Shown here one piece after another: positions 1 to 64,000 of a DNA stretch of 64,000 nt. Position 1 is the stretch's first letter, and each line of letters opens with the position of its first letter. The DNA is from Rubrivivax sp. (lineage in GTDB: Bacteria; Pseudomonadota; Gammaproteobacteria; Burkholderiales; Burkholderiaceae_C), in NCBI GenBank assembly GCA_027484825.1, contig JAIXSE010000006.1, positions 124,001 to 188,000 on the forward strand. The letters are read 5' to 3'. A program made the translations under genes and the position numbers. The notes beneath the pieces were generated by a model. The model saw only the letters and a program-made list of their open reading frames with translations. It had not been told where the DNA came from and searched no databases.

Positions 1-1021
1 TCTGCGCATCCCGCTCCACCACGATGGTGGCGGCAATACGGCGCAGGTTGCCCTCTTCTTCCCAGCGGTCGATGACCACCGTGGCGCTGTAGGGCAGCTC
101 GTCGCCGGTCAGGCGGAAGAGCTTTTCGCGGATCATCTCGCTGGCCAGGAACTTCTCGCTGCGGTCGGTCAGCGCGTCCTCGTCATAGAACCACTCCTGC
201 TTGGGCAGGTAGGGCTTGAGGATCTGATAGAGGCGCTGGACGTCGGCGTCCTTGCGGGCCGACAGCGGCACGAACTCGGTGAAGTTGCGACGCTCCTGCA
301 TGCTCTTGAGCCAGGGCATCAGCTCGGCCCGACGGGTGACCGCATCCAGCTTGTTGGCAATCAGCACCACCGGCTTGTCCTGCGGCAGCAGCGACAGCAC
401 CTTGGCATCATCCAGGCCGAACTTGCCGGCCTCCACCACGAACAGCACCAGATCCACATCGGACAGCACGCCCTGCACCGTCCGGTTCAGGTTGCGGTTG
501 AGGGCGGAGCTGTGACGGGTCTGGAAGCCGGGGGTGTCCACGAACACGAACTGCGCTTCCTCCACCGTGCGCACGCCGGTGATGCGATGGCGCGTGGTCT
601 GCGCCTTCTTGGACGTGATCGACACCTTCTGGCCGACCAGCGCATTGAGCAGGGTGGACTTGCCGACGTTGGGGCGGCCAACAATGGCGATCAGGCCGCA
701 GCGGTTGTCGCCTTCGTAGATCTGCACCGGCGGGGCGCCGATGCCACCCGTGACGCCGTCATCGTCATCGCTGTCGTCATCGATGTCGTCATCGATGTCG
801 CCCTCTTCGTCCGCGTCATCGTCCAGGTCGTCCGCCACATCGTCGCCGTCGTCCTGCGCTGCAGGGGGAGCATTGCGGACGTCATCCCCCGGCAGCGCCT
901 CATTCTGGAAGCCAGCGACCTCGTTCAGGTCATCAGCGTCATCACGGGCGTGCGCGTCGAGCGCGGTCGGGTCAGTAGCAGCCGGTCCGGAGACCGGGCC
1001 GCCGCGAGAGGTTTTTTTCAT
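1..1021 (-). CDS. era: GTPase Era with acidic N-terminal extension (3' end outside window)
   Basis: Ribosome-assembly GTPase that binds the 3' end of 16S rRNA. Read from the ATG at 1021-1019, the frame stays open to the window edge (340 codons), so the C-terminal part of the KH domain is missing. Visible motifs: G1 GRPNVGKST (residues 115-123), G3 DTPG, G4 NKLD, G5 SAR, and the Era-typical [17 protein letters not shown] run. Family members normally start about 10 residues before G1. Here about 105 residues precede it, including residues 57-88 where 23 of 32 are Asp or Glu. The start lies 16 bp after the rnc stop with AAAGG upstream, which supports translation of the extension. A GTG at codon 99 (727-725) is the only start near the usual position and has no visible ribosome-binding site. 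Last gene of the lepA-lepB-DUF4845-rnc-era run. Confidence 0.93.
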
Positions 1022-1037
1022 GAGGGGGTGCCTTTGC

Positions 1038-1751
1038 TCAGTCGCGCAAGCCGCCACCGGGCTTGTCGCCAGCCAGCAGCTCATCCAGGAGCTGCCGGGC
1101 CGCTTCCTGCTCCGCCATGCGGCGGGAGCGGCCATCGCCGGTGCGCGCGAGACTGAGCGCGGGCACCTGGCATTCAACAGTAAAAGTCTGGGCATGGGCC
1201 TGCCCGCGGGTCTCGACAATGCGGTAGACCGGCACTGGGAGCTTGCGCGCCTGCAGCCATTCCTGCAAGGCCGTCTTGGCGTCCTTGGCCCATTGATCGA
1301 TGCCGCTGCCGGCAATCAGGTCGCCCAGCAGGCGGCGCACGATCTCGTTGGAGGCCTGGTAGCCGCCGTCGAGGAAAGCGGCGCCGATGACCGCTTCCAG
1401 CGCATCCGCCAAGATCGACGGACGCTGTCCGCCACCGCCACGGGCCTCCCCTTCGCTCATGCGCAGGGTGGCCGGCATCTGCAGTTGCAGCGCCAGACGG
1501 TGCAGGCTGTCTTCGCGCACCAGGTGGGCGCGAATTCGCGTGAGGTCGCCTTCGTCGGAACCGGCAAACCGCTCATAGAGCAGGGCCGACACCGCCAGGT
1601 TCAGCACCGCGTCGCCCAGGAACTCCAGGCGTTCGTTGTGCTGCTGCCCGAAGCTGCGATGCGTCAGCGCGCGCTGGAGCAACTCCGCTTTGTTGAAGCG
1701 GTAGCCCAGTCGCTGCTGGAGTGCATCAAGCGCTTGCGGGTTCATTGGCAT
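1038..1751 (-). CDS. rnc: Ribonuclease III
   Basis: Double-strand-specific endoribonuclease that processes rRNA precursors and structured mRNAs; 237 residues, a normal length. The signature [15 protein letters not shown] lies near residue 40 and carries the acidic metal ligands. A second acidic cluster ([17 protein letters not shown]) lies near residue 115. The C-terminal third is a double-stranded-RNA-binding domain ending in [16 protein letters not shown]. Two in-frame ATGs (1751 and 1745) are possible starts. The first lies 2 bp after the DUF4845 stop. Located directly before era, the usual betaproteobacterial order. Confidence 0.96.
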
Positions 1752-1753
1752 CC

Positions 1754-2191
1754 TCAGCGAGTCTCGCCCTTGTATTTGATCAGCAGATAGACCGGACCGC
1801 CCAGCGACACTTCCTTGTCGTAGGCAAAACTGATCTTCACCCGATCGTCCTTCTTGGTGATGATCAGATCGTTCGGCTGGATGCTGACGATCGAATATTC
1901 AATTTCCTGCGTGCGGGCAAATGCCGCGCGCGCCTCGGCCACGGAACCCGGGCCGCTGCTGGCAATCTTCTCCACCGCCTTGAGGATGGTGAAATATTCC
2001 ATCACGGTCGGGGTGACGCGCATGCCCACCACGGCCAGGAACGCCAGGATGACGCCCCAGAACAGCAGGCCGAACAGGCTGACGCCGCGCTGGCGGCGCC
2101 CGATGCGGCCGGACGACGGGCTCACGCCGACGGTCTGGACGGTGCTGCGGGTGGTGATGGTGCGGACCCCGGTCATGTGTGTTTCTCCCAT
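1754..2191 (-). CDS. DUF4845 membrane protein
   Basis: Small inner-membrane protein, 145 residues, with one strong transmembrane segment at about residues 36-58 (VSLFGLLFWGVILAFLAVVGM) followed by a mainly periplasmic domain. The RGVSLFGLLFWG pattern and the position between lepB and rnc match the DUF4845 family, which is found in this spot in many beta- and gammaproteobacteria and has no established function. An internal ATG at 2176 (MTGVRT) is an alternative start. The C-terminus carries charged strands (KKDDRVKISFAYDKEVSLGGPVY). It lies 75 bp after lepB and 2 bp before rnc, so it is probably cotranscribed with both. Confidence 0.85.
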   Translation of the reverse strand: MGETHMTGVRTITTRSTVQTVGVSPSSGRIGRRQRGVSLFGLLFWGVILAFLAVVGMRVTPTVMEYFTILKAVEKIASSGPGSVAEARAAFARTQEIEYSIVSIQPNDLIITKKDDRVKISFAYDKEVSLGGPVYLLIKYKGETR

Positions 2192-2266
2192 TCCTCGAAA
2201 TTCAGTTGAAGTTCTGTCGAAGTCTTGTCGAAATCGTGTCGTTCGTGCGCTGCAGTGGCACCGGCC

Positions 2267-3234
2267 TTACTGGATGCTGCCAATGCGCTTCGGATTCCCG
2301 AAGTTCATCCACACCACGAAGGCCTTGCCGACGATGTTCTCATCCGGCACGAAACCCCAGAAGCGGGAATCCTGCGAGTTGTCCCGGTTATCGCCCATCA
2401 TGAAGTAATGGCCTTCCGGCACCTTGCAGGTCACGCCTTCCAGCGTGTAGGTGCAGTTCTGGGAATACGGGAACTGGGCGATCGGGCTGAGCGGGCCGCG
2501 CGGCTGCGGGTCGACCAGGATCTTGTGCTCCAGCGCACCGAGTTTTTCGGTGAACAGCGGACGGATGCGCATGGAACCCGGATCGTCATCGAAGAAGTCG
2601 CCCTGGGCCTGCGTCTCCACCTGCTTGCCGTTCACATACAGCTTCTGGTTGAGGTAGCGGATCTCGTCACCCGGCAGACCGACGGCCCGCTTGATGTAGT
2701 CCACGCTGGGGTTGAGCGGGTAGCGGAAGACCACCACATCGCCCCGCGCCACGTCGTGATTGCTGATGATCTTCTTGTTGATCACCGGCAGACGGACGCC
2801 ATAGTGGAACTTGTTGACCAGGATCAGGTCGCCGATCAAGAGCGTCGGCACCATGGAGCCGGACGGAATCTTGAAGGGCTCGAAGAGGAAGGAGCGCAGC
2901 AGGAAGACGATGAGAATCACCGGGAACAGGCCGGCGGTCCAGTCCAGCCACCAGGGCTGGCGCAGGTGCGGCTCGACCACGATTTCACGGGCAGCGGCCG
3001 AGGCCTCGGTGCCGCGCCAGCGCTGTTCCTTCTCCCAGGCGTCGGCGGCAATCTGCGCCTCGCGCCGGCGGGCCGGCTGGAAGTAGAAGCGCTCGGCCGT
3101 CCAGTAGCCCAGCGTGACCAGGGTCAGCACAAACAGGAGCAGCGAGAAGTTGCCGTTCCAGTAGCCCGAAAACCAGCCGCCCAGGTAGGCGATCAGGGCG
3201 GCGTACAGCAGCCCGGTCAGTGCACTCATCGCGT

Positions 3235-3238
<4 letters not shown>
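2267..3238 (-). CDS. lepB: Signal peptidase I
   Basis: Membrane serine protease that removes signal peptides of Sec and Tat substrates; 323 residues. Two N-terminal transmembrane segments (about residues 5-22 and 31-46) are followed by a third hydrophobic stretch (about 103-118) leading into the catalytic motif [10 protein letters not shown], in which Ser128 is the nucleophile. The general base is Lys183 in [12 protein letters not shown]. The [11 protein letters not shown] box is present near the C-terminus. The ATG overlaps the lepA stop by 4 bp (ATGA at 3235-3238), so the two are translationally coupled, as is usual for lepA-lepB. Confidence 0.96.
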
Positions 3239-5043
<1,805 letters not shown>

Positions 5044-5162
5044 GGACTCAGTCGGAGGCCGGACCGTGGGGACTGCCGTGGGAGCACCGTGCGGAGAACG
5101 GCGCCCGGGCCTGCCCCAGGGTGGCGATGCGTGGCCCCTTGAGATGCAGGCCTGCGGGACAT

Positions 5163-5196
5163 AAAAAAAAGGCACGTCGAAACGGTGACGCGCCTT
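5163..5196 (-). terminator. Intrinsic terminator downstream of mucD
   Basis: On the minus strand, AGGCGCGTC and GACGTGCCT pair as a 9-bp stem (one G-U) around an 8-nt loop, followed by eight T residues (complement of 5163-5170). There is no T run on the plus strand, so the orientation is clear. It ends transcripts coming from mucD, about 400 bp after its stop, and separates them from lepA. Confidence 0.8.
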
Positions 5197-5319
5197 CCAA
5201 CAAAACGTATGGCAACTGCTTGTTGGGCCTTCATTGTAGCCAAAAGGGCAGCGCTGAAAACCGCATGGATGCGAGCTTTGCGGGCGTTGCCCTTCGCCAA
5301 CAGGAATTTTTTCAACAGG

Positions 5320-5354
5320 TTATCCACAAAACCTTGAGGACATCCTGTGGATCA
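5320..5354. promoter_or_regulatory. Inverted pair of DnaA-box-like sequences
   Basis: TTATCCACA at 5320-5328 is a perfect consensus DnaA box. TGTGGATCA at 5346-5354 is its inverse with one mismatch. They are 17 bp apart in an otherwise gene-free stretch. They could be a DnaA-binding or titration site, or chance. Two sites are far too few for a replication origin, and no dnaA, dnaN or parAB gene is nearby. Confidence 0.3.
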
Positions 5355-5612
5355 ATCCAGCCCTTTGCGGAGCCTTCCTGATTCACTGTCGCAGTGGCTA
5401 CAAAGAGAGCCGGACGCGGTGCGATTGTAGCGGAGGGCAGCATCAATCCCGCCGGTTGGTCACATCCGCTAGCAAGCACCAACCGACGGAAATCGTGGAC
5501 AGAAGGATCGCAGAGCGACGGCAGATTCCGCATCACGGAAAGTCCCAGACGGGCGGTGGGTTGAAGTCGGCCATCAAGGGTTAACCCTGACAGACACCCA
5601 CCGCCGCCTTGG

Positions 5613-7130
5613 TTAGCCCTTGCCAGGCTTGAGGACGACGAAGTTCACGGCATCGCCCCGACGCACCAGCATCTGCAGCGGCTTGGTCTTCTCGGCCTTG
5701 GCCAGCACCGCCTGGAACTGCTTGAGCGTCTTGATCTCGGTGTTGGCCACCGACAGGATCAGGTCGCCCGCACGCAGACCCGCACGCGCCGCCGGGCCGT
5801 CGACCGCATCGATCTTGATGCCGGCACTGAGCTTGAGCTCCTTGCGCTGGGCATCGGTCAATTCGCTGACGGTCAGGCCCCAGGCCTGGGCACCGGTCTG
5901 AGCGGGTGCTTCCGGTTCCGGCGTTGCGGGCGCGCGGTCATCCGGCAGGGCTTCCAGCGTGGCGGTCACGTCCTTGTAGGCGCCGCGGCGGAACACCTGC
6001 AGGGTCACCTTGGTGCCGGGCGCGGTGGCAGCCGCCAGGCGGCGCAGGTCCACGGCCTTTTCCACCGGCTTGCCGTTGAATCGGGTGATGACGTCGCCCA
6101 GCTCCAGTCCGGCCTTCTCGCCAGGGCCGCCGGCGGTGATGCGGGTCACCAGTGCGCCTTGCGGCTTGCCCAGGCCGATCGCCTCGGACACTTCCTTGGT
6201 CAGGTCGTCCGGATAGACCCCCAGCATGCCGCGAGTCACCCGGCCCTTGCTGCGCAACTGGTCGGCCACCCGCATCGCTTCGTCGATCGGGATCGCGAAG
6301 GAGATGCCCATGAAGCCGCCGGACTGGCTGTAGATCTGGGAGTTGATGCCGACCACTTCGCCGCGCAGGTTCAGCAGCGGGCCGCCCGAGTTGCCGGGGT
6401 TGATGGCCACGTCGGTCTGGATGAGCGGCAGCAGGTCGCCGGTATCGCGTGCCTTGGCGCTGACGATGCCGGCGGTCACGGTGTTGTCAAAGCCGAAGGG
6501 CGAGCCGATGGCCATCACCCATTCGCCGACCTTGAGCTTGCCGACATCGCCCATGCGCAGCATCGGAAGGCCGGTGGCATCGATCTTGAGCACGGCCACA
6601 TCGGTGCGGCGGTCCAGGCCCACCACCTTGGCCTTGAATTCGCGCTTGTCGGTCAGGGTGACCATGACCTCGTCGGCCTCGTCCACCACATGGGCGTTGG
6701 TCATGACGAAGCCATCGGCCCCGATCACGAAACCCGAGCCCAGACCGCGCCGCTGGGGCGAGGCGTCGTCGTCATCGTCGTCTTCGTCGGGCGACGGGGT
6801 GTTGGGCGTTGGGGCGCCCTTGCGCTGCGGCGGCACCGGGATGCCGAAGCGGCGCAGGAATTCGCGCATCTGTTCGTCGAGCTGGGCATTGGTGCCCACC
6901 TTGATCTTCTCCGAGGTCCGGATGTTGACCACGGCCGGGCCGGCCTGCTCAACCAGCACGCTGAAATCAGGCAGCACGCGGGACAGATCGGCCACGAGTG
7001 CCTGCGTGGGAGCTGGCGCTGCCGACGGCGCGGGGGCCACCGGGGCCGCCTGGGCCACCGCATGCAAGGGCGCCTGCAGCGCAGCGGCGCCTGCGAGCGC
7101 CAGGGCAAGATGACGGAACGGTATGGACAT
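5613..7130 (-). CDS. mucD: Periplasmic serine protease, DegP/MucD type
   Basis: Periplasmic protease/chaperone for misfolded envelope proteins; 505 residues. Signal peptide at residues 1-28 (MSIPFRHLALALAGAAALQA, cleavage after AVAQA). Trypsin-like domain with the catalytic triad His147 (TNAHVVD), Asp177 (RRTDVAVLKID) and Ser248 (NPGNSGGP). Two PDZ domains follow: residues about 295-380, with GVYPDDLT before it, and about 415-500. A Pro- and Asp-rich linker (residues 105-125, PDEDDDDDDASP) precedes the protease domain. MucD genes in this order usually follow rpoE-rseA-rseB; here the gene upstream is a YgfX-like protein. Confidence 0.94.
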   Translation of the reverse strand: MSIPFRHLALALAGAAALQAPLHAVAQAAPVAPAPSAAPAPTQALVADLSRVLPDFSVLVEQAGPAVVNIRTSEKIKVGTNAQLDEQMREFLRRFGIPVPPQRKGAPTPNTPSPDEDDDDDDASPQRRGLGSGFVIGADGFVMTNAHVVDEADEVMVTLTDKREFKAKVVGLDRRTDVAVLKIDATGLPMLRMGDVGKLKVGEWVMAIGSPFGFDNTVTAGIVSAKARDTGDLLPLIQTDVAINPGNSGGPLLNLRGEVVGINSQIYSQSGGFMGISFAIPIDEAMRVADQLRSKGRVTRGMLGVYPDDLTKEVSEAIGLGKPQGALVTRITAGGPGEKAGLELGDVITRFNGKPVEKAVDLRRLAAATAPGTKVTLQVFRRGAYKDVTATLEALPDDRAPATPEPEAPAQTGAQAWGLTVSELTDAQRKELKLSAGIKIDAVDGPAARAGLRAGDLILSVANTEIKTLKQFQAVLAKAEKTKPLQMLVRRGDAVNFVVLKPGKG

Positions 7131-7188
7131 GAAGACTCGCGTCAGGAGCGGATCAGAGGAACAGAACGTACATCATGCACGGAAATGC

Positions 7189-7773
7189 TCAAGTTCGTGC
7201 CATGAAGAGGTGAATGCGCAGTAACGACCAGTGGCCACTCAACTGCCGCCGTGAGACCGCCAGATGGTGATGACGCCAGAAGCGCCCTTCACCCCCCACC
7301 GGGACCAGCCGCAGCAGCACCCAGTGCTCTGCATCGAGCAGCACATGGGGCGTGACCGCGACCGCGGAAGCCGTTGAACGGGCGCCTGATGAGTGCGGAT
7401 CGGCAAGCGGCTCGCCCGCGGGGGGGCGGTTGGTGGGCCCTGCTTCTTCAGCACCGTGGAGGGCCCTGGGCTTGACCCCTGTTTGCCACCACCATTGCTC
7501 GCCGTCCCACCGCAGGAAGGCGCTGCCTTGCGAGCCGGCGCGCAGTTGCACCTGCCGATCCGTCACCCATAGCGCCGCTGCCAGCACACCGCCGGCACCC
7601 AGCGTCAGTGTCCAGAACGGGGACGTCAGTTGCAGCAGCGCGGCCAGGGCAACCGCCAGCAGGCCGGCGGCACGCAGCAGGTCCTGGATCGCCTGCCAGG
7701 CGGCATCGGGCGGACAAACAAAACGCCGGGTCATCGCAGAACGATGAACCCGGCGTGGGGAGGGCGCGGTCAT
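7189..7773 (-). CDS. Small membrane protein, YgfX-like
   Basis: 194 residues from the first ATG; a second ATG at 7734 (MTRRFVCPPD) is plausible. A hydrophobic region at about residues 33-66 forms two transmembrane helices, followed by a cytoplasmic segment with DGEQWWWQTG and a C-terminal pattern WVLLRLVPVGGEGRFW...HWSLLRIHLF. Two short membrane helices, then a W/G-rich strand, then LRL...LR matches the YgfX/DUF1434 layout. I make that assignment from pattern only. Starts 22 bp after fabF, so it is probably in the fab operon. In related genomes I recall rpoE following a similar small gene; here mucD follows directly. Confidence 0.55.
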   Translation of the reverse strand: MTAPSPRRVHRSAMTRRFVCPPDAAWQAIQDLLRAAGLLAVALAALLQLTSPFWTLTLGAGGVLAAALWVTDRQVQLRAGSQGSAFLRWDGEQWWWQTGVKPRALHGAEEAGPTNRPPAGEPLADPHSSGARSTASAVAVTPHVLLDAEHWVLLRLVPVGGEGRFWRHHHLAVSRRQLSGHWSLLRIHLFMART

Positions 7774-7795
7774 GCTCTCACCGCGCGAGGGCCGT

Positions 7796-9043
7796 TCAGA
7801 CCCGCTTGAAGATCAGGGTGCCGTTCGTGCCACCAAAACCGAAGTTGTTCTTGGCGGCATATTCGATGGGCATCTTGCGCGCTTCATTGGCGCAATAGTC
7901 CAGGTCGCAGGCCGGGTCCTGATTGAAGATGTTGATGGTCGGCGGGGCGATCTGGTCGTGGATCGCCTTGACGGTGAACACCGACTCGATGCCGCCGGCG
8001 CCGCCCAGCAGGTGGCCGGTCATCGACTTGGTGGAGGACACCACCAGGCCGTTCTTGGCATGGTCGCCAAAGGCCTGCTTGATGGCGTTGGTCTCGTTGG
8101 CATCGCCCAGCGGCGTGGACGTGCCGTGGGCATTCATGTACTGGATCTGGTCGGGGTTCAGACCGGCATTGCGCAGGGCGTTGCGCATCGAGCGGGTCGG
8201 GCCGTCCACATCCGGGGCGGTCATGTGAAAAGCGTCGGCGCTCATGCCGAAGCCCACCAGTTCCGCATAGATCTTGGCGCCACGCTTTTTGGCGTGTTCA
8301 TACTCTTCCAGCACCAGCACACCGGCGCCCTCGCCCAGCACGAAGCCGTCGCGGTCCTTGTCCCAGGGGCGGGAGGCGGTCTTGGGGTCGTCGTTGCGGG
8401 TGGAGAGGGCACGGGCGGCCGCAAAGCCACCGACGCCCAGGGGCGACACGGTGGATTCGGCGCCGCCGGCCACCATGACGTCGGCGTCACCCGCCTCGAT
8501 CATGCGACCGGCCTGGCCGATGCTGTGCAGGCCCGTGGTGCAGGCCGTCACGATGGCCAGGTTGGGCCCCTTGAAGCCGCACTGGATGGACACGTGACCG
8601 GAGATCATGTTGATGATCGAGGCCGGCACGAAGAACGGAGAGATGCGGCGGGGACCACGATTGGTCAGCTCCGCATGGGTCTCTTCAATCATGGGCAGGC
8701 CGCCGATGCCGGAGCCGACCAGCACGCCAATGCGTTCGGCCAGTTCGGGCTGCAGCGCCTCGCCGGTGGGCAGACCTGCATCCCGGATGGCCTGCAGCGA
8801 AGCGGCCAGTCCGTAATGGATGAAGGTGTCCATGTGCCGCGCTTCTTTCGCGGAGAAATACTCCTCCACGTTGAAGCCCTTGACCTCACCCGCGAACTGA
8901 CAGGCCAGGATGCTGGCATCAAAGCGAGTGATGTGATCAATGCCGGATTGACCAGCCACGATGTTGGCCCAGCCCTGCTCGACCGTGTTACCCACGGGAC
9001 TGATCAGGCCAAGACCGGTGACGACGACGCGACGACGGCTCAT
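7796..9043 (-). CDS. fabF: 3-oxoacyl-ACP synthase II
   Basis: Elongating condensing enzyme of type II fatty-acid synthesis: malonyl-ACP plus acyl-ACP gives 3-oxoacyl-ACP and CO2, with a role in unsaturated chains. 415 residues, a normal length. Starts [19 protein letters not shown]. Nucleophile Cys168 in [12 protein letters not shown]. The two catalytic histidines lie in [12 protein letters not shown] and [11 protein letters not shown]. Follows acpP by 69 bp in the same direction, the common acpP-fabF pair. Confidence 0.97.
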
Positions 9044-9112
9044 GCTCTATGACTGAAGTGATACTGCGGGAAACGCCTCGGGGCTGCGCTGGTTCAGCGC
9101 GCCCCCAAGGGA

Positions 9113-9373
<261 letters not shown>

Positions 9374-9568
9374 CTAGAACAACCCGGGATTCTAAGGCCT
9401 TAGAGTGGCGCCTCTAAGTTTGGCGCCCCCGAGGCGATCGGTTCCCTTGGGAACGTGAACGCGCTCGGACTCTATCAGCCCCACACCGGCCGGGTGAATC
9501 CGGTGGGCACCCACCCTGTTGGGAAGCGGGTGCCACGATGCTTGAAATGTAGTGGTGGGCCGCAGCCC

Positions 9569-10306
9569 TCAGCTCATGTACATGCCGCCATTGACATGCA
9601 GCTCCGAACCAGTGATGTAGCCCGCCTCCTTCGAGGCCAGGAAGGCCACCGCACTGGCGATTTCCGACGGGTCACCCAGGCGGCCCAGCGGAATCTGCGC
9701 CAGCAGGGCGGTCTTCTGGGCTTCGGGCAGGACGTCGGTCATGTCGGTGGCGATGAAGCCGGGCGCCACGCAGTTGACGGTGATATTGCGGCTGCCCAGT
9801 TCCCGTGCCAGGGCACGTGTCATGCCCGCCACACCGGCCTTGGCGGCGGCATAGTTGGCCTGACCGGCATTGCCGGAGGCGCCCACCACGGAGGTGATGT
9901 TGATGATGCGGCCCCAGCGCTGCTTCATCATCGTCCGCATCACGGCGCGGCTGGCGCGGAAGACGGCCTTGAGATTGGTGTCCAGCACCGCATCCCAGTC
10001 TTCGTCCTTCAGCCGCATGGACAGCATGTCGCGGGTGATGCCCGCATTGTTGACCAGCACATGCAGGCCGCCGTGCTGCTTGGTGATGGCGTCGACCAGA
10101 GCTTCCACCGCGGCGCCGTCATTCACATTGAGGACCTCACCCCGGCCGCCCAGCGGCTGCAGCGCCTCGGAAATGGCCTGGGCACCGGACTCACTGGTGG
10201 CGGTGCCGATGACGGTGAAGCCCTTCTCGGCCAGGGTCAGGGCGATGGAACGGCCAATGCCCCGGCTGGCGCCGGTGACCAGTGCGACTTGCTTGCTCTC
10301 ACTCAT
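9569..10306 (-). CDS. fabG: 3-oxoacyl-ACP reductase
   Basis: NADPH-dependent SDR that reduces 3-oxoacyl-ACP to 3-hydroxyacyl-ACP; 245 residues. Rossmann motif TGASRGIG (residues 11-18), NNAG (86-89), catalytic Ser139, Tyr152 and Lys156 (NYAAAKAG). The C-terminus ITGSELHVNGGMYMS is typical. Lies 42 bp after fabD in the fabH-fabD-fabG order. Confidence 0.97.
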   Translation of the reverse strand: MSESKQVALVTGASRGIGRSIALTLAEKGFTVIGTATSESGAQAISEALQPLGGRGEVLNVNDGAAVEALVDAITKQHGGLHVLVNNAGITRDMLSMRLKDEDWDAVLDTNLKAVFRASRAVMRTMMKQRWGRIINITSVVGASGNAGQANYAAAKAGVAGMTRALARELGSRNITVNCVAPGFIATDMTDVLPEAQKTALLAQIPLGRLGDPSEIASAVAFLASKEAGYITGSELHVNGGMYMS

Positions 10307-10348
10307 GGGAATCCTCAGCTCGGTTCAGCGTGCTTCAACAGCGGGTAC

Positions 10349-11290
10349 TCAGGCCACCAGGGCCTTGGCTTCCGCCAGCGAGGCCGGGTCCAGCACGGTG
10401 GTGCTGGCGATCTCGCCGTCGATGCGCTTGGCCATGCCGGCCAGCACCTTGCCGGGACCGCATTCAATCACGGTGCTCAGGCCGCGGGCCTTGATCGCCT
10501 GCACCACTTCCACCCAGCGCACCGGGCCGAAGGCCTGGCGGTAGAGGGCGTCACGCAGGGCGTCGGCGCTGTCGGTCACGGCGACGTCGATGTTGTTGAT
10601 CACCGGGAACACGGCGGGCTTGAAGTCAACAGCGGCCAGCTTCTCGCGCAGGCGATCGGCGGCCGGCTTCATCAGGCTGGAGTGGAAGGGAGCGGACACC
10701 GGCAGGGGCAGTGCGCGCTTGGCACCAGCGGCCTTGAGGGCCTCCATGGCCTTTTCGACTCCGGCCTTGCTGCCGGCAATCACCGTCTGCTTCGGGTCAT
10801 TGAAATTGACCGCTTCCACCACGTCGCCGCTGTCCTTGGCGACCTGCAGGCAGACCTCGCGCACGACCGAAGCGTCCAGGCCCAGGATGGCAGACATGGC
10901 GCCAGTGCCCACTGGCACCGCTTCCTGCATGGCCTGGGCACGGAAGCGCACCAGCGGCAGGGCATCGGCCAGGCTCAGGGCCCCGGCAGCGACCAGCGCG
11001 GTGTACTCGCCCAGCGAATGGCCGGCCGCGAACGTCGGCACCAGGCCGGTTTCGGCGATCCAGGCGCGATAGCAGGCCACGCCCGCGGTCAGCATGACCG
11101 GCTGGGTGTTGGTGGTCAGGTCCAGCTGTTCCTTCGGGCCCTGATGGATCAGGGCGCCGATGTCTTCGCCCAGCGCCGCCGAGGCTTCGGCCAGCGTGCG
11201 GGCCACTTCGGGATGATCGCCCCAGGCGTCCAGCATGCCGACGGATTGGGACCCTTGGCCGGGGAAGACGAATGCGAAGCTCTTGCTCAT
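10349..11290 (-). CDS. fabD: Malonyl-CoA:ACP transacylase
   Basis: Loads malonyl groups from CoA onto ACP; 313 residues. N-terminal FPGQGSQSVGM motif (residues 9-19) and nucleophile Ser92 in AGHSLGEYTALVAAG. The second histidine is in SAPFHSSLMKPA. Located between fabH (65 bp upstream) and fabG (42 bp downstream), all on the minus strand. Confidence 0.97.
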   Translation of the reverse strand: MSKSFAFVFPGQGSQSVGMLDAWGDHPEVARTLAEASAALGEDIGALIHQGPKEQLDLTTNTQPVMLTAGVACYRAWIAETGLVPTFAAGHSLGEYTALVAAGALSLADALPLVRFRAQAMQEAVPVGTGAMSAILGLDASVVREVCLQVAKDSGDVVEAVNFNDPKQTVIAGSKAGVEKAMEALKAAGAKRALPLPVSAPFHSSLMKPAADRLREKLAAVDFKPAVFPVINNIDVAVTDSADALRDALYRQAFGPVRWVEVVQAIKARGLSTVIECGPGKVLAGMAKRIDGEIASTTVLDPASLAEAKALVA

Positions 11291-11355
11291 GGCTGTCGGA
11301 TCAGTCGGTAGTGAATGGATTGGAGAAACAGAGGAAGCGGACAGCGTGGGCTGGA

Positions 11356-12357
11356 TCAGAAGTCCAGCAGCACAGCGCCCCAGGTGAAGCCGCCGCCCAC
11401 GCCTTCCAGCATGACGGTGTCGCCACGCTGGATCTTGCCGGAACGCACGGCGGCATCCAGCGCCAGGGGGATGGAGGCGGCCGAAGTGTTGCCGTGCTCG
11501 TCCACCGTGACGATCAGCTTGTCCAGGGACATCTTCAGCTTCTTGGCCGTGCCCTGCATGATGCGGATGTTGGCCTGGTGAGGAATCAGCCAGTCGATGT
11601 CGGCATCGGTGCGGCCGGCCTTGTCCAGGACGGAGCGGGCCACCTTGTCCAGCACGCCCACGGCCAGCTTGAACACGGCCTGGCCGTCCATCTTCAGCAG
11701 CGGATGGCCCAGCACCTCGCCGCCGGAGACCGTGCCGGGGGTGCAGAGGATGTCGACATGGCGACCGTCCGCATGCAGCTCGCTGGCCAGGATGCCGGGG
11801 ACCTCGCTGGCGCCCAGCACCACGGCGCCGGCGCCGTCGCCGAACAGCACGCAGGTGGTGCGGTCCTTGAAATCGAGAATGCGCGAGAACACTTCAGCGC
11901 CGATCACCAGGGCCTTGCTCGCGGCGCCGCTCTTGATCATCGAATCTGCGACGGTCAGGGCATACACAAAGCCGGAGCACACCGCCTGGACATCGAAGGC
12001 CGGGCAGCCGTGGATGCCCAGCTTTTGCTGCAGCAGGCAGGCGGTGGAGGGGAAGACCATGTCCGGCGTGGACGTGGCCACGATGATCAGGTCGATCTCT
12101 TCGGCGGCGACACCGGCGGCCTCCAGCGCAGCACGGGCGGCGGGCAGGGCCAGGTCGCTCGACGTGGTGTCCGGCCCGGCGAAATGGCGGGCGTGGATGC
12201 CGGTGCGCTCGACGATCCAGTCATGGGACGTCTCGATGCCATCCTGCGCCAGCCGGTCAGCCAGCGCCTGGTTGGTCACCCGGTCACCGGGGAGAAAGCT
12301 GCCCGTGCCGAGGATGCGCGAGAAACGGGGGGAATTAGGGGCGGAAGCAGTGGTCAT
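11356..12357 (-). CDS. fabH: 3-oxoacyl-ACP synthase III
   Basis: Initiates fatty-acid synthesis by condensing acetyl-CoA with malonyl-ACP; 333 residues. Catalytic Cys127 in [14 protein letters not shown], histidine in [10 protein letters not shown] and asparagine in [10 protein letters not shown] are all present. The ATG at 12357 overlaps the plsX stop by 4 bp. Roughly 20 residues precede the usual LGTGSFLP start; the 4-bp coupling with plsX favours the longer form. Confidence 0.97.
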
Positions 12358-13505
12358 GCAGCATGGACAGCCGGGGCTGCCGAGTCTCCAGCATCGCCGC
12401 CCTCCTCACTGGCAGGCGCCGGAAGAGCCTGCATCGTTGCGACGATTCGATCATGAACCCGGTCTAGAAGCCGGTTGCGAGCCGCATCATAAGCCCTGTT
12501 CAAAGCCTGCTCGAAAGCAAACGCATCGGCCGAACCGTGGCTCTTGAAGACCAATCCGCGCAGTCCGAGCAGGGCGGCGCCGTTGAATCGACGATGATCG
12601 ACGCGGTTCTTGAAACGTTGCAGGATCGGCATCGCCAGAAGAGCGACGATGCGGGTCCAGGCACTGCGGGTGAACTCCGCACGAATGAAGCTGGAGATCA
12701 TGCTCGCCAGCCCTTCGGCGGTCTTGAGGGCCACATTCCCGACAAATCCGTCACACACGACGATGTCGGTCGTGCCCTTGAAGATGTCATTGCCTTCCAC
12801 GTTGCCATGGAACTTCAGGGTGTCGTGCGCATGCGCTTCCCGCAGCAGTTCACCGGCGCGTTTGATGGTCTCGTTGCCCTTGATCATCTCCTCGCCGATG
12901 TTCAGCAGGCCGACGGTCGGCTCCTGCTTGCCATCCACAGCAGAGACGAGAGCACTGCCCATCACGGCGAACTGCAGCAGATGCTCGGGGCCGCAATCCA
13001 CATTGGCGCCCAGGTCCAGCACCGTGGTGAAGCCGCCGACCTGGTTGGGCATGACGGTGGCGATGGCGGGACGGTCGATGCCGTCCATGGTCTTGAGCAA
13101 ATACTTGGCCACTGCCATGAGCGCGCCTGTATTGCCGGCGGACACGCAGGCCTGCGCCAGCGGCGCCTCTCCGTCACGACCCGCCTTGAGCTGCTGCAGG
13201 GCCACCCGCATGGAGGAATCCTTCTTGCGACGCAGCGCCACCTCGATCGGATCTTCCATGGTCACCACCTCGCTGGCCGCCACGATGCGGCAGCGTGGCC
13301 ATTGAGCCGCTTCCGCCAGGGCCTCCGGCCGCCCCACCAGCACCAGTTCGGCTTGCGGGTGATTGGCCAGGAAGGCCTTGCAGGCCGGCAGCGTGATGGA
13401 AGGTCCGTGGTCACCGCCCATGCAGTCCACTGCCAGCCGCAATGGCGTCAGGGGCGACGTAGGCGACGCAAGGGACGAGGACTGCGGAGCGTGGGTGTCA
13501 GACAT
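12354..13505 (-). CDS. plsX: Phosphate acyltransferase PlsX
   Basis: Makes acyl-phosphate from acyl-ACP for phospholipid synthesis; peripheral membrane enzyme. 383 residues from the ATG at 13505 ([11 protein letters not shown]). The frame is open another 180 bp upstream, but that sequence has no family resemblance. [12 protein letters not shown] at about residues 23-34 is the family signature, and [12 protein letters not shown] is present towards the C-terminus. The last 15 or so residues (Gly/Ala/Glu-rich) overlap the fabH start. Sits in the usual rpmF-plsX-fabH order, with a hairpin between rpmF and plsX. Confidence 0.95.
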
Positions 13506-13828
13506 CGAAACCAATGAGGGACGGAACAAGGATCTGGCGGAGCCGGGACAACCGGCCGGCCACCTTACGCGAGGCGGGGCTGGCGGACAAGCGCTGCCGC
13601 CATGGCCCCAAGGAGCCATGACCGGCGCCGCCTGAGAGGCGCTGCCATCCAGGGCACGCAGCCGATCACCCCAGAAGCCCGGCAAAGCAAAAGCCCGGCA
13701 ACGCCATGCGCTGAACCGGGCTTTGGAAGCATCACTGTGCGAGCTCAGGTCTGAGGAGACCGATCATGGCGCCGAAGCACCATGACATGGCTGTGGGCGA
13801 CAGATCGTGACCGACAGGGTCGGGACGA
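13506..13828. other. Spacer between rpmF and plsX
   Basis: 323 bp without a separate gene. It contains a stem-loop with the look of a minus-strand terminator or attenuator at 13690-13724, plus a partial repeat of AAGCCCGGCAA just before it (13675-13685). A plsX promoter probably lies here if rpmF transcripts stop at the hairpin. Nothing else was recognised. Confidence 0.5.
13690..13724 (-). terminator. Hairpin downstream of rpmF
   Basis: AAAGCCCGG (13690-13698) pairs perfectly with CCGGGCTTT (13716-13724) around a 17-nt loop. On the minus strand it is followed by TGCTTTG rather than a pure T run, so termination may be partial. That would let some rpmF transcripts continue into plsX-fabHDG. 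Confidence 0.5.
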
Positions 13829-14014
13829 TCAGGCCGCGTCAGCCTTGGTCTTCAGAACCTTGCGGCCACGATAGAAGCCGGTGGGGCTGATGTGGTGACG
13901 CAGATGCACTTCTCCGGTGGTCGGCTCGATCGCGGTACCCGGGGTGCCCAGGGCATTGTGCGAACGGTGCATGCCACGCTTGGAAGGCGACTTCTTGTTT
14001 TGCTGAACGGCCAT
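13829..14014 (-). CDS. rpmF: 50S ribosomal protein L32
   Basis: 61-residue basic ribosomal protein. [20 protein letters not shown] is the characteristic L32 N-terminus and matches the usual bacterial length. The C-terminus [16 protein letters not shown] is also typical. No zinc-binding cysteines, as in most proteobacterial L32. Preceded on the minus strand by AGGAGAAATTTC just before the ATG. Lies between the DUF177 gene and plsX, the conserved order. Confidence 0.97.
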
Positions 14015-14211
14015 GAAATTTCTCCTAAAGGCTTCGGCGCGGTGATCAAGAAAAACTGATCAAGCTTCGTGAAAGTCGAGGCCTGCGATGGTTTTGCGCT
14101 AGGGGTGGTGGCAGATGAAGACCACAACCGATGCCTCGGCCCAGCCATAGCGCCCTATAACCATAGTGCTGCCATTAAGCCGGGAAAGCCCGCGAGTGTA
14201 GCACAGCGCTT

Positions 14212-14778
14212 TCAGGCTTTACCAGCCGTCCCCTTCTTGAGAGCGGCCAATGCCGCAAACGGATGGGGGCGTTCTTCTTCGGCTTCCTCTTCCAGCTCAT
14301 CAGGCTCGGCCAGGGGCAGCGGCTCGGGGCAGACGTCATGGCGGGGAACCAGGGGCAAGGCCAGCAGCAACTCGTCTTCGGCCAGCTCCTGCAGATTCAT
14401 GACGCGAGGCAGGGCCAGCACGTCGTCGTCCCCGTCCATGTCGAGTTCAGCGGCCTGATCTTCGTCCCGCACAAAGCGGAACCAGCGAGACATGACCACC
14501 TCCTCCACCACGGGCTGCAGGCAGCGCTGGCAGGTCTGCGCGACCTGGGCCTGGGCATCCAGTCGCATCCAGATCTGCGGCTCGCTGCCGCGAGGTGTGC
14601 GAATTTCGCCCTCAGCCATCCAGCGCACGGCAGGCCAGCCGGAGGCGGGCGCCTCCGGGGCGGCGGTATCGGCCAGGCGAGGTAGGTCGGTGGCGGGCCA
14701 TTCGCCCTCCAGCGCAGCGCCTTCGCGGGCAAAAGCTTCCACATCCAGCTTAAGGGGGTTCAGAGCACGGGACTTCAT
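14212..14778 (-). CDS. DUF177 family protein (YceD-like)
   Basis: 188 residues from the ATG at 14778 (MKSRALNPLKLDVEAF). The frame continues far upstream but runs antisense to maf. YceD/DUF177 proteins are linked to 23S rRNA accumulation and are almost always encoded just before rpmF, as here. TCQRCLQPV (about residues 91-99) carries a CxxC pair. A third cysteine is in RHDVCPEPLPL. The C-terminus is Glu-rich (ELEEEAEEERPHPF) and ends with the family-typical FAALAALKKG. Confidence 0.9.
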   Translation of the reverse strand: MKSRALNPLKLDVEAFAREGAALEGEWPATDLPRLADTAAPEAPASGWPAVRWMAEGEIRTPRGSEPQIWMRLDAQAQVAQTCQRCLQPVVEEVVMSRWFRFVRDEDQAAELDMDGDDDVLALPRVMNLQELAEDELLLALPLVPRHDVCPEPLPLAEPDELEEEAEEERPHPFAALAALKKGTAGKA

Positions 14779-14838
14779 GGCGCAAGTGTACGAGCCCGGC
14801 CCTCCGGAGCGCCCGGAGCCGATGGGAGAATTCGTGCC

Positions 14839-15543
14839 ATGACTGCTTCCGCCGTGACGCCTCCCTCGCCGACACCCCGTCTGGTGCTGGGCTCCACCTC
14901 CCCCTACCGACGCGAACTGCTGCAACGGCTGCAGATCCCCTTCGACGCGGCCGCTCCTCGAGTGGATGAGACGCCACTGCCCGGTGAAGCCCCCGACGCG
15001 CTGGCCCGCCGCCTGGCACTGGCCAAGGCCCGCGCCGTGGCCGCTGATCATCCCGACGCGGTGGTGATTGGGTCGGACCAGGTGGCGGACCTGGACGGCC
15101 AGCCGCTGGGCAAGCCCGGCGACCACGAACGGGCGGTGGCCCAGTTGCAGGCCATGCGGGGACGAACCGTGATTTTTCACACCGCATTGGCCGTCGTCTG
15201 CGAGGCGACCGGGTTTTGCGCGACCGACCTGGCCCGGGTCGAGGTGCGGTTTCGAGCCCTCGGCGACGACGAGATCGAGGCCTATCTGCGCGCCGAGCAG
15301 CCTTATGACTGCGCCGGCAGCGCCAAGGCCGAAGGCCTGGGCATTGCGCTGCTGGACGCCATCGTGTCGGACGATCCCACGGCGCTGATCGGGCTGCCGC
15401 TGATCCGCACCTGCCAGTTGCTGCGTCAGGCGGGCCTGCAGTTGCTGCGTCAGGCAGGCCTGCAGTTGCCTGCGCTGCATCCTGCCCACCCTTCCACTTC
15501 GTCCACCCCCTCCTCTACCCCCACATCCGGAGACGCTCTGTGA
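14839..15543 (+). CDS. maf: Maf family nucleotide pyrophosphatase (YceF type)
   Basis: Hydrolyses non-canonical nucleoside triphosphates. The subgroup next to rpmF/yceD acts on 7-methyl-GTP in E. coli (family knowledge). 234 residues. LGSTSPYRRELLQRL near residue 17 is the Maf signature, GSDQVADLDG holds the catalytic Asp, and YDCAGSAKAEGLG is present. About 35 extra residues follow the normal end (CQLLRQAGL). They begin with a near-perfect 24-bp tandem duplication (15418-15441 and 15442-15465) encoding LLRQAGLQ twice, and continue as a Ser/Thr/Pro-rich tail. Divergent from the DUF177 gene (60 bp). The stop overlaps the next start. Confidence 0.92.
   Translation: MTASAVTPPSPTPRLVLGSTSPYRRELLQRLQIPFDAAAPRVDETPLPGEAPDALARRLALAKARAVAADHPDAVVIGSDQVADLDGQPLGKPGDHERAVAQLQAMRGRTVIFHTALAVVCEATGFCATDLARVEVRFRALGDDEIEAYLRAEQPYDCAGSAKAEGLGIALLDAIVSDDPTALIGLPLIRTCQLLRQAGLQLLRQAGLQLPALHPAHPSTSSTPSSTPTSGDAL
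15418..15465 (+). repeat. 24-bp tandem duplication inside maf
   Basis: Two adjacent 24-bp copies (15418-15441, 15442-15465) differ at a single base. In frame they encode LLRQAGLQ twice. The family normally has one such segment at its C-terminus. Confidence 0.85.
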
Positions 15544-16310
15544 CCCTCGGCCGCCTGTTCCTCGTCCCCAACACCCTGGATTTCGGCATGGACGGCCAGA
15601 CGGTGGACCTGCGGGAGGTGCTGCCCGATGCCGTGATCGCCCGGGCTGCCACGATCACTCACTGGGCCGCCGAAAACGCCAAGACCACCCGCGCCTTCCT
15701 CAAACGGGTGGATGCCGTGCATCCGCTGAGCCTGCCGATTCAGCAGCAACAGATCCTGGAACTGCCCCGTCCCCCCAAAGGTCGCGCACCGTCGGCGTCG
15801 GATGAAGGGGCCTGGCAGGACTTGCTGGCCCCCGCCCTGCTTGGCCAGGATGTGGGCCTGATGTCCGAAGCCGGCATGCCGGCCGTGGCCGACCCCGGCG
15901 CCCGGCTGGTGGCGGCCGCCCATGCGTCCGGGGTGCCGGTGATTCCCCTGGTCGGCCCCAGTTCGCTCCTGCTGGCGGTCGCGGCCAGCGGCATGAACGG
16001 TCAGAGCTTTGCATTTGTTGGCTACCTGCCCACCGATGGCGCAGCCCGACAGGCGCGACTGAAGGAGCTGGAGGCTCACTCGGCCCGGGAACAGCAGACG
16101 CAGCTGATGATCGAGACGCCCTACCGCAACAGCGCACTGCTGCAGGCCCTGATCGCCCAGCTCAAGCCAGGCACGCTGCTGTCGGTCAGTTGCGGCCTCA
16201 GCCTCGCGGATGCGTGGACCTTCAGTGCGCCGGTGTCTCAGTGGAAGAAGTCGCCCAAGGCCGTGCCGGACAAGGTGCCGGCCGTCTTCGCATTTCTGGC
16301 GGGGCGCTGA
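15540..16310 (+). CDS. SAM-dependent methyltransferase, tetrapyrrole-methylase fold (RsmI-like)
   Basis: 256 residues starting at GTG 15540, overlapping the maf stop (GTGA). The fold signature is seen in LMSEAGMPAVADPGARLV (about residues 105-122), IPLVGPSSLLLAVAASGM and FVGYLPTDGAARQARLKEL. These resemble the rRNA methyltransferase RsmI, but the protein is a shorter, divergent paralogue group often next to maf. The substrate is unknown. Ends 115 bp before the convergent helicase, with a bidirectional terminator between them. Confidence 0.8.
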   Translation: MTLGRLFLVPNTLDFGMDGQTVDLREVLPDAVIARAATITHWAAENAKTTRAFLKRVDAVHPLSLPIQQQQILELPRPPKGRAPSASDEGAWQDLLAPALLGQDVGLMSEAGMPAVADPGARLVAAAHASGVPVIPLVGPSSLLLAVAASGMNGQSFAFVGYLPTDGAARQARLKELEAHSAREQQTQLMIETPYRNSALLQALIAQLKPGTLLSVSCGLSLADAWTFSAPVSQWKKSPKAVPDKVPAVFAFLAGR

Positions 16311-16349
16311 CGCCGAATCTCGGTCCGCGCCCACTCAGCACCCATAAAC

Positions 16350-16386
16350 AAAAAAGGGCGCGACCTTCGACAGGTCCGCCCGTTTT
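16350..16386. terminator. Bidirectional terminator between the methyltransferase and helicase genes
   Basis: GGGCGCGACCT (16356-16366) pairs with AGGTCCGCCC (16372-16381), giving 10 bp with one bulge and a 5-nt loop. It is flanked by six A residues (16350-16355), which give a U tail on the minus strand, and by TTTT (16383-16386) on the plus strand. It can stop both convergent transcripts. Confidence 0.75.
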
Positions 16387-16424
16387 CTGCGCGTTCATCA
16401 CCGGCCCATGGGGCCGGCGCGTGT

Positions 16425-17933
16425 TCAGGATTCCGTCGCCGTGGCCGCCGGCTTCTTCGCGCCGAACAGTGCCGCCACCTTGCGCTTGGGCTTGATGTTG
16501 CCCGCAGCGCCCCCCCGCGAGGCGGACGGTGCGCCCGCCGCAGAAGCACTCTCCCAGCTCGGCGGTTCGGCGCGGTCCGACGCCTCATAAGGCTTGTCGA
16601 ACAAGGGGTCATACGGGGCGCGGGGCTGGGAACGATGGACCGGGGCACTGCTGTAGGCCTCGTCCCGACGATCTTCGCGCTCGCGACGGGGACGCTCTTC
16701 GCGTCGAACCTCGCCCCGGCTGTCAGCACCGGCGTCGCGCTCACGACGCTCGCTGCGACGGGGACGATCGTCTTCCAGTTGCACCGGCTCGAGCTCCAGC
16801 TTGCGCTTGATCAGCTTCTCGATCTCGCCCACCAGGCGGGCATCCGAGCGAGCCACCAGCGTGAAGGCCAGGCCCGAGGCGCCGGCGCGACCGGTGCGGC
16901 CAATGCGGTGTACATAGTCTTCGGCGTTGAAGGGCACGTCGAAGTTGAAGACCGCCGGCAGGTCGGCGATGTCCAGACCGCGAGCGGCCACGTCGGTGGC
17001 CACGAGCAGTTCCACTTCGCCACGCTTGAAGGCTTCCAGTGACTTCAGGCGCTCGTCCTGAGACTTGTCGCCGTGCAGCGCGGCCGTCTTGAGTCCGTCA
17101 CGCTCGAAGGAACGCGCCAGCCGGGCCGCGCCCAGCTTGGAGTTCACGAAAACGATGGACTGGGTGATCTGGCGCTGGCGCAGCAGATGCAGGATGGCGG
17201 CGCGCTTGTCGTCGTCTTCCACGCTGAAGAAGCGCTGCTCGACGGTGGACGCGGTGGCGTTGGGACGCGCCACTTCCACCAGTTCCGGCTCCTGCAGATA
17301 GCTCGAGGCCAGACGCTTGATTTCGGGCGAGAAGGTGGCCGAGAACAGCAGCGTCTGCCGCGTTTTGGGCAGGTAGCTCAGGATGCGCTGCAGGTCCGGC
17401 AGGAAGCCGATGTCCAGCATACGGTCCGCTTCGTCCAGCACCACATACTCAACCTGGTTGAGCACACAGTTCTTGGCTTCGATATGGTCCAGCAGACGGC
17501 CCGGGGTGGCGATCAGCACTTCCACGCCGCCCTTGAGCTGCAGCGTCTGGGGTTTCATGTCCACACCGCCGAAGACGCAGGCCACCCGCAGCTGGGTGTG
17601 CTTGGCATAGGCCTTGACGTTGTTGGCCACCTGGTCGGCCAGCTCGCGGGTCGGCGCCAGCACCAGGGCGCGGACGGGATGGCGGGCGGGCGAGGCGCTG
17701 GCATTCTCATGCTTGAGCATGCGCTGCAGCAGCGGGATGGAGAAGGCCGCGGTCTTGCCGGTGCCGGTCTGGGCGGCGCCCATCACATCGCGGCCTTCCA
17801 GCACAACGGGGATGGCCTTGGCCTGGATCGGCGTCATCGTCGCGTAGCCCTGGTCGGCGACGGCGCGCAGCAGCTTCGGATCCAGCGGCAGCGTGTCAAA
17901 TCGCGGGCTTGGCGTCGGGGTGGTGTCTGTCAT
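16425..17933 (-). CDS. DEAD-box ATP-dependent RNA helicase (RhlE-like)
   Basis: 502 residues. Q motif TPIQAKAIP, motif I AQTGTGKTAAF (54-64), Ia PTRELA, II DEADRMLDIGF, III SAT, V and VI ARGLDI and HRIGRTGRAG. The order and the DIGFLPDLQRIL segment are typical of RhlE, an RNA helicase in ribosome assembly and RNA turnover. The tail (about residues 390-500) is rich in Arg, Asp and Glu, then Ser/Ala/Gly, as in other proteobacterial RhlE proteins, and ends with FGAKKPAATATES. Transcribed on its own; a terminator follows at 16350-16386. Confidence 0.93.
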   Translation of the reverse strand: MTDTTPTPSPRFDTLPLDPKLLRAVADQGYATMTPIQAKAIPVVLEGRDVMGAAQTGTGKTAAFSIPLLQRMLKHENASASPARHPVRALVLAPTRELADQVANNVKAYAKHTQLRVACVFGGVDMKPQTLQLKGGVEVLIATPGRLLDHIEAKNCVLNQVEYVVLDEADRMLDIGFLPDLQRILSYLPKTRQTLLFSATFSPEIKRLASSYLQEPELVEVARPNATASTVEQRFFSVEDDDKRAAILHLLRQRQITQSIVFVNSKLGAARLARSFERDGLKTAALHGDKSQDERLKSLEAFKRGEVELLVATDVAARGLDIADLPAVFNFDVPFNAEDYVHRIGRTGRAGASGLAFTLVARSDARLVGEIEKLIKRKLELEPVQLEDDRPRRSERRERDAGADSRGEVRREERPRREREDRRDEAYSSAPVHRSQPRAPYDPLFDKPYEASDRAEPPSWESASAAGAPSASRGGAAGNIKPKRKVAALFGAKKPAATATES

Positions 17934-18035
17934 GGGGGCGGATTATCCCTTATGCCCCGCATTCGGCCCAAATCGGGCTCAAAACCATGAAACACGGGGT
18001 GTCCCGCGGAGCCCCTGCGGGGTGGGGCGCCTCGC

Positions 18036-19163
18036 TCAGCGCGGCTCGTTGCCCGGCAGCTTGCGGGGGTCGCCGCGAAACACCATCCACTTGGGAGTGC
18101 GAAAGCGCACGATGCGCCAGTAAAGCGCGACATAGGTGATGCCGAACAGCACCATGCAGGCCAGGATCATCGGCGTGGAGTCCCAGAACAGCAGGGCCGG
18201 GGCCAGCGACGAGATGCACAGCGTCCAGAGATAGGGCGCGGTCATCGAATTGCGCCGCGTCATGGCTCGGGCATCCCGTGCGCCAATCGCCCATCGCATC
18301 AGACGACGGTAGATGAGGGAGTGCAGATGGATGCCGTCCGGCGCGCCGGGGGAGACATCACGCAGCACACGGCGGCGGTAGATGGAGAAGAGCGTCTCGA
18401 ACACCGGGTAGATGCAGACCATCAGGGCGAATAGCGGCGACACCTCGCTGTGGCGGGAGATCAACAAGATGCCCATCTCGGCGAGGTAGAAGCCCATGAA
18501 ATAGGCCCCGCCGTCACCCAGGAAGATCATGCCGGCCGGATAGTTCCAGACGAAGAAGCCCAGGATGGCGCCCACGCCGGCCAGGGCCCAGAGTGCCAGT
18601 TCCACGTCGCCCACCTGGTAGGCAACATAGGCCAGCGTCAGCAGCATCAGGCTGACGCACATGGACGACAGGCCATTGAAGCCGTCGATGATGTTGACTG
18701 AATTGGCAACGCCCGCCACGGTGAAGACGGTGGCGACAAAGGCGCCGACGGCCGTGCCCACCACCAGGTCCAGGCCCGGAATGTCGGTGCGGGTGATGGC
18801 GGCGCCGAGCACGAACACCCCCAGCGCTGCCGACACGGCAGTGGCCAACAGGCGCTTTGCGGGTGACACCCGCTTGGTGAAGTCCTCGATCAGACCGGCG
18901 CCGAAGGCGGGCAGGCCGCACAGGAGCAGCAGGGCCCCCAGGCGGGCATGACCTGCACCCGGCACATAGTGCGCCGCCACGACCATGCCGGCCAAGCCCG
19001 CGAAGATGCCGACGCCGCCGATGCGGGGCACAGGACGAGCATGAAACTTCTGAGGGCCGGACAGATCATGGTCGGCCGACAGATGGCCATGCCGGGTCGA
19101 TGAATGCACCACATAGAGGGTGACCACCGCCGCCACGGCAAAAGGGATCAGCAGGAACAGCAT
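18036..19163 (-). CDS. WecA/MraY-family polyprenyl-phosphate sugar-1-phosphate transferase
   Basis: Integral membrane enzyme, 375 residues from ATG 19163, with about ten hydrophobic segments. It moves a sugar-1-phosphate from a UDP-sugar to undecaprenyl phosphate, the first step of O-antigen or EPS unit assembly. Signatures: ANSVNIIDGFNGLSS (metal and nucleotide binding), FLGDGGAYFMGF, and a His-rich cytoplasmic loop PDGIHLHSLIYRR. The substrate (GlcNAc or another HexNAc) cannot be read from sequence. It is divergent from the OPX gene, with a shared 132-bp upstream region. It is one of two initiating-transferase genes in the locus; the other is at 44389-44982. Confidence 0.88.
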   Translation of the reverse strand: MLFLLIPFAVAAVVTLYVVHSSTRHGHLSADHDLSGPQKFHARPVPRIGGVGIFAGLAGMVVAAHYVPGAGHARLGALLLLCGLPAFGAGLIEDFTKRVSPAKRLLATAVSAALGVFVLGAAITRTDIPGLDLVVGTAVGAFVATVFTVAGVANSVNIIDGFNGLSSMCVSLMLLTLAYVAYQVGDVELALWALAGVGAILGFFVWNYPAGMIFLGDGGAYFMGFYLAEMGILLISRHSEVSPLFALMVCIYPVFETLFSIYRRRVLRDVSPGAPDGIHLHSLIYRRLMRWAIGARDARAMTRRNSMTAPYLWTLCISSLAPALLFWDSTPMILACMVLFGITYVALYWRIVRFRTPKWMVFRGDPRKLPGNEPR

Positions 19164-19295
19164 GCGCGGCAGTGTAGCGAGCCCGTTTGGGCAAATAGCG
19201 GTTTTGACGCCACAACGTGCTCTTAGAATGCGGCGGCTTGCTGTCGGGGCTCTGGGGCCCTTGCAGGTTCGGTCCAGCTTTTCGTGAGACTTCGC
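19164..19295. promoter_or_regulatory. Divergent promoter region of the polysaccharide locus
   Basis: Shared upstream region of the WecA-like gene (minus) and the OPX gene (plus). A candidate plus-strand promoter has TTGACG at 19204-19209 and TAGAAT at 19224-19229, but the 14-bp spacing is shorter than the ideal 17. No clear operator was seen. Confidence 0.3.
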
Positions 19296-21347
19296 ATGCC
19301 TATCAGCGCCCTTCGCGCCCCTGTTCTGGCCGGTTCCGGTCTGACCCGACTGGCCCACTTGGCCCGCCATGCGGGCGCCGCCGTACTGGCTTGTGCATTG
19401 GGGGGCGGCCTGCTGGCGGCCCATGCAGCAGACAGCGACACCAACACATCCGGCTCGACGAGCTATTCGTCGGGCGGCGATAGTGCCACCGGTCCGATTC
19501 GGCTCAACACCGGTCGAAGCACGTCGGAGTCCACTCAAGGGGCAGCGTCCTCCTCGTCGGGCCAGAACGCGCTGAAGCCGCGCTACGTTCCCAACGAGTT
19601 CGAGATCTACGTCAACAAACAGCTGGGCATTGACCTTCAGCAACTGGAAGAGCAGCAGAAGCTGGAGCGACAGGCCGAGCGTGCCGGCACTCTGGCCGCG
19701 CAGAGCCAGACCAACACGACGGGCACCAAACGCATCAATCCCGACGGCGTGGTTCGCCGCTTGGGCGCGGACCTGATCCTGGACGAATCCCTGTCGGGCA
19801 ACGCGCTGGCCGATGGGCCGCGTGAAGCACCGGCCGACTATCTGATCGGCATTGGCGACGAAGTCCAGATCACCCTGTGGGGGTCGGTGGACGCTGATCT
19901 GCGTCTGACGGTGGACCGCAGCGGTCGCGTGACGATTCCTCGGGTCGGCCCCATCATGGTGGCAGGCGTCCGGTACGGCGACCTCAACGAGGTGGTGCGT
20001 TCACGGGTGAGCCAGGTCTTCAAGAACTTCCAGGTCAGCACGACCCTTGGCAAGCTGCGGTCGATCCGCATCTATGTCACCGGTTTCGTCTCGAAGCCGG
20101 GCTCCTACACGGTGAGCAGCCTGGCCACCGTGGTGTCCGGCCTGATCCGCGCCGGCGGCCCGTCGGGCGCAGGCAGCTTCCGCAACATTGAACTGCGTCG
20201 AAATGGGCAGTTGGTGGCGCAGTTTGACGCCTATGACTTCCTGCTCAAGGGTGACAAGAGCGCGGACCGTCCCCTGCAGGCGGAAGACGTGATCCACGTG
20301 GGCCCGATCGGCCCGCAGGTGGCCATCCTGGGCAGTGTCAACAAGGCGACCATCGGTGAATTGAAGCCGGCAGAAACCGTCGAGGATGTTCTGGCCATGG
20401 CCGGTGGATTCAGCGCCGTGGCCGACCGCGAGCGGGTGACGGTGGAGCGACTGAGCGACCGCACGGACCGTCGCATGGTCGAGCTTGCGCTGCCCCAGCA
20501 ATTGAAGGCGAGTGTGGGCAATGGCGATGTGCTGCGAGTGTTCAGTAGCGTCAATTCTGAACTGCCGCTGTACAAGCAATACAAGCGCGTGCAGGTGGAG
20601 GGTGAGGTGGCCCGACCCGGCGAATACGTGCTGCCGCCCAATGCGACCTTGCTGGATGCGGTGGCCGCCGCTGGCGGCCTGACGCCGCAGGCCTACATCT
20701 TCGGCACTGACTTCTCGCGGGAGAGCGTGCGCCGCTCTCAGCAGGAAAACTATGACCGCGCCTTGCGGGATCTGGAAACCGAGTTCACCCGCAACACCTC
20801 GACGCAGCGAACGGCCAGTGCCGATGAGGCGCAGGCCCAGGCAGCCCGAGCCAACAACACCTCGCGCCTGGTTGAGCGGCTGCGTGCCGTCAGACCGACT
20901 GGCCGCATCGTTCTGCAGTTGGAGCCAAACGCCACGACGCTGCCGCCTCTGACAGTGGAAAGCGGTGACCGGCTGCTGATTCCGGCTCGTCCCAACACGG
21001 TGGGCGTGTTTGGGAGTGTGTTCAACGGTGGCAGCTATCTGCTGACGGATGGAAGCTCGGTGGATGACGTGCTGAAGCTGGCTGGGGGGCCCACCCGTGG
21101 CGCGGATCCAGGCAGCATGTTTGTCCTGCGTGCCAACGGCAGCGTGATCAGCGCTCGCCAGTCCAGCAGCGGCTGGTTCGGCTTCAACTCCGCAATGGCC
21201 ACGCTGCCGGCGCTTCCGGGAGACACTGTGTTTGTGCCGGAAGAGCTGAACAAGACGACGTTCATCCAGGAAGCCAAGGACTGGACGCAGATCCTGTATC
21301 AGTTCGGGCTGGGTGTGGCGGCACTGCAGACGCTGAAGAACAACTGA
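19296..21347 (+). CDS. Outer-membrane polysaccharide export protein (Wza/OPX, SLBB domains)
   Basis: 683 residues from ATG 19296; a GTG at 19284 is an alternative start. N-terminal signal sequence (hydrophobic to about residue 46, AAHAADS). Poly_export domain around residues 165-250 (YLIGIGDEVQITLWG...LRLTVDRSGRVTIPRVG). Several SLBB repeats follow (GFVSKPGSYTV, GEVARPGEYVL, GSVFNGGSYLL). The C-terminus, FIQEAKDWTQILYQFGLG, is an amphipathic helix typical of this long OPX subclass. The protein forms the outer-membrane channel for a capsule or EPS. No lipobox cysteine is obvious in the signal region. First gene of the plus-strand block; wzz starts 3 bp after its stop. Confidence 0.92.
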   Translation: MPISALRAPVLAGSGLTRLAHLARHAGAAVLACALGGGLLAAHAADSDTNTSGSTSYSSGGDSATGPIRLNTGRSTSESTQGAASSSSGQNALKPRYVPNEFEIYVNKQLGIDLQQLEEQQKLERQAERAGTLAAQSQTNTTGTKRINPDGVVRRLGADLILDESLSGNALADGPREAPADYLIGIGDEVQITLWGSVDADLRLTVDRSGRVTIPRVGPIMVAGVRYGDLNEVVRSRVSQVFKNFQVSTTLGKLRSIRIYVTGFVSKPGSYTVSSLATVVSGLIRAGGPSGAGSFRNIELRRNGQLVAQFDAYDFLLKGDKSADRPLQAEDVIHVGPIGPQVAILGSVNKATIGELKPAETVEDVLAMAGGFSAVADRERVTVERLSDRTDRRMVELALPQQLKASVGNGDVLRVFSSVNSELPLYKQYKRVQVEGEVARPGEYVLPPNATLLDAVAAAGGLTPQAYIFGTDFSRESVRRSQQENYDRALRDLETEFTRNTSTQRTASADEAQAQAARANNTSRLVERLRAVRPTGRIVLQLEPNATTLPPLTVESGDRLLIPARPNTVGVFGSVFNGGSYLLTDGSSVDDVLKLAGGPTRGADPGSMFVLRANGSVISARQSSSGWFGFNSAMATLPALPGDTVFVPEELNKTTFIQEAKDWTQILYQFGLGVAALQTLKNN

Positions 21348-21350
21348 CGC

Positions 21351-22487
21351 ATGCAGATTCCGAAAGACGCACCGTCTCTCCTGGACCCAAGACTTCAGCC
21401 TCAAGCGATGACCGACGCCTCTGAACACGACCTTACCTTGACCGAGATCACCAGCGCGATCCGGAAGAGCTGGAAGAAGATCCTGGCCGGCGCTGTGATG
21501 GCTGGCCTCGCCGGATATGGCGTGGCACTGCTAATGGCGCCGGTGTACACGGCGAAGACCACATTCATCATGCCGCAGCAGCAGCAGAATTCCGCCGTGG
21601 CGGCTCTTTCTTCGCTTGGCGCGCTCACAGGCATTGGCGGCACCAGCTCGGCCAAGGGGTCGGCAGATCAGTACGTCGCCATCATGGGCAGCGTGACAGT
21701 GGGCGACCGGATGCTGGACCGCTTCAAGCTGGTGGATCTGTATGAGGCAAAGTTCCGCACGGATGCGCGCAAGATCCTGGAGAGCAACTCCCGGTTCACT
21801 GTGGGGAAGAAGGACAACATCATTGCCATTGAGGTCGATGACGAGACTCCCCAGCGGGCAGCGGAAATGGCCAACGCCTATGTTGACGAACTGAGAAAGG
21901 TCACTGCGACCCTGGCCCTGACCGAGGCCCAGCAGCGCCGGGTGTTCTTCGATGAGCAGCTCGTGAAGACAAAGGCCGCGCTCATCGCCGCCCAGATCAC
22001 GCTGCAGAAAACGGGATTCAACGCGGGCGCCATCAAAAGTCAGCCTGCTGCTGCCGCAGAAGCTTATGCACGGGTGAAAGCGGAAATCGTGACCAACGAA
22101 GTCCGTCTGGAAGCATTGCGCCGCAGCCTCACCGACAACTCGCCAGAGGTTCAGCAATTGCAGGCGGGGCTTTCGCGATTGCGAGAACAGCTCAAGCAGT
22201 ACGAAAGCCCGGCCACCGACAGTAGCAACCAGGACTACATCTCAGCCCTGCGTGATTTCAAATACCAGGAAGCACTCTTCGAGAATTACGCCAAGCAACT
22301 AGAGCTGGCGAAGTTGGATGAAGCGCGGGACGGCACCCTGATCCAGGTCCTGGACCCGGCGACACCCCCGGAGCGCCGCAGCAAGCCCAAGCGCATGATC
22401 ATCGGCGCGGTCAGTGGTTTCGCAGCGGGCCTGATCCTTGTTGTGATGGCGATCACACGCCAGCGTAGGCGGCCTGTCGCGCCCTGA
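21351..22487 (+). CDS. Wzz-type chain-length determinant protein
   Basis: 378 residues from ATG 21351; an internal ATG at 21408 (MTDASEHDL) gives a more typical N-terminus. Two transmembrane helices (about residues 44-64 and 352-371) flank a long periplasmic domain with coiled-coil character (about 170-285). The Pro-rich PATPPERRSKPKR just before TM2 is the classical Wzz signature. There is no fused tyrosine-kinase domain, so it belongs to the O-antigen or short PCP class. It would set the modal chain length of the polymer made by the Wzy at 38572. Confidence 0.9.
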   Translation: MQIPKDAPSLLDPRLQPQAMTDASEHDLTLTEITSAIRKSWKKILAGAVMAGLAGYGVALLMAPVYTAKTTFIMPQQQQNSAVAALSSLGALTGIGGTSSAKGSADQYVAIMGSVTVGDRMLDRFKLVDLYEAKFRTDARKILESNSRFTVGKKDNIIAIEVDDETPQRAAEMANAYVDELRKVTATLALTEAQQRRVFFDEQLVKTKAALIAAQITLQKTGFNAGAIKSQPAAAAEAYARVKAEIVTNEVRLEALRRSLTDNSPEVQQLQAGLSRLREQLKQYESPATDSSNQDYISALRDFKYQEALFENYAKQLELAKLDEARDGTLIQVLDPATPPERRSKPKRMIIGAVSGFAAGLILVVMAITRQRRRPVAP

Positions 22488-22504
22488 AAGCCATGATAGA
22501 GTCC

Positions 22505-22529
22505 AGTCCGTTCAACCGTTGAACGGACT
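22505..22529. promoter_or_regulatory. Perfect 25-bp palindrome before the EPS MarR regulator
   Basis: Two 12-bp arms, AGTCCGTTCAAC and GTTGAACGGACT, are exactly complementary around one central C (22517). It lies between wzz and the MarR-type gene, ending 8 bp before the ATG at 22538. The size and symmetry fit a dimeric winged-helix operator, so autoregulation is the simplest reading. In RNA the same sequence can form a 10-bp hairpin that would bury the only GGA-like ribosome-binding site (22525-22527). No T run follows, so it is not an intrinsic terminator. Confidence 0.75.
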
Positions 22530-22537
22530 CGACCGAC

Positions 22538-22915
22538 ATGCCCTCGCCCGACCCCGACCATGATCCTGATCCGGGTCTTGACTACGAACTGCTCCGCCAG
22601 CTCGATGCCAAGAACGACAGCAACCAGCGCGACTTGGCTAAGCGGTTGGGTGTGAGCGTGGGCAAGATCAACTATTGCATCCGGGCCGTCATTGACAGAG
22701 GCTGGGTGAAAGCCAACAACTTCCGCCGCTCGGACAACAAGCTGGCCTACATCTATATCCTGACTCCCAGCGGTGTCCAGGCCAAGATGCGGCTGGCACG
22801 CAGGTTTCTGGCGCACAAGGAAGAGGAATTTGAGCGGCTTCAGCACGAGATCGATGCGTTGCGCTCTGAGGTGTCTCGCGCCGAGGCCTTGAGTGAAGAC
22901 AAGAAGAACGCTTGA
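22538..22915 (+). CDS. EPS-associated MarR-family transcriptional regulator
   Basis: 125 residues. The winged helix-turn-helix is at about residues 16-75 (LLRQLDAKNDSNQRDLAKRL...GKINYCIRAVIDRGWVKANNF), followed by a coiled-coil tail (LAHKEEEFERLQHEIDALRSEVSRAEAL). This combination is that of the small MarR-like regulator found in betaproteobacterial exopolysaccharide loci. It sits exactly between the export genes and the CDP-sugar genes, and a perfect palindrome lies just upstream, suggesting autoregulation and control of the downstream sugar genes. Confidence 0.87.
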   Translation: MPSPDPDHDPDPGLDYELLRQLDAKNDSNQRDLAKRLGVSVGKINYCIRAVIDRGWVKANNFRRSDNKLAYIYILTPSGVQAKMRLARRFLAHKEEEFERLQHEIDALRSEVSRAEALSEDKKNA

Positions 22916-22947
22916 GCAGTTCAGGATTGCAGGGAAACGGACAGGCG

Positions 22948-23940
22948 ATGTCAGCCATCACCATCAGCAGCGGCAGGGCCTTTGAAGCACGCGACAACGA
23001 GGTCATTCTCGACGCCGCGTTGCGCCAGGGGGTCGTGCTTGACTACAGCTGCCGGACCGGACGTTGCAGTTCCTGCAAGGGCCGGGTGCGTAGTGGTGAC
23101 ACCATCGCCTCCCACGACGAAATAGGCCTAAGCGCAGAGGAAAAGGCCCAAGGCTTCATCCTTACCTGCGTGCGGCGTGCCTGCGGCCCGGTGGACCTGG
23201 AGATCAACGATCTCGGGGATGTTCATCTACCGGAACCTAAGACCGTGCCGTGCCGGATCCAGTCTTTGGAGAAGATCTCCCACGACGTGATGCACGTGGT
23301 GCTACGCCTGCCTCCGGGCAGTGCACTGGATTTCCTGCCGGGCCAGTACATTGACGTCATTGGTGCTGAAGGTTTGCGCCGCAGCTACTCGGTGGCCAAC
23401 GCCCCGCGCGAAGACAGACAGTTGGAGCTCCACATCCGCCACGTGCCTGGCGGCGCCATGAGCGCGTACTGGTTCGAACAGGCAAAGGCCAACGACCTGT
23501 TGCGTTTGCGCGGCCCGCTCGGCACCTTCTTTCTGCGTGGTCAGGCCAACCGCCATCTCGTGCTGCTGGCGACGGGCACAGGGATTGCACCCGTCAAGGC
23601 CATTTTGGAAGATCTGGCGCGACGTCCAGCCGAGGAGCAACCGCTCTCCATCACGGTCTATTGGGGGGGACGCCATGAGGACGACCTCTACTGGCACGCC
23701 GCTGAACAGCCTGGACTGCGCTTCGTGAGAGTGCTCTCCCGAGCCGACGAAAGCTGGACCGGTGCCCGCGGCTACGTCCATGAGGTGTTGCTGAGCGAGG
23801 TACAGAACCTGTCCCAAACCCTGGTGTACGCGTGCGGCTCTGACGCCATGATCCACAGTGCGCAGGCGCGCCTGAAAGCCGCTGGCCTGCCTGACCCAAA
23901 TTTCCACTCCGACGCCTTTGTGTGCTCGGCGGCTACGTGA
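22948..23940 (+). CDS. ascD: CDP-6-deoxy-delta-3,4-glucoseen reductase (E3, AscD/DdhD)
   Basis: 330 residues from ATG 22948 with AGGGAA upstream; a TTG at 22912 is less likely. The plant-ferredoxin-type [2Fe-2S] domain has Cys35, Cys40, Cys43 and Cys74 (YSCRTGRCSSC, LTCVRRAC). Next comes the FAD domain (RRSYSVANAP), then the NAD(P) domain (ATGTGIAPVKAIL). It passes electrons from NADH to RfbH (E1) to complete C3 deoxygenation of CDP-4-keto-6-deoxyglucose. The adjacent rfbF-rfbG-rfbH genes make this assignment firm. Product: CDP-3,6-dideoxy-4-ketohexose. Confidence 0.9.
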   Translation: MSAITISSGRAFEARDNEVILDAALRQGVVLDYSCRTGRCSSCKGRVRSGDTIASHDEIGLSAEEKAQGFILTCVRRACGPVDLEINDLGDVHLPEPKTVPCRIQSLEKISHDVMHVVLRLPPGSALDFLPGQYIDVIGAEGLRRSYSVANAPREDRQLELHIRHVPGGAMSAYWFEQAKANDLLRLRGPLGTFFLRGQANRHLVLLATGTGIAPVKAILEDLARRPAEEQPLSITVYWGGRHEDDLYWHAAEQPGLRFVRVLSRADESWTGARGYVHEVLLSEVQNLSQTLVYACGSDAMIHSAQARLKAAGLPDPNFHSDAFVCSAAT

Positions 23941-23955
23941 TCGATAGGAACATCC

Positions 23956-24729
23956 ATGAAAGCAGTCATCCTGGCCGGTGGCCTTGGCACACGCCTCAGC
24001 GAAGAGACGGCCCTGCGCCCCAAGCCCATGGTGGAAATCGGGGGCAAGCCCATTCTCTGGCACATCCTCAAGATGTACTCGCAACACGGGGTGAATGACT
24101 TCGTGATCTGCTGTGGCTACAAGGGCTATGTGATCAAGGAGTACTTCGCCAATTACTTCCTGCACATGTCCGACGTCACCTTCGACATGCGCAGCAACCG
24201 CATGGAAGTCCACCACAAGCGAGCCGAACCCTGGAACGTCACCCTGGTGGACACCGGCGATGACTCCATGACGGGCGGCCGTCTCAAGCGGGTGAGCGAC
24301 TACGTCCGCAACGACGAAGCCTTCTGTTTCACCTACGGGGATGGCGTCAGCGACGTCAACATCAGCGCTGCCATCGACTTCCATCGCCAGCATGGCAAGG
24401 CGGCCACCCTCACCGCCACCTACCCACCGGGCCGCTTCGGCGCCCTGGACATCGACGGACACCAGGTCCGCCGCTTCATGGAAAAGCCCAAGGGCGACGG
24501 CGCCATGATCAACGGCGGTTTCTTTGTCCTGTCCCCCCGCGTGCTGGACTATCTGGAAGACGACAGCACGGTCTGGGAACAAGCTCCCCTGCAAGGGCTG
24601 GCTGCCGACGGCGAACTGATGGCCTTCGAGCACACCGGCTTCTGGCAACCCATGGACACGTTGCGGGACAAGAACTACCTGGAAGAACTGTGGGCCTCCG
24701 GCAAGGCCCCATGGAAGACCTGGAAATGA
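23956..24729 (+). CDS. rfbF: Glucose-1-phosphate cytidylyltransferase
   Basis: 257 residues, the usual length. Makes CDP-glucose from glucose-1-phosphate and CTP, the first step to CDP-3,6-dideoxyhexoses. The nucleotidyltransferase signature [18 protein letters not shown] begins at residue 1, with [17 protein letters not shown] next. [12 protein letters not shown] carries the metal-binding aspartates. The stop overlaps the rfbG ATG (ATGA at 24726-24729). Confidence 0.96.
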
Positions 24730-25829
24730 TCACGGCACATACAGACCCGGCCTTCTGGCGGCGCAAGCGCGTCCTGCTGACCGGGCACACCGGCTTCAAG
24801 GGAAGCTGGATGAGTCTGTGGCTTCAGGCGATGGGGGCGCAGCTGCGTGGCATCGCCCTGGCGCCTCCAACGGAGCCGGCACTGTTTGACGTGGCCCGCG
24901 TGGCGCAGGGCATGGAGCACCGTGTCGTGGATATCCGCGACCTCGCAGCGGTCCAGGCCCAGATGAACGAGTTCCGGCCGGAGATCGTCATCCACATGGC
25001 GGCCCAGCCGCTGGTGCGGCTGTCCTATCAGCAGCCGGTGGAGACCTACGCCACCAACGTCATGGGCACGGTCCACGTCCTGGAGGCGGCGCGTCAGGTC
25101 GGCTCGGTCAAGGCCATCGTCAATATCACCACAGACAAGTGCTACGAGAACCGGGAATGGGTCTGGGGGTATCGTGAAGACGAACCCATGGGCGGCCATG
25201 ACCCCTACTCCAACAGCAAAGGCTGTGTCGAGCTGGTGAGCAGTGCCTACCGGCGATCCTTCCTGAAGGACGCCGGCATTGCGATGGCCACTGTCCGCGC
25301 CGGCAATGTCATCGGCGGCGGAGACTGGGCTGCCGACCGGCTGCTGCCGGACATCCTGCGCGCCTTGCAGGCCGGTGAACCGGTGCTGATCCGCAATCCC
25401 CACGCCATCCGCCCCTGGCAGCATGTGCTGGAGCCGCTCTCCGGTTATCTGCTGCTGGCCGAGCGCCTGTATCTGAATGGTCAGACCGACGCCGAGGGCT
25501 GGAACTTCGGCCCGCGCGACGAAGACGCTCGCCCGGTCCAGTGGATCGTCGAGCATCTCTGCAAGCAGTGGGGCCATGGCGCAAGCTGGACCCTGCAGCC
25601 CGGCAACCATCCCCACGAGGCCCACTTCCTCAAGCTGGATATTTCCAAGGTGCGCCAGCGCCTGCAATGGGCACCGCGGTGGTCCCTGGAGACTGCCCTG
25701 ACCCGCATCACTGAATGGCACCAGGCCTGGCTCCAGGGCCAGGACATGCATGCCGTCTGCCTCGCGCAGATTTCCTCGTACAACGCCGCGAACACCGCCT
25801 CGAACCACGATCAACGAGCCCAAGCATGA
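24726..25829 (+). CDS. rfbG: CDP-glucose 4,6-dehydratase
   Basis: 367 residues from ATG 24726, coupled to rfbF. Extended SDR with NAD-binding [10 protein letters not shown] (19-28), TDK at 136-138 and the catalytic pair Tyr161/Lys165 (YSNSK). Converts CDP-glucose to CDP-4-keto-6-deoxyglucose. The RfbG-type [15 protein letters not shown] start distinguishes it from dTDP-glucose dehydratases. The stop overlaps the rfbH start by 4 bp. Confidence 0.96.
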
Positions 25830-27178
25830 GCACTTCCCCCGTCAACTTCCAACCGCAGCTGGACAAGCTGCGCAGCCAGATCAGCGAGCTGGTCCAGCAA
25901 TATGCGGACATCGCCTATGCGCCCAAGCCGTTCGTGCCGGGCCAGACCGCCGTGCCGGTCTCAGGCAAGGTGATTGGTGCGAAGGAACTTCAGCTGATGG
26001 TCGAGGCCTCGCTGGACGGCTGGCTCACCACCGGCCGCTTCAATGCGCAGTTCGAGCAGCGTCTGGCGCAGTTCCTGGGCGTGAAGTACCTGATCACGGT
26101 GAACTCCGGTTCGTCGGCCAACCTGGTGGCCTTCTCGGCCCTGACCAGCCCCAAGCTGGGCGACCGCGCCATCAAGCAAGGTGACGAGGTGATCGGCGTT
26201 GCCGCAGGTTTCCCCACCACGGTCAACCCCATCATCCAGTTTGGCGCCGTGCCGGTGTTCGTGGACGTGGATCTGACCACGCACAACATCGACGCGAGCA
26301 AGATCGAAGCCGCCATCACCCCCAAGACCAAGGCCATCATGCTGGCCCACAGCCTGGGCAACCCGTTCAACCTGGACGTGGTGACGGCGCTGTGCAAGAA
26401 GCACAACCTGTGGCTGGTGGAAGACTGCTGCGACGCCCTGGGCGCCACCTACGACGGCAAGCTGGTGGGCACCTTCGGTGACATCGGCACGCTGAGCTTC
26501 TACCCCGCCCACCACATCACCATGGGCGAAGGCGGTGCGGTGTTCACCAACAACCCCGAGCTCAAGCTGATCGCCGAATCGTTCCGCGACTGGGGCCGTG
26601 ACTGCTACTGCCCGCCCGGCAAGGACAACACCTGCGACAAGCGCTTCTGCTGGACCAAGAAGGACCTCGGCGGCGACCTACCTGACGGCTACGACCACAA
26701 GTACACCTACAGCCATCTGGGCTACAACCTCAAGATCTCCGACATGCAGGCGGCCTGTGCGCTGGCACAGATGGACCGCGTCGAGGAGTTCATTGCCAAG
26801 CGACGCGCCAACTTCGCCTACCTGAAGAATCGGCTGCAAAGCTGCGCCGAGTTCCTTCACCTGCCGGAAGCCACGCCGAAGTCCGAGCCCTCCTGGTTTG
26901 GTTTCCCGCTGGTGCTGAAGGAAACGGCCGGCGTGAAGCGCGCGGACCTGATCAACTTCCTGGAAGAGAACAAGATCGGCACCCGTTTGCTGTTCGCCGG
27001 CAACCTGACCAAGCAGCCCTACATGGCTGGCCGCAACTATCGCGTCAGCGGCGAGCTGACCAACACCGACGTGGTGATGAACCAGACCTTCTGGCTGGGC
27101 ACCTTCCCGGCGCTGGGTGAGCCGCAGCTGGACTACATCGCTGACAAGCTTGAAGAGTTTTTCGGGCTCAACTTCTGA
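25826..27178 (+). CDS. rfbH: CDP-4-keto-6-deoxyglucose 3-dehydrase (E1, RfbH/DdhC)
   Basis: 450 residues from ATG 25826. A PMP-dependent dehydratase of the aminotransferase fold that removes the C3 hydroxyl. In place of the Schiff-base lysine it has histidine (His229 in [14 protein letters not shown]), the mark that separates RfbH from true aminotransferases. A cysteine cluster at Cys260, Cys262, Cys270 and Cys275 fits the [2Fe-2S] site of E1. Works with the E3 reductase at 22948. Next gene starts 13 bp downstream. Confidence 0.95.
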
Positions 27179-27191
27179 TCGGACATCTCCC

Positions 27192-29009
27192 ATGAGCAAC
27201 GAAGTCAAGGTCAGCGACCAGGTCGCCGTGCTGCTGGAGCAGCTCGGCATCCGTCATGCGTTCGGCATCATCGGCGCCGGCAATGTCCATCTGTTCGAGT
27301 CAATCACCCGCCACGGCTATACCGAGATCGTCTGTGTGCATCACGAGCAGGCCGCGACGATGGCCATGCAGACGTATTACCGCACTCACGGCAAGCTGGC
27401 GGCCGCGCTACTCACCACGGGCGGCGGGTCGACCAACGGCGTCACTGGCGTGGTGTCTGCGTGGGCGGACTCGATCCCCGGGCTGGTCATTGCGGGCAAC
27501 GAGAATGGCAAATTCTGCTACCCGGACAACCCGCAGCGCATGTGGGGCGTGCAGGGCTACGACTCCGTGCAGATGGTCGAGAAGGTCACGAAGTACGCCA
27601 GTCGCGTCAGTGATCCTATTCAGACGCTTTACGAACTGGAGAAGGCCGCCTTTATTGCAACGGACCGCAGACCCGGCCCTGTGTGGGTCGAAATCCCTAT
27701 GAGCGTGCAGTCCGCACGCGTGGAGGTAGACACGTTTGCGCGCTTCGAACCCCAGGTCGAACCGCGCCTGGCGCCCTCACCGGATGCGGTCAGACACGTC
27801 GCCCAGGCGTTGCGTGCAGCCCAGCGTCCGGTGCTGTGGCTTGGACACGGCATTCGCCTGGCCGGCGCCACGCGCGAGCTGGAAGCACTGGTCAACCAGT
27901 TGGATGTGCCAGTGCTCGTGAGCTGGGCTGGCATCGATATGCTGGACTCCAACCATCCGCGGGTCTATGGACGCGCTGGCGTCTATGGTCAGCGCGCCGC
28001 CAACTTCGTACTCCAAAACAGCGACTACGTGCTGTCCATTGGCAACAGAATGGCGATTCCGCAGGTCGGCTACGACCTGAGCGAGCTGGCGCGTGGCGCG
28101 CAGATCGATGTGGTGGACATTGATGAAACCGAAGGGACCAAGTTGGGCGATCGCGTGCGCGCCTTCATCCACGCCGATGCCGGTGCCTTCATCGATGCGC
28201 TGAGCGCCGCCACGGAACAGGGAGTGGGCGTCAAGACCGAATGGTTGGCGCAATGCGATCAGTACCAGGAGGAATTCCCCTGGATCGGCTCCGAGCATGC
28301 CGACCCGGAAGGATTCATCAACTCCTACCGCTTCATGGAGCGGCTCAACCGTGTCTTCAAGCCCGACCAGAAAGTCGTGACGGACATGGGGACAGCGCTT
28401 CTGTGCGGCCACCAGGTCCTGAAGTTCGAACCCGGCCAGCGCCTGATGACCTCAACAGGCCTGGGCGAAATGGGCTATGGCTTGCCCGCCGCGATCGGCG
28501 TGTCCTTCGCGACGGACCGTGGCGAAGTCATGTGCCTGAACTGTGATGGCGGCATGATGATGAACTTGCAGGAACTGCAGACCATCGCCCATCATCGCCT
28601 CCCCATCAAGCTGTTCATCTTCAACAATGACGGCTACCTGATGATCAAGCACACACAAAACGCTTTGTTCAACAAGGCGGGTTATGTGGGCACCAACAAG
28701 ACTTCTGGCTTGTCCTGTCCTGATTTCAGCAAGGTGGCAGCAGCCTTTGACATGCCAGCATTCCAGATTCGCGGTTGGCAAGAGTGCGACGATGTGCTGG
28801 CTCAGGTCCAGGCCGCCGAAGGCCCGGTGATCTGCGAGGTCTTCATGCACCCCGAACAGTTGTTCGTACCCAAGCTGTCCGTGGCACAGACGCCGCAGGG
28901 CGCGCTTGTGTCGCCGCCGCTGGAAGACCTGTCGCCGCTGCTGCCAAAGGAGAAGCTGGAGAAGGCCATGCTGGTGGGCGTCCACGAGAAGTCCACCACT
29001 CTCCGCTGA
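27192..29009 (+). CDS. Thiamine-diphosphate-dependent carboligase/decarboxylase (acetolactate-synthase fold)
   Basis: 605 residues from ATG 27192; the open frame extends upstream into rfbH but without homology. The N-terminal PYR domain has the activating Glu52 (CVHHEQAATMA) and GGGSTNGVTGV. A central Rossmann-like domain spans about 195-340. The C-terminal PP domain has the ThDP/metal motif at 451-479, beginning NCDGG and ending FNN, with Cys451 replacing the usual first Gly of GDG. Same superfamily as YerE, which adds an acetyl unit from pyruvate to CDP-3,6-dideoxy-4-ketohexose for yersiniose. Here the next two genes make 4-hydroxy-2-oxovalerate, so that 2-oxo acid is a more likely donor. 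The donor is inference; the fold is clear. Confidence 0.85.
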   Translation: MSNEVKVSDQVAVLLEQLGIRHAFGIIGAGNVHLFESITRHGYTEIVCVHHEQAATMAMQTYYRTHGKLAAALLTTGGGSTNGVTGVVSAWADSIPGLVIAGNENGKFCYPDNPQRMWGVQGYDSVQMVEKVTKYASRVSDPIQTLYELEKAAFIATDRRPGPVWVEIPMSVQSARVEVDTFARFEPQVEPRLAPSPDAVRHVAQALRAAQRPVLWLGHGIRLAGATRELEALVNQLDVPVLVSWAGIDMLDSNHPRVYGRAGVYGQRAANFVLQNSDYVLSIGNRMAIPQVGYDLSELARGAQIDVVDIDETEGTKLGDRVRAFIHADAGAFIDALSAATEQGVGVKTEWLAQCDQYQEEFPWIGSEHADPEGFINSYRFMERLNRVFKPDQKVVTDMGTALLCGHQVLKFEPGQRLMTSTGLGEMGYGLPAAIGVSFATDRGEVMCLNCDGGMMMNLQELQTIAHHRLPIKLFIFNNDGYLMIKHTQNALFNKAGYVGTNKTSGLSCPDFSKVAAAFDMPAFQIRGWQECDDVLAQVQAAEGPVICEVFMHPEQLFVPKLSVAQTPQGALVSPPLEDLSPLLPKEKLEKAMLVGVHEKSTTLR

Positions 29010-29054
29010 AGGCCAACCCGGCGCCTCCACGTTTATCAAGTTACGGAAATATCG

Positions 29055-29936
29055 ATGGCTACGAAAAAGACCCGTGTCGCGATCCTTGGCACCGGCAATA
29101 TTGGCACTGATCTGCTGATCAAAGCCATGCGCTCGGATTCGCTCGAATGCGCTTTGTTCGTGGGACGCAACCTGCGTTCCGAAGGCATGCAGAAAGCCAG
29201 CCAGTTGGGAGCGCCCATCTCCGACCGGGGACTCGATGCCATCGTGCAGCAAGCCGACGACATCGACATCGTCTTTGATGCGACGTCGGCGGCTGCTCAC
29301 CTCGAACATTGGCCCGTGCTGCAAAAGCTCGGCAAGACTGTCATCGACATGACACCCGCCAAGGTCGGTGACCTCTGCGTGCCCGCGATCAACAGTGACC
29401 AAGTGATTGCCAGCCGCGCGCAGAACATCAACATGATCACCTGCGGCGGCCAGGCCTCGGTGCCCATTGCCAATGCAATCGCCGCTGTGCAGGACAACAT
29501 CGAGTACATCGAGGTTGCCTCCAGCATCGCCTCGCGAAGTGCGGGTCCCGCCACCCGTGCCAACCTCGATGAATACATCGAGACCACTGAACAGGCCCTG
29601 GTCAAGTTCAGCCGCGCCAAGCAGGCCAAGGCGATCCTGATCCTGAACCCGGCGCGCCCGCCCATCGACATGCAGACCACCATCTACGCGAAGATGAACA
29701 ACCCGGACATTCCGGCCATCCGCGCCTCGGTCGAGGAGATGATGAATCGCATCACCCAGTACGTCCCCGGGTACCAGCTCATCGTCCCGCCCACCCTGGA
29801 CGGCGGTCGGGTCATGACGACGGTGAAAGTCTTGGGCAACGGGGATTACCTGCCGCGCTATGCCGGCAACCTGGACATCATCAACTGTGCGGCCATCGGC
29901 ATTGCCGAGCGAATCGCACGTCAACGCGCGGAGTGA
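29055..29936 (+). CDS. Acetaldehyde dehydrogenase (acylating), DmpF/MhpF family
   Basis: 293 residues. Interconverts acetyl-CoA and acetaldehyde with NAD(H). Rossmann motif ILGTGNIGTDLL (10-21), catalytic Cys130 in MITCGGQASVPIANA, and the family segment EVASSIASRSAGPATRANLDEYI. The usual partner, a 4-hydroxy-2-oxovalerate aldolase, starts 5 bp after its stop, so the channelled DmpF-DmpG complex is likely conserved. There are no aromatic meta-cleavage genes nearby. In a sugar cluster the biosynthetic direction, acetyl-CoA to acetaldehyde, is the more sensible one. Confidence 0.92.
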   Translation: MATKKTRVAILGTGNIGTDLLIKAMRSDSLECALFVGRNLRSEGMQKASQLGAPISDRGLDAIVQQADDIDIVFDATSAAAHLEHWPVLQKLGKTVIDMTPAKVGDLCVPAINSDQVIASRAQNINMITCGGQASVPIANAIAAVQDNIEYIEVASSIASRSAGPATRANLDEYIETTEQALVKFSRAKQAKAILILNPARPPIDMQTTIYAKMNNPDIPAIRASVEEMMNRITQYVPGYQLIVPPTLDGGRVMTTVKVLGNGDYLPRYAGNLDIINCAAIGIAERIARQRAE

Positions 29937-29941
29937 ACGTC

Positions 29942-30973
29942 ATGAGCAAGAAAATCCTGATCAGCGACCCGACCCTGCGTGATGGCAACCATGCGGTGCG
30001 CCACCAGATCTCGCAGGAGCATTTTGCGGCTTACTGTGCCGCCGCCGACGCTGCCGGCGTGCCCATCGTCGAGGTGGGGCACGGCAACGGTCTCGGTGCT
30101 TCGTCCATGCTGGTGGGCGAATGCGCCCTCACGGACGAGACCATCCTCAAGACCGCCCGCGAGAACCTGACGCGTTCCAAGATGGCCATCCATGCCATCC
30201 CCGGCTTCTGCACCATTCACCGCCATGTGGCCATGGCCATGGATTTAGGCGTGGACGTGTTCCGCATCGCCTCCCATTGCACGGAGGCAGACATCACCCA
30301 GCGTCATATCGAGTACGTGCGCAAGCGCGGCAAGGAAGTCTACGGTGTGCTGATGATGAGCCACATGGCCTCTCCCGAAACGCTGGCGGATGAAGCGCTC
30401 AAGATGGAAGCCTATGGCGCGGAGGGTCTGGTGATCATGGACTCTGCCGGCGCCTACCTACCGGCCGATGTGACCCGCCGTATCAGCACGCTGGTCAATG
30501 CGCTCAGCATTCCCGTGGGCTTCCACGCTCACAACAACCTCGGCATGGGCATCGCCAACTCGGTGGCTGCCGTGGAAGCGGGTGCCACCATCATCGATGG
30601 CAGCGCTCGCGGCTTTGGCGCTGGCGCAGGCAATGCGCAGCTGGAAGTCCTCGTGGCGGTCTTCCAGCAGATGGGCTTCGAGACCGGCATCGACCTCTAC
30701 AAGATGCTGGACGCAGCCGATCTGGCCGAGAAGACCATGGTCAAGTCCATGCCCTACATCTCGTCCACCAGCATCGTCAGCGGCATGTCGGGGGTGTTCT
30801 CCGGCTTCATCCGCCAAGTCAACAGCGTCGGCGCCGAACATGGGGTCGATCCGCGCGACATCTTCTTTGAACTGGGCCGCCGCAACGCGGTTGCAGGGCA
30901 GGAAAGCCTGATCCTTGAAGTAGCCCTGGCTTTGAAGGCGAAACAATCGCAGTCGGAGGTGTCTCATGCCTGA
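29942..30973 (+). CDS. 4-hydroxy-2-oxovalerate aldolase, DmpG/MhpE family
   Basis: 343 residues from ATG 29942; a GTG at 29933 overlaps the previous stop. Metal-dependent pyruvate aldolase: DPTLRDGNHAVRHQ (residues 9-22) holds the Arg/Asp/His set, and His195 and His197 (GFHAHNN) are metal ligands. The C-terminal partner-binding domain is present (FIRQVNSVGAEHGVDPRDIFFELGRRNAVAGQES). From memory, DmpG/BphI have GYAGVYSSF at the site where this protein has GMSGVFSGF (281-289), so both tyrosines are replaced. Predicted to join pyruvate and acetaldehyde, feeding the ThDP enzyme. Overlaps the next gene by 8 bp. Confidence 0.92.
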   Translation: MSKKILISDPTLRDGNHAVRHQISQEHFAAYCAAADAAGVPIVEVGHGNGLGASSMLVGECALTDETILKTARENLTRSKMAIHAIPGFCTIHRHVAMAMDLGVDVFRIASHCTEADITQRHIEYVRKRGKEVYGVLMMSHMASPETLADEALKMEAYGAEGLVIMDSAGAYLPADVTRRISTLVNALSIPVGFHAHNNLGMGIANSVAAVEAGATIIDGSARGFGAGAGNAQLEVLVAVFQQMGFETGIDLYKMLDAADLAEKTMVKSMPYISSTSIVSGMSGVFSGFIRQVNSVGAEHGVDPRDIFFELGRRNAVAGQESLILEVALALKAKQSQSEVSHA

Positions 30974-32057
30974 TCCAGTCGCACACGCCCTCCGGCAGGA
31001 CTGCCTCGCATCGCTGCGGTTGCAGCCGCAACTCGCGCAGCGCCTGCAAGGGCACCGAATCGCCGTCATCGGCGGCACCGGTTTTGTTGGGACGTGGCTG
31101 GCGGAGACTGTGGCAACGCTGAACGACGAGTTGGATGGACGTGTGCGTCTGGATCTCTTGGGGCGTTCTGTGGGCGCCTGGAAGGCCGCGCATCCCCAAC
31201 TGGCGTCGCGAGATGACGTGCACGTGAGCATGGCTGACGTGCGCTCGGCCTTTGAACTCGCGGGCGATACCACCCTGGTGCTGTACGCTGCAGGCGTTGC
31301 GGATCCTCGTGTGCATGCCTCTGATCCCTACCGCGTTCACGAGACGGCACTGCAAGGGATCAGTCACTCGCTGGCAGCCTCTGCGCGGCTGCAATCCCTG
31401 CAGCGCTTCTTGAACATCAGCTCAGGTCTGGTGGCGGGCAGCAGTGGAAAGGAAGGCGGGCAGAAGGAGCAGGACATCGATGTTCTCGACTTCACACGCG
31501 TTCACAACGTCTACGCAGAATCCCGCCGCGCCGCCGAAAATCTTGTCAGCCTCTACGCCAGCCAGTACCGCATCCCCGTCGCGACCGCACGTGCATTCAC
31601 GTTCCTTGGAGCCTTCCAGCCCCTGGATGCGCCCTGGGCCTTGAACAACTTCGTTCGGGACGCTCTGTCCGGCAATGACATTCGGCTACACGGCGACGGT
31701 GCGACCCGCCGAAGCTATCTGTATGGCAGCGACGTCGCCGCCTGGCTTCTACGCATGCTGATCGATGCACAGGACGGTGTCGTCTACAACCTGGGGGGGG
31801 GCGAACCCCTGAGCCATGCCGATGCTGCGGCCATCGTTGCGGAACGCACGCTGCCCACGCCCCAACTGATCTACAAGAGCCAACCTGCGGCATCGGGTCG
31901 CCGTCATGATTTCTTCCCCGACCTCCAGCACGTCCAGGCGACGCTCGGGCTGCGCCAGGCTTTCACGAATACGCAGGCCATCGAACGATTGATGCACTGG
32001 CATGCGCAGGGTCTGGGAGTGATGCGCCGCCTGCGTCCGGAGAGCGCTTCCGCATGA
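30966..32057 (+). CDS. Extended-SDR NAD-dependent epimerase/reductase, first copy
   Basis: 363 residues. NAD-binding GGTGFVG at 36-42 after an N-terminal extension of about 30 residues. ISSGLVAG is the serine strand. The catalytic pair is Tyr183 with Arg at 187 (VYAESRRAAE) instead of the usual Lys. The substrate-side region includes GDGATRRSYLYGSDVA and YNLGGGEPLS, typical of nucleotide-sugar SDRs. Overlaps the aldolase by 8 bp and the second SDR by 4 bp, so it is part of the same pathway. Candidate ketone reductase or epimerase for the branched sugar; which of the two is not decidable from sequence. Confidence 0.78.
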   Translation: MPDPVAHALRQDCLASLRLQPQLAQRLQGHRIAVIGGTGFVGTWLAETVATLNDELDGRVRLDLLGRSVGAWKAAHPQLASRDDVHVSMADVRSAFELAGDTTLVLYAAGVADPRVHASDPYRVHETALQGISHSLAASARLQSLQRFLNISSGLVAGSSGKEGGQKEQDIDVLDFTRVHNVYAESRRAAENLVSLYASQYRIPVATARAFTFLGAFQPLDAPWALNNFVRDALSGNDIRLHGDGATRRSYLYGSDVAAWLLRMLIDAQDGVVYNLGGGEPLSHADAAAIVAERTLPTPQLIYKSQPAASGRRHDFFPDLQHVQATLGLRQAFTNTQAIERLMHWHAQGLGVMRRLRPESASA

Positions 32058-33109
32058 GCGGCAATGCCCTGGGCAGTGACCACCGCCATGGCGAGGGTCC
32101 GCACATCTTCGTGACAGGGGGCACAGGCTTCTTCGGCAAAGCACTGCTGCGCCATTGGGCCGGAGGCACTGTGCCCGGGATGGTGGGGGCACGCATCACG
32201 CTGCTGTCCAGGGATCCTGCGCGTTTTCGCGCCGCGTGCGGGGACCTCCTCGCAACGCCCCCCGGCCACCTGGATGTACGCCTGGTCGCTGGAGACATTC
32301 AGCAGCCGGACAGCCTGCCCGTGGGCGATTACACGCATCTCCTGCATGCCGCTACCGATTCGACCGCCACGGCGACGCTCACCCCGTTGCAACGTTTCGA
32401 CCAGATCGTCGCGGGCACCCGTCATGTGCTCGACCTGGCCGTACGTTGCGGAAAACCGCGCGTACTTCTGACCAGTTCGGGAGGGGTCTACGGCCCCCAA
32501 CCGCCTGACATGGCCGCCGTGCCAGAAACCTATGCTGGCATGCCGGACCCGCTCCGCCCGGCCAACGCCTACAGCGTGGGCAAACGGGCGGCAGAACACC
32601 TCGCGGCGCTCTACCACGACGCCTACGGGCTGGACACCGTGGTGGCTCGCTGCTTCGCCTTCGTCGGACGCGATCTGCCGCTGGATGCGCACTACGCCAT
32701 CGGCAACTTCATGGGCGATGCGCTCGCGGGCAGAGCGATTCTCGTGCAGGGGGACGGCACCCCTCTTCGCTCTTATCTCGATCAGCGCGACCTTGCCGAA
32801 TGGCTTACGGTGCTGATGCTGCAGGGCCAGCCGCAGCGGGCCTACAACGTGGGATCTGACGAAGCCATCTCGATTCGGGATCTGGCCTCTCTCGTGGCGC
32901 GCCTGGCCGACACCGGTAGCGAGGTTCGCATACTTGGGCAGGCACCTGCGGGAGAGTCGGCCGGCCGCAACCGCTATGTTCCCGACATCGCCCTCGCCGC
33001 TGGGCTGGGCTTGCGCCCTCGGTACCGCCTCTGCGAGGCCATCCAGGAAGCCATGGCGCACTTGCGCCAGCGTATGGCGACATCAACCTCGACACCCTTT
33101 CGCGAGTGA
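32054..33109 (+). CDS. Extended-SDR NAD-dependent epimerase/reductase, second copy
   Basis: 351 residues. NAD-binding TGGTGFFG at 21-28, LLTSSGGVYGPQPP with the catalytic Ser, and an intact Tyr173/Lys177 (AYSVGKRAAEH). GDGTPLRSYLDQRDLAEW and YNVGSDEAISIRDLA follow the nucleotide-sugar SDR plan. Coupled by 4-bp overlaps to the first SDR and to the flippase gene. Possible roles are reduction of the side-chain ketone left by the ThDP enzyme, C2 epimerisation, or a CDP-paratose/abequose-synthase-like reduction of the 4-ketone. Confidence 0.8.
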   Translation: MSGNALGSDHRHGEGPHIFVTGGTGFFGKALLRHWAGGTVPGMVGARITLLSRDPARFRAACGDLLATPPGHLDVRLVAGDIQQPDSLPVGDYTHLLHAATDSTATATLTPLQRFDQIVAGTRHVLDLAVRCGKPRVLLTSSGGVYGPQPPDMAAVPETYAGMPDPLRPANAYSVGKRAAEHLAALYHDAYGLDTVVARCFAFVGRDLPLDAHYAIGNFMGDALAGRAILVQGDGTPLRSYLDQRDLAEWLTVLMLQGQPQRAYNVGSDEAISIRDLASLVARLADTGSEVRILGQAPAGESAGRNRYVPDIALAAGLGLRPRYRLCEAIQEAMAHLRQRMATSTSTPFRE

Positions 33110-34503
33110 GCCAGGACACCGTTTCCGTGACCATCAAGCCAAAGCCCAGCGGGCTGGAGCGCCTGCGCCATGCCGCCGGGCTGGACTTCCACATTCTCGT
33201 CACGGTCCTCTTCCGGGGCTGGTCCGTGCTGGCGGGCGGCAGCACGGCCCTGCTGATCCCTGCCTTCCTGAGCCCCTCGCAGCAGGGCTACTACTACACG
33301 TTCAATGCGGTCCTGGCGACGCAGATCTTCTTCGAACTTGGGCTCAACCATGTGTTGACCCAGCTCACGAGCCACGCCGCGGCGCACCTGCAGCGGAACA
33401 CCACGGGTCTGTTCGAAGGCGAGCCGCGATGGCAGCGGGCCATCGTGTCGCTGCTCACGCTGTCGCGCCGCTGGAACGCCATCATGGCCAGCCTGTTCTT
33501 CCTGGTCCTCCTGGCCGGGGGCAGCTACTTCTTTGAGAAAAAAGGGACGCTGCCGATCCAGGAATGGCTGGCGATCTGGTCCGTGCTCATCCTGGCCGCC
33601 GCCTGCAATCTGGCCATGAGTGCCAGCCTCGCCGTCTGCGAAGGGCTTGGCGGGGTCGGCCAGGTGGCTCAACTTCGACTGCGGCAATCAATGGTCGGTT
33701 ACGCCCTGCTATGGCTGCTGCTGCTTTGCGGGGCAGGCCTTTGGGCGGCGGCGGCCTTGCCGGTGGTCGCTGCCCTCATGACCGCGCGCTGGCTGTCGCG
33801 CCAGGCTCAGTTGCGCCATCTGCGCGAGACGGTCGCTGACACGCCCGTCCCTGCTGATTCACAGCGGGACACCTACCGCTGGAGCAAGGACGTTTTCCCG
33901 CTGCAGTGGCGGATTGCGCTGAGCTGGGCCAGTGGCTATTTCATCTTCAGTTTCCTCACGCCGGCGGTGTTCGCGCATCAGGGGCCGGTGGCCGCAGGGC
34001 GGCTGGGGCTGGCCATGACGATCTTCTCGTCCATCTCCACAGTCGGGATCAGTTGGATCTCCGCCAAGATCCCGGCGCTGTCCACCCACATCGCCCGCCA
34101 TGAGCGGCAAGAACTGAATGCACTGTTTGACCGGCAAGCGATTCGGTCGATCGGTGTCACGGCCTTTAGCGTGGTGATCTTTGTCCTCGTAGCACAGGTC
34201 ACTGGACACTTCGTGCCCAAAGTGCTCGAACGTTTGCCAGAGCTTTCGGCATTGCTCCTCCTGGCGCTGATCACCGTCGTCAACGCCGTCATCTTTGCCA
34301 TGGCTGCCTACATGAGAGCTCACAAGGTGGAGCCATTGCTGGCGCAGTCGGTGGTCAGCGCCCTCTTGATCGGTTGCGGCGTCTACTGGGGGGCGCATCT
34401 CAGTCTGACGGCGACTGTTGGCGCCTATGCTGCCGTGACCGTCCTCGTCGCGCTCCCATGGTGCGCGCTGATTTACGCTGAATTTCGCCGAAGAAGCTCA
34501 TGA
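33106..34503 (+). CDS. Wzx-like polysaccharide flippase (first of two)
   Basis: 465 residues from GTG 33106, overlapping the SDR stop. About twelve hydrophobic segments spread over the length; a 25-residue cytoplasmic N-terminus precedes TM1. Layout and weak motifs (ALLIPAFLSPSQQGYYYTFNA near residue 50) fit the MATE/MOP lipid-linked oligosaccharide flippase superfamily. It would move the undecaprenyl-linked repeat unit of the plus-strand block across the inner membrane. The sequence is unlike the second flippase at 50014-51237. Confidence 0.8.
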   Translation: MSQDTVSVTIKPKPSGLERLRHAAGLDFHILVTVLFRGWSVLAGGSTALLIPAFLSPSQQGYYYTFNAVLATQIFFELGLNHVLTQLTSHAAAHLQRNTTGLFEGEPRWQRAIVSLLTLSRRWNAIMASLFFLVLLAGGSYFFEKKGTLPIQEWLAIWSVLILAAACNLAMSASLAVCEGLGGVGQVAQLRLRQSMVGYALLWLLLLCGAGLWAAAALPVVAALMTARWLSRQAQLRHLRETVADTPVPADSQRDTYRWSKDVFPLQWRIALSWASGYFIFSFLTPAVFAHQGPVAAGRLGLAMTIFSSISTVGISWISAKIPALSTHIARHERQELNALFDRQAIRSIGVTAFSVVIFVLVAQVTGHFVPKVLERLPELSALLLLALITVVNAVIFAMAAYMRAHKVEPLLAQSVVSALLIGCGVYWGAHLSLTATVGAYAAVTVLVALPWCALIYAEFRRRSS

Positions 34504-35504
34504 CCGTCCGACCTTTGCTCTCCATCTGCATTCCCACCTATCAGCGGGAAGGCTTCCTCCGTGAGTGTCTGGCCTCCATCGATGCGGCGGGGTTGATGGG
34601 CGACATCGAGGTCGTTGTGAGTGATAACGCGTCCACTGACCGCACCGTCGACGTACTGGAGGAGTACGCAGCGAAGCTGCCGCTGCGCTGGATCATCCAG
34701 GAGACCAACATCGGGGCGGACCGCAATTTCGACGCGGTCGTGGCGCTGGCTGGCGGCGAGTATTGCTGGCTGCTGGGCAGTGACGACGTTCTGGAACCCG
34801 ACGCGGTCAGCAAGATGGTCGCAGCCCTGCGCTCCCAGACGCCCGACATCCTTCACTTCGGCTACGTGCAGACTGACATCACGCTCAAGCGTCTCTACAC
34901 TGCAAGCCCACCGACAGGCCGGGTGGGCAGTTCGCCCGAGGCGTTGGCCGACTACTTCGGCAGCATGCCCAACCTGAGCCTGATGTTCACATTCATGTCG
35001 AGCTTCGCTTTCCGGCGTCGTCTCTGGATGGATCGCCGTGCCCAGGTCCAGGCATGGGTGGGCAGCTTCTACATCCACATGCTCACAATGCATGCAGCTC
35101 TGGCGGACGGTGCATCCCTCGTGGCCACCAGCGACTGCCTGGTGCTGGCGCGCGGCGGTAACCCCAATCCTTTCAACACGGTGCCAGGCCGATTCACCGC
35201 CCTGGACGCCACCACCATGAAGCGGCTGATCGTTGACATCTACAGCGACGCGCCCGTGATGTGGCGTGGCATCGGTCGCACCTTCCGCCGCACCTACACC
35301 ACCAAGTCGCTCATCTACATTGCGGCCAATGGTGGACTGCACTACCTGCGGGACGTGATGGACCCCCTGCTCCGTCTGGGTTATTCGCCCCTGTTATTGA
35401 AATCACTGATCGCGCTGGAGCGTATGAAGCTGCTCGGCCTCGTGAAGCGTTCTCTCGACCTGCGCCGCGCGGCGCGGGCCAAAATTTCTCCGAAGGTTCT
35501 CTGA
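34500..35504 (+). CDS. Family 2 glycosyltransferase, abequosyltransferase-like
   Basis: 334 residues, 4-bp overlap with the flippase. GT-A fold: [19 protein letters not shown] (6-24), [13 protein letters not shown] (38-50) and the DxD-type GSDD at 93-96. The overall pattern ([24 protein letters not shown]) is that of RfbV-type enzymes that transfer CDP-3,6-dideoxyhexoses. Given the CDP-sugar genes just upstream, it is the best candidate to transfer the special CDP-sugar made here. The acceptor is unknown. Confidence 0.82.
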
Positions 35505-35505
35505 C

Positions 35506-36639
35506 GTGAAAAAAGTGCTCATCGTCTTCGGTACCCGCCCGGAAGCCATCAAGATGGCACCCGTCGTGCGGGCTTTGCGCGGCCAACCGTGGCTGGACAC
35601 CAAGGTGTGCGTCACCGCCCAGCACCGGGCCATGCTGGATCAGGTGCTGTCGCTGTTCGAGATCGTGCCTGATCATGACCTGAACTTGATGTCCAGCGCC
35701 CAATCGCTGGAGGGGATCTCCGCCCGCATCCTGGAATCACTGTCCAAGGTCCTGGATGACGAACGTCCGGATATCGTCCTCGTACATGGCGACACCACCA
35801 CAACAGCCATGGCGTCATTGGCCTGCTTCTACAAGCGTATTCCGGTGGGTCACGTCGAAGCAGGCCTGCGGACCGGCAACCTCATGTCGCCCTGGCCAGA
35901 GGAACTGAACCGCCGTCTGAGCGGGCTGATTGCCCATCTCCACTTCGCTCCCACGCAAACCTCAGCCGGGAACCTGCTCGCGGAAAAAGTGGATCCGGCC
36001 ACGGTGGACATCACCGGCAACACCGTCATCGACGCATTGCTGCAGGTCACCAACCGATTGAAGCAAGATGCCGCCCTGAGCGCGCCTCTGGACGAGCGCT
36101 TCAGCTTCTTGCGCAGCGACCGCAAACTGGTGCTGGTCACCGGCCATCGCCGGGAAAACTTCGGCGATGGCATGCGTGAGATCTGCGATGCGCTTCTGAC
36201 ACTGTCCGGCCGTGACGACGTCCAGATCGTCTATGCCGTGCACCTGAACCCCAATGTGAAGGGACCTGTGGAATCGACCTTGGGAGACCAGCCCAACATT
36301 CACCTGATTCCGCCCCAGGACTACTTGGCATTTGTCTACCTGATGATGCGCAGCCACATCATCCTGACGGACAGCGGAGGCATCCAGGAGGAAGCGCCTT
36401 CGCTCGGCAAACCGGTGCTGGTCATGCGCGACACCACCGAGCGTCCTGAGGCAGTCAGTGCAGGCACCGCGCGCCTGGTCGGCGCCAAGGCTGACGCCAT
36501 CACTGCGGGCATCAGTCGCCTCCTTGACGAGCCGGGTGCCTATGAAGCCATGGCAACCGCCAGCAACCCCTACGGGGACGGCAGGGCCGCCGAGCGGATT
36601 ACCCAGCGCATCCACCGGTTCCTGGGCGAGTCCGCATGA
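35506..36639 (+). CDS. wecB: UDP-N-acetylglucosamine 2-epimerase (non-hydrolysing)
   Basis: 377 residues from GTG 35506. Interconverts UDP-GlcNAc and UDP-ManNAc. N-terminus [30 protein letters not shown] and [26 protein letters not shown] are all canonical WecB motifs. No WecC (UDP-ManNAc dehydrogenase) is in the window, so ManNAc itself may be incorporated. A related role as a 2-epimerase for UDP-diacetamido-uronate (WbpI type) is possible because WbpB/D/E homologues are encoded in the opposite block. One base separates it from the GT2 gene. Confidence 0.92.
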
Positions 36640-37715
36640 GCCAGCGCACGGGGGGGGACATCTGCGTTGTGGCCAGTTTTCCGTCCGAGGCCAATGCCAA
36701 GGACGGGATGATCCAGCGCGTTGCGCATATCGATGCGCTGATGAAGAACGTTCCGCGCATCTATCTGGACCTGTCATTCCGCCGTTTCACGCGCAAGGAG
36801 GTCCGTCAGGAGGGGCAGGCCCAGGTGTTCTGTTTGAACATCTTTGTCCACTTCTTCCAGATCTTGGGGATGCTGCGGCGAGCGCGCCTGGTGTATGTGC
36901 ACTCAGCCTACAACGCGCTGCGCATCATGCCCTTCCCCACGCGTGCCACCGTGGTCTTCGACGCTCATGGTGTCGTGCCGGAAGAGCGTGAACTGGAAGG
37001 CCATCATCGATCGGCACGCATTCTGGCGAAGGCCGAACGATTCATTCTCCAGCGCTGCGACACGCTGGTCTGCGTCACCCGGTCCATGCTGAACCATTTC
37101 GGCCGAAAGCATGGTCACCGGATGGGTCGCGAGGAACTGGTGCTACCCATCCTGCCCCGCCTGGGCGACGGTGATGCGCCGGCTCAAGTCCTGGCGGCCA
37201 AGCGGCGACCGGGATCAGTCATCTATGCAGGGGGGATGCAGGCTTGGCAGAACGTCGACAAGATGGTGGATGCCGCCGCACGCCAGCCCAGCCTGCACTA
37301 CACCTTTCTGACCGGTGACATTGAGCGTTTCAATGCCCGCCTCAAGGCCAGCGCGGTGCGGCAGTTCGATTGCAAATCCGTCGCTCCCGCCGAGGTCAAG
37401 GACCATTACCTGGCCCACCAATACGGCTTCGTGCTGCGAGAGGCCGACTTGGTCAACGCGGTTGCCTGTCCGACCAAGCTGGTGGAATACCTGTACTGGG
37501 GTGTCCTGCCCATCGTGATCACACCGAACATCGGTGACTTCGACGGCAAACACATGCAATGCGTGACGCTCGAACAGTTCCTCCAGGGACAATTGCCGGA
37601 TGCCGCTACGGCGGACGCCATGCGCCGGCACAACCAGGCCACCTCGGCGGCTCTGATTGAAGCAGCCCGCAGCCATGAAGAGCGCCTGCAGCAACGTCTG
37701 CTGGGCACGCACTGA
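36636..37715 (+). CDS. Glycosyltransferase, GT4-like
   Basis: 359 residues, 4-bp overlap with wecB. A GT-B layout: N-terminal acceptor half ([28 protein letters not shown]), hinge near residue 180, C-terminal half with [16 protein letters not shown] and a donor-site region [22 protein letters not shown]. The last motif, with the acidic residue followed by PTKLVEYL, is typical of GT4 enzymes. Specificity is unknown. Confidence 0.78.
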
Positions 37716-37738
37716 GTACGGTCCACATCACCAGAACC

Positions 37739-38572
37739 ATGAGCAAGATCGACGCCGTCACCATCGTTGCCTGTTGCTACCGCATCCCTGCCCAGGACAT
37801 GATGGCCCGCGTCCAGAAGCTCCTGGGCGATCGATCGGCAACCGTCACCGGATGGGTAGTGTCCGCCCTGCAGAAGGGAGTAGCCGATCTGGGACAGGGC
37901 TGGACCGCCTTGCCCTCGGACAACGTGGACTTCGACTTTTCGGCGTATTTTGCTGGGGCACAGGCCGCGCTCGACCGAGGCCTCGGCACTGGTCCCGTGC
38001 TGTTCCTGAACGACACGCTGTTCACCGACCATGCCGCGCAGGCCCATTTCCAGGCCATCTGGCGCCAACTCGGATTGATTGCAGACATCGAACTTCCTGC
38101 CATCGCAGGGAAGGCCGACCCCTACACCACAGTCTGTCTTCAGAATCCTTGGAGTGGGCTGGGCGTGTACATGACAACCTTCTGCTTCATCCTCAACGCA
38201 CCGGCTTTGCCTGTGCTGCTGGAATTGCGAAGTCTGGCCGAGCAGGATGGCGTGACCCACGCGAACAATATTGACTCTCCGGAGTGGGGGCAACAGCTCC
38301 CCCCCGCCTTCCGTCAGTTCCTCAAGGCCGCGCTGGTCTACCCCCGATCTCCATATCTGTGGTACCGGTTACGCGGTGGCAGCTATTCTTCTGCCCAGTT
38401 GCGCAGCAAGGCGCGCTGCATCTACTTTGAGCACCGGCTTTCCGGGGCCATTGGTCGCGCGGGTTGCCTGCTGCCAGCCAATGCCGGCCCCCGCTGGACG
38501 CTTTTCCTGAAGTTTCACGAGACCCTGTTCCGCTTGCGCAAGCGGCTGGGACTGCATGCAGGGCCGCGCTGA
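37739..38572 (+). CDS. Protein of unknown function in the polysaccharide cluster
   Basis: 277 residues, soluble-looking apart from a hydrophobic stretch near residues 145-165. I do not recognise the family with confidence. VLFLNDTLFTDHAAQAHFQAIW faintly recalls the rhamnan-synthesis-F-like group of glycosyltransferase-associated proteins, but no DxD or GT-B motif is convincing. It ends with a basic helix (LFLKFHETLFRLRKRLGL) that could be membrane-associating. Overlaps the polymerase start by one base, so it is in the operon, and it may be a glycosyltransferase or modifying enzyme. Confidence 0.6.
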   Translation: MSKIDAVTIVACCYRIPAQDMMARVQKLLGDRSATVTGWVVSALQKGVADLGQGWTALPSDNVDFDFSAYFAGAQAALDRGLGTGPVLFLNDTLFTDHAAQAHFQAIWRQLGLIADIELPAIAGKADPYTTVCLQNPWSGLGVYMTTFCFILNAPALPVLLELRSLAEQDGVTHANNIDSPEWGQQLPPAFRQFLKAALVYPRSPYLWYRLRGGSYSSAQLRSKARCIYFEHRLSGAIGRAGCLLPANAGPRWTLFLKFHETLFRLRKRLGLHAGPR

Positions 38573-39987
38573 TGATCGCCACGATGCCGCTCTCCATTCA
38601 GCGGGACCGTTTCGGCCCGCGCATGCTGTGGTTGGCCGCCGCCATGCTGGCCGGCTCGGCCTACTCCACCCTTGACTACGCCGTGACCGGCTCGGGCGAC
38701 GGCCTGACACACGCCCTGCTGTGGGCCCTCATCGCCGTCATGGGCGTCATCGCGGCAAACACCCGCTCAGCCTATCGCTTTCTCTTTTCCTGCGCATTCT
38801 GGGTCACGGTGGAATTCCTCTTCTACATCGTGCTGAAGACCTTCGCGCTCGATGATGACGTGGAGCTCGGGCCCCTGAACATGGCACTTCTCGTGTCACT
38901 GCTGTTTCTGGTGGGGTACGTCATTGGCCAATGGATCTGGCCGACACGCGCCATCCTGCGCTTAGCGCCGGAACAGAAGACCGATGAACCGCCAAAGGCC
39001 CTGTACTGGTGGCTCACCGTGTCCTTCATAGGCTTCAAACTGATGTTTTGGGTGCTGATGATGGCCGTGGGTGGCGGAGACACCGCGCTGGAGGTGGCAC
39101 AGGCCACACAGAATGGCGGCGCAGCCTACCTATTCAAGATCCCTACGCTGGCGCAGGCCAGCTACTTCCTGATTCTGCTGTTTGCCTACAAGCATGGCCT
39201 GTATCGCCGCACTGCCGTGTTGATGACCCTATGGCTGATCGCTGATGGTGTCCTCGGTGCTGCTCGATACGCGCTGGTGACCACGATCCTGATCAACCTG
39301 CTGCTGTGCCACCTGTACGTGCGGCCCATTCGCCTGCTCTACCTGATCCTTCTGACCCCGATTTTGGTGTTTGTGATTACCTTCTTCGGATACGTTCGCA
39401 ACATCGCGGTGGGTGACGCCGGGGTGTATTTGGAGGCCATGACCACCTTCTTGGACGAGCGGGAACTGATGTTCAAACTGTTCATGGCCCGGCTAGATAT
39501 GCTGCCGCAAATGGCCGAAGCGTTTCGTCTGGACCAGTTGCATCAGCTGAAGAACGAGGGGGGCATGTCCTACGTCTATGCGTTCCTTCATGCGATCCCA
39601 CGCGGCATCTGGCCCGGCAAACCACCGCTCACGGCAGCTTACGTCACTGAACAAACGAATCCCTTTGTATTTGCGGACGGCGTCAACATCTATCCGTCCA
39701 TCATGCTGGAAGGCTACATCAACCTGTTATGGCCAGGCGCCCTGCTGATCGGAGTGGTCATTGCCAAGTTTTCAGATCTTTATGAAAAGGCGCTTCTGCA
39801 AGGCTCGCTCCGCGCGCAGGCGTTCGCATTGATGGCTTTTTCCTTCCCCATGGCGCTGATCAACGAAGGGATGCACAGCAACATCTTCGGTTCACTGATC
39901 TACCTCTTCGCCATCTATGCGTTGTGGTTGATGATCACCCGCTCCGTTCTTGGACGTCGCTCTTCCGCGCGTCTTGCCCGCCCCTGA
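38572..39987 (+). CDS. O-antigen/EPS polymerase (Wzy-like)
   Basis: 471 residues from ATG 38572, overlapping the previous stop. At least ten hydrophobic segments. A large periplasmic loop with GGMSYVYAFLHAIPRGIWPGK (around residue 325) matches the oligosaccharide-repeat-unit polymerase family. It would polymerise lipid-linked repeat units in the periplasm, with length set by the Wzz at 21351. This is the only polymerase candidate I find in the window. Confidence 0.82.
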   Translation: MIATMPLSIQRDRFGPRMLWLAAAMLAGSAYSTLDYAVTGSGDGLTHALLWALIAVMGVIAANTRSAYRFLFSCAFWVTVEFLFYIVLKTFALDDDVELGPLNMALLVSLLFLVGYVIGQWIWPTRAILRLAPEQKTDEPPKALYWWLTVSFIGFKLMFWVLMMAVGGGDTALEVAQATQNGGAAYLFKIPTLAQASYFLILLFAYKHGLYRRTAVLMTLWLIADGVLGAARYALVTTILINLLLCHLYVRPIRLLYLILLTPILVFVITFFGYVRNIAVGDAGVYLEAMTTFLDERELMFKLFMARLDMLPQMAEAFRLDQLHQLKNEGGMSYVYAFLHAIPRGIWPGKPPLTAAYVTEQTNPFVFADGVNIYPSIMLEGYINLLWPGALLIGVVIAKFSDLYEKALLQGSLRAQAFALMAFSFPMALINEGMHSNIFGSLIYLFAIYALWLMITRSVLGRRSSARLARP

Positions 39988-40007
39988 CGGACGCTCACCG
40001 AGCTTTC

Positions 40008-41117
40008 ATGTCTTCGCTTTTCATCAACGGCAAATATCTCGCTCAGCCCATCACCGGCGTGCAGCGTTACGCCCTGCAGATCCTCGAGGCAGTGGACACG
40101 CTGCTGGCCGACGGCCAGTGGACGCCTCGGATTCCCTTCGTGCTGTTGGCACCATCCAACCGAGTGCAGGCGCTACCGCGATTCCGTTCGATCAAGATCC
40201 AGGAAGTTCCCTCCGGCCGCCTGCATGCCTGGGAGCAGATCCGCCTGCCCATGGCCTCGCTGGGGTCTCCCCTTCTGAATCTCTCCGGCAGCGCACCCCT
40301 GTTCAAACTGGGGCAGATCTGTACGTTTCACGACACCGCTGTTTTTGACTTTCCAGGTGCCTACAGCAAGGCCTTCACCCGTTGGTATCGGCTGCTGTTC
40401 AAGGTGCAGGGCAAGCTCAGCCGTCGGTTGCTCACGGTCTCCGAGTTTTCCAAGGGCCGTCTGGCTGAGCACCTGCGTATTTCGCTGGACAAGATCGGTG
40501 TCGTGCACGGAGCCGCCGACCATATGGCAACGCAGCAGCCCGACGAAAACGTGCTGTCCAAACTGGACGTGGTGAGCGGGAAATACCTGCTGGCGGTGGG
40601 CAGTGCCAATCCGACGAAAAACTTCGGGCCCCTGGTCGACGCATTTGCAAGCCTGCCGGACGCGGATGCGAAGCTTGTCGTGGTGGGAGGGAGTAATTCC
40701 GCGGTGTTTTCCTCTGCCGCAGGCAAAACGCGAGAGGACAAGCGCATCGTTCGCGCCGGCCGCTTGACGGATGGGGAACTCAAGGCGCTCTATACCCATG
40801 CAAGGGCCTATGTGTTCCCCTCGGTCTATGAGGGTTTCGGCCTTCCGCCGATCGAGGCCATGCTCTGCGAATGCCCTGTGATCGCGGCTAATGCCGCCTC
40901 CATTCCCGAGATCTGCGGCCCGGCCGCCGCCTATTTCGATCCCTGGTCCCCCGACTCGATGCGCGAGGCCATGAGCCGCGCGCTGCGAGACGACGACTGG
41001 CTGAACGCCCTGCGGGTCGCCGGACGTGAACGAGCCAAACTCTACACCTGGCACCAAGCGGCGACCGGCCTGCTGCAGCATTTGGCACTGCTCGGCTTCG
41101 TGACGCGCAGGACCTGA
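40008..41117 (+). CDS. Glycosyltransferase family 4
   Basis: 369 residues from ATG 40008 (MSSLFINGKYLAQPITGVQRY). Canonical GT4 features: GVQRYALQIL acceptor-side motif, LLTVSEFSKGRLAEHL, LAVGSANPTKNFGPLVDAF, VFPSVYEGFGLPPIEAM (donor-binding EX7E-type region) and CPVIAANAASIPEICG. Likely a mannosyl- or similar transferase by general resemblance; specificity unknown. 75 bp separates it from the next gene. Confidence 0.9.
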   Translation: MSSLFINGKYLAQPITGVQRYALQILEAVDTLLADGQWTPRIPFVLLAPSNRVQALPRFRSIKIQEVPSGRLHAWEQIRLPMASLGSPLLNLSGSAPLFKLGQICTFHDTAVFDFPGAYSKAFTRWYRLLFKVQGKLSRRLLTVSEFSKGRLAEHLRISLDKIGVVHGAADHMATQQPDENVLSKLDVVSGKYLLAVGSANPTKNFGPLVDAFASLPDADAKLVVVGGSNSAVFSSAAGKTREDKRIVRAGRLTDGELKALYTHARAYVFPSVYEGFGLPPIEAMLCECPVIAANAASIPEICGPAAAYFDPWSPDSMREAMSRALRDDDWLNALRVAGRERAKLYTWHQAATGLLQHLALLGFVTRRT

Positions 41118-41192
41118 TCGCCTCGGGACTCGCTCCTTGCCGCCCATGCCGCGGTCAAGTCCCGGTCTTCATACCGACCAACAGCCTCTGAC

Positions 41193-42347
41193 ATGCCTTC
41201 ACATCAAAAGAGCAGCCTGCAGCTGACTAAGTTCTATCCCCCCATCAATGGCGGCATCGAGACCGCTGTGCGGGACATCGCAGAGGGGCTGGCGGCGCGC
41301 CGTTGGCAGGTGGAGATCCTGTGTGCGAATGTCAAACGGGAGACGGTGGTCGAACCTGGCGTCATCCCGGTCACGCGTGTGTCGTCATTTGGGCAGGTAG
41401 CCTCCACGTCGATGACACCGTCGCTGATCCCGTGGCTTCGCCGCCGCCAACGCGAGCACGACATTGTCCATGTCCACTTGCCCAACCCGATGGCCAATCT
41501 GGCAATCTGGCTGACCCGGCCGTCCGCCAAACTGGTCATCCACTGGCACAGCGACATCGTCAAACAGAAGCAACTCCTGAAGATCTACGCGCCGCTGCAG
41601 AACTGGCTGCTGCGCCGGGCGGACGCCATTATTGCAACGTCCCCACCCTACGCCGAGACCTCCCCCTGGCTGCAGGCCTTCCGCGAGAAGGTTCACTTTG
41701 TGCCGCTGTGTGTGCAGGACGCCAGCACCTCGGCAACGGCCCTGCAACGACACGCCCAGGCACAGGCCCTGCGCGCGCGCTACCCCGGCAAGAAGATTGT
41801 GTTTGCCCTCGGGCGCATGACTTACTACAAGGGTTTCAACGTGCTGATCGAAGCCGCTCGCGAGTTGGGTGACGACACCGTTGTGCTGATCGGCGGCGGT
41901 GGCGAATTGCTGGACTCCTTGCATAACCAAGTGGCCGCTGCCGGCCTGCAGGAACGCGTTCATCTGATCGGCCGCGTGGCGGATGCGGAACTTCCATCCT
42001 ATTACGAGGCTGCAGACATTTTCTGCCTGCCATCCCTGATGCGTTCAGAGGCCTTCGGTCTGGTGATGCTGGAAGCCATGTCCTTCGCACGCCCGGTCGT
42101 GGCCACCCGAATCGTCGGGTCCGGGGTTCCATGGGTCAACGTAGACGGCGAAACCGGCTTGAACGCGGAGCCGGGGGATCCAGTTTCCCTCTGCACCGCG
42201 CTGCGCCGCCTGCTGGACGATCCCGTGCTGGCACAGAAGCTGGGGGAGGGGGGACGCAAGCGCTATGAGACCCACTTTACGATTGAAAAAATGACGGACG
42301 CATTGCTTGGTGTCTACGACCACATCGGGGTGAGCGTGAATCTCTGA
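41193..42347 (+). CDS. Glycosyltransferase family 4
   Basis: 384 residues. TKFYPPINGGIETAVRDIAEGL at the N-terminus, HWHSDIVKQKQLLK, VFALGRMTYYKGFNVLIEA and the donor motif SEAFGLVMLEAMSFARPVVA are standard GT4 elements. Last gene of the plus-strand block. The convergent 4,6-dehydratase gene ends 54 bp away. A weak hairpin (GCAACG and CGTTGC at 42348-42366) with no T run lies in the gap. Confidence 0.9.
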   Translation: MPSHQKSSLQLTKFYPPINGGIETAVRDIAEGLAARRWQVEILCANVKRETVVEPGVIPVTRVSSFGQVASTSMTPSLIPWLRRRQREHDIVHVHLPNPMANLAIWLTRPSAKLVIHWHSDIVKQKQLLKIYAPLQNWLLRRADAIIATSPPYAETSPWLQAFREKVHFVPLCVQDASTSATALQRHAQAQALRARYPGKKIVFALGRMTYYKGFNVLIEAARELGDDTVVLIGGGGELLDSLHNQVAAAGLQERVHLIGRVADAELPSYYEAADIFCLPSLMRSEAFGLVMLEAMSFARPVVATRIVGSGVPWVNVDGETGLNAEPGDPVSLCTALRRLLDDPVLAQKLGEGGRKRYETHFTIEKMTDALLGVYDHIGVSVNL

Positions 42348-42401
42348 GCAACGCAACGCTCGTTGCAAGCACTCATCAGTCCCACTGGCAAAGGCTCACG
42401 G

Positions 42402-44288
42402 CTAGCGCCTACTGTCCGTACTCGCCTGGGCGCCTCGATACTCCGGCACAAACCTCCGCAGTCCCGCAACGATCTCCTCCCTCGACCAATCGCGACTCCC
42501 CCCCGCCTCCCTCACCCACTCCACCACCGCCCCATCCGCCGCCAGATCCCCCAATCGCGCAATCCTCACCCTCGACACCTTCGTCGGCAGTGTCGTATCC
42601 GCATCCGCGATCAGCTCCTCATAGAGCTTTTCCCCCGGCCGCAGCCCGGTGAACCGGATCCCGATCTCCTGCTCACTCCGCCCCGCCAGCCGGATCATGT
42701 CCCGCGCTAGGTCCACGATCTTCACCGGATCGCCCATGTCCAGCACCATCACCTGCCCGGACTCCCCGATGGCCGCCGCCTGCAGCACCAGCCGCGCCGC
42801 CTCCGGAATCGTCATGAAGTAGCGAATGATGTCCGGATGGGTCACCGTCACCGGCCCGCCCTTGGCGATCTGTTCCTTGAACTTGGGAATCACGCTGCCG
42901 CTGGACCCCAGCACATTGCCAAACCGCACCGCCATGAACTTGGTGGCATGTCCCTGCGCCGCCATGTGGCTGATCACCAGCTCGGCCGCCCGCTTGGTCG
43001 CCCCCATCACATTGGTCGGGTTCACCGCCTTGTCGGTGCTGATCAGCACAAACCGCTCCGCCCCCGCTTCTGCCGCCGCCAGACACGCGTGATACGTGCC
43101 CAGCGTGTTGTTGCGCAGCGCGGCCCAGGCGTTCTCTTCCTCCATCAGCGGCACATGCTTGTAGGCCGCCGCATGGAACACCACCTGCGGCCGCTGCTTC
43201 TGCATCACGAAGCTCAGATGCGGCAGGTCCTTTACATCCCCGATCAGCCGCACCAGCGGCAGATGCGGGAACTTCTCGCTCAGCTCCTGCTCGATCGAAT
43301 AGAGCGCAAACTCGCTCAGCTCCAGCAGCACCAGCCGTGACGGCCCATACCGCGCCACCTGACGGCAGAGCTCCGAGCCAATCGAGCCACCCGCACCGGT
43401 GATCAGCACCGTCTTGCCGCTGATGCATTCGCTGATGCCGTTCTCGTCCAGTTGCACCGGCTCCCGGCCCAGCAGGTCCTCCGGTTCAATGTCCCGCACC
43501 TGATTCACCGCGCGCCCAGCCAGCAGTTCCTCGCTGCTGGGCACCGTCAGCACCGGCAGGGCCGTCTGGCCGGCCAGTGCCAAGGCACGGCGTCGCTGCA
43601 CCGCGCTGGCCGCCGGCATCGCCACGATGACATGGGTGATGCCATGCAGCGCCGCAAACCGCGTCGCCTCCTGCAAGGGGCCCAGCACCGGCACGCCGCC
43701 AACGCGCGCACCGCGCTTCTCGGGGGCATCGTCCAGATAACCGACCACCACCCATCCCGCCTGATGCTGGATGCCCGCCACCAACAGTCGGCCCGCATCA
43801 CCGGCGCCCATCACCAGCGCCCGGCGCTGCTCGTGCGCACTGCCGCTGATGCGGCTGCGCATATGTTCATAGAGCATGCGGTAGCCCATGCGCATCATGG
43901 CCAGCGCCATCAGCGTGAAGACCGGATGCAGCGCCAGCACGGCGCGTGGCACGGCCGTCAGTTGCGCCATCAGCACGACCACCGCGCCGATCAGGCCGGC
44001 CATCACACACACCGCCGCCAGGCGCTTGACCTCGCCAAAGCCCGAGAACCGCCACATGCCCTTGGGCACCCGCAGCAGCCACAGCAGCAACCCATACACC
44101 GCCACCACGCCCAGCATCACCCAGCCGTCATACCCGGGCCGGGCGCTGAACCAGCGCTCGAAGCCCAGCCGGAAGAGATAGGTGGCCTGCCACGCCAGCG
44201 CCACCGCCAGCATGTCCAGGCCCAGGGCCAGGGTCTCGCGATAAGGGCGGATGCGCGTCAGGAAAGCATCCAGGGACAACCAGTTCAT
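42402..44288 (-). CDS. Membrane UDP-N-acetylglucosamine 4,6-dehydratase (WbpM/PglF/CapD type)
   Basis: 628 residues from ATG 44288. Four N-terminal transmembrane helices (about residues 15-130), then two NAD-binding domains. The catalytic one starts at TGAGGSIGSELCRQ and has NVMGATKRAAELV, in which Met stands in place of the SDR tyrosine before Lys, as in WbpM. SSGSVIPKFKEQIAKGGPVTVTHPDIIRYFM is typical. It makes UDP-4-keto-6-deoxy-HexNAc, the precursor of QuiNAc, FucNAc or bacillosamine. Last gene of the minus-strand block. Confidence 0.93.
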   Translation of the reverse strand: MNWLSLDAFLTRIRPYRETLALGLDMLAVALAWQATYLFRLGFERWFSARPGYDGWVMLGVVAVYGLLLWLLRVPKGMWRFSGFGEVKRLAAVCVMAGLIGAVVVLMAQLTAVPRAVLALHPVFTLMALAMMRMGYRMLYEHMRSRISGSAHEQRRALVMGAGDAGRLLVAGIQHQAGWVVVGYLDDAPEKRGARVGGVPVLGPLQEATRFAALHGITHVIVAMPAASAVQRRRALALAGQTALPVLTVPSSEELLAGRAVNQVRDIEPEDLLGREPVQLDENGISECISGKTVLITGAGGSIGSELCRQVARYGPSRLVLLELSEFALYSIEQELSEKFPHLPLVRLIGDVKDLPHLSFVMQKQRPQVVFHAAAYKHVPLMEEENAWAALRNNTLGTYHACLAAAEAGAERFVLISTDKAVNPTNVMGATKRAAELVISHMAAQGHATKFMAVRFGNVLGSSGSVIPKFKEQIAKGGPVTVTHPDIIRYFMTIPEAARLVLQAAAIGESGQVMVLDMGDPVKIVDLARDMIRLAGRSEQEIGIRFTGLRPGEKLYEELIADADTTLPTKVSRVRIARLGDLAADGAVVEWVREAGGSRDWSREEIVAGLRRFVPEYRGAQASTDSRR

Positions 44289-44388
44289 CGTCAGCACTCT
44301 CGTCTCGAGGCGATGGGGGCAGCGGCGGTCAGGCCGCACGCCGCAAGGGACACGCAAGGGGCGACCGGCGCGTCAGGACCTGCCGGAT

Positions 44389-44982
44389 TCATCGGCGCAG
44401 CACGCCCAGCGTGGCCACGATCAGTCGCACATCGTTCACCAGGCTGGCCTGGCGCACATACTCAGCCGCCAGCCGCAGCTTGGCCGGCATTACGACTTCC
44501 ACATACTCCCGCTCAGGGTCTGCCGCGCGGGCCAGCAACTCGCTCTCGTTGCGAAAACTCAGCGACGCCGGATCGGTGATGCCCGGCCGCACCGACAGCA
44601 CCACCTCCCGCAGCTCGGCCGGATACATCGCCACATAGCGCGGGACTTCCGGACGCGGCCCCACCAGGCTCATCGCGCCCCGCAGCACATCCCACAGCTG
44701 CGGCAGTTCATCCAGCTTGCTGGCGCGCAGGAACTGACCGCTGCGGGTGATGCGCGGGTCCGCGCCAATGGTGATCTGTGGCCCCAGCGAGGGCGCATCC
44801 ACCCGCATGGTGCGGAACTTGTGGATGTGGAAGGTCCGCCCGAATCGGCCCACCCGCTCCTGACGGAACATCACCGGCCCCGGTGAATCCAGCTTGATCC
44901 ACACGGCCACCGCCAGCAGGACCGGGCTGAGCAGCAGCAGGCCCAGGCCGGAACAGATCAGGTCGAACAGTCGTTTTGCCAT
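44389..44982 (-). CDS. Initiating sugar transferase, PglC/WcaJ (PHPT) family
   Basis: 197 residues from ATG 44982. A reentrant hydrophobic N-terminus (DLICSGLGLLLLSPVLLAVAVWIKLDSPGP), then KFRTMRVDA, LPQLWDVLRGAMSLVGPRPE and RPGITDPASLSF, all hallmark motifs. It transfers a sugar-1-phosphate to undecaprenyl phosphate. The short PglC-like form, next to a PglF-type dehydratase and an aminotransferase, points to an N-acetylated 4-amino- or 6-deoxyhexosamine. It is the second initiating transferase in the locus. Confidence 0.93.
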   Translation of the reverse strand: MAKRLFDLICSGLGLLLLSPVLLAVAVWIKLDSPGPVMFRQERVGRFGRTFHIHKFRTMRVDAPSLGPQITIGADPRITRSGQFLRASKLDELPQLWDVLRGAMSLVGPRPEVPRYVAMYPAELREVVLSVRPGITDPASLSFRNESELLARAADPEREYVEVVMPAKLRLAAEYVRQASLVNDVRLIVATLGVLRR

Positions 44983-44995
44983 GCCGCTGGAGGCC

Positions 44996-46165
44996 TCAGG
45001 CCGCGCCCAGGCTCTGGCGCACCGCGGCGATGACCCGCTCCACATCGGCATCCGTCATGGCCGTGTAGAGCGGAATCGTCACGGTCCGTTCGTAGGCCTT
45101 CTGCGAATGCGGGAACATCTCGGCGGTCAGGCCGTACCGCTCGCGCCAGTAGGGATGCTGGTGCAGCGGCACGTAATGCACGCTGCAGCCGATGCCCAGG
45201 GCAAACATGCGTTCGATGAATTCATCGCGGGTGATATCCGCCTCGTCCGACAGGCGCAGCACGAACAGGTGCCAGCTGTGGGTGTCGCCTTCCACCGGCT
45301 GCGGCGGCAGGATCAGCGGCAGGTCGGCCAGCGCCTCGAAGTAGCGCTGCGCGATCTGCTCACGGCGCTGCTGGAAGGCTGGCAGCCGCTTGAGCTGATG
45401 CAGGCCCAGCGCCGCGGCGATGTCGGTCAGGTTGTATTTGAAGCCGGGGGCCACGATCTCGTAATACCAGCTCGGCACCTTGGCGGTGAAGCGGTCGAAG
45501 GCATCGCGGTTGATGCCGTGCAGCCGCATCACCCGCGCGCGCTTGGCCAGCTCCGCATCGCGCGTCACCAGCATGCCGCCCTCGCCGGTGGTCATGGTCT
45601 TGTTCGCATAGAAGCTGAACACCGCAGCATTGCTGCCCATGGTGCCGATCAGCTCCTTCTCCAGCGTCGTGGGCAGCGCATGGGCGGCGTCTTCCACCAC
45701 CTTCAGTCCGTGCTTGCGGGCAATGTCCAGCACCGACAGCATGTCCACCGCCAGGCCCGCATAGTGCACCGGGATGATGGCCTTGGTGCGGGGCGTGATG
45801 GCCGCCTCGATCTGGTCGATGGCGATGTTCAGGGTCTTGGGGTCGATGTCCACCAGCACCACGTCCGCACCCATATAACGCACCACCTCGGCAGTGGCGG
45901 TGAAGGTGTGGGTGGTGGTGATCACCTCATCACCAGGGCCGATGCCCAGGGCCTCCAGCGCCAGGTGCAGACCGGCGGTGGCGGAATTCACCGCCACGCA
46001 TTCAATCTGCGGCTCCCCGAGGAATTCAGCAAACGCCTGCTCGAAGCGCTTGGCCTTGGGGCCGGTGGTCACCCAGCCGCTGCGCAGGGTGTCCACCACC
46101 TCGGCAATTTCTTCCTCGCCGATCTCGGGCAGTGCAAAGGGCAGGAAGGGGAGTTTCTCAGTCAT
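44996..46165 (-). CDS. DegT/DnrJ/EryC1-family sugar aminotransferase (PglE/WbpE-like)
   Basis: 389 residues. PLP enzyme with the Schiff-base lysine in [16 protein letters not shown], preceded by VVEDAAHAL. Compare RfbH, where this Lys is His. Closest by pattern to aminotransferases acting on UDP-4-keto-6-deoxy-GlcNAc; with the 4,6-dehydratase two genes downstream it would give a 4-amino-4,6-dideoxy-HexNAc. The sugar transferase starts 13 bp after its stop. Confidence 0.9.
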
Positions 46166-46189
46166 GGTTGGAATCGGTCTTGGAGGCAG

Positions 46190-46915
46190 TCAGGCCGTCG
46201 GAATGGCGGGTTTTTCGATGAGGGCCAGGACGTGGGTTCGCAGCAGCGGCAACAGGTTGAGCAGGCGGTAAGCGGACGGATGCAGCCGGCAGACCGCACG
46301 CGCGAGCGGCGGTACCAGCGTCACCCGGCGGATGGTGGCCTGCCCTTCGGGAAACAGCGCGCGCATCCGCCGCACCGGCACCCCCCGGACATCCGGATTG
46401 CGGGGATTGTCGACGATGAAGTCATACCAGAGCACCGCCCCACCCGGCCGGACCCAGCGCCACATGGCCTGGGCCAGCCGCTGCTGCAGGGCGTCGTCCA
46501 AAATGGAGGAGAACACGGTGGACTGCATCACCAGATGCTGGCTGGCCGGCTCGATCTCCGCCTGTGACGCATCCCCGGCCAGCAGGCGCACGGCGGCGGG
46601 CAATGTGGACCGGGCGGCGTCAAAACGTTCCGGCAGCAATTCAATGCCGGTCAGATGCTCCGGCCGCAGTCCGATGCGCAGCATGTCCATCAGGTTGCCG
46701 CCGGCCCCGCAGCCGACTTCGGTCAGGCGCCAGTCGGCGACCGGGCCCAGCCGGTCGGCCCGCGCCGCCAGCAGGCGCAGTTGCTGTGCCTGGCGTTCGT
46801 GCAGCATCTGCCAGACCTCCGGTCGCAGCAGGCTGTAGCGTTCAAGCCCGCCCAGACGCTCTTCGCGCCGGGCATACCGCTGGGCAATGGCCTGGAGTTC
46901 CTGATCCTGGGGCAT
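46190..46915 (-). CDS. Class I SAM-dependent methyltransferase
   Basis: 241 residues. LTEVGCGAGGNLMDMLRIGL is motif I and LTGIELLPERFDAAR motif II of the Rossmann-like class I fold. FSSILDDALQQRLAQAMWRWVRPGGAVLWYDF covers motifs III/IV. The target is unknown; in this context sugar O-methylation or a chain-capping methylation is possible. A 107-bp gap separates it from the GT4 upstream, the largest gap in the block except the one before the dehydratase. Confidence 0.82.
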   Translation of the reverse strand: MPQDQELQAIAQRYARREERLGGLERYSLLRPEVWQMLHERQAQQLRLLAARADRLGPVADWRLTEVGCGAGGNLMDMLRIGLRPEHLTGIELLPERFDAARSTLPAAVRLLAGDASQAEIEPASQHLVMQSTVFSSILDDALQQRLAQAMWRWVRPGGAVLWYDFIVDNPRNPDVRGVPVRRMRALFPEGQATIRRVTLVPPLARAVCRLHPSAYRLLNLLPLLRTHVLALIEKPAIPTA

Positions 46916-47022
46916 GGTGAGGCGGCGATCAAGCGGGTTCGGAGAGGGCGGAGAGGACTACAAAGACGACAAGGACGACCCGACGCGGGCAGTGCGGCGC
47001 GAACCTCAGGCCACCGCGGCCC

Positions 47023-48240
47023 TCAGCCCGACACCGCCTCGATGAACCGCTGCGCCAGCACCGGATAGGTGTGGTGCTTCATCACGAAATCGCGTCCGTT
47101 GCGGCCCATGATCTCACGCTGCGCGGGCGACAGGCTGGCCAACTGGCGCAGGCCGTCGGCCACCGCCGCCGGATCCTGGGGCGGCACGGTCAGGCCTGCG
47201 CCGGCCTCGGCCACCGGGTCATTGCCGGCCTCCACCGAATGCAGCACCGGGCGCTGCGCCATCATGTAGTCCATCAGCTTGTTGGGTGCGATGCCGAAGC
47301 GGTAGATGGGTGTGCGCTGCCAGCCGATGTAGGCAATGTCAAAGCCCTGCAGCAGCGTCGGAATCTGAGCCTTGGGCACCGGTGGGAACAGCGTGACATG
47401 GCTCAGGCCCTCCTCACGCACCCGGGCTTCCAGGCGTTCGCGTTCATGGCCGCCGCCCACCAGCACAAAGGCCATCGGGCTGTCCTTGAGCAGCTTGGCC
47501 GCATCCAGCAGCACATCCAGTGCATTGGGCTGGCCCATGGAGCCTGCATACCCCACCACCGTGCGGCCGGCTGCCCGCTGGGTGGCCAGATGCGCCTGGA
47601 TGGCCGCATCCAGCGGCTCGCCGCGCCCCTGCCATTCATCCAGCGTGATGCCGTTGGGGACGATGTGCAGCTTCTTCAGGTCCAGGCCGTGCGCCGCCAT
47701 GTGCTGATGCACCTTCGGCAGCATGGACACGACCACGTCCGCATCCCGGTAGGCATCGTTCTCCGCCTTCTGGCAGAGCATGGCGAACGGATGCCGCGGC
47801 GACATGCCGGACAGCTCGATCGGCGACAGCGGCCACAGGTCGTGCACCTCGTAGACCAGCTTGGCCTGAGCCAGCCGGGCCACGCGTCGTGCCACCCAGA
47901 CGTCCATCGGATAGGTGCTGGACGCGATCACCACATCGGGTTCGAATTCGCGGGCCAGGATGTCCGCATCCTTCCAGACCTGGCGGCAGAAGGACCAGAT
48001 GTTCTTCACCCGGCCGAAGCCGTTGCCCTGGTACTCGGGCGTGTCGTAGAAGTGGTAGGAGACGCCGCTGAGCTGCGCGCTGCCCGGGTCCGGCTGCAGG
48101 TTGCGCACATGGGAGTAGGACGCGCCCAGGATCAGCACCTGATGCCCCGCCCTCACCCACTCGCGGGCCAGGTAGAAGGGGCGAAATTCCATGCCGTGCT
48201 TGGGCGACCCGGCGTAATGATTGATGAGGAGCAGCTTCAT
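47023..48240 (-). CDS. Glycosyltransferase family 4, WbuB-like
   Basis: 405 residues. N-terminus MKLLLINHYAGSPKHGMEFRPFYLAREW and the segments ASSTYPMDVWVARRVARLA, VYEVHDLWPLSP, IVPNGITLDEW, VGYAGSMGQPNAL match the WbuB subfamily of GT4, whose characterised members transfer FucNAc. That fits the nearby 4,6-dehydratase. Start overlaps the previous gene by 4 bp. Confidence 0.88.
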   Translation of the reverse strand: MKLLLINHYAGSPKHGMEFRPFYLAREWVRAGHQVLILGASYSHVRNLQPDPGSAQLSGVSYHFYDTPEYQGNGFGRVKNIWSFCRQVWKDADILAREFEPDVVIASSTYPMDVWVARRVARLAQAKLVYEVHDLWPLSPIELSGMSPRHPFAMLCQKAENDAYRDADVVVSMLPKVHQHMAAHGLDLKKLHIVPNGITLDEWQGRGEPLDAAIQAHLATQRAAGRTVVGYAGSMGQPNALDVLLDAAKLLKDSPMAFVLVGGGHERERLEARVREEGLSHVTLFPPVPKAQIPTLLQGFDIAYIGWQRTPIYRFGIAPNKLMDYMMAQRPVLHSVEAGNDPVAEAGAGLTVPPQDPAAVADGLRQLASLSPAQREIMGRNGRDFVMKHHTYPVLAQRFIEAVSG

Positions 48241-49307
48241 AGGGCGTTGAGTCGTGCCACGAAGCGCTTCACCGCCGGGCCGAAGAGGGCGTTGTGCGCC
48301 ACCCAGGCCCGGTTGGCCGCGCCCATCGCATCGATGTGGGCATCACCCGCCAGGGCGGACAGACGGGCCGGCAGGCTCGTCAGCTCGTCCCGGTCGGACA
48401 GGATCAGGCCGTGGCGGCCCTCGCCCAGCAACTCGTGGTTGGCAGGCAGGTCGGACAGCACCGGCAGACATTCGTGGGCCATGGCCTCGATCACCGAGAC
48501 CGAGACCGAATCACTCTCCGGCAGGCTCAGGAACCAACGGGCGTGGGCATAGTGGCGGCCCTGGGCGACGGCATCGAGCCGGCCCAAGAATTCGATGCGC
48601 TCCGACAGCCCCAGACTGCGCACCTGGTCCTGCAGGGCCGCGCGCAGCGAGCCGTCATTGGCCACCAGCAGGCGGGCGGACGGCTGCTGCGCCGCCACCG
48701 CCGCAAAAGCCTCGATGACGCGCTGCGGCCGATAGATGGGCTCGAGGCCGCGGTTGGCATAGAACAGCCACGGCTGCTTGCGCACGTTCTGCTTGGGCAA
48801 GGCTTCCAGCCCGAAGGGAAAGGTCATGACCTCGCCCGCGCCCAGCTCGCGCATGCGCTGCGCCATGTGCTCGGAATCGGAGGTGGTCAGGGTGCAGGCC
48901 TGCAGCACCTGGCGTGTCAGCCATCGGTAGCCCCAGCCCTGGTTGGGCGTGACCAGGATGTCGCTGCCCCAGGCCGAGCCGACGATACGCGCGCGCAGCC
49001 GCCAGCCCTTGCGGGCAGCCCAGGCCAGCGTGCCGTGGGAGGTGAGGTAGTGCGGATGCAGCCAGTCGGCATCGACCTTCGCCAGCCACTGACCCAGACG
49101 GGGCAGCTGCTTGATGACGGCCAGGTTGCCACCGCCGTGGTCCGGGCGTGTGTCCAGCGCCAGACGCCGGTCTTCCGGAATCAGGAAGCTGAACTCGGGC
49201 GCAAAGCCGCGAGTCGAGGCGGCCCAGAGCTCCACCTGGTCCACCAGGGCACGGGCCCACTTCAAGAGATGCGGACTCTCTCCGTCACCGATCAGGACAA
49301 GTCTCAT
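48237..49307 (-). CDS. Glycosyltransferase family 4
   Basis: 356 residues. DGESPHLLKWARALVDQ, HPHYLTSHGTLAWAARKG, TSDSEHMAQRM and RIEFLGRLDAVAQGRHYAHARWFLSLPESDSVSVSVIEAMAHECLPVLSDL are typical GT-B/GT4 elements, the last being the donor region. 4-bp overlaps on both sides. Sugar specificity is unknown. Confidence 0.86.
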   Translation of the reverse strand: MRLVLIGDGESPHLLKWARALVDQVELWAASTRGFAPEFSFLIPEDRRLALDTRPDHGGGNLAVIKQLPRLGQWLAKVDADWLHPHYLTSHGTLAWAARKGWRLRARIVGSAWGSDILVTPNQGWGYRWLTRQVLQACTLTTSDSEHMAQRMRELGAGEVMTFPFGLEALPKQNVRKQPWLFYANRGLEPIYRPQRVIEAFAAVAAQQPSARLLVANDGSLRAALQDQVRSLGLSERIEFLGRLDAVAQGRHYAHARWFLSLPESDSVSVSVIEAMAHECLPVLSDLPANHELLGEGRHGLILSDRDELTSLPARLSALAGDAHIDAMGAANRAWVAHNALFGPAVKRFVARLNAL

Positions 49308-50017
49308 GGGGCGTCGGGCGAAGTGGCAGAGGGTGCGGGCGCCGTAGTCGGCGCGGCAGTCGGCGCGGCCGCGGCGGCGGTCGATGCCGGCGTGTTCGCG
49401 TTCGCATTCGCCGCCAGCAGGCTGGCCGGATCCGCGCCGGCCCAGTCCTGATAAAGCGGCAGCAGCTCCGGATGCTCGCGCAGCAGGCGCTCATCCATGC
49501 GGCGGGTGTCCCCCACCACCTTGGCGGGCTGGCCGGCCAGGATGGCGAAGTCCGGATGTTCCCCACTCACCAGGCTGTAGGCCGACACGATGGAGCCGCG
49601 GCCCAGCGTCGTGCCGGGCAAGAGCGTTGCATGGGCGCCGACGAAGCAGAAGTCACCGATGCGCACCGGGGCGGTGAAGTAGGCTTTTTTCTCCGGCGTG
49701 CGGACGTAGTCCCGCCCGTACAGCCGGATGGCGGCATGGCTGGAGTGGGTGAAGATGCCGGTGAAGAAACCGATCTGGCAGCCCTCGCCGATGCGCAGGC
49801 CGTAGGTCGCATCCAGCACGCTGAAGTGGCCGATGAAGACATGGTCGCCCACGTCCAGCCGCTCACGGGCAAAGACCACGGTGGTGTTGCTGATGCGGGT
49901 GTTCGGCAGCCAGGTGCCGTCCCCGCGCACGAAGCCGCCCACCATGCGGGTGCCCCACAGTCGGGAGACCAGCATCTTGACCGGCTGCCAGAGCCTTCGT
50001 CGCAGGCTTGCTTTCAT
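49304..50017 (-). CDS. Left-handed beta-helix acyltransferase
   Basis: 237 residues. Hexapeptide repeats from about 50 to 170 (VGDHVFIGHFSVLDA, IGEGCQIGFFTGIFTHS, IGDFCFVGAHATLLPGTTLGRGSIVSAYSLVSG, LAGQPAKVVG) place it in the trimeric acyl/acetyltransferase family. HSSHAAIRLYG includes the probable catalytic His. The last 35 residues are low complexity Ala/Thr/Pro (from about 203), unlike the family. It probably acetylates a repeat-unit sugar. Translationally coupled to both neighbours. Confidence 0.83.
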   Translation of the reverse strand: MKASLRRRLWQPVKMLVSRLWGTRMVGGFVRGDGTWLPNTRISNTTVVFARERLDVGDHVFIGHFSVLDATYGLRIGEGCQIGFFTGIFTHSSHAAIRLYGRDYVRTPEKKAYFTAPVRIGDFCFVGAHATLLPGTTLGRGSIVSAYSLVSGEHPDFAILAGQPAKVVGDTRRMDERLLREHPELLPLYQDWAGADPASLLAANANANTPASTAAAAAPTAAPTTAPAPSATSPDAP

Positions 50018-51237
50018 GTGGCGAAAAGTCCGTCCTTGTGTTTCCAGTGCGCCAGCGACCAGAAGTAATAACCGAAGTACAGCGCCATCGTGGCCGACAC
50101 GCCCCAGGCCGCGCCGATCAGGCCGCCCTGCATCAGGCCGATTCCAAGACCCGCCACAAAGGCCACCTGCCCCACCAGCGCCAGGCGCAGGGCCCAGCCC
50201 TGGGCCTGCCAGGCCATGGTGGTGACCGACAGCGGCGAGGCGATGAAATGCACCGCCACATACGGAGCCAGCGCCCGCGCCAGTTCGCCGGCATCCTGCC
50301 AGCGTTCACCAAAGGCCCATGAGAACAGCGACGGGCCCCAGACGGTCAGCACCGCCGCCAGCGGCACGGCAAAGGCGGCCAGCGCCGCCATGGCCTGACG
50401 CACCAGGCGCAGCGCTTCCTCCGGCGACCGGGCGGCCACCAGCCGCGGATACAGCGTCTGCGACAGCGCCCCGCCCACCAGGCCGGCCGGCGCCTTCAAA
50501 TAACGCATGGCCAGGGCCCAGTAGCCGGCGGAGGCATCACCGGCCAGGGACGCCAGCAGCAGCAGGGCTACGCTGTCCTGCAGCGCTCCGGCGAAGGCGT
50601 GCGGCGTGTTGAGCAGCGGGAAGTCCTTGTGGCGGCGGGCCATGTCGGCAAGACCGGCCCGGTCCAGCGACACGAGCGAGCGCCAGCCGTTCACCGGTCG
50701 GGCCACGGTGGCCAACCACAAGGCCGCAGCCAGCGCCGCCAGGATCGGGCCCAGCAGCAGCCCCACCGCGCCAAATGCCGCCAGACCCAGGGCCACCTGC
50801 AGCAGCGCGGCGCCACCATATTGAACCAGCCGTGCCGCCGCCAGCGCACCAAAGGCGCTGGCACGGGTGGCCCACATCGTCATTGCCTGCGCCAGTGCGC
50901 CGGACAGCACCGCCAGGCCCAGCCACAGCGCCAGATCCAGCTCCTGCCAGGTGGCCCAGGCCCAGCCGATCAGGGCGCTGGCCAGGGTGACGGCCAGCAG
51001 CACCCGCAGGCACAGTCCCATCAGGCGCGACGCCTGGCCACTGTCCTTCTCCAGAGGCAACGCAAATTCATAACGGGCGCAGCCCACCACCGCCACATTG
51101 GTCGCCACCGTCCACACCAGGCTGAAATGGCCGAACTCGATCGGCGAATACAGCCGCGTGATCCACGGCCCGAGCAGCAGCGGCAACAGCTGCGCCAGGA
51201 CGCCGCCGGCCAGCAGGGTCAGCGTGGCACGCAGCAT
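50014..51237 (-). CDS. Wzx-like polysaccharide flippase (second of two)
   Basis: 407 residues with about twelve transmembrane segments. LPLLLGPWITRLYSPIEFGHFSLVW is the usual N-terminal RfbX/Wzx pattern. HKDFPLLNTPHAFAGALQDSVALLLLA lies before the second half. Shorter than the flippase at 33106 and not obviously related in sequence, so the locus has two separate flippases. 4 bp after the WbpE-type gene and overlapping the acyltransferase. Confidence 0.85.
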   Translation of the reverse strand: MLRATLTLLAGGVLAQLLPLLLGPWITRLYSPIEFGHFSLVWTVATNVAVVGCARYEFALPLEKDSGQASRLMGLCLRVLLAVTLASALIGWAWATWQELDLALWLGLAVLSGALAQAMTMWATRASAFGALAAARLVQYGGAALLQVALGLAAFGAVGLLLGPILAALAAALWLATVARPVNGWRSLVSLDRAGLADMARRHKDFPLLNTPHAFAGALQDSVALLLLASLAGDASAGYWALAMRYLKAPAGLVGGALSQTLYPRLVAARSPEEALRLVRQAMAALAAFAVPLAAVLTVWGPSLFSWAFGERWQDAGELARALAPYVAVHFIASPLSVTTMAWQAQGWALRLALVGQVAFVAGLGIGLMQGGLIGAAWGVSATMALYFGYYFWSLAHWKHKDGLFAT

Positions 51238-51241
51238 GGGA

Positions 51242-52411
51242 TCAGGCGGTTCGCACGGGGGCGCCCAGAGCCTGGCGCAGGGCCGCGATGACCTGGTCCT
51301 GCTGGGCCTCGGTCAGGTCGGGGCTCATTGGCAGGCTCATCACCCGTTCAGCCGCCGATTCGGCATGCGGCAGCGGCGCCGGCACCCGGCAACGGTCGGC
51401 ATAGGCCGTCTGGCGGTGCAGCGGACGGGGATAGTGGATGGCCGTGGGAATGCCGGCCGCCTTGAGCTGCTGGATCACCGCATCGCGATCCTCGACCTGC
51501 ACGGTGAACTGGGCCCAGACGCAGTCCCGGTCCGGCCGCACGGCCAGCCGTTGTAGCGGCAGGTCGGCCAGCAGCTGCTGATACCGGTCGCCCAGCCTCA
51601 GGCGCTGCTGCACTTCCCAGTCGAAGCGCTCCAGCTTGCCCAGCACCACGGCGCACTGCAGCGTGTCCATGCGTCCGCCCACGCCCACGCGGGTGTGGGT
51701 GTAGCGCTGGCTCTGACCGTGCACCCGGATCTCGCGGGCGGCCTGGGCCAGGTGGTCGTCGTTCGTGAACAGCGCACCGCCGTCCCCGTAACAGCCCAGC
51801 GGCTTGCTGGGGAAGAAACTGGTGGCGCCCCAGGTGGAGAGGCCGCAGGAGCGGCGCACTGGCGGCTGTGTGGATGGGTGTGCGGAGGCATCTGCCGGCA
51901 CAGTGCCGCGATAGCTGGCGCCAAAGCTCTGCGCCGCATCCTCGATCACCGGAATTTGGCCGTGGCGCGCCGCAATCGCGTTGATCGCGTCCATGTCCGC
52001 CACCTGCCCATAGAGGCTGACCGGCATGATGGCCCGGGTGCGCGGGGTGATGGCCGCCTCGATCAGGCGGGCGTCCAGGTTGCAGGTGTCGGGTTCGATG
52101 TCCACGAACACCGGCACGCCACCCAGCAGCACGATCACCTCAGCGGTGGCGGCGAAGGTGAAGGGGCTGGTGATGACTTCGTCGCCGGGCTGCAGGTCCA
52201 GCGCCATCAGCGCGATCAGCAGCGCCTCGGTGCCGCTGGCCACGGTGATGCAGTGCTTCACGCCCACGTAGGCCGCGAGCTTGTGCTCCAGCTCCTGCAC
52301 CTCCGGCCCCATGATGTACTGGCCATGGTCCAGCACCGCCTGGATGCGGGCGTCGATGGAGGGCTTGAGCGCGGCGTACTGCGACTTGAGATCGATGAAG
52401 GGAAGGCTCAT
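51242..52411 (-). CDS. WbpE/WlbC-type UDP-3-keto-sugar aminotransferase
   Basis: 389 residues. DegT-family PLP enzyme with Lys203 in [35 protein letters not shown] and [13 protein letters not shown] at the N-terminus match WbpE, which aminates UDP-3-keto-GlcNAcA. Between ASYRG (165-169) and [10 protein letters not shown] (186-195) lies an extra segment of about 16 residues ([16 protein letters not shown]). In WbpE homologues I recall, these parts are joined directly. Overlaps the acetyltransferase gene by 4 bp. Confidence 0.9.
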
Positions 52412-53004
52412 GCCCGGGGCTCCAACGGCTGCACCCGATGCAGGCCGTCCTTGTTGAGTTCATACACCTCGCCGCTGCCGGGGCAGGTGGCACGGCCTTC
52501 GCCGGACACCGGGAGGTCGAGTTTCTCGCCGTGGTGGCTCATCCAGCCGATCTGGCGGGCGGGCACACCCACCATCAGCGCATGGGGCGGCACATCGCCC
52601 TTGACCACCGCGCCGGCTCCCACAAACGCATACTCACCGATGGTGGCGCCGCAGACGATGGTGCAGTTGGCCCCCAGCGTCGCGCCGCGGCGCACCAGCG
52701 TGCGCCGGTATTCGTTCTTGCGCGGCACGGCCGAGCGCGGGTTGTAGACATTGGTGAAGACCATGGACGGGCCGCAGAAGACATCGTCCTCCAGCGTCAC
52801 CGCGTCGTAGACCGACACGTTGTTCTGGATCTTCACATTGCGGCCGATGCTCACGTCATTGCCGACAAACACGCCCTGCCCCAGCGAGCAGTCCGCGCCG
52901 ATGCGGGCCCCGCCGCACACATGGCTGAAATGCCAGACCTTGGTGTTCTCGCCGATCTGCGCGCCGTCGTCCACCACGGCCGATTCATGCTTCCAGAAGC
53001 TCAT
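52408..53004 (-). CDS. WbpD/WlbB-type N-acetyltransferase
   Basis: 198 residues. Left-handed beta-helix with repeats through the first 150 residues ([36 protein letters not shown]). [36 protein letters not shown] and [23 protein letters not shown] are the signature of the UDP-2-acetamido-3-amino-2,3-dideoxyglucuronate N-acetyltransferases. It acetylates the 3-amino group installed by the WbpE-type enzyme. Confidence 0.92.
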
Positions 53005-53007
53005 GGC

Positions 53008-54063
53008 TCAGAACACCAGCGGCAGGCCGACACGCTGGCCGTCGCGGGCGCTGCGGTAGCAGGCAATCAGCAGCTCCAGCGAACGCAGGCCTTCATAGCC
53101 GTCCACCTGGGCATGGGCTTCGCCGCGCAGGGTCTGGATGACGTTGTCGTAGTAGGCGGCATGACCGAAGCCATAGACACTGGTGGTTTCGTAGCTGGCG
53201 TTTTTCACCAGCTCGTCGTCGGCATGCGGCGTGTCGAAGGCCCAGTGCTCGATCTTGTTGACCGCCGTGCCGCCGATCTTGACGGTGCCCTTCTCACCCA
53301 GGATGGTGATCGAGCCTTCCAGGTTCTGCGGATAGGTCAGCATGGTGACGTTGATGCTGGCCAGGCCACCGTGGCGCAGGCGCAGGCTCATCACGCCGGT
53401 GTCCTCGGCTTCGATGTCACGGGCGAGCGTGCCGGTGTAGGCATGCACGTTGTCCACCGGGCCGACCAGCCAGTCCAGCAGGTCCACATAGTGGCTGGCC
53501 TGGTTCATGAAGGCGCCGCCGTCCATGTCCCAGCGGCCGCGCCAGCGGGCGGCATCGTAATAGCTCTGCGGGCGGGTCCAGAACACATTGACGGTGCTCA
53601 TGAAGATGCGACCGAACCGGCCCTGGTCCAGCGCTTTTTTCACCAGTTGCACCGTGGCATTGAGGCGGTTCTGCTTGACCACGAACAGCTTCACGCCGGC
53701 ATCGCGGCAGGCGCGCACCATGGCCTGGCCTTCGTCGAACTTCGTGGCCATCGGCTTTTCGCTCAGCACATGGCGGCCGGCGCGGGCGGCCGTGATGGCC
53801 TGCTGCGCATGCAGCCCGCTGGGGGTGGACAGCACCACCAGGTCGGCATCGCTGCCGGCCAGCAGGGCGTCCAGCGATTCGAAACCGGGCACGCCGGTCT
53901 GGGCCATCGCGTCCTTGAGCGCTTCGGGGCGGTTGTCACAGACGGCCACGAGTTCGGCCCGGTCCTGGTGACGGCCCAGCGCTTCCAGATGATTCTTGGA
54001 GATGCGGCCGCAACCGACCAGGGCAACACGGATCTTGCGGTCCAGGATGGGGAACTGAGGCAT
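53008..54063 (-). CDS. WbpB/WlbA-type UDP-GlcNAcA 3-dehydrogenase (Gfo/Idh/MocA)
   Basis: 351 residues from ATG 54063 (MPQFPILDRKIRVALVGCG). NAD-binding GCGRISKNHLEAL near residue 17, the EKPMATKFDEGQAM segment with the catalytic Lys, and GRWDMDGGAFMNQASHYVDLLDWL with the active-site His. Oxidises C3 of UDP-GlcNAcA, then WbpE and WbpD act. The three genes are in the same order with 3-bp spacing and 4-bp overlap. The dehydrogenase that supplies UDP-GlcNAcA (WbpA) is not in the window. First gene of the minus-strand block. Confidence 0.92.
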   Translation of the reverse strand: MPQFPILDRKIRVALVGCGRISKNHLEALGRHQDRAELVAVCDNRPEALKDAMAQTGVPGFESLDALLAGSDADLVVLSTPSGLHAQQAITAARAGRHVLSEKPMATKFDEGQAMVRACRDAGVKLFVVKQNRLNATVQLVKKALDQGRFGRIFMSTVNVFWTRPQSYYDAARWRGRWDMDGGAFMNQASHYVDLLDWLVGPVDNVHAYTGTLARDIEAEDTGVMSLRLRHGGLASINVTMLTYPQNLEGSITILGEKGTVKIGGTAVNKIEHWAFDTPHADDELVKNASYETTSVYGFGHAAYYDNVIQTLRGEAHAQVDGYEGLRSLELLIACYRSARDGQRVGLPLVF

Positions 54064-54337
54064 AAACAGCACACTCGATGACACAAGGCCATGTGACAAC
54101 GCAACGCAACAAATACCGGGCGCGCCAGGCCAAGGCACTGACACAAGGCCATAGGCCACAGGCCACAGCGCCCGGAACGCACGAACAAGACCGCAACAGA
54201 CCGCCCTGGACCGCTGATTCAGGGTCCGTAACAGTCCATCCGGGGCCCCCTTGGGCAGCCAAAAGCCGCTTCCTGGGCCAAGCGGCAAATTTTAAGGGCG
54301 TATGACCACTTAAAATGCCGCCAGCTTCAACGAGTTC
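54064..54337. promoter_or_regulatory. Divergent control region of the WbpB operon and lysS
   Basis: 274 bp between divergent genes. It contains a 14-bp direct repeat TGACACAAGGCCAT at 54079-54092 and 54139-54152 (60 bp apart), a hairpin GCCGCTT/AAGCGGC (54265-54271, 54280-54286), and an inverted repeat ATTTTAAG/CTTAAAAT (54289-54296, 54309-54316) with 12 bp between arms. The TAAAAT at 54311-54316 could be the lysS -10. The repeats may be regulator sites; none is assigned to a known protein. Confidence 0.45.
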
Positions 54338-55888
54338 ATGATGAGCCAGCCCCACGCCCCCTCCCCGGCCGCCGCGCCCGACTCGCAGGCCCTGCCTGCA
54401 CAAGACGAGAACCAACTGATCGCCGAACGCCGCGAGAAACTCGCCGGCATCCGCGCCAAGGCCAAGGCTGAGGGCAAAGCCGCCTTCCCGAACGACTTCA
54501 AGCCTCAGCACCGCGCCCAGCCGCTGCAGGCGCAGTACGGCGAAGAAGCGAACGAGACGCTGGAGGCCAAGGCCGTCCCGGTGAGCATCGCCGGCCGCAT
54601 GATGCTCAAGCGCATCATGGGCAAGGCCAGCTTTGCCACGCTGCAGGACGCCACCGGTCGCATCCAGCTGTTCCTCTCCAAGGACGCCCTGGGCGAGGAG
54701 GCCTACACCGCCTTCAAGCATCTGGACCTGGGCGACATCCTGGGCGCCGAGGGCACGCTCTTCCGCACCCGCACCGGCGAGCTGTCGGTCAAGGTGACCA
54801 CCCTGCGCCTACTGACCAAGAGCCTGCGCCCTCTGCCGGACAAGTTCCACGGCATGCAGGACCAGGAGCAGAAGTACCGCCAGCGTTATGTCGACCTGAT
54901 CACCGACGAAAACGCCCGCGACCGCTTCGTGGCCCGCTCCAAGGCGGTGTCGTCCATCCGCAGCTTCATGGTGGACAACGGCTTCCTGGAAGTCGAGACA
55001 CCGATGCTGCATCCGATCCCCGGCGGCGCCAATGCGCGACCCTTCGTCACCCATCACAATGCGCTGGACCAGGAAATGTTCCTGCGCATCGCCCCTGAGC
55101 TGTATCTGAAGCGGCTGGTGGTGGGCGGCTTTGAGCGGGTGTTCGAGATCAACCGCAACTTCCGCAACGAAGGCATCAGCGTCCGGCACAACCCGGAATT
55201 CACGATGATGGAGTTCTATGCGGCCTACTGGACGCATCATGAGCTCATGGACTTCACCGAGGAAGTGCTGCGTCATGCCGCGCGCGCGGCCACCGGCAGC
55301 GCCGTGGTCAGCTACGCCGGCAAGCCGGTGGACCTGGAACAGCCCTTCGCCCGTCTGTCGGTGCGGGACTCGCTGATCGTTCACGGAGGCCTCACAGCCG
55401 CCGAGGCGGACGACGCCGCCGTGCTGCGCGACAAGCTCAAGCACCACGGCGAAGAAGCGCCTAAGCACTGGAGCCTGCCCGAGCTGCAATTCGGCATGTT
55501 CGAGGCGGTGGTGGAAGAAAAGCTCTGGGCGCCCACCTTCATCATCGACTATCCGGTGGAAGTGTCCCCGCTGGCCCGTGCATCGGACCAGAACCCGGCC
55601 ATCACCGAGCGCTTTGAGCTCTTCATCACCGGCCGCGAGTACGCCAACGGCTTCTCCGAGCTGAACGATGCCGAAGACCAGGCCGCTCGATTCCAGGCCC
55701 AGGTGGCCAACAAGGACGCCGGCGACGAGGAAGCCATGTTCTATGACGCCGACTTCATCCGCGCGCTGGAATACGGCATGCCGCCCACCGGCGGCTGCGG
55801 CATCGGCATCGACCGCCTGATGATGCTGATCACCGACAGCCCGTCGATCCGCGACATCATCCTCTTCCCCGCCCTGAAGCGGGTTTGA
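54338..55888 (+). CDS. lysS: Lysyl-tRNA synthetase, class II
   Basis: 516 residues. Charges tRNA-Lys. N-terminal OB-fold anticodon-binding domain (about residues 70-180: [31 protein letters not shown]). Class II motif 1 around [21 protein letters not shown], motif 2 [20 protein letters not shown], motif 3 [21 protein letters not shown]. The first 25 residues are a Pro/Ala-rich extension. ATG 54338 and 54341 are adjacent alternatives. A strong terminator follows. Confidence 0.97.
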
Positions 55889-55930
55889 TCGGCGCAGGCG
55901 CAGTCAGCGCCTGATCCCAAAGCCTGATCC

Positions 55931-55975
55931 AAAAAAAAGGAGCCGCTGAGGGCAGACCTCAGCGGCTTTTTCTTT
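55931..55975. terminator. Bidirectional terminator between lysS and the DUF4148 gene
   Basis: AGCCGCTGAGG (55941-55951) and CCTCAGCGGCT (55957-55967) form a perfect 11-bp stem with a 5-nt loop. TTTTTCTTT follows on the plus strand and eight A residues (55931-55938) precede it, giving a U tail on the minus strand. It ends both lysS and the convergent DUF4148 gene. Confidence 0.9.
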
Positions 55976-56011
55976 GGGCCGACCGGTGGGCCGACCTCTT
56001 CTTTGTGCGTC

Positions 56012-56311
56012 TTACTTGCTGGAGACGCCTTCGGAGGCAGCGCCCTTCTTGGCGACGGCAGCCTTTTCAGCGGCCTTCTTGGCTGCGATCTGGCTGGCGG
56101 ACGGGCCGCTGACGCCGTTGGTCAGGGCGCCCACGCCGGCTTGTTCGGCGCTCAGGGCGGCGACTTCGCCGGATTCACGGGCGGCTTGCAGCTCGGCCAG
56201 CACTTCGGCGCGGGTCTTCGCGGCCGGGGCGGCAGCGGTGTCAGCAGCAAATGCGGCACCGGTGCTCAGCAGCGCAGCGGCGATCAGGGCGGTGGCGGAA
56301 AACTTGTTCAT
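56012..56311 (-). CDS. DUF4148 small secreted protein
   Basis: 99 residues from ATG 56311 (MNKFSATALIAAALLSTGAA), chosen because GAGGA lies just upstream; a further upstream ATG at 56335 is less likely. Signal peptide to about residue 23 (AAFAADTA). The motif KTRAEVLAELQAARESGE identifies DUF4148, a family abundant in Burkholderiales and of unknown function. The rest is Ala- and Lys-rich. Monocistronic, ending at the shared terminator. Confidence 0.85.
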   Translation of the reverse strand: MNKFSATALIAAALLSTGAAFAADTAAAPAAKTRAEVLAELQAARESGEVAALSAEQAGVGALTNGVSGPSASQIAAKKAAEKAAVAKKGAASEGVSSK

Positions 56312-56544
56312 GGCGGTTCCTCTCAGGTGGTTCATCCGGACTCCGCACTCCTGCGTGGTCCATGGATTGAACTGTAGGCGCCGCCCCCTAGGGGAAACAC
56401 TAGCCGCGGTGGAAAGATCCGTTCACGGTTCGTCAACAATCGCCCCGCCGTGCGCGCTGCAAAACCTGGAGATCGTCAACGATCCCGCCAATGCCTGACA
56501 GCCAGGTTCCCGATGCAGCAGGGCCTGGCCCAGGCGCCTGCGGA

Positions 56545-57357
56545 TCAGCGGTGCTTGAACGACGGCGCGCGTTTGGCCAGGAAGGCGTCCATGCCTTCGC
56601 GCTGGTCGTCGGTGCCGAACAGCGCATGGAAGTAGCGCCGCTCCACCGCCACCCCGTCGGTCAGCGGGCCCTGGTAGGCCAGATTGACCAGTTCCTTGAT
56701 CAGCATCGTGGAGGGGCCGCTGAACCCGTTGATGGTCTCGGCGGCGCTCAAGGCCTCGCTGATCAACTGATCGGCTGGCACCACGCGGGAGACCAGCCCG
56801 GCGCGCTCCGCCTCCGCCGCATCCATCATGCGGGCGGTCAGGAGCATGTCCATGGCCTTGCTCTTGCTCACTGCGCGCGGCAGGCGCTGGGTACCGCCGG
56901 CGCCGGGAATGATGCCCAGCTTGATCTCGGGCTGACCGAAGCGGGCGGTATCGGCGGCGATGATGAAGTCGCACATCATCGCCAGCTCGCAGCCGCCGCC
57001 GAGCGCAAAACCGGCCACCGCGCCGATCACCGGCTTGCGCACCTGCAGGAGGGTCTCCCAGTTCTTGGAGATCAGGCCGCTTTTGAAGGCGCTCATGAAG
57101 GTGTGCGGCGCCATGGTCGGGATGTCCGCCCCGGCGGCAAAGGCCCGTTCGCTGCCGGTCAGCACGATGCAGCCGATGCCGTCGTCCGCATCAAAGGCCA
57201 GCAGGGCCCGGCCCAGTTCGTCCATCAGCGGGTCGCTCAGCGCATTGAGCTGCTTGGGCCGGTTCAGGCGGATCAGACCGGTCTTGCGGTCGCCGCTGCC
57301 GACGATCTCCACCAAGATGTTCTCAAAGGCCACGTCGGTGATCGACTGGGATGTCAT
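56545..57357 (-). CDS. Enoyl-CoA hydratase
   Basis: 270 residues from ATG 57357 (MTSQSITDVAFENILVE). Crotonase fold: the oxyanion-hole strand GSERAFAAGADIPTM (68-82) and ALGGGCELAMMCD, with both catalytic glutamates, Glu124 and Glu144 (GQPEIKLGIIPGAGG). Hydrates trans-2-enoyl-CoA in fatty-acid oxidation. It stands alone; the DUF4148 gene lies downstream and a chemoreceptor gene upstream, on the same strand. Confidence 0.93.
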   Translation of the reverse strand: MTSQSITDVAFENILVEIVGSGDRKTGLIRLNRPKQLNALSDPLMDELGRALLAFDADDGIGCIVLTGSERAFAAGADIPTMAPHTFMSAFKSGLISKNWETLLQVRKPVIGAVAGFALGGGCELAMMCDFIIAADTARFGQPEIKLGIIPGAGGTQRLPRAVSKSKAMDMLLTARMMDAAEAERAGLVSRVVPADQLISEALSAAETINGFSGPSTMLIKELVNLAYQGPLTDGVAVERRYFHALFGTDDQREGMDAFLAKRAPSFKHR

Positions 57358-57440
57358 GGGCTCGTCTCCAGAAGGGGGCGGTGGTCCGCCTTGGGGGTCA
57401 TGAATGGCGGCAACTATAGGCCGGACGCCCCCTTCCGGCA

Positions 57441-58898
57441 TCAGACCTGCGCCAACTCGAAGCGCTGCACCGCGCTGGCCAGCACCCGCGCCTGCTCCCG
57501 CAGGGAATGCGCGGCTGCCGTGGACTCTTCCACCAGGGCCGCGTTCTGCTGCGTGGCGGTGTCCAGGCCCACCACGGCGTGATTGACCGTCTCCACCGCC
57601 TTGGCCTGCTCCGCAGACGCCGTGGACAGGGAGCCCAGCAACTCATCCACGTTGCGCACGTCCGCCACGATCTCGGACAGCACGAGGCGAGTCGCGTCCG
57701 CACTGTCCACGCCCGCGGCCACCTGCTCGGAGGAGGTGGCGATCAGGTCCTTGATCTGCCGCGCCGCGTCCGCGCTGCGCTGCGCCAGTGCCCGCACTTC
57801 CGAGGCCACGACGGCAAAGCCGCGTCCGGTTTCGCCGGCACGGGCGGCCTCAACGGCGGCATTCAGGGCCAGGATATTGGTCTGGAAGGCGATGCCGTCG
57901 ATGACCGCGGTGATGTCGCTCACGCGCCGTGACGAGTCCGACACCCGCTCCATGCTGGCAGCCAGCGTCTGCACCGCTGCCTCGCCTCGCGCGGCGCGCT
58001 GCGTGGCCTCCCGGGCTCGCTCGGATGCTTCTCGGGAGGTGTCTGCGGATTGCCGCACCGCCTGCGCCAGTTGCTCCACCGACGCCGCCGTCTGCTGCAG
58101 GTTGGCGGCGGCCTCTTCGGTGCGGATGGACAGATCGGAGTTGCCCGTGGCGATCTCGTTGGAAGCGGCGTCCACCGATTCAGCCGCGCTGTGCACCTGG
58201 CCGACGGTGACGGCCACGCTCTGCAGCGCTTCGCTCAGATCGCGGGCCGCCCGGGTGGTCACCGGCACGCGGACTGCCGCAAAATTGACCTTGCCACGGG
58301 TGCCGACCAGCACCTCGGTGATGGTGTTGAGCTCGGCCATCAATTGCGCGTCCCGGCGCATCTTGACGACGGTGAACAGCTCGAACACCGTCTGCACCAC
58401 CACATACGCGGCATGACCCACCACCTGGCCGAAGTCTGGCTTGGTCAGGCAGAACACGCCGAAGCCGGCGGCCTGAAGACGGTCGAACACAACGTGATGG
58501 ACCGCAAAGGCGGCGGCCATCACGAGCACTGGCAACCAATGCCGATAGACCAGCATCAGCGCGATGGAGACAAACACACCGAAGTGATATTCGAGGTTGC
58601 CCGCGCCCAGATGAATCTGCAGTGCCACCAGGCTGGCCAGCAGCACCGGCAACGCCACCGAATTCAGCCAACTGCCCCGGGCCAGCAGGAACAGCCCACC
58701 GGCAGCGAGAAACAGCGCCAGCCCCCAGCCCAGCGCCAGCCCGAACTGGCCGTACTGCTGGCCCACGGCCAGCACCACCAGGAGCACGGTGGCGCAGCCG
58801 CCCAGCAGGTAGGCGTCGCCGTTGACCCGCAGATAACGAAGCGCCTCGTCCGTGGCGGGCGGCTGAGGGACGGAGGATGTGTGAGGAACTGGCTGCAT
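57441..58898 (-). CDS. Methyl-accepting chemotaxis protein with membrane-embedded sensor region
   Basis: 485 residues. The N-terminal half (about residues 30-185) is a bundle of about six hydrophobic segments with histidines near the membrane ([26 protein letters not shown]). No large periplasmic ligand domain is seen. The signalling domain has the conserved hairpin [24 protein letters not shown] and [17 protein letters not shown]. The C-terminus ends FELAQV without an NWETF-type receptor tail. It probably senses something in or close to the membrane; the ligand is unknown. Confidence 0.9.
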
Positions 58899-59103
58899 GA
58901 CCGACTCGAGGCTGAAAGAAGGGCGACATGCCCTTCATGCAGCCGCCAGTCTGCTGAGCCCTCCGGCGCTACGCCAGTCGCACACCTTGATTGCGGCGTG
59001 TCGGCAAAACACCTCAATCGGTGTCGGCAATTCGGGTGCAGTGCCTGCGGCGGCGAGCGGCGCCCCAATCCGTCGCCCCAAGCCTTCGCCCCAATCCGTC
59101 GGA

Positions 59104-59517
59104 CTACTCCGTCGGCCGGGACTGCGTCCGGTACTGCGAGCCCGGCGGCGTCCAGAACACCGCGCCAAAGGGCGTCTCCTTCAGGTTCACCGGCAGCTCG
59201 CGCGCATCCAGCTCGGCACGCAGGCCGTCCAGGCCCGTCTCCGAGGCCATCACATAGCCGGCCTCCAGCACATCGCCGTAGTTGGCTTCGGTATGGCTGA
59301 CCGCCAGTTCCACCAGATCGTCGATCGCCTCCGCGCCCAATTCCCAGATGTGCACGTCCTGGTCGGTGGCGAAGGTCTTGATGCGCCAGGCCTTGCCATC
59401 GGCGGCGAAGAACTGGATGGTGTCGAAGACGTCTTCCGTGGCGGGGGCTTCGGTGTTGTTCAGATAGCTGCTCTGGATGGACAGCTCGAACAGGATGAGT
59501 TGGTGGGAGGCGGACAT
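59104..59517 (-). CDS. Hypothetical protein
   Basis: 137 residues, acidic, no signal peptide or membrane segment. I do not recognise a family. Contains DTIQFFAADGKAWRIKTFATDQDVHIWELG and ends with GAVFWTPPGSQYRTQSRPTE. Codon use matches its neighbours and it has an intact start. Located between the chemoreceptor and the DUF3108 gene, 93 bp from the latter. Confidence 0.7.
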   Translation of the reverse strand: MSASHQLILFELSIQSSYLNNTEAPATEDVFDTIQFFAADGKAWRIKTFATDQDVHIWELGAEAIDDLVELAVSHTEANYGDVLEAGYVMASETGLDGLRAELDARELPVNLKETPFGAVFWTPPGSQYRTQSRPTE

Positions 59518-59610
59518 GACGGGATGCTACGCCACCGGCCAAGTCGGCTGGACCGGCCCCGATCGGCGCGGCTGCGCCAGGAGTCCGCTTGCCCCAGGCG
59601 CGTTGCCGGG

Positions 59611-60777
59611 TCAGGAAGCGCCAGACTGCGCAGGGACCGAGGGGGCCGCGGGGGTCGAGGGGGTCGCGGAGGACCCTGAGGCCGCTGGCGCAGGCGCGGG
59701 CATCGCCTGCAGCGGCGCTTCCTTCAGCGTCAGGTCGATGTAGCTGCTCCCGGCTTTGCGGCGGTCCTGCCAGATGCGGATGCGCACCGGCAAATACTGC
59801 AAGGAAGGCGCCAGCCACATCTCGGTCTCCATGTCGCCCCAGGTATCCGTCATGTCGGAGTCCACATGCCAGGCCTCCAGCGGGCCCATGGGCGTGTCGA
59901 CCGTTTCCGTGGTGCCGCGCACCATATAGCGCCAGAGATGGACGCGTCGCGGCAGCGCCAGCGACAGCTGCACCAGCCAGCCCGGCTGCGCCGTTTGCCG
60001 ACCGGTCAGGAACATCCAGGTCAACTGCACGAACTGGCTGGCTGCATCCTGGGTGGCGTCGTCCCGCGGCACACGCTGCCCGTTGCCCAGCACCACACCG
60101 CCGTCGTCGAACAGCAGCGACACCCGTCGATTGCCACCGGCCAGACCGCCATTGACCTCATCAAAACGCCGCGGCATCAACCCGTCCGGGCCGATCATGC
60201 CGTCGCTGCTCAGCCGCCGGGTCATGAGCGGCGCAAACGAAGGACCGATGCTCGCCTCCAGATGCACCTGGTAGTGCGCCCCATCCCGCAGCCACTGCAC
60301 GCGCGCCTGGCCGTAGACCGGGCCGCGGTAATTGCCGGTGAGCTGGTAGTGCATCTCGGTGGACAGCGGCCATTCCATGCCGGGCTGGTAGTCGCCCGGG
60401 GTCTCCGGCAACTGCAGCGCGACCGGCCCCTGCAGAGCGTCCACCGGCGGGGGCGTTGCCGGCGAAGGGGTGTCGGCGCGCGGCAAGGGGGACGGGGTCG
60501 TTCCGGTGGGCGCCGTCAGGCCGGGTTTGGCCTTGACCGGATCGGGCCCCGGTGTCCCTTCATTCCCGCGCGGACGGGTGGCCATCGGCGGCGGCGGCGC
60601 AGCGGGCTGCAGCGCTCGCACAAACACCGCCTGGATGCGATCCGGCTCGGGGGTCTCAGGGGTCCATTGACCCAGCCACTGCTGCGCGCCCCCCAACAGG
60701 GCCAGATGCAGCACCAGCACCAGCAGCGTCAGCGCCGCCAGGGTCGCGACGCGACGTCGGCTCAACCGCCCAGCCAT
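59611..60777 (-). CDS. DUF3108 family protein
   Basis: 388 residues. N-terminal transmembrane/signal-anchor (LAALTLLVLVLHLALLGGA), then a Pro/Thr-rich linker to about residue 115, and a DUF3108 beta-rich domain (MHYQLTGNYRGPVYGQARVQWLRDGAHYQVHLEAS... EMWLAPSLQYLPVRIRIWQ). Ala/Pro/Ser tail at the C-terminus. Probably periplasmic. The start overlaps the end of the M61 peptidase gene by 16 bp, so the two are likely expressed together. Function is unknown. Confidence 0.85.
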   Translation of the reverse strand: MAGRLSRRRVATLAALTLLVLVLHLALLGGAQQWLGQWTPETPEPDRIQAVFVRALQPAAPPPPMATRPRGNEGTPGPDPVKAKPGLTAPTGTTPSPLPRADTPSPATPPPVDALQGPVALQLPETPGDYQPGMEWPLSTEMHYQLTGNYRGPVYGQARVQWLRDGAHYQVHLEASIGPSFAPLMTRRLSSDGMIGPDGLMPRRFDEVNGGLAGGNRRVSLLFDDGGVVLGNGQRVPRDDATQDAASQFVQLTWMFLTGRQTAQPGWLVQLSLALPRRVHLWRYMVRGTTETVDTPMGPLEAWHVDSDMTDTWGDMETEMWLAPSLQYLPVRIRIWQDRRKAGSSYIDLTLKEAPLQAMPAPAPAASGSSATPSTPAAPSVPAQSGAS

Positions 60778-62498
60778 GCACGCCGCAGGCTCTGCGCACG
60801 GGCAGGCGCCTTGTCGAGCACACCCAGGCAGATCGGCCGGGCCAGACTGTCCTGCATCGGCAGGGACAGGGTCAGGTTCAGCATGCGCTGGTCACGCGAC
60901 ACCAGCAGCGCCAGCGACTGCGGATGCTGCGCATCGAGCGTGAGCATCAGATCGTCCAGCTTGTGCACCCGCCAGCCGTTGCAGGCCACGATCTCGTCGC
61001 CCGCGCTCAGTCCCGCAGCCAGACCCGCGCCTTCCAGCAGCACCTGCTTGACGATCAGGCCGCCGTCGGTCTCCTGCACCCGCAGGCCCAGTCGCTGGGC
61101 CAGGGTGGGCTTGTCGTGAGTCCAGCGCACGCCCAGGCGCTCCAGCAGCGGCGGCAGCGGCAGGTCGTCGCAGCCGCTCACCCATTGCTGCAGCAGCTGG
61201 GCCACCGCTTCTCCACCCAGCTCGGCCACGCGGCTGAAGAGGCGTTCCTCGCTCACCGGGCCGCCGGCAGTCTCGCGCCACAAGGCCCGCATCAGCTCGT
61301 CCAGCGAGCTGGCGCGCTCGGCGCTGCGCAGGGTCAGGTCCAGCGCAAGCGCCACCATCGAGCCCTTGGCGTAGTAGCTCACCAGCGCATTGGGGGCGTT
61401 TTCGTCCTGGCGGTAATACTTGGTCCAGGCCTCGAAGCTGGACTGGGCCACGCTTTGATGCTTGCGACCCGGCGCGCCCAGCACCTGGGTGAAGGTCTGG
61501 CCGATCAGCTTCAGGTAGCGCGGCTCGTCGATCAGGCCGCTGCGCACCAGGAAGAGGTCGTCGTAGTAGGAGGTGAAGCCTTCGAAGAACCACAGCAGAC
61601 GGGTGTAGTTCTCCTGCTCGTAGTCGTAGCGGGCAAAGACGTCCGGACGCAGCCGCTTGACGTTCCAGGTGTGGAAATACTCGTGGCTGATCAGGCCCAG
61701 CAGCTTCACATAGCCGTCGGTCATCTCCGGCTGGCCCAGGCGCGGCAGGTCCCGCCGCGCCGCGATCAGCGCCGTGCTGGCGCGATGTTCCAGGCCGCCG
61801 TAGCCGTCATCGACGGCATTGAGCAGGAACACATAACGGTCCATCGGTGGCCGGGTCTTGGGGCCGTGCCAGAAATGGATCTGCGCTTCGCAGATGCGCT
61901 GCGCGTCCTTGAGCAGGCGGTCGCCATCCATCACCGGCAAGGCCCCGGAGACGACGAATTCATGCGGCACGCCGCCCGCCACGAACTCACCGCGCCAGAA
62001 GCGACCCAGTTCAAAGGGGTGGTCCACCAGTTCGTCGTAGTCGGCTGCTTCCCAGAGCCCGTTGTCGCTGCGGGTCATGGCGGTCGCCACCTCCCAGCCG
62101 GTGGGCAGACCCACCAGTTCCAGGCGGTGCACCAGCGATTCCTTGCCATGTGCCCGCAGACACAAGCTGGTGGGATTGAAGAAACCGCGCTGCGCATCGA
62201 GGAAGGCCGCTCGCACCGAGGTGTCGAAGGCATAGACCGGATAGGTCACCACCAGGGCGCCGCGCCCGCTGCAATCGAACTCCCAGCGGTTCTTGGCCGT
62301 CTGGTGCGCGGTGATCTCGCGGCTGCCCTGACGGGCCGTGACCGCGCCGAGGTTACGAGAAAACTCCCGCACCAGATAACTGCCGGGGATCCAGACTGGC
62401 AGGCTCAGCACCTGACGCTCGGCGGGGGCGGGCACGGTCACACTCACCTCGAAGCGGTGGGCATGCAGGTCTGCAATGGCAATGCGGTACTGGATCAT
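60762..62498 (-). CDS. M61 family metallopeptidase with PDZ domain
   Basis: 578 residues, no signal peptide. Zinc site HEYFHTWNVKRLRP with His272, Glu273 and His276, preceded by GGLEHRAST (234-242). N-terminal beta domain WIPGSYLVREFSRNL. C-terminal PDZ-like domain near residues 465-545 (GLAAGLSAGDEIVACNGWRV). This is the glycyl-aminopeptidase-like M61 group. Substrate and location in the cell are uncertain. Confidence 0.93.
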   Translation of the reverse strand: MIQYRIAIADLHAHRFEVSVTVPAPAERQVLSLPVWIPGSYLVREFSRNLGAVTARQGSREITAHQTAKNRWEFDCSGRGALVVTYPVYAFDTSVRAAFLDAQRGFFNPTSLCLRAHGKESLVHRLELVGLPTGWEVATAMTRSDNGLWEAADYDELVDHPFELGRFWRGEFVAGGVPHEFVVSGALPVMDGDRLLKDAQRICEAQIHFWHGPKTRPPMDRYVFLLNAVDDGYGGLEHRASTALIAARRDLPRLGQPEMTDGYVKLLGLISHEYFHTWNVKRLRPDVFARYDYEQENYTRLLWFFEGFTSYYDDLFLVRSGLIDEPRYLKLIGQTFTQVLGAPGRKHQSVAQSSFEAWTKYYRQDENAPNALVSYYAKGSMVALALDLTLRSAERASSLDELMRALWRETAGGPVSEERLFSRVAELGGEAVAQLLQQWVSGCDDLPLPPLLERLGVRWTHDKPTLAQRLGLRVQETDGGLIVKQVLLEGAGLAAGLSAGDEIVACNGWRVHKLDDLMLTLDAQHPQSLALLVSRDQRMLNLTLSLPMQDSLARPICLGVLDKAPARAQSLRRAWLGG

Positions 62499-62635
62499 GG
62501 AGACAAGCCTACCAAGGCTTGAGGCCCATCGACGCCGCCTTGGGCGCCTGTCGCTCTATTTAAGGGGGGTGTCCCCAAGGCGACGATGCGCTGTCACGAC
62601 AGACCTTGGGGGGAGAGAGGGCTGCCCAATACGCT

Positions 62636-63082
62636 TCAAAACAGGGTCGCCTGAGCGGCGAGGAAGCAGCACAGCGCCGCCACCACGCTCAGCCGGAACC
62701 GCAGCGTCAGCCAGGCGCCCGCGCCCATGGCCGGATAGAGCCGACGATCCACCAGATAGCAGACGATGAGCATCACGCCCTGGACCACCAGACCGGCGTC
62801 CGGCTGCATCATCGAGCCGATCCAGGCGACCAGCGACGGCACCACGCCCCACACATACGGGCTGGGCGATGGGATGGACTGCCGAAACGCCAGGCCCCAA
62901 TGGATGGCGCCCAGGAAGGACACGATCACCGCCGCATAGTTGATCAGCCCGCGCACGGCGTAGACATGCGCCTCGTCCCGCACCAGCCAGGTCAGGATCG
63001 TGCCCAGCACGAAGGGAATCAGCCCCGCATAGCCCAGCCTCAGGGCGACAGGGTTGGGAGGAAGCACGGTGCGGTCGTTCAT
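62636..63082 (-). CDS. DUF3429 membrane protein
   Basis: 148 residues from ATG 63082 (MNDRTVLPPNPVALRLGY). About five transmembrane helices. YAGLIPFVLGTILTWLV and VIVSFLGAIHWGLAF are typical of DUF3429, a small membrane family of unknown function. Same strand as dsbC, 49 bp after it. Confidence 0.83.
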   Translation of the reverse strand: MNDRTVLPPNPVALRLGYAGLIPFVLGTILTWLVRDEAHVYAVRGLINYAAVIVSFLGAIHWGLAFRQSIPSPSPYVWGVVPSLVAWIGSMMQPDAGLVVQGVMLIVCYLVDRRLYPAMGAGAWLTLRFRLSVVAALCCFLAAQATLF

Positions 63083-63131
63083 GGGTCCAAAGAGCGGGAA
63101 GAGGGGCGTGGGCTTGAAGCGGCGCTGGGGA

Positions 63132-63863
63132 TCAGGACTTGGCGGCGCCAGCGGTCTGGCTTTGCAGACGCTGCTCCAGTTGGTCGGCACTCAGGGCGCC
63201 CGGAGCGCGGGTGCCGTCCTCGAAGACGATGGCCGGCGTGCCGTTGACCTTGAGCTTGCGGCTCAGTTCCAGATTGCGGTCGATCACGCTGGCGTCGCAC
63301 TTGCCGTCCGGGCGGGGAAGCGTCACGCCGCTGATCATCCAGTCGCGCCAGGCGGCGGTGCTGTCCTTGGCGCACCAGGCGGCCTTGGCCTTGTCGGGGG
63401 AGTCGCCACCCAGGATGGGGATGACGAAGGTGTAGACGGTGACGTTGTTGACGGCCTGCAGCGACTGCTCAAAGCGCTTGCAGTAGCCGCAGTTCGGGTC
63501 GGCGAAGACAGCGATGCGGCGCTTGCCGTCGCCCTTCTTCCAGACGATGGCGTCCTTCAGCGGCAGGCTGGAGAAATCCACCATGGTGATCTTGGTGATG
63601 CGGTCCTGCGTCAGGTTGCGACGGTTCTTGAGGTCGAGCATCTCGCCCTCGATCAGGTATTGGCCGCTGGCATCGGTGTAGCGGATCTCGCTGCCGATGC
63701 GCACTTCCCACAGGCCCGGGATCGGCGTCTGGCGGACTTCGTCCAGCTTGATGTCCTTGGGCAGCGCGGCGCCGAGGTTCTTGCGGATGGTGTCTTCGTT
63801 GGCTTGCGCAGTGCAGCCCATCATCGCCAGCGCAGCGGTGACCAGGGTGACGGAGAATTTCAT
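63132..63863 (-). CDS. dsbC: Thiol:disulfide isomerase DsbC
   Basis: 243 residues from ATG 63863. Signal peptide at residues 1-21 (MKFSVTLVTAALAMMGCTAQA); a cysteine at 17 in MGCTAQ is a possible lipobox. DsbC/G dimerisation domain at about 22-85, then a thioredoxin fold with the active site Cys125-Gly-Tyr-Cys128 (ADPNCGYCKR) and a cis-Pro loop in VNGTPAIVFEDG. It shuffles wrong disulfides in the periplasm. Lies just after the UbiH-type gene, a common Burkholderiales pairing. Confidence 0.94.
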   Translation of the reverse strand: MKFSVTLVTAALAMMGCTAQANEDTIRKNLGAALPKDIKLDEVRQTPIPGLWEVRIGSEIRYTDASGQYLIEGEMLDLKNRRNLTQDRITKITMVDFSSLPLKDAIVWKKGDGKRRIAVFADPNCGYCKRFEQSLQAVNNVTVYTFVIPILGGDSPDKAKAAWCAKDSTAAWRDWMISGVTLPRPDGKCDASVIDRNLELSRKLKVNGTPAIVFEDGTRAPGALSADQLEQRLQSQTAGAAKS

Positions 63864-63918
63864 GTCGGGTTCCTTGAGGCTCCGGCAGGGGCCGAAGTCG
63901 GTTGAATCGATGGCCGGG

Positions 63919-64000
63919 TCAATGACCCAGGGCCCGTGCGGTGAGCCACTTCTTGATCGGGCCCGCCCGGTCCACCAGGCGCAGGCCTTCATTGCGCAGC
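63919..64000 (-). CDS. C-terminal end of a UbiH/UbiF/COQ6-family FAD monooxygenase (5' part outside window)
   Basis: Only the last 26 codons are present. The minus strand reads LRNEGLRLVDRAGPIKKWL and then TARALGH before TGA at 63921-63919. The LRNEGL...PIKKWL pattern is the typical end of ubiquinone-pathway hydroxylases encoded before dsbC. Too short to name the exact member. Confidence 0.6.
   Translation of the reverse strand, partial: LRNEGLRLVDRAGPIKKWLTARALGH

Follow-up and report, generated by a model that had tools for sequence, protein, structure and literature searches.

A candidate acetyl-CoA and pyruvate route to a CDP-activated, C4-branched sugar in a polysaccharide locus of Rubrivivax sp.

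INTRODUCTION

From where would a cell obtain the hydroxylated 2-oxo acid that a YerE-like, ThDP-dependent carboligase could place on C4 of a CDP-4-keto sugar? This question is raised by a locus of Rubrivivax sp. within a stretch of DNA of 64,000 nucleotides, hereafter the window. The coupling enzymes themselves have been investigated. In the portion of one report that was available (PMC12247030), YerE of the yersiniose A pathway of Yersinia pseudotuberculosis takes only pyruvate and 2-oxobutyrate as donors, while ErwE of Pectobacterium atrosepticum is assigned to erwiniose, with coupling onto CDP-4-keto-3,6-dideoxyglucose; in vitro, with a sugar analogue as acceptor, ErwE uses 4-hydroxy-2-oxo acids of C4 to C6 and refuses pyruvate. 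The same portion describes MMAR_2332 (caryophyllose, Mycobacterium marinum) as a YerE-like enzyme associated with a longer C4 branch and with a donor preference resembling that of ErwE. JanthE has been studied as a biocatalyst, and the excerpts of the corresponding paper (PMC12188165) state that it accepts 4-hydroxy-2-oxovalerate with benzaldehyde in vitro, that pyruvate and other 2-oxo acids are substrates as well, and that its physiological substrates are not identified. In the text of that paper the term ‘gene cluster’ is absent and ‘aldolase’ occurs in the introduction only.

A first-pass annotation of this DNA had stated that no characterised enzymes were known for such a route. For the coupling step this has to be corrected since, as far as the accessible parts of these reports go, ErwE, JanthE and MMAR_2332 have been assayed, with acceptors other than the natural CDP-sugar. 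The work on ErwE and JanthE, as represented in those parts, means that the coupling chemistry is already known, and what this locus adds is the supply of the donor. A literature search combining 4-hydroxy-2-oxovalerate aldolase with polysaccharide or O-antigen returned nothing relevant-looking, as judged by titles and the openings of abstracts.

GENE CONTENT OF THE LOCUS

The first-pass description of nine genes running in one direction with short gaps or overlaps is borne out, all being on the + strand at 22948-33109:

22948..23940, +, E3-type 2Fe-2S/FAD/NAD reductase, DdhD-like (Fer2, FAD_binding_6 and NAD_binding_1; Cys-rich 2Fe-2S motif)
23956..24729, +, rfbF, glucose-1-phosphate cytidylyltransferase (TIGR02623, 486 bits, over cut-off)
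24726..25829, +, rfbG, CDP-glucose 4,6-dehydratase (TIGR02622, 506 bits, over cut-off)
25826..27178, +, rfbH, CDP-4-keto-6-deoxyglucose 3-dehydratase, E1 (PRK15407, 744 bits, over cut-off; His-His and Cys cluster)
27189..29009 (first Met codon 27192), +, JanthE-type ThDP carboligase (three TPP Pfam domains; 951 bits to PDB 8rph)
28542..28550, +, CDG cofactor motif replacing the usual GDG, Cys451-Asp452-Gly453 counted from 27192 (alignment)
29055..29936, +, acylating acetaldehyde dehydrogenase, DmpF/BphJ-like (TIGR03215, 398 bits, cut-off 282)
29933..30973, +, 4-hydroxy-2-oxovalerate aldolase, DmpG/BphI-like, of the cassette clade (TIGR03217, 379 bits, cut-off 286; DmpG communication domain)
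30191..30193, +, His codon at the BphI Leu87 / DmpG Leu88 position (alignment; codon read)
30797..30799, +, Phe codon at the BphI Tyr290 / DmpG Tyr291 position (alignment; codon read)
30966..32057, +, SDR1, extended SDR after the aldolase, probably reducing the new ketone (co-occurrence; nucleotide-sugar SDR fold)
32054..33109, +, SDR2, second extended SDR (Pfam Epimerase)

RfbF, RfbG, RfbH and the E3-type reductase are all present together, as in the CDP-3,6-dideoxyhexose pathway (DdhA-D). In RfbH, His-His stands at the position of the PLP lysine of related aminotransferases, and there is a Cys-rich stretch, both being features expected of an E1 dehydratase. The structure model of SDR1 has a nucleotide-sugar SDR fold, and the protein carries Arg where SDRs usually carry lysine.

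The nine-gene set sits within a polysaccharide locus, in which glycosyltransferases are also found among the neighbouring genes:

18036-19202, -, WecA-like
19284-21347, SLBB exporter
21351-22487, Wzz
35506-36639, WecB-like

The first-pass reader had also reported an absence of aromatic-degradation genes nearby, and none were seen among 29 window proteins, covering part of the window, that were compared with Pfam.

THE ThDP ENZYME

The window enzyme aligns over its full length (residues 3-605, 951 bits) with PDB 8rph, which we take to be JanthE from Janthinobacterium sp. HH01. On this alignment, JanthE residues placed by hand with an offset of one (V121, Y268, P293, Y297, H494 and K567) are kept together with CDG, so that the two homologues have in common both the motif and the active-site residues under discussion. 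The roles of these residues come from the available part of the JanthE study (PMC12188165), and the uncommon CDG motif is given as the mark of JanthE in the part of PMC12247030 that was accessible. Likenesses to the other enzymes are of a more general kind, insofar as those are described in that material: ErwE is a YerE-like coupler of a hydroxylated 2-oxo acid, as is predicted for the window enzyme, and YerE is a ThDP carboligase acting at C4 of a CDP-3,6-dideoxy-4-keto sugar, which the window enzyme would be as well. The caryophyllose system of MMAR_2332, likened here by description, has a six-carbon hydroxylated arm, versus the four-carbon arm predicted for the window. The ThDP enzyme by itself leaves the donor unfixed, because the in vitro substrates of JanthE extend to pyruvate and other 2-oxo acids.

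CONSERVATION OF THE CASSETTE

The genes for the acetaldehyde dehydrogenase and the aldolase accompany the JanthE-type ThDP gene in 74 of the 80 named homologous loci; this conservation excludes chance for the cassette, whose 73 records in the tree come from 12 phyla. Genome samples drawn regardless of context yielded four other JanthE-type loci, each with the pair, and 16 other YerE-like loci in which, unlike the window, tblastn found no aldolase pair. In the reverse direction, starting from the aldolase in 399 genomes of the family, four cassette-type aldolases were present among the matches listed (loci were examined for 30 of more than 100), one being that of the window; three have a JanthE-type ThDP gene close by, and the remaining one is at a contig start. 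The ThDP protein had no match among plasmids at E 1e-100.

Gene order varies. The dehydrogenase shares the strand of the aldolase in all 74 loci having the aldolase, and an SDR1-like gene follows the aldolase immediately in 68 of them, while the ThDP gene is first in 48, last in 24 and on the other strand in two. The ThDP and aldolase distances co-vary (r 0.91 over 53 loci; 0.82 with rfbH). SDR2-like genes occur also in many other YerE-like loci, just 10 of the 80 loci contain an E3-like gene scoring 250 bits or more, and rfbH is weak in L041 and L042 (about 205 bits). The catalytic Cys of the acylating acetaldehyde dehydrogenase presumably lies in the CGGQ motif, which is found in 70 of 72 dehydrogenases longer than 200 aa, including that of the window (exceptions, L058 and L089).

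In four of the 80 loci (L052, L074, L102 and L106) the available sequence contains the JanthE-type ThDP gene but not the pair. Flanks extend 10 kb on each side in L106 and 10 and 9 kb in L102; L052, with 8 and 4.6 kb, and L074, with 5 kb on its upstream side, are less telling because their flanks are short. Neighbours in these loci, and in L049 and L186, were named by Pfam/NCBIfam.

THE ALDOLASE AND ITS STEREO-CONTROLLING POSITIONS

The cassette shares with DmpG/DmpF and BphI/BphJ a common fold (the aldolase model superposes on DmpG, 1nvm, with a TM of 0.92), the catalytic residues and the pairing with an acylating dehydrogenase. Arg17, Asp18, His21, His200 and His202 (metal ligands, acid/base) are kept in 74 of 74 cassette aldolases, which form one clade apart from the catabolic enzymes in a quick tree. 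The difference lies elsewhere. The window aldolase lacks the Leu87/Tyr290 pair that marks the 4S-specific catabolic DmpG/BphI aldolases: His/Phe occupies these positions in all 76 distinct cassette aldolases, window included, versus Leu/Tyr in all 48 of the catabolic type. The count leaves out the truncated L126 and one duplicate cassette sequence, and the comparison set is without the divergent aldolases of G084 (Ile/Tyr; L145 = L160) and of G164 (Phe/His; L146).

Native BphI gives only the 4S product, and the engineered variants L87N/Y290F and L87W/Y290F invert it from 4S to 4R (PMC3962088). The identical two positions are changed in the cassette enzymes, with Phe at 290 in both cases; the double variants are man-made and have Asn or Trp at 87, where the cassette aldolase has His. 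From these residues, the product of the cassette aldolase is probably 4R and not the 4S compound of the catabolic pair, a point on which the first-pass annotation was silent.

It is possible, though distinctly less probable, that the pathway is the same and that the aldolase gives 4S, or both enantiomers, His/Phe serving channelling or rate, for example. BphI Tyr290Phe alone loses stereocontrol without inversion and His is not among the described variants at position 87 (PMC3962088); moreover, with the cassette aldolases forming a single clade, as few as one event may account for each of the two changes, which favours such a reading. Against it, across the 62 columns that each group conserves, cassette and catabolic aldolases are separated by just three fixed differences, and the stereo-controlling positions account for two of these; His, being polar and larger than Leu, is in line with the designed variants.

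PROPOSED PATHWAY

Read together, the genes make it likely that the cluster supplies an exported polysaccharide with an erwiniose-type sugar, CDP-activated and branched at C4, by a route drawing on acetyl-CoA and pyruvate. RfbF, RfbG, RfbH and the E3 reductase would convert glucose-1-phosphate into CDP-3,6-dideoxy-4-ketoglucose. In parallel, the dehydrogenase would reduce acetyl-CoA to acetaldehyde and pass it on to the aldolase, which would join it to pyruvate, giving 4-hydroxy-2-oxovalerate, most likely 4R. The JanthE-type enzyme would then decarboxylate this acid and transfer the 3-hydroxybutanoyl unit onto the C4 ketone of the sugar. Reduction of the new ketone, for which SDR1 is the probable enzyme on the basis of its conserved place after the aldolase and its modelled fold, and SDR2 another candidate, would lead to a 4-C-(1,3-dihydroxybutyl)-3,6-dideoxyhexose, presumably the carbon skeleton of erwiniose. 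The first-pass proposal that a DmpF/DmpG-like pair runs synthetically and feeds YerE-like branching of a CDP-4-keto sugar finds computational support in the homology to JanthE, in the donors of JanthE and ErwE, as given in the accessible parts of their reports, and in the occurrence of the pair.

The aldehyde could be another short one, such as propionaldehyde or a hydroxylated aldehyde, and the arm accordingly longer or more hydroxylated, as in caryophyllose. Longer aldehydes are also substrates of BphI (PMC3962088), and the C4 to C6 range of ErwE, known from part of its report (PMC12247030), would accommodate the products. We consider this unlikely: the dehydrogenase keeps to the strand of the aldolase throughout, with that of the window above the TIGR03215 cut-off, and the BphI Leu89 position, where Ala admits long aldehydes, stays bulky in the cassette (Ile in 65 and Met in 9 of 74), which favours acetaldehyde as substrate.

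It is very improbable that the ThDP enzyme transfers two carbons from pyruvate, as for yersiniose, with the aldolase pair a bystander or breaking down 4-hydroxy-2-oxovalerate: JanthE does accept pyruvate in vitro (PMC12188165, in the part available) and such a pair serves catabolism in the mhp operon of aromatic degradation, but no hydratase or hydrolase partner was found by Pfam among the searched neighbours, TIGR03217 at E 1e-60 has a single match in the genome, the cassette aldolase, the pair is tied to JanthE-type enzymes (74/80 vs 0/16), and the tree separates its aldolases from those of catabolism. A catabolic role of the pair was rejected on the same neighbours, single copy and tree.

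IMPLICATIONS

On balance, we favour the view that the cassette of dehydrogenase, aldolase, SDR and JanthE-type ThDP enzyme, in its 12 phyla, recruited a channel of aromatic degradation for sugar building, with an aldolase that would be the natural counterpart of the BphI double variants and whose (4R)-4-hydroxy-2-oxovalerate would be the physiological donor of JanthE-type enzymes. This proposes an answer to the question, left open in the JanthE paper, of what these enzymes use in the cell, and predicts which arm the branched sugars carry in over 70 genomes and metagenome bins. It also suggests that evolution altered the same two residues that engineers altered to invert a pyruvate aldolase.

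Gene content and genomic setting

The first-pass annotation had placed nine genes in one direction and named their families; gene calls and family searches bear out both the positions and the families.

22948–33109, plus strand: E3 reductase, rfbF, rfbG, rfbH and the five genes below
27189–29009, plus strand: ThDP enzyme
29055–29936, plus strand: acylating acetaldehyde dehydrogenase
29933–30973, plus strand: 4-hydroxy-2-oxovalerate aldolase
30966–32057, plus strand: first short-chain reductase, SDR1
32054–33109, plus strand: second short-chain reductase, SDR2

The genes around them form a polysaccharide locus, encoding a WecA-like transferase, an SLBB exporter, Wzz, glycosyltransferases and a WecB-like epimerase; a 465-aa protein 3′ of SDR2 looks flippase-like by eye and is without a Pfam family match. 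The host is a Roseateles relative, and the cluster also occurs in a genus mate, Roseateles sp. YR242 (locus L049). Of 16 genomes from the genus, the window genome counted, 2 have the ThDP gene, which fits the patchy distribution usual for surface polysaccharides. Immediately 5′ of the E3 gene, 22538–22915 encodes a small winged-helix protein (HTH_24/MarR-like), a possible candidate regulator; a protein with a similar start holds the matching position in L049 (5377–5736). A second polysaccharide block (47023–52411, minus strand) comprises two glycosyltransferases, a hexapeptide protein, a flippase-family protein and a DegT aminotransferase.

Identity of the ThDP enzyme

Over residues 3–605, the ThDP enzyme matches PDB 8rph at 951 bits, the next-best solved structures being acetolactate synthases at ~220 bits. 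Although entitled merely ‘thiamine pyrophosphate-binding protein’ in the PDB, 8rph is probably JanthE of Janthinobacterium sp. HH01, judging from its CDG motif and from JanthE residue numbers that fit at an offset of one. The window enzyme keeps the CDG motif as well as the residues discussed for JanthE (V121, Y268, P293, Y297, H494 and K567; mapped by hand on the 8rph alignment). JanthE is reported as the characterised enzyme with a CDG motif (PMC12188165, PMC12247030); it accepts pyruvate, longer 2-oxo acids and, with benzaldehyde, 4-hydroxy-2-oxovalerate (PMC12188165). The first-pass annotation had the ThDP enzyme decarboxylate the latter acid and add the resulting unit to the sugar C4. This coupling chemistry is already in print for a relative: ErwE of Pectobacterium atrosepticum has been assigned to erwiniose, with CDP-4-keto-3,6-dideoxyglucose and a hydroxylated 2-oxo acid as the substrates; the reaction was demonstrated in vitro on a sugar analogue, and pyruvate was not used (PMC12247030). 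The authors of the original papers may already have noticed the aldolase link.

Linkage of the aldolase pair to JanthE-type genes

An alignment of five JanthE-type enzymes (the ThDP group of the window enzyme) was used to scan named genomes; its pattern contains CDG, so that the frequency of this motif among the loci does not count as a result. Among the best 80 of 105 relatives, which include many metagenome bins and a few near-copies, the aldolase is present at 74 loci, the dehydrogenase at 75 and both at 74. Two of the six loci without both genes (L048 and L112) end at contig ends, while the others have sequence on both sides of the ThDP gene (L106, 10 kb each; L102, 10 and 9 kb; L074, 5 and 10 kb; L052, 8 and 4.6 kb). 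At L052 and L074, another SDR (Pfam Epimerase) lies directly 3′ of the ThDP gene; the L074 enzyme (5175–7010) is a group member at 63% identity with GDG for CDG, its flanks lacking the pair. The CDG-type genes of L102 (7280–9150) and L106 (7914–9784) accompany rfbFGH without the pair; directly 5′ of them lie genes whose products have N- and C-terminal transketolase domains (in L106, the search covered the second of these genes only), which hint at a different donor supply.

In three overlapping genome samples drawn blind to context (60, 399 and 369 genomes), the pair accompanies 4/4 other JanthE-type genes (L027, L028, L041 and L042, aldolases His/Phe at the positions discussed below) and 0/16 other YerE-like loci (15 viewed over 20 kb, one over 5 kb). 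Conversely, a cassette aldolase profile (the aldolase type of such loci) gave four matches above 600 bits in 399 family genomes, the window's among them, and all others at ≤359; three of the four have a JanthE-type gene nearby, and the remaining one starts at a contig end. One of the three (G887) is on the contig of L047 and adds no new linkage evidence. The enterobacterial WzyE family occurs in 0/143 and 0/340 genomes of two overlapping class samples, and the erwiniose and caryophyllose producers lie outside the comparison.

Dehydrogenase and aldolase share a strand at 74/74 loci, ≤150 bases apart in 70, and an SDR1-like gene directly follows the aldolase in 68/74. In 48 of these loci the ThDP gene precedes the pair, in 24 it follows, and in two it lies on the opposite strand; recurrence of the gene set in differing orders argues for function.

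The cassette aldolase clade

In a quick-method tree of 99 aldolases, one branch with an SH-aLRT support of 99% divides the 74 cassette sequences, from the window and 73 named loci, from the remaining 25, among them DmpG and E. coli MhpE; the placement of L145 and L146, both long branches, is unsure. Twelve phyla are named in the records of these 73 loci, the less common ones mostly from one metagenome bin each: Pseudomonadota, Bacteroidota, Verrucomicrobiota, Bdellovibrionota, Acidobacteriota, Gemmatimonadota, Armatimonadota, Actinomycetota, Spirochaetota, Hydrogenedentota, Walliibacteriota and Omnitrophota. DmpG residues Arg17, Asp18, His21, His200 and His202 are retained in 74/74 cassette aldolases, and a structure predicted for the window aldolase (mean pLDDT 91.6) superposes on DmpG with a TM of 0.92.

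Divergent aldolases also occur elsewhere. One of DmpG kind (L186, 9008–10669, genome G164; 33% identity to DmpG), with Tyr, Phe and His at the His21, Leu88 and Tyr291 positions, adjoins the pseudaminic acid synthesis genes PseB, PseC and PseF, so that this family may have been drawn into another sugar pathway as well. Those of L185 (G084) and L187 (G328), at 40 to 45% about equidistant from the window's and DmpG, each come with an acetaldehyde dehydrogenase and have BenC/PaaE-kind reductases nearby.

Two probable stereo-controlling positions

A set of 76 distinct cassette aldolases was compared with 48 of catabolic type (46 Burkholderiales sequences from genome searches, together with MhpE and DmpG). 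Conservation reaches 97% or more in either set at 62 columns, and only three of these hold different residues in the two sets: Leu88 to His, Tyr291 to Phe and Asp331 to Glu (DmpG numbering, catabolic to cassette). His/Phe is found in 76/76 cassette and Leu/Tyr in 48/48 catabolic-type aldolases, and four solved aldolases, judged by eye on their alignments, likewise have Leu and Tyr. Two divergent non-cassette aldolases, G084 (Ile/Tyr) and G164 (Phe/His), were excluded, and His/Phe occurs in 0/2 of them. By our own reading, Leu88/Tyr291 would correspond to BphI Leu87/Tyr290, at an offset of one. Reviews state that wild-type BphI forms the 4S acid only, that Tyr290Phe loses stereocontrol, and that Leu87Asn/Tyr290Phe and Leu87Trp/Tyr290Phe switch to 4R (PMC3962088, PMC4012138). 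The Leu89 position, at which a change to Ala admits long aldehydes into BphI, stays Ile or Met in cassette aldolases, which speaks for acetaldehyde as the probable substrate. Three differences placed at random in the 62 columns would hit both positions in 60 of 37,820 draws (0.16%), a figure that ignores how freely each column can vary; since the cassette aldolases are a single clade, one event may account for each change.

Proposed pathway

SDR1 is the best candidate for a putative last-step ketone reductase, because of its place 3′ of the aldolase and its nucleotide-sugar SDR model (mean pLDDT 94.6). Among 50 structures listed for this model, a CDP-glucitol synthesis reductase from C. jejuni has the top TM by query length (0.81) and UDP-xylose synthase the lowest E-value. 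Since window SDR1 has Arg at the expected SDR lysine position (over 74 proteins, the pattern gave Lys in 50 and Arg in three and failed in 21), SDR2 may share or take over this role. Erwiniose is 3,6,8-trideoxy-4-C-[(R)-1-hydroxyethyl]-D-gulo-octose; a Fischer projection drawn by hand from this name makes C7 R, which would fit a 4R donor and is no test of it. Beside the established gene content, homology, co-conservation and two-residue aldolase difference stands a route in which acetyl-CoA would yield acetaldehyde, aldol addition to pyruvate would follow, decarboxylation would place a 3-hydroxybutanoyl unit onto C4 of CDP-3,6-dideoxy-4-ketoglucose, and the newly formed ketone would be reduced.
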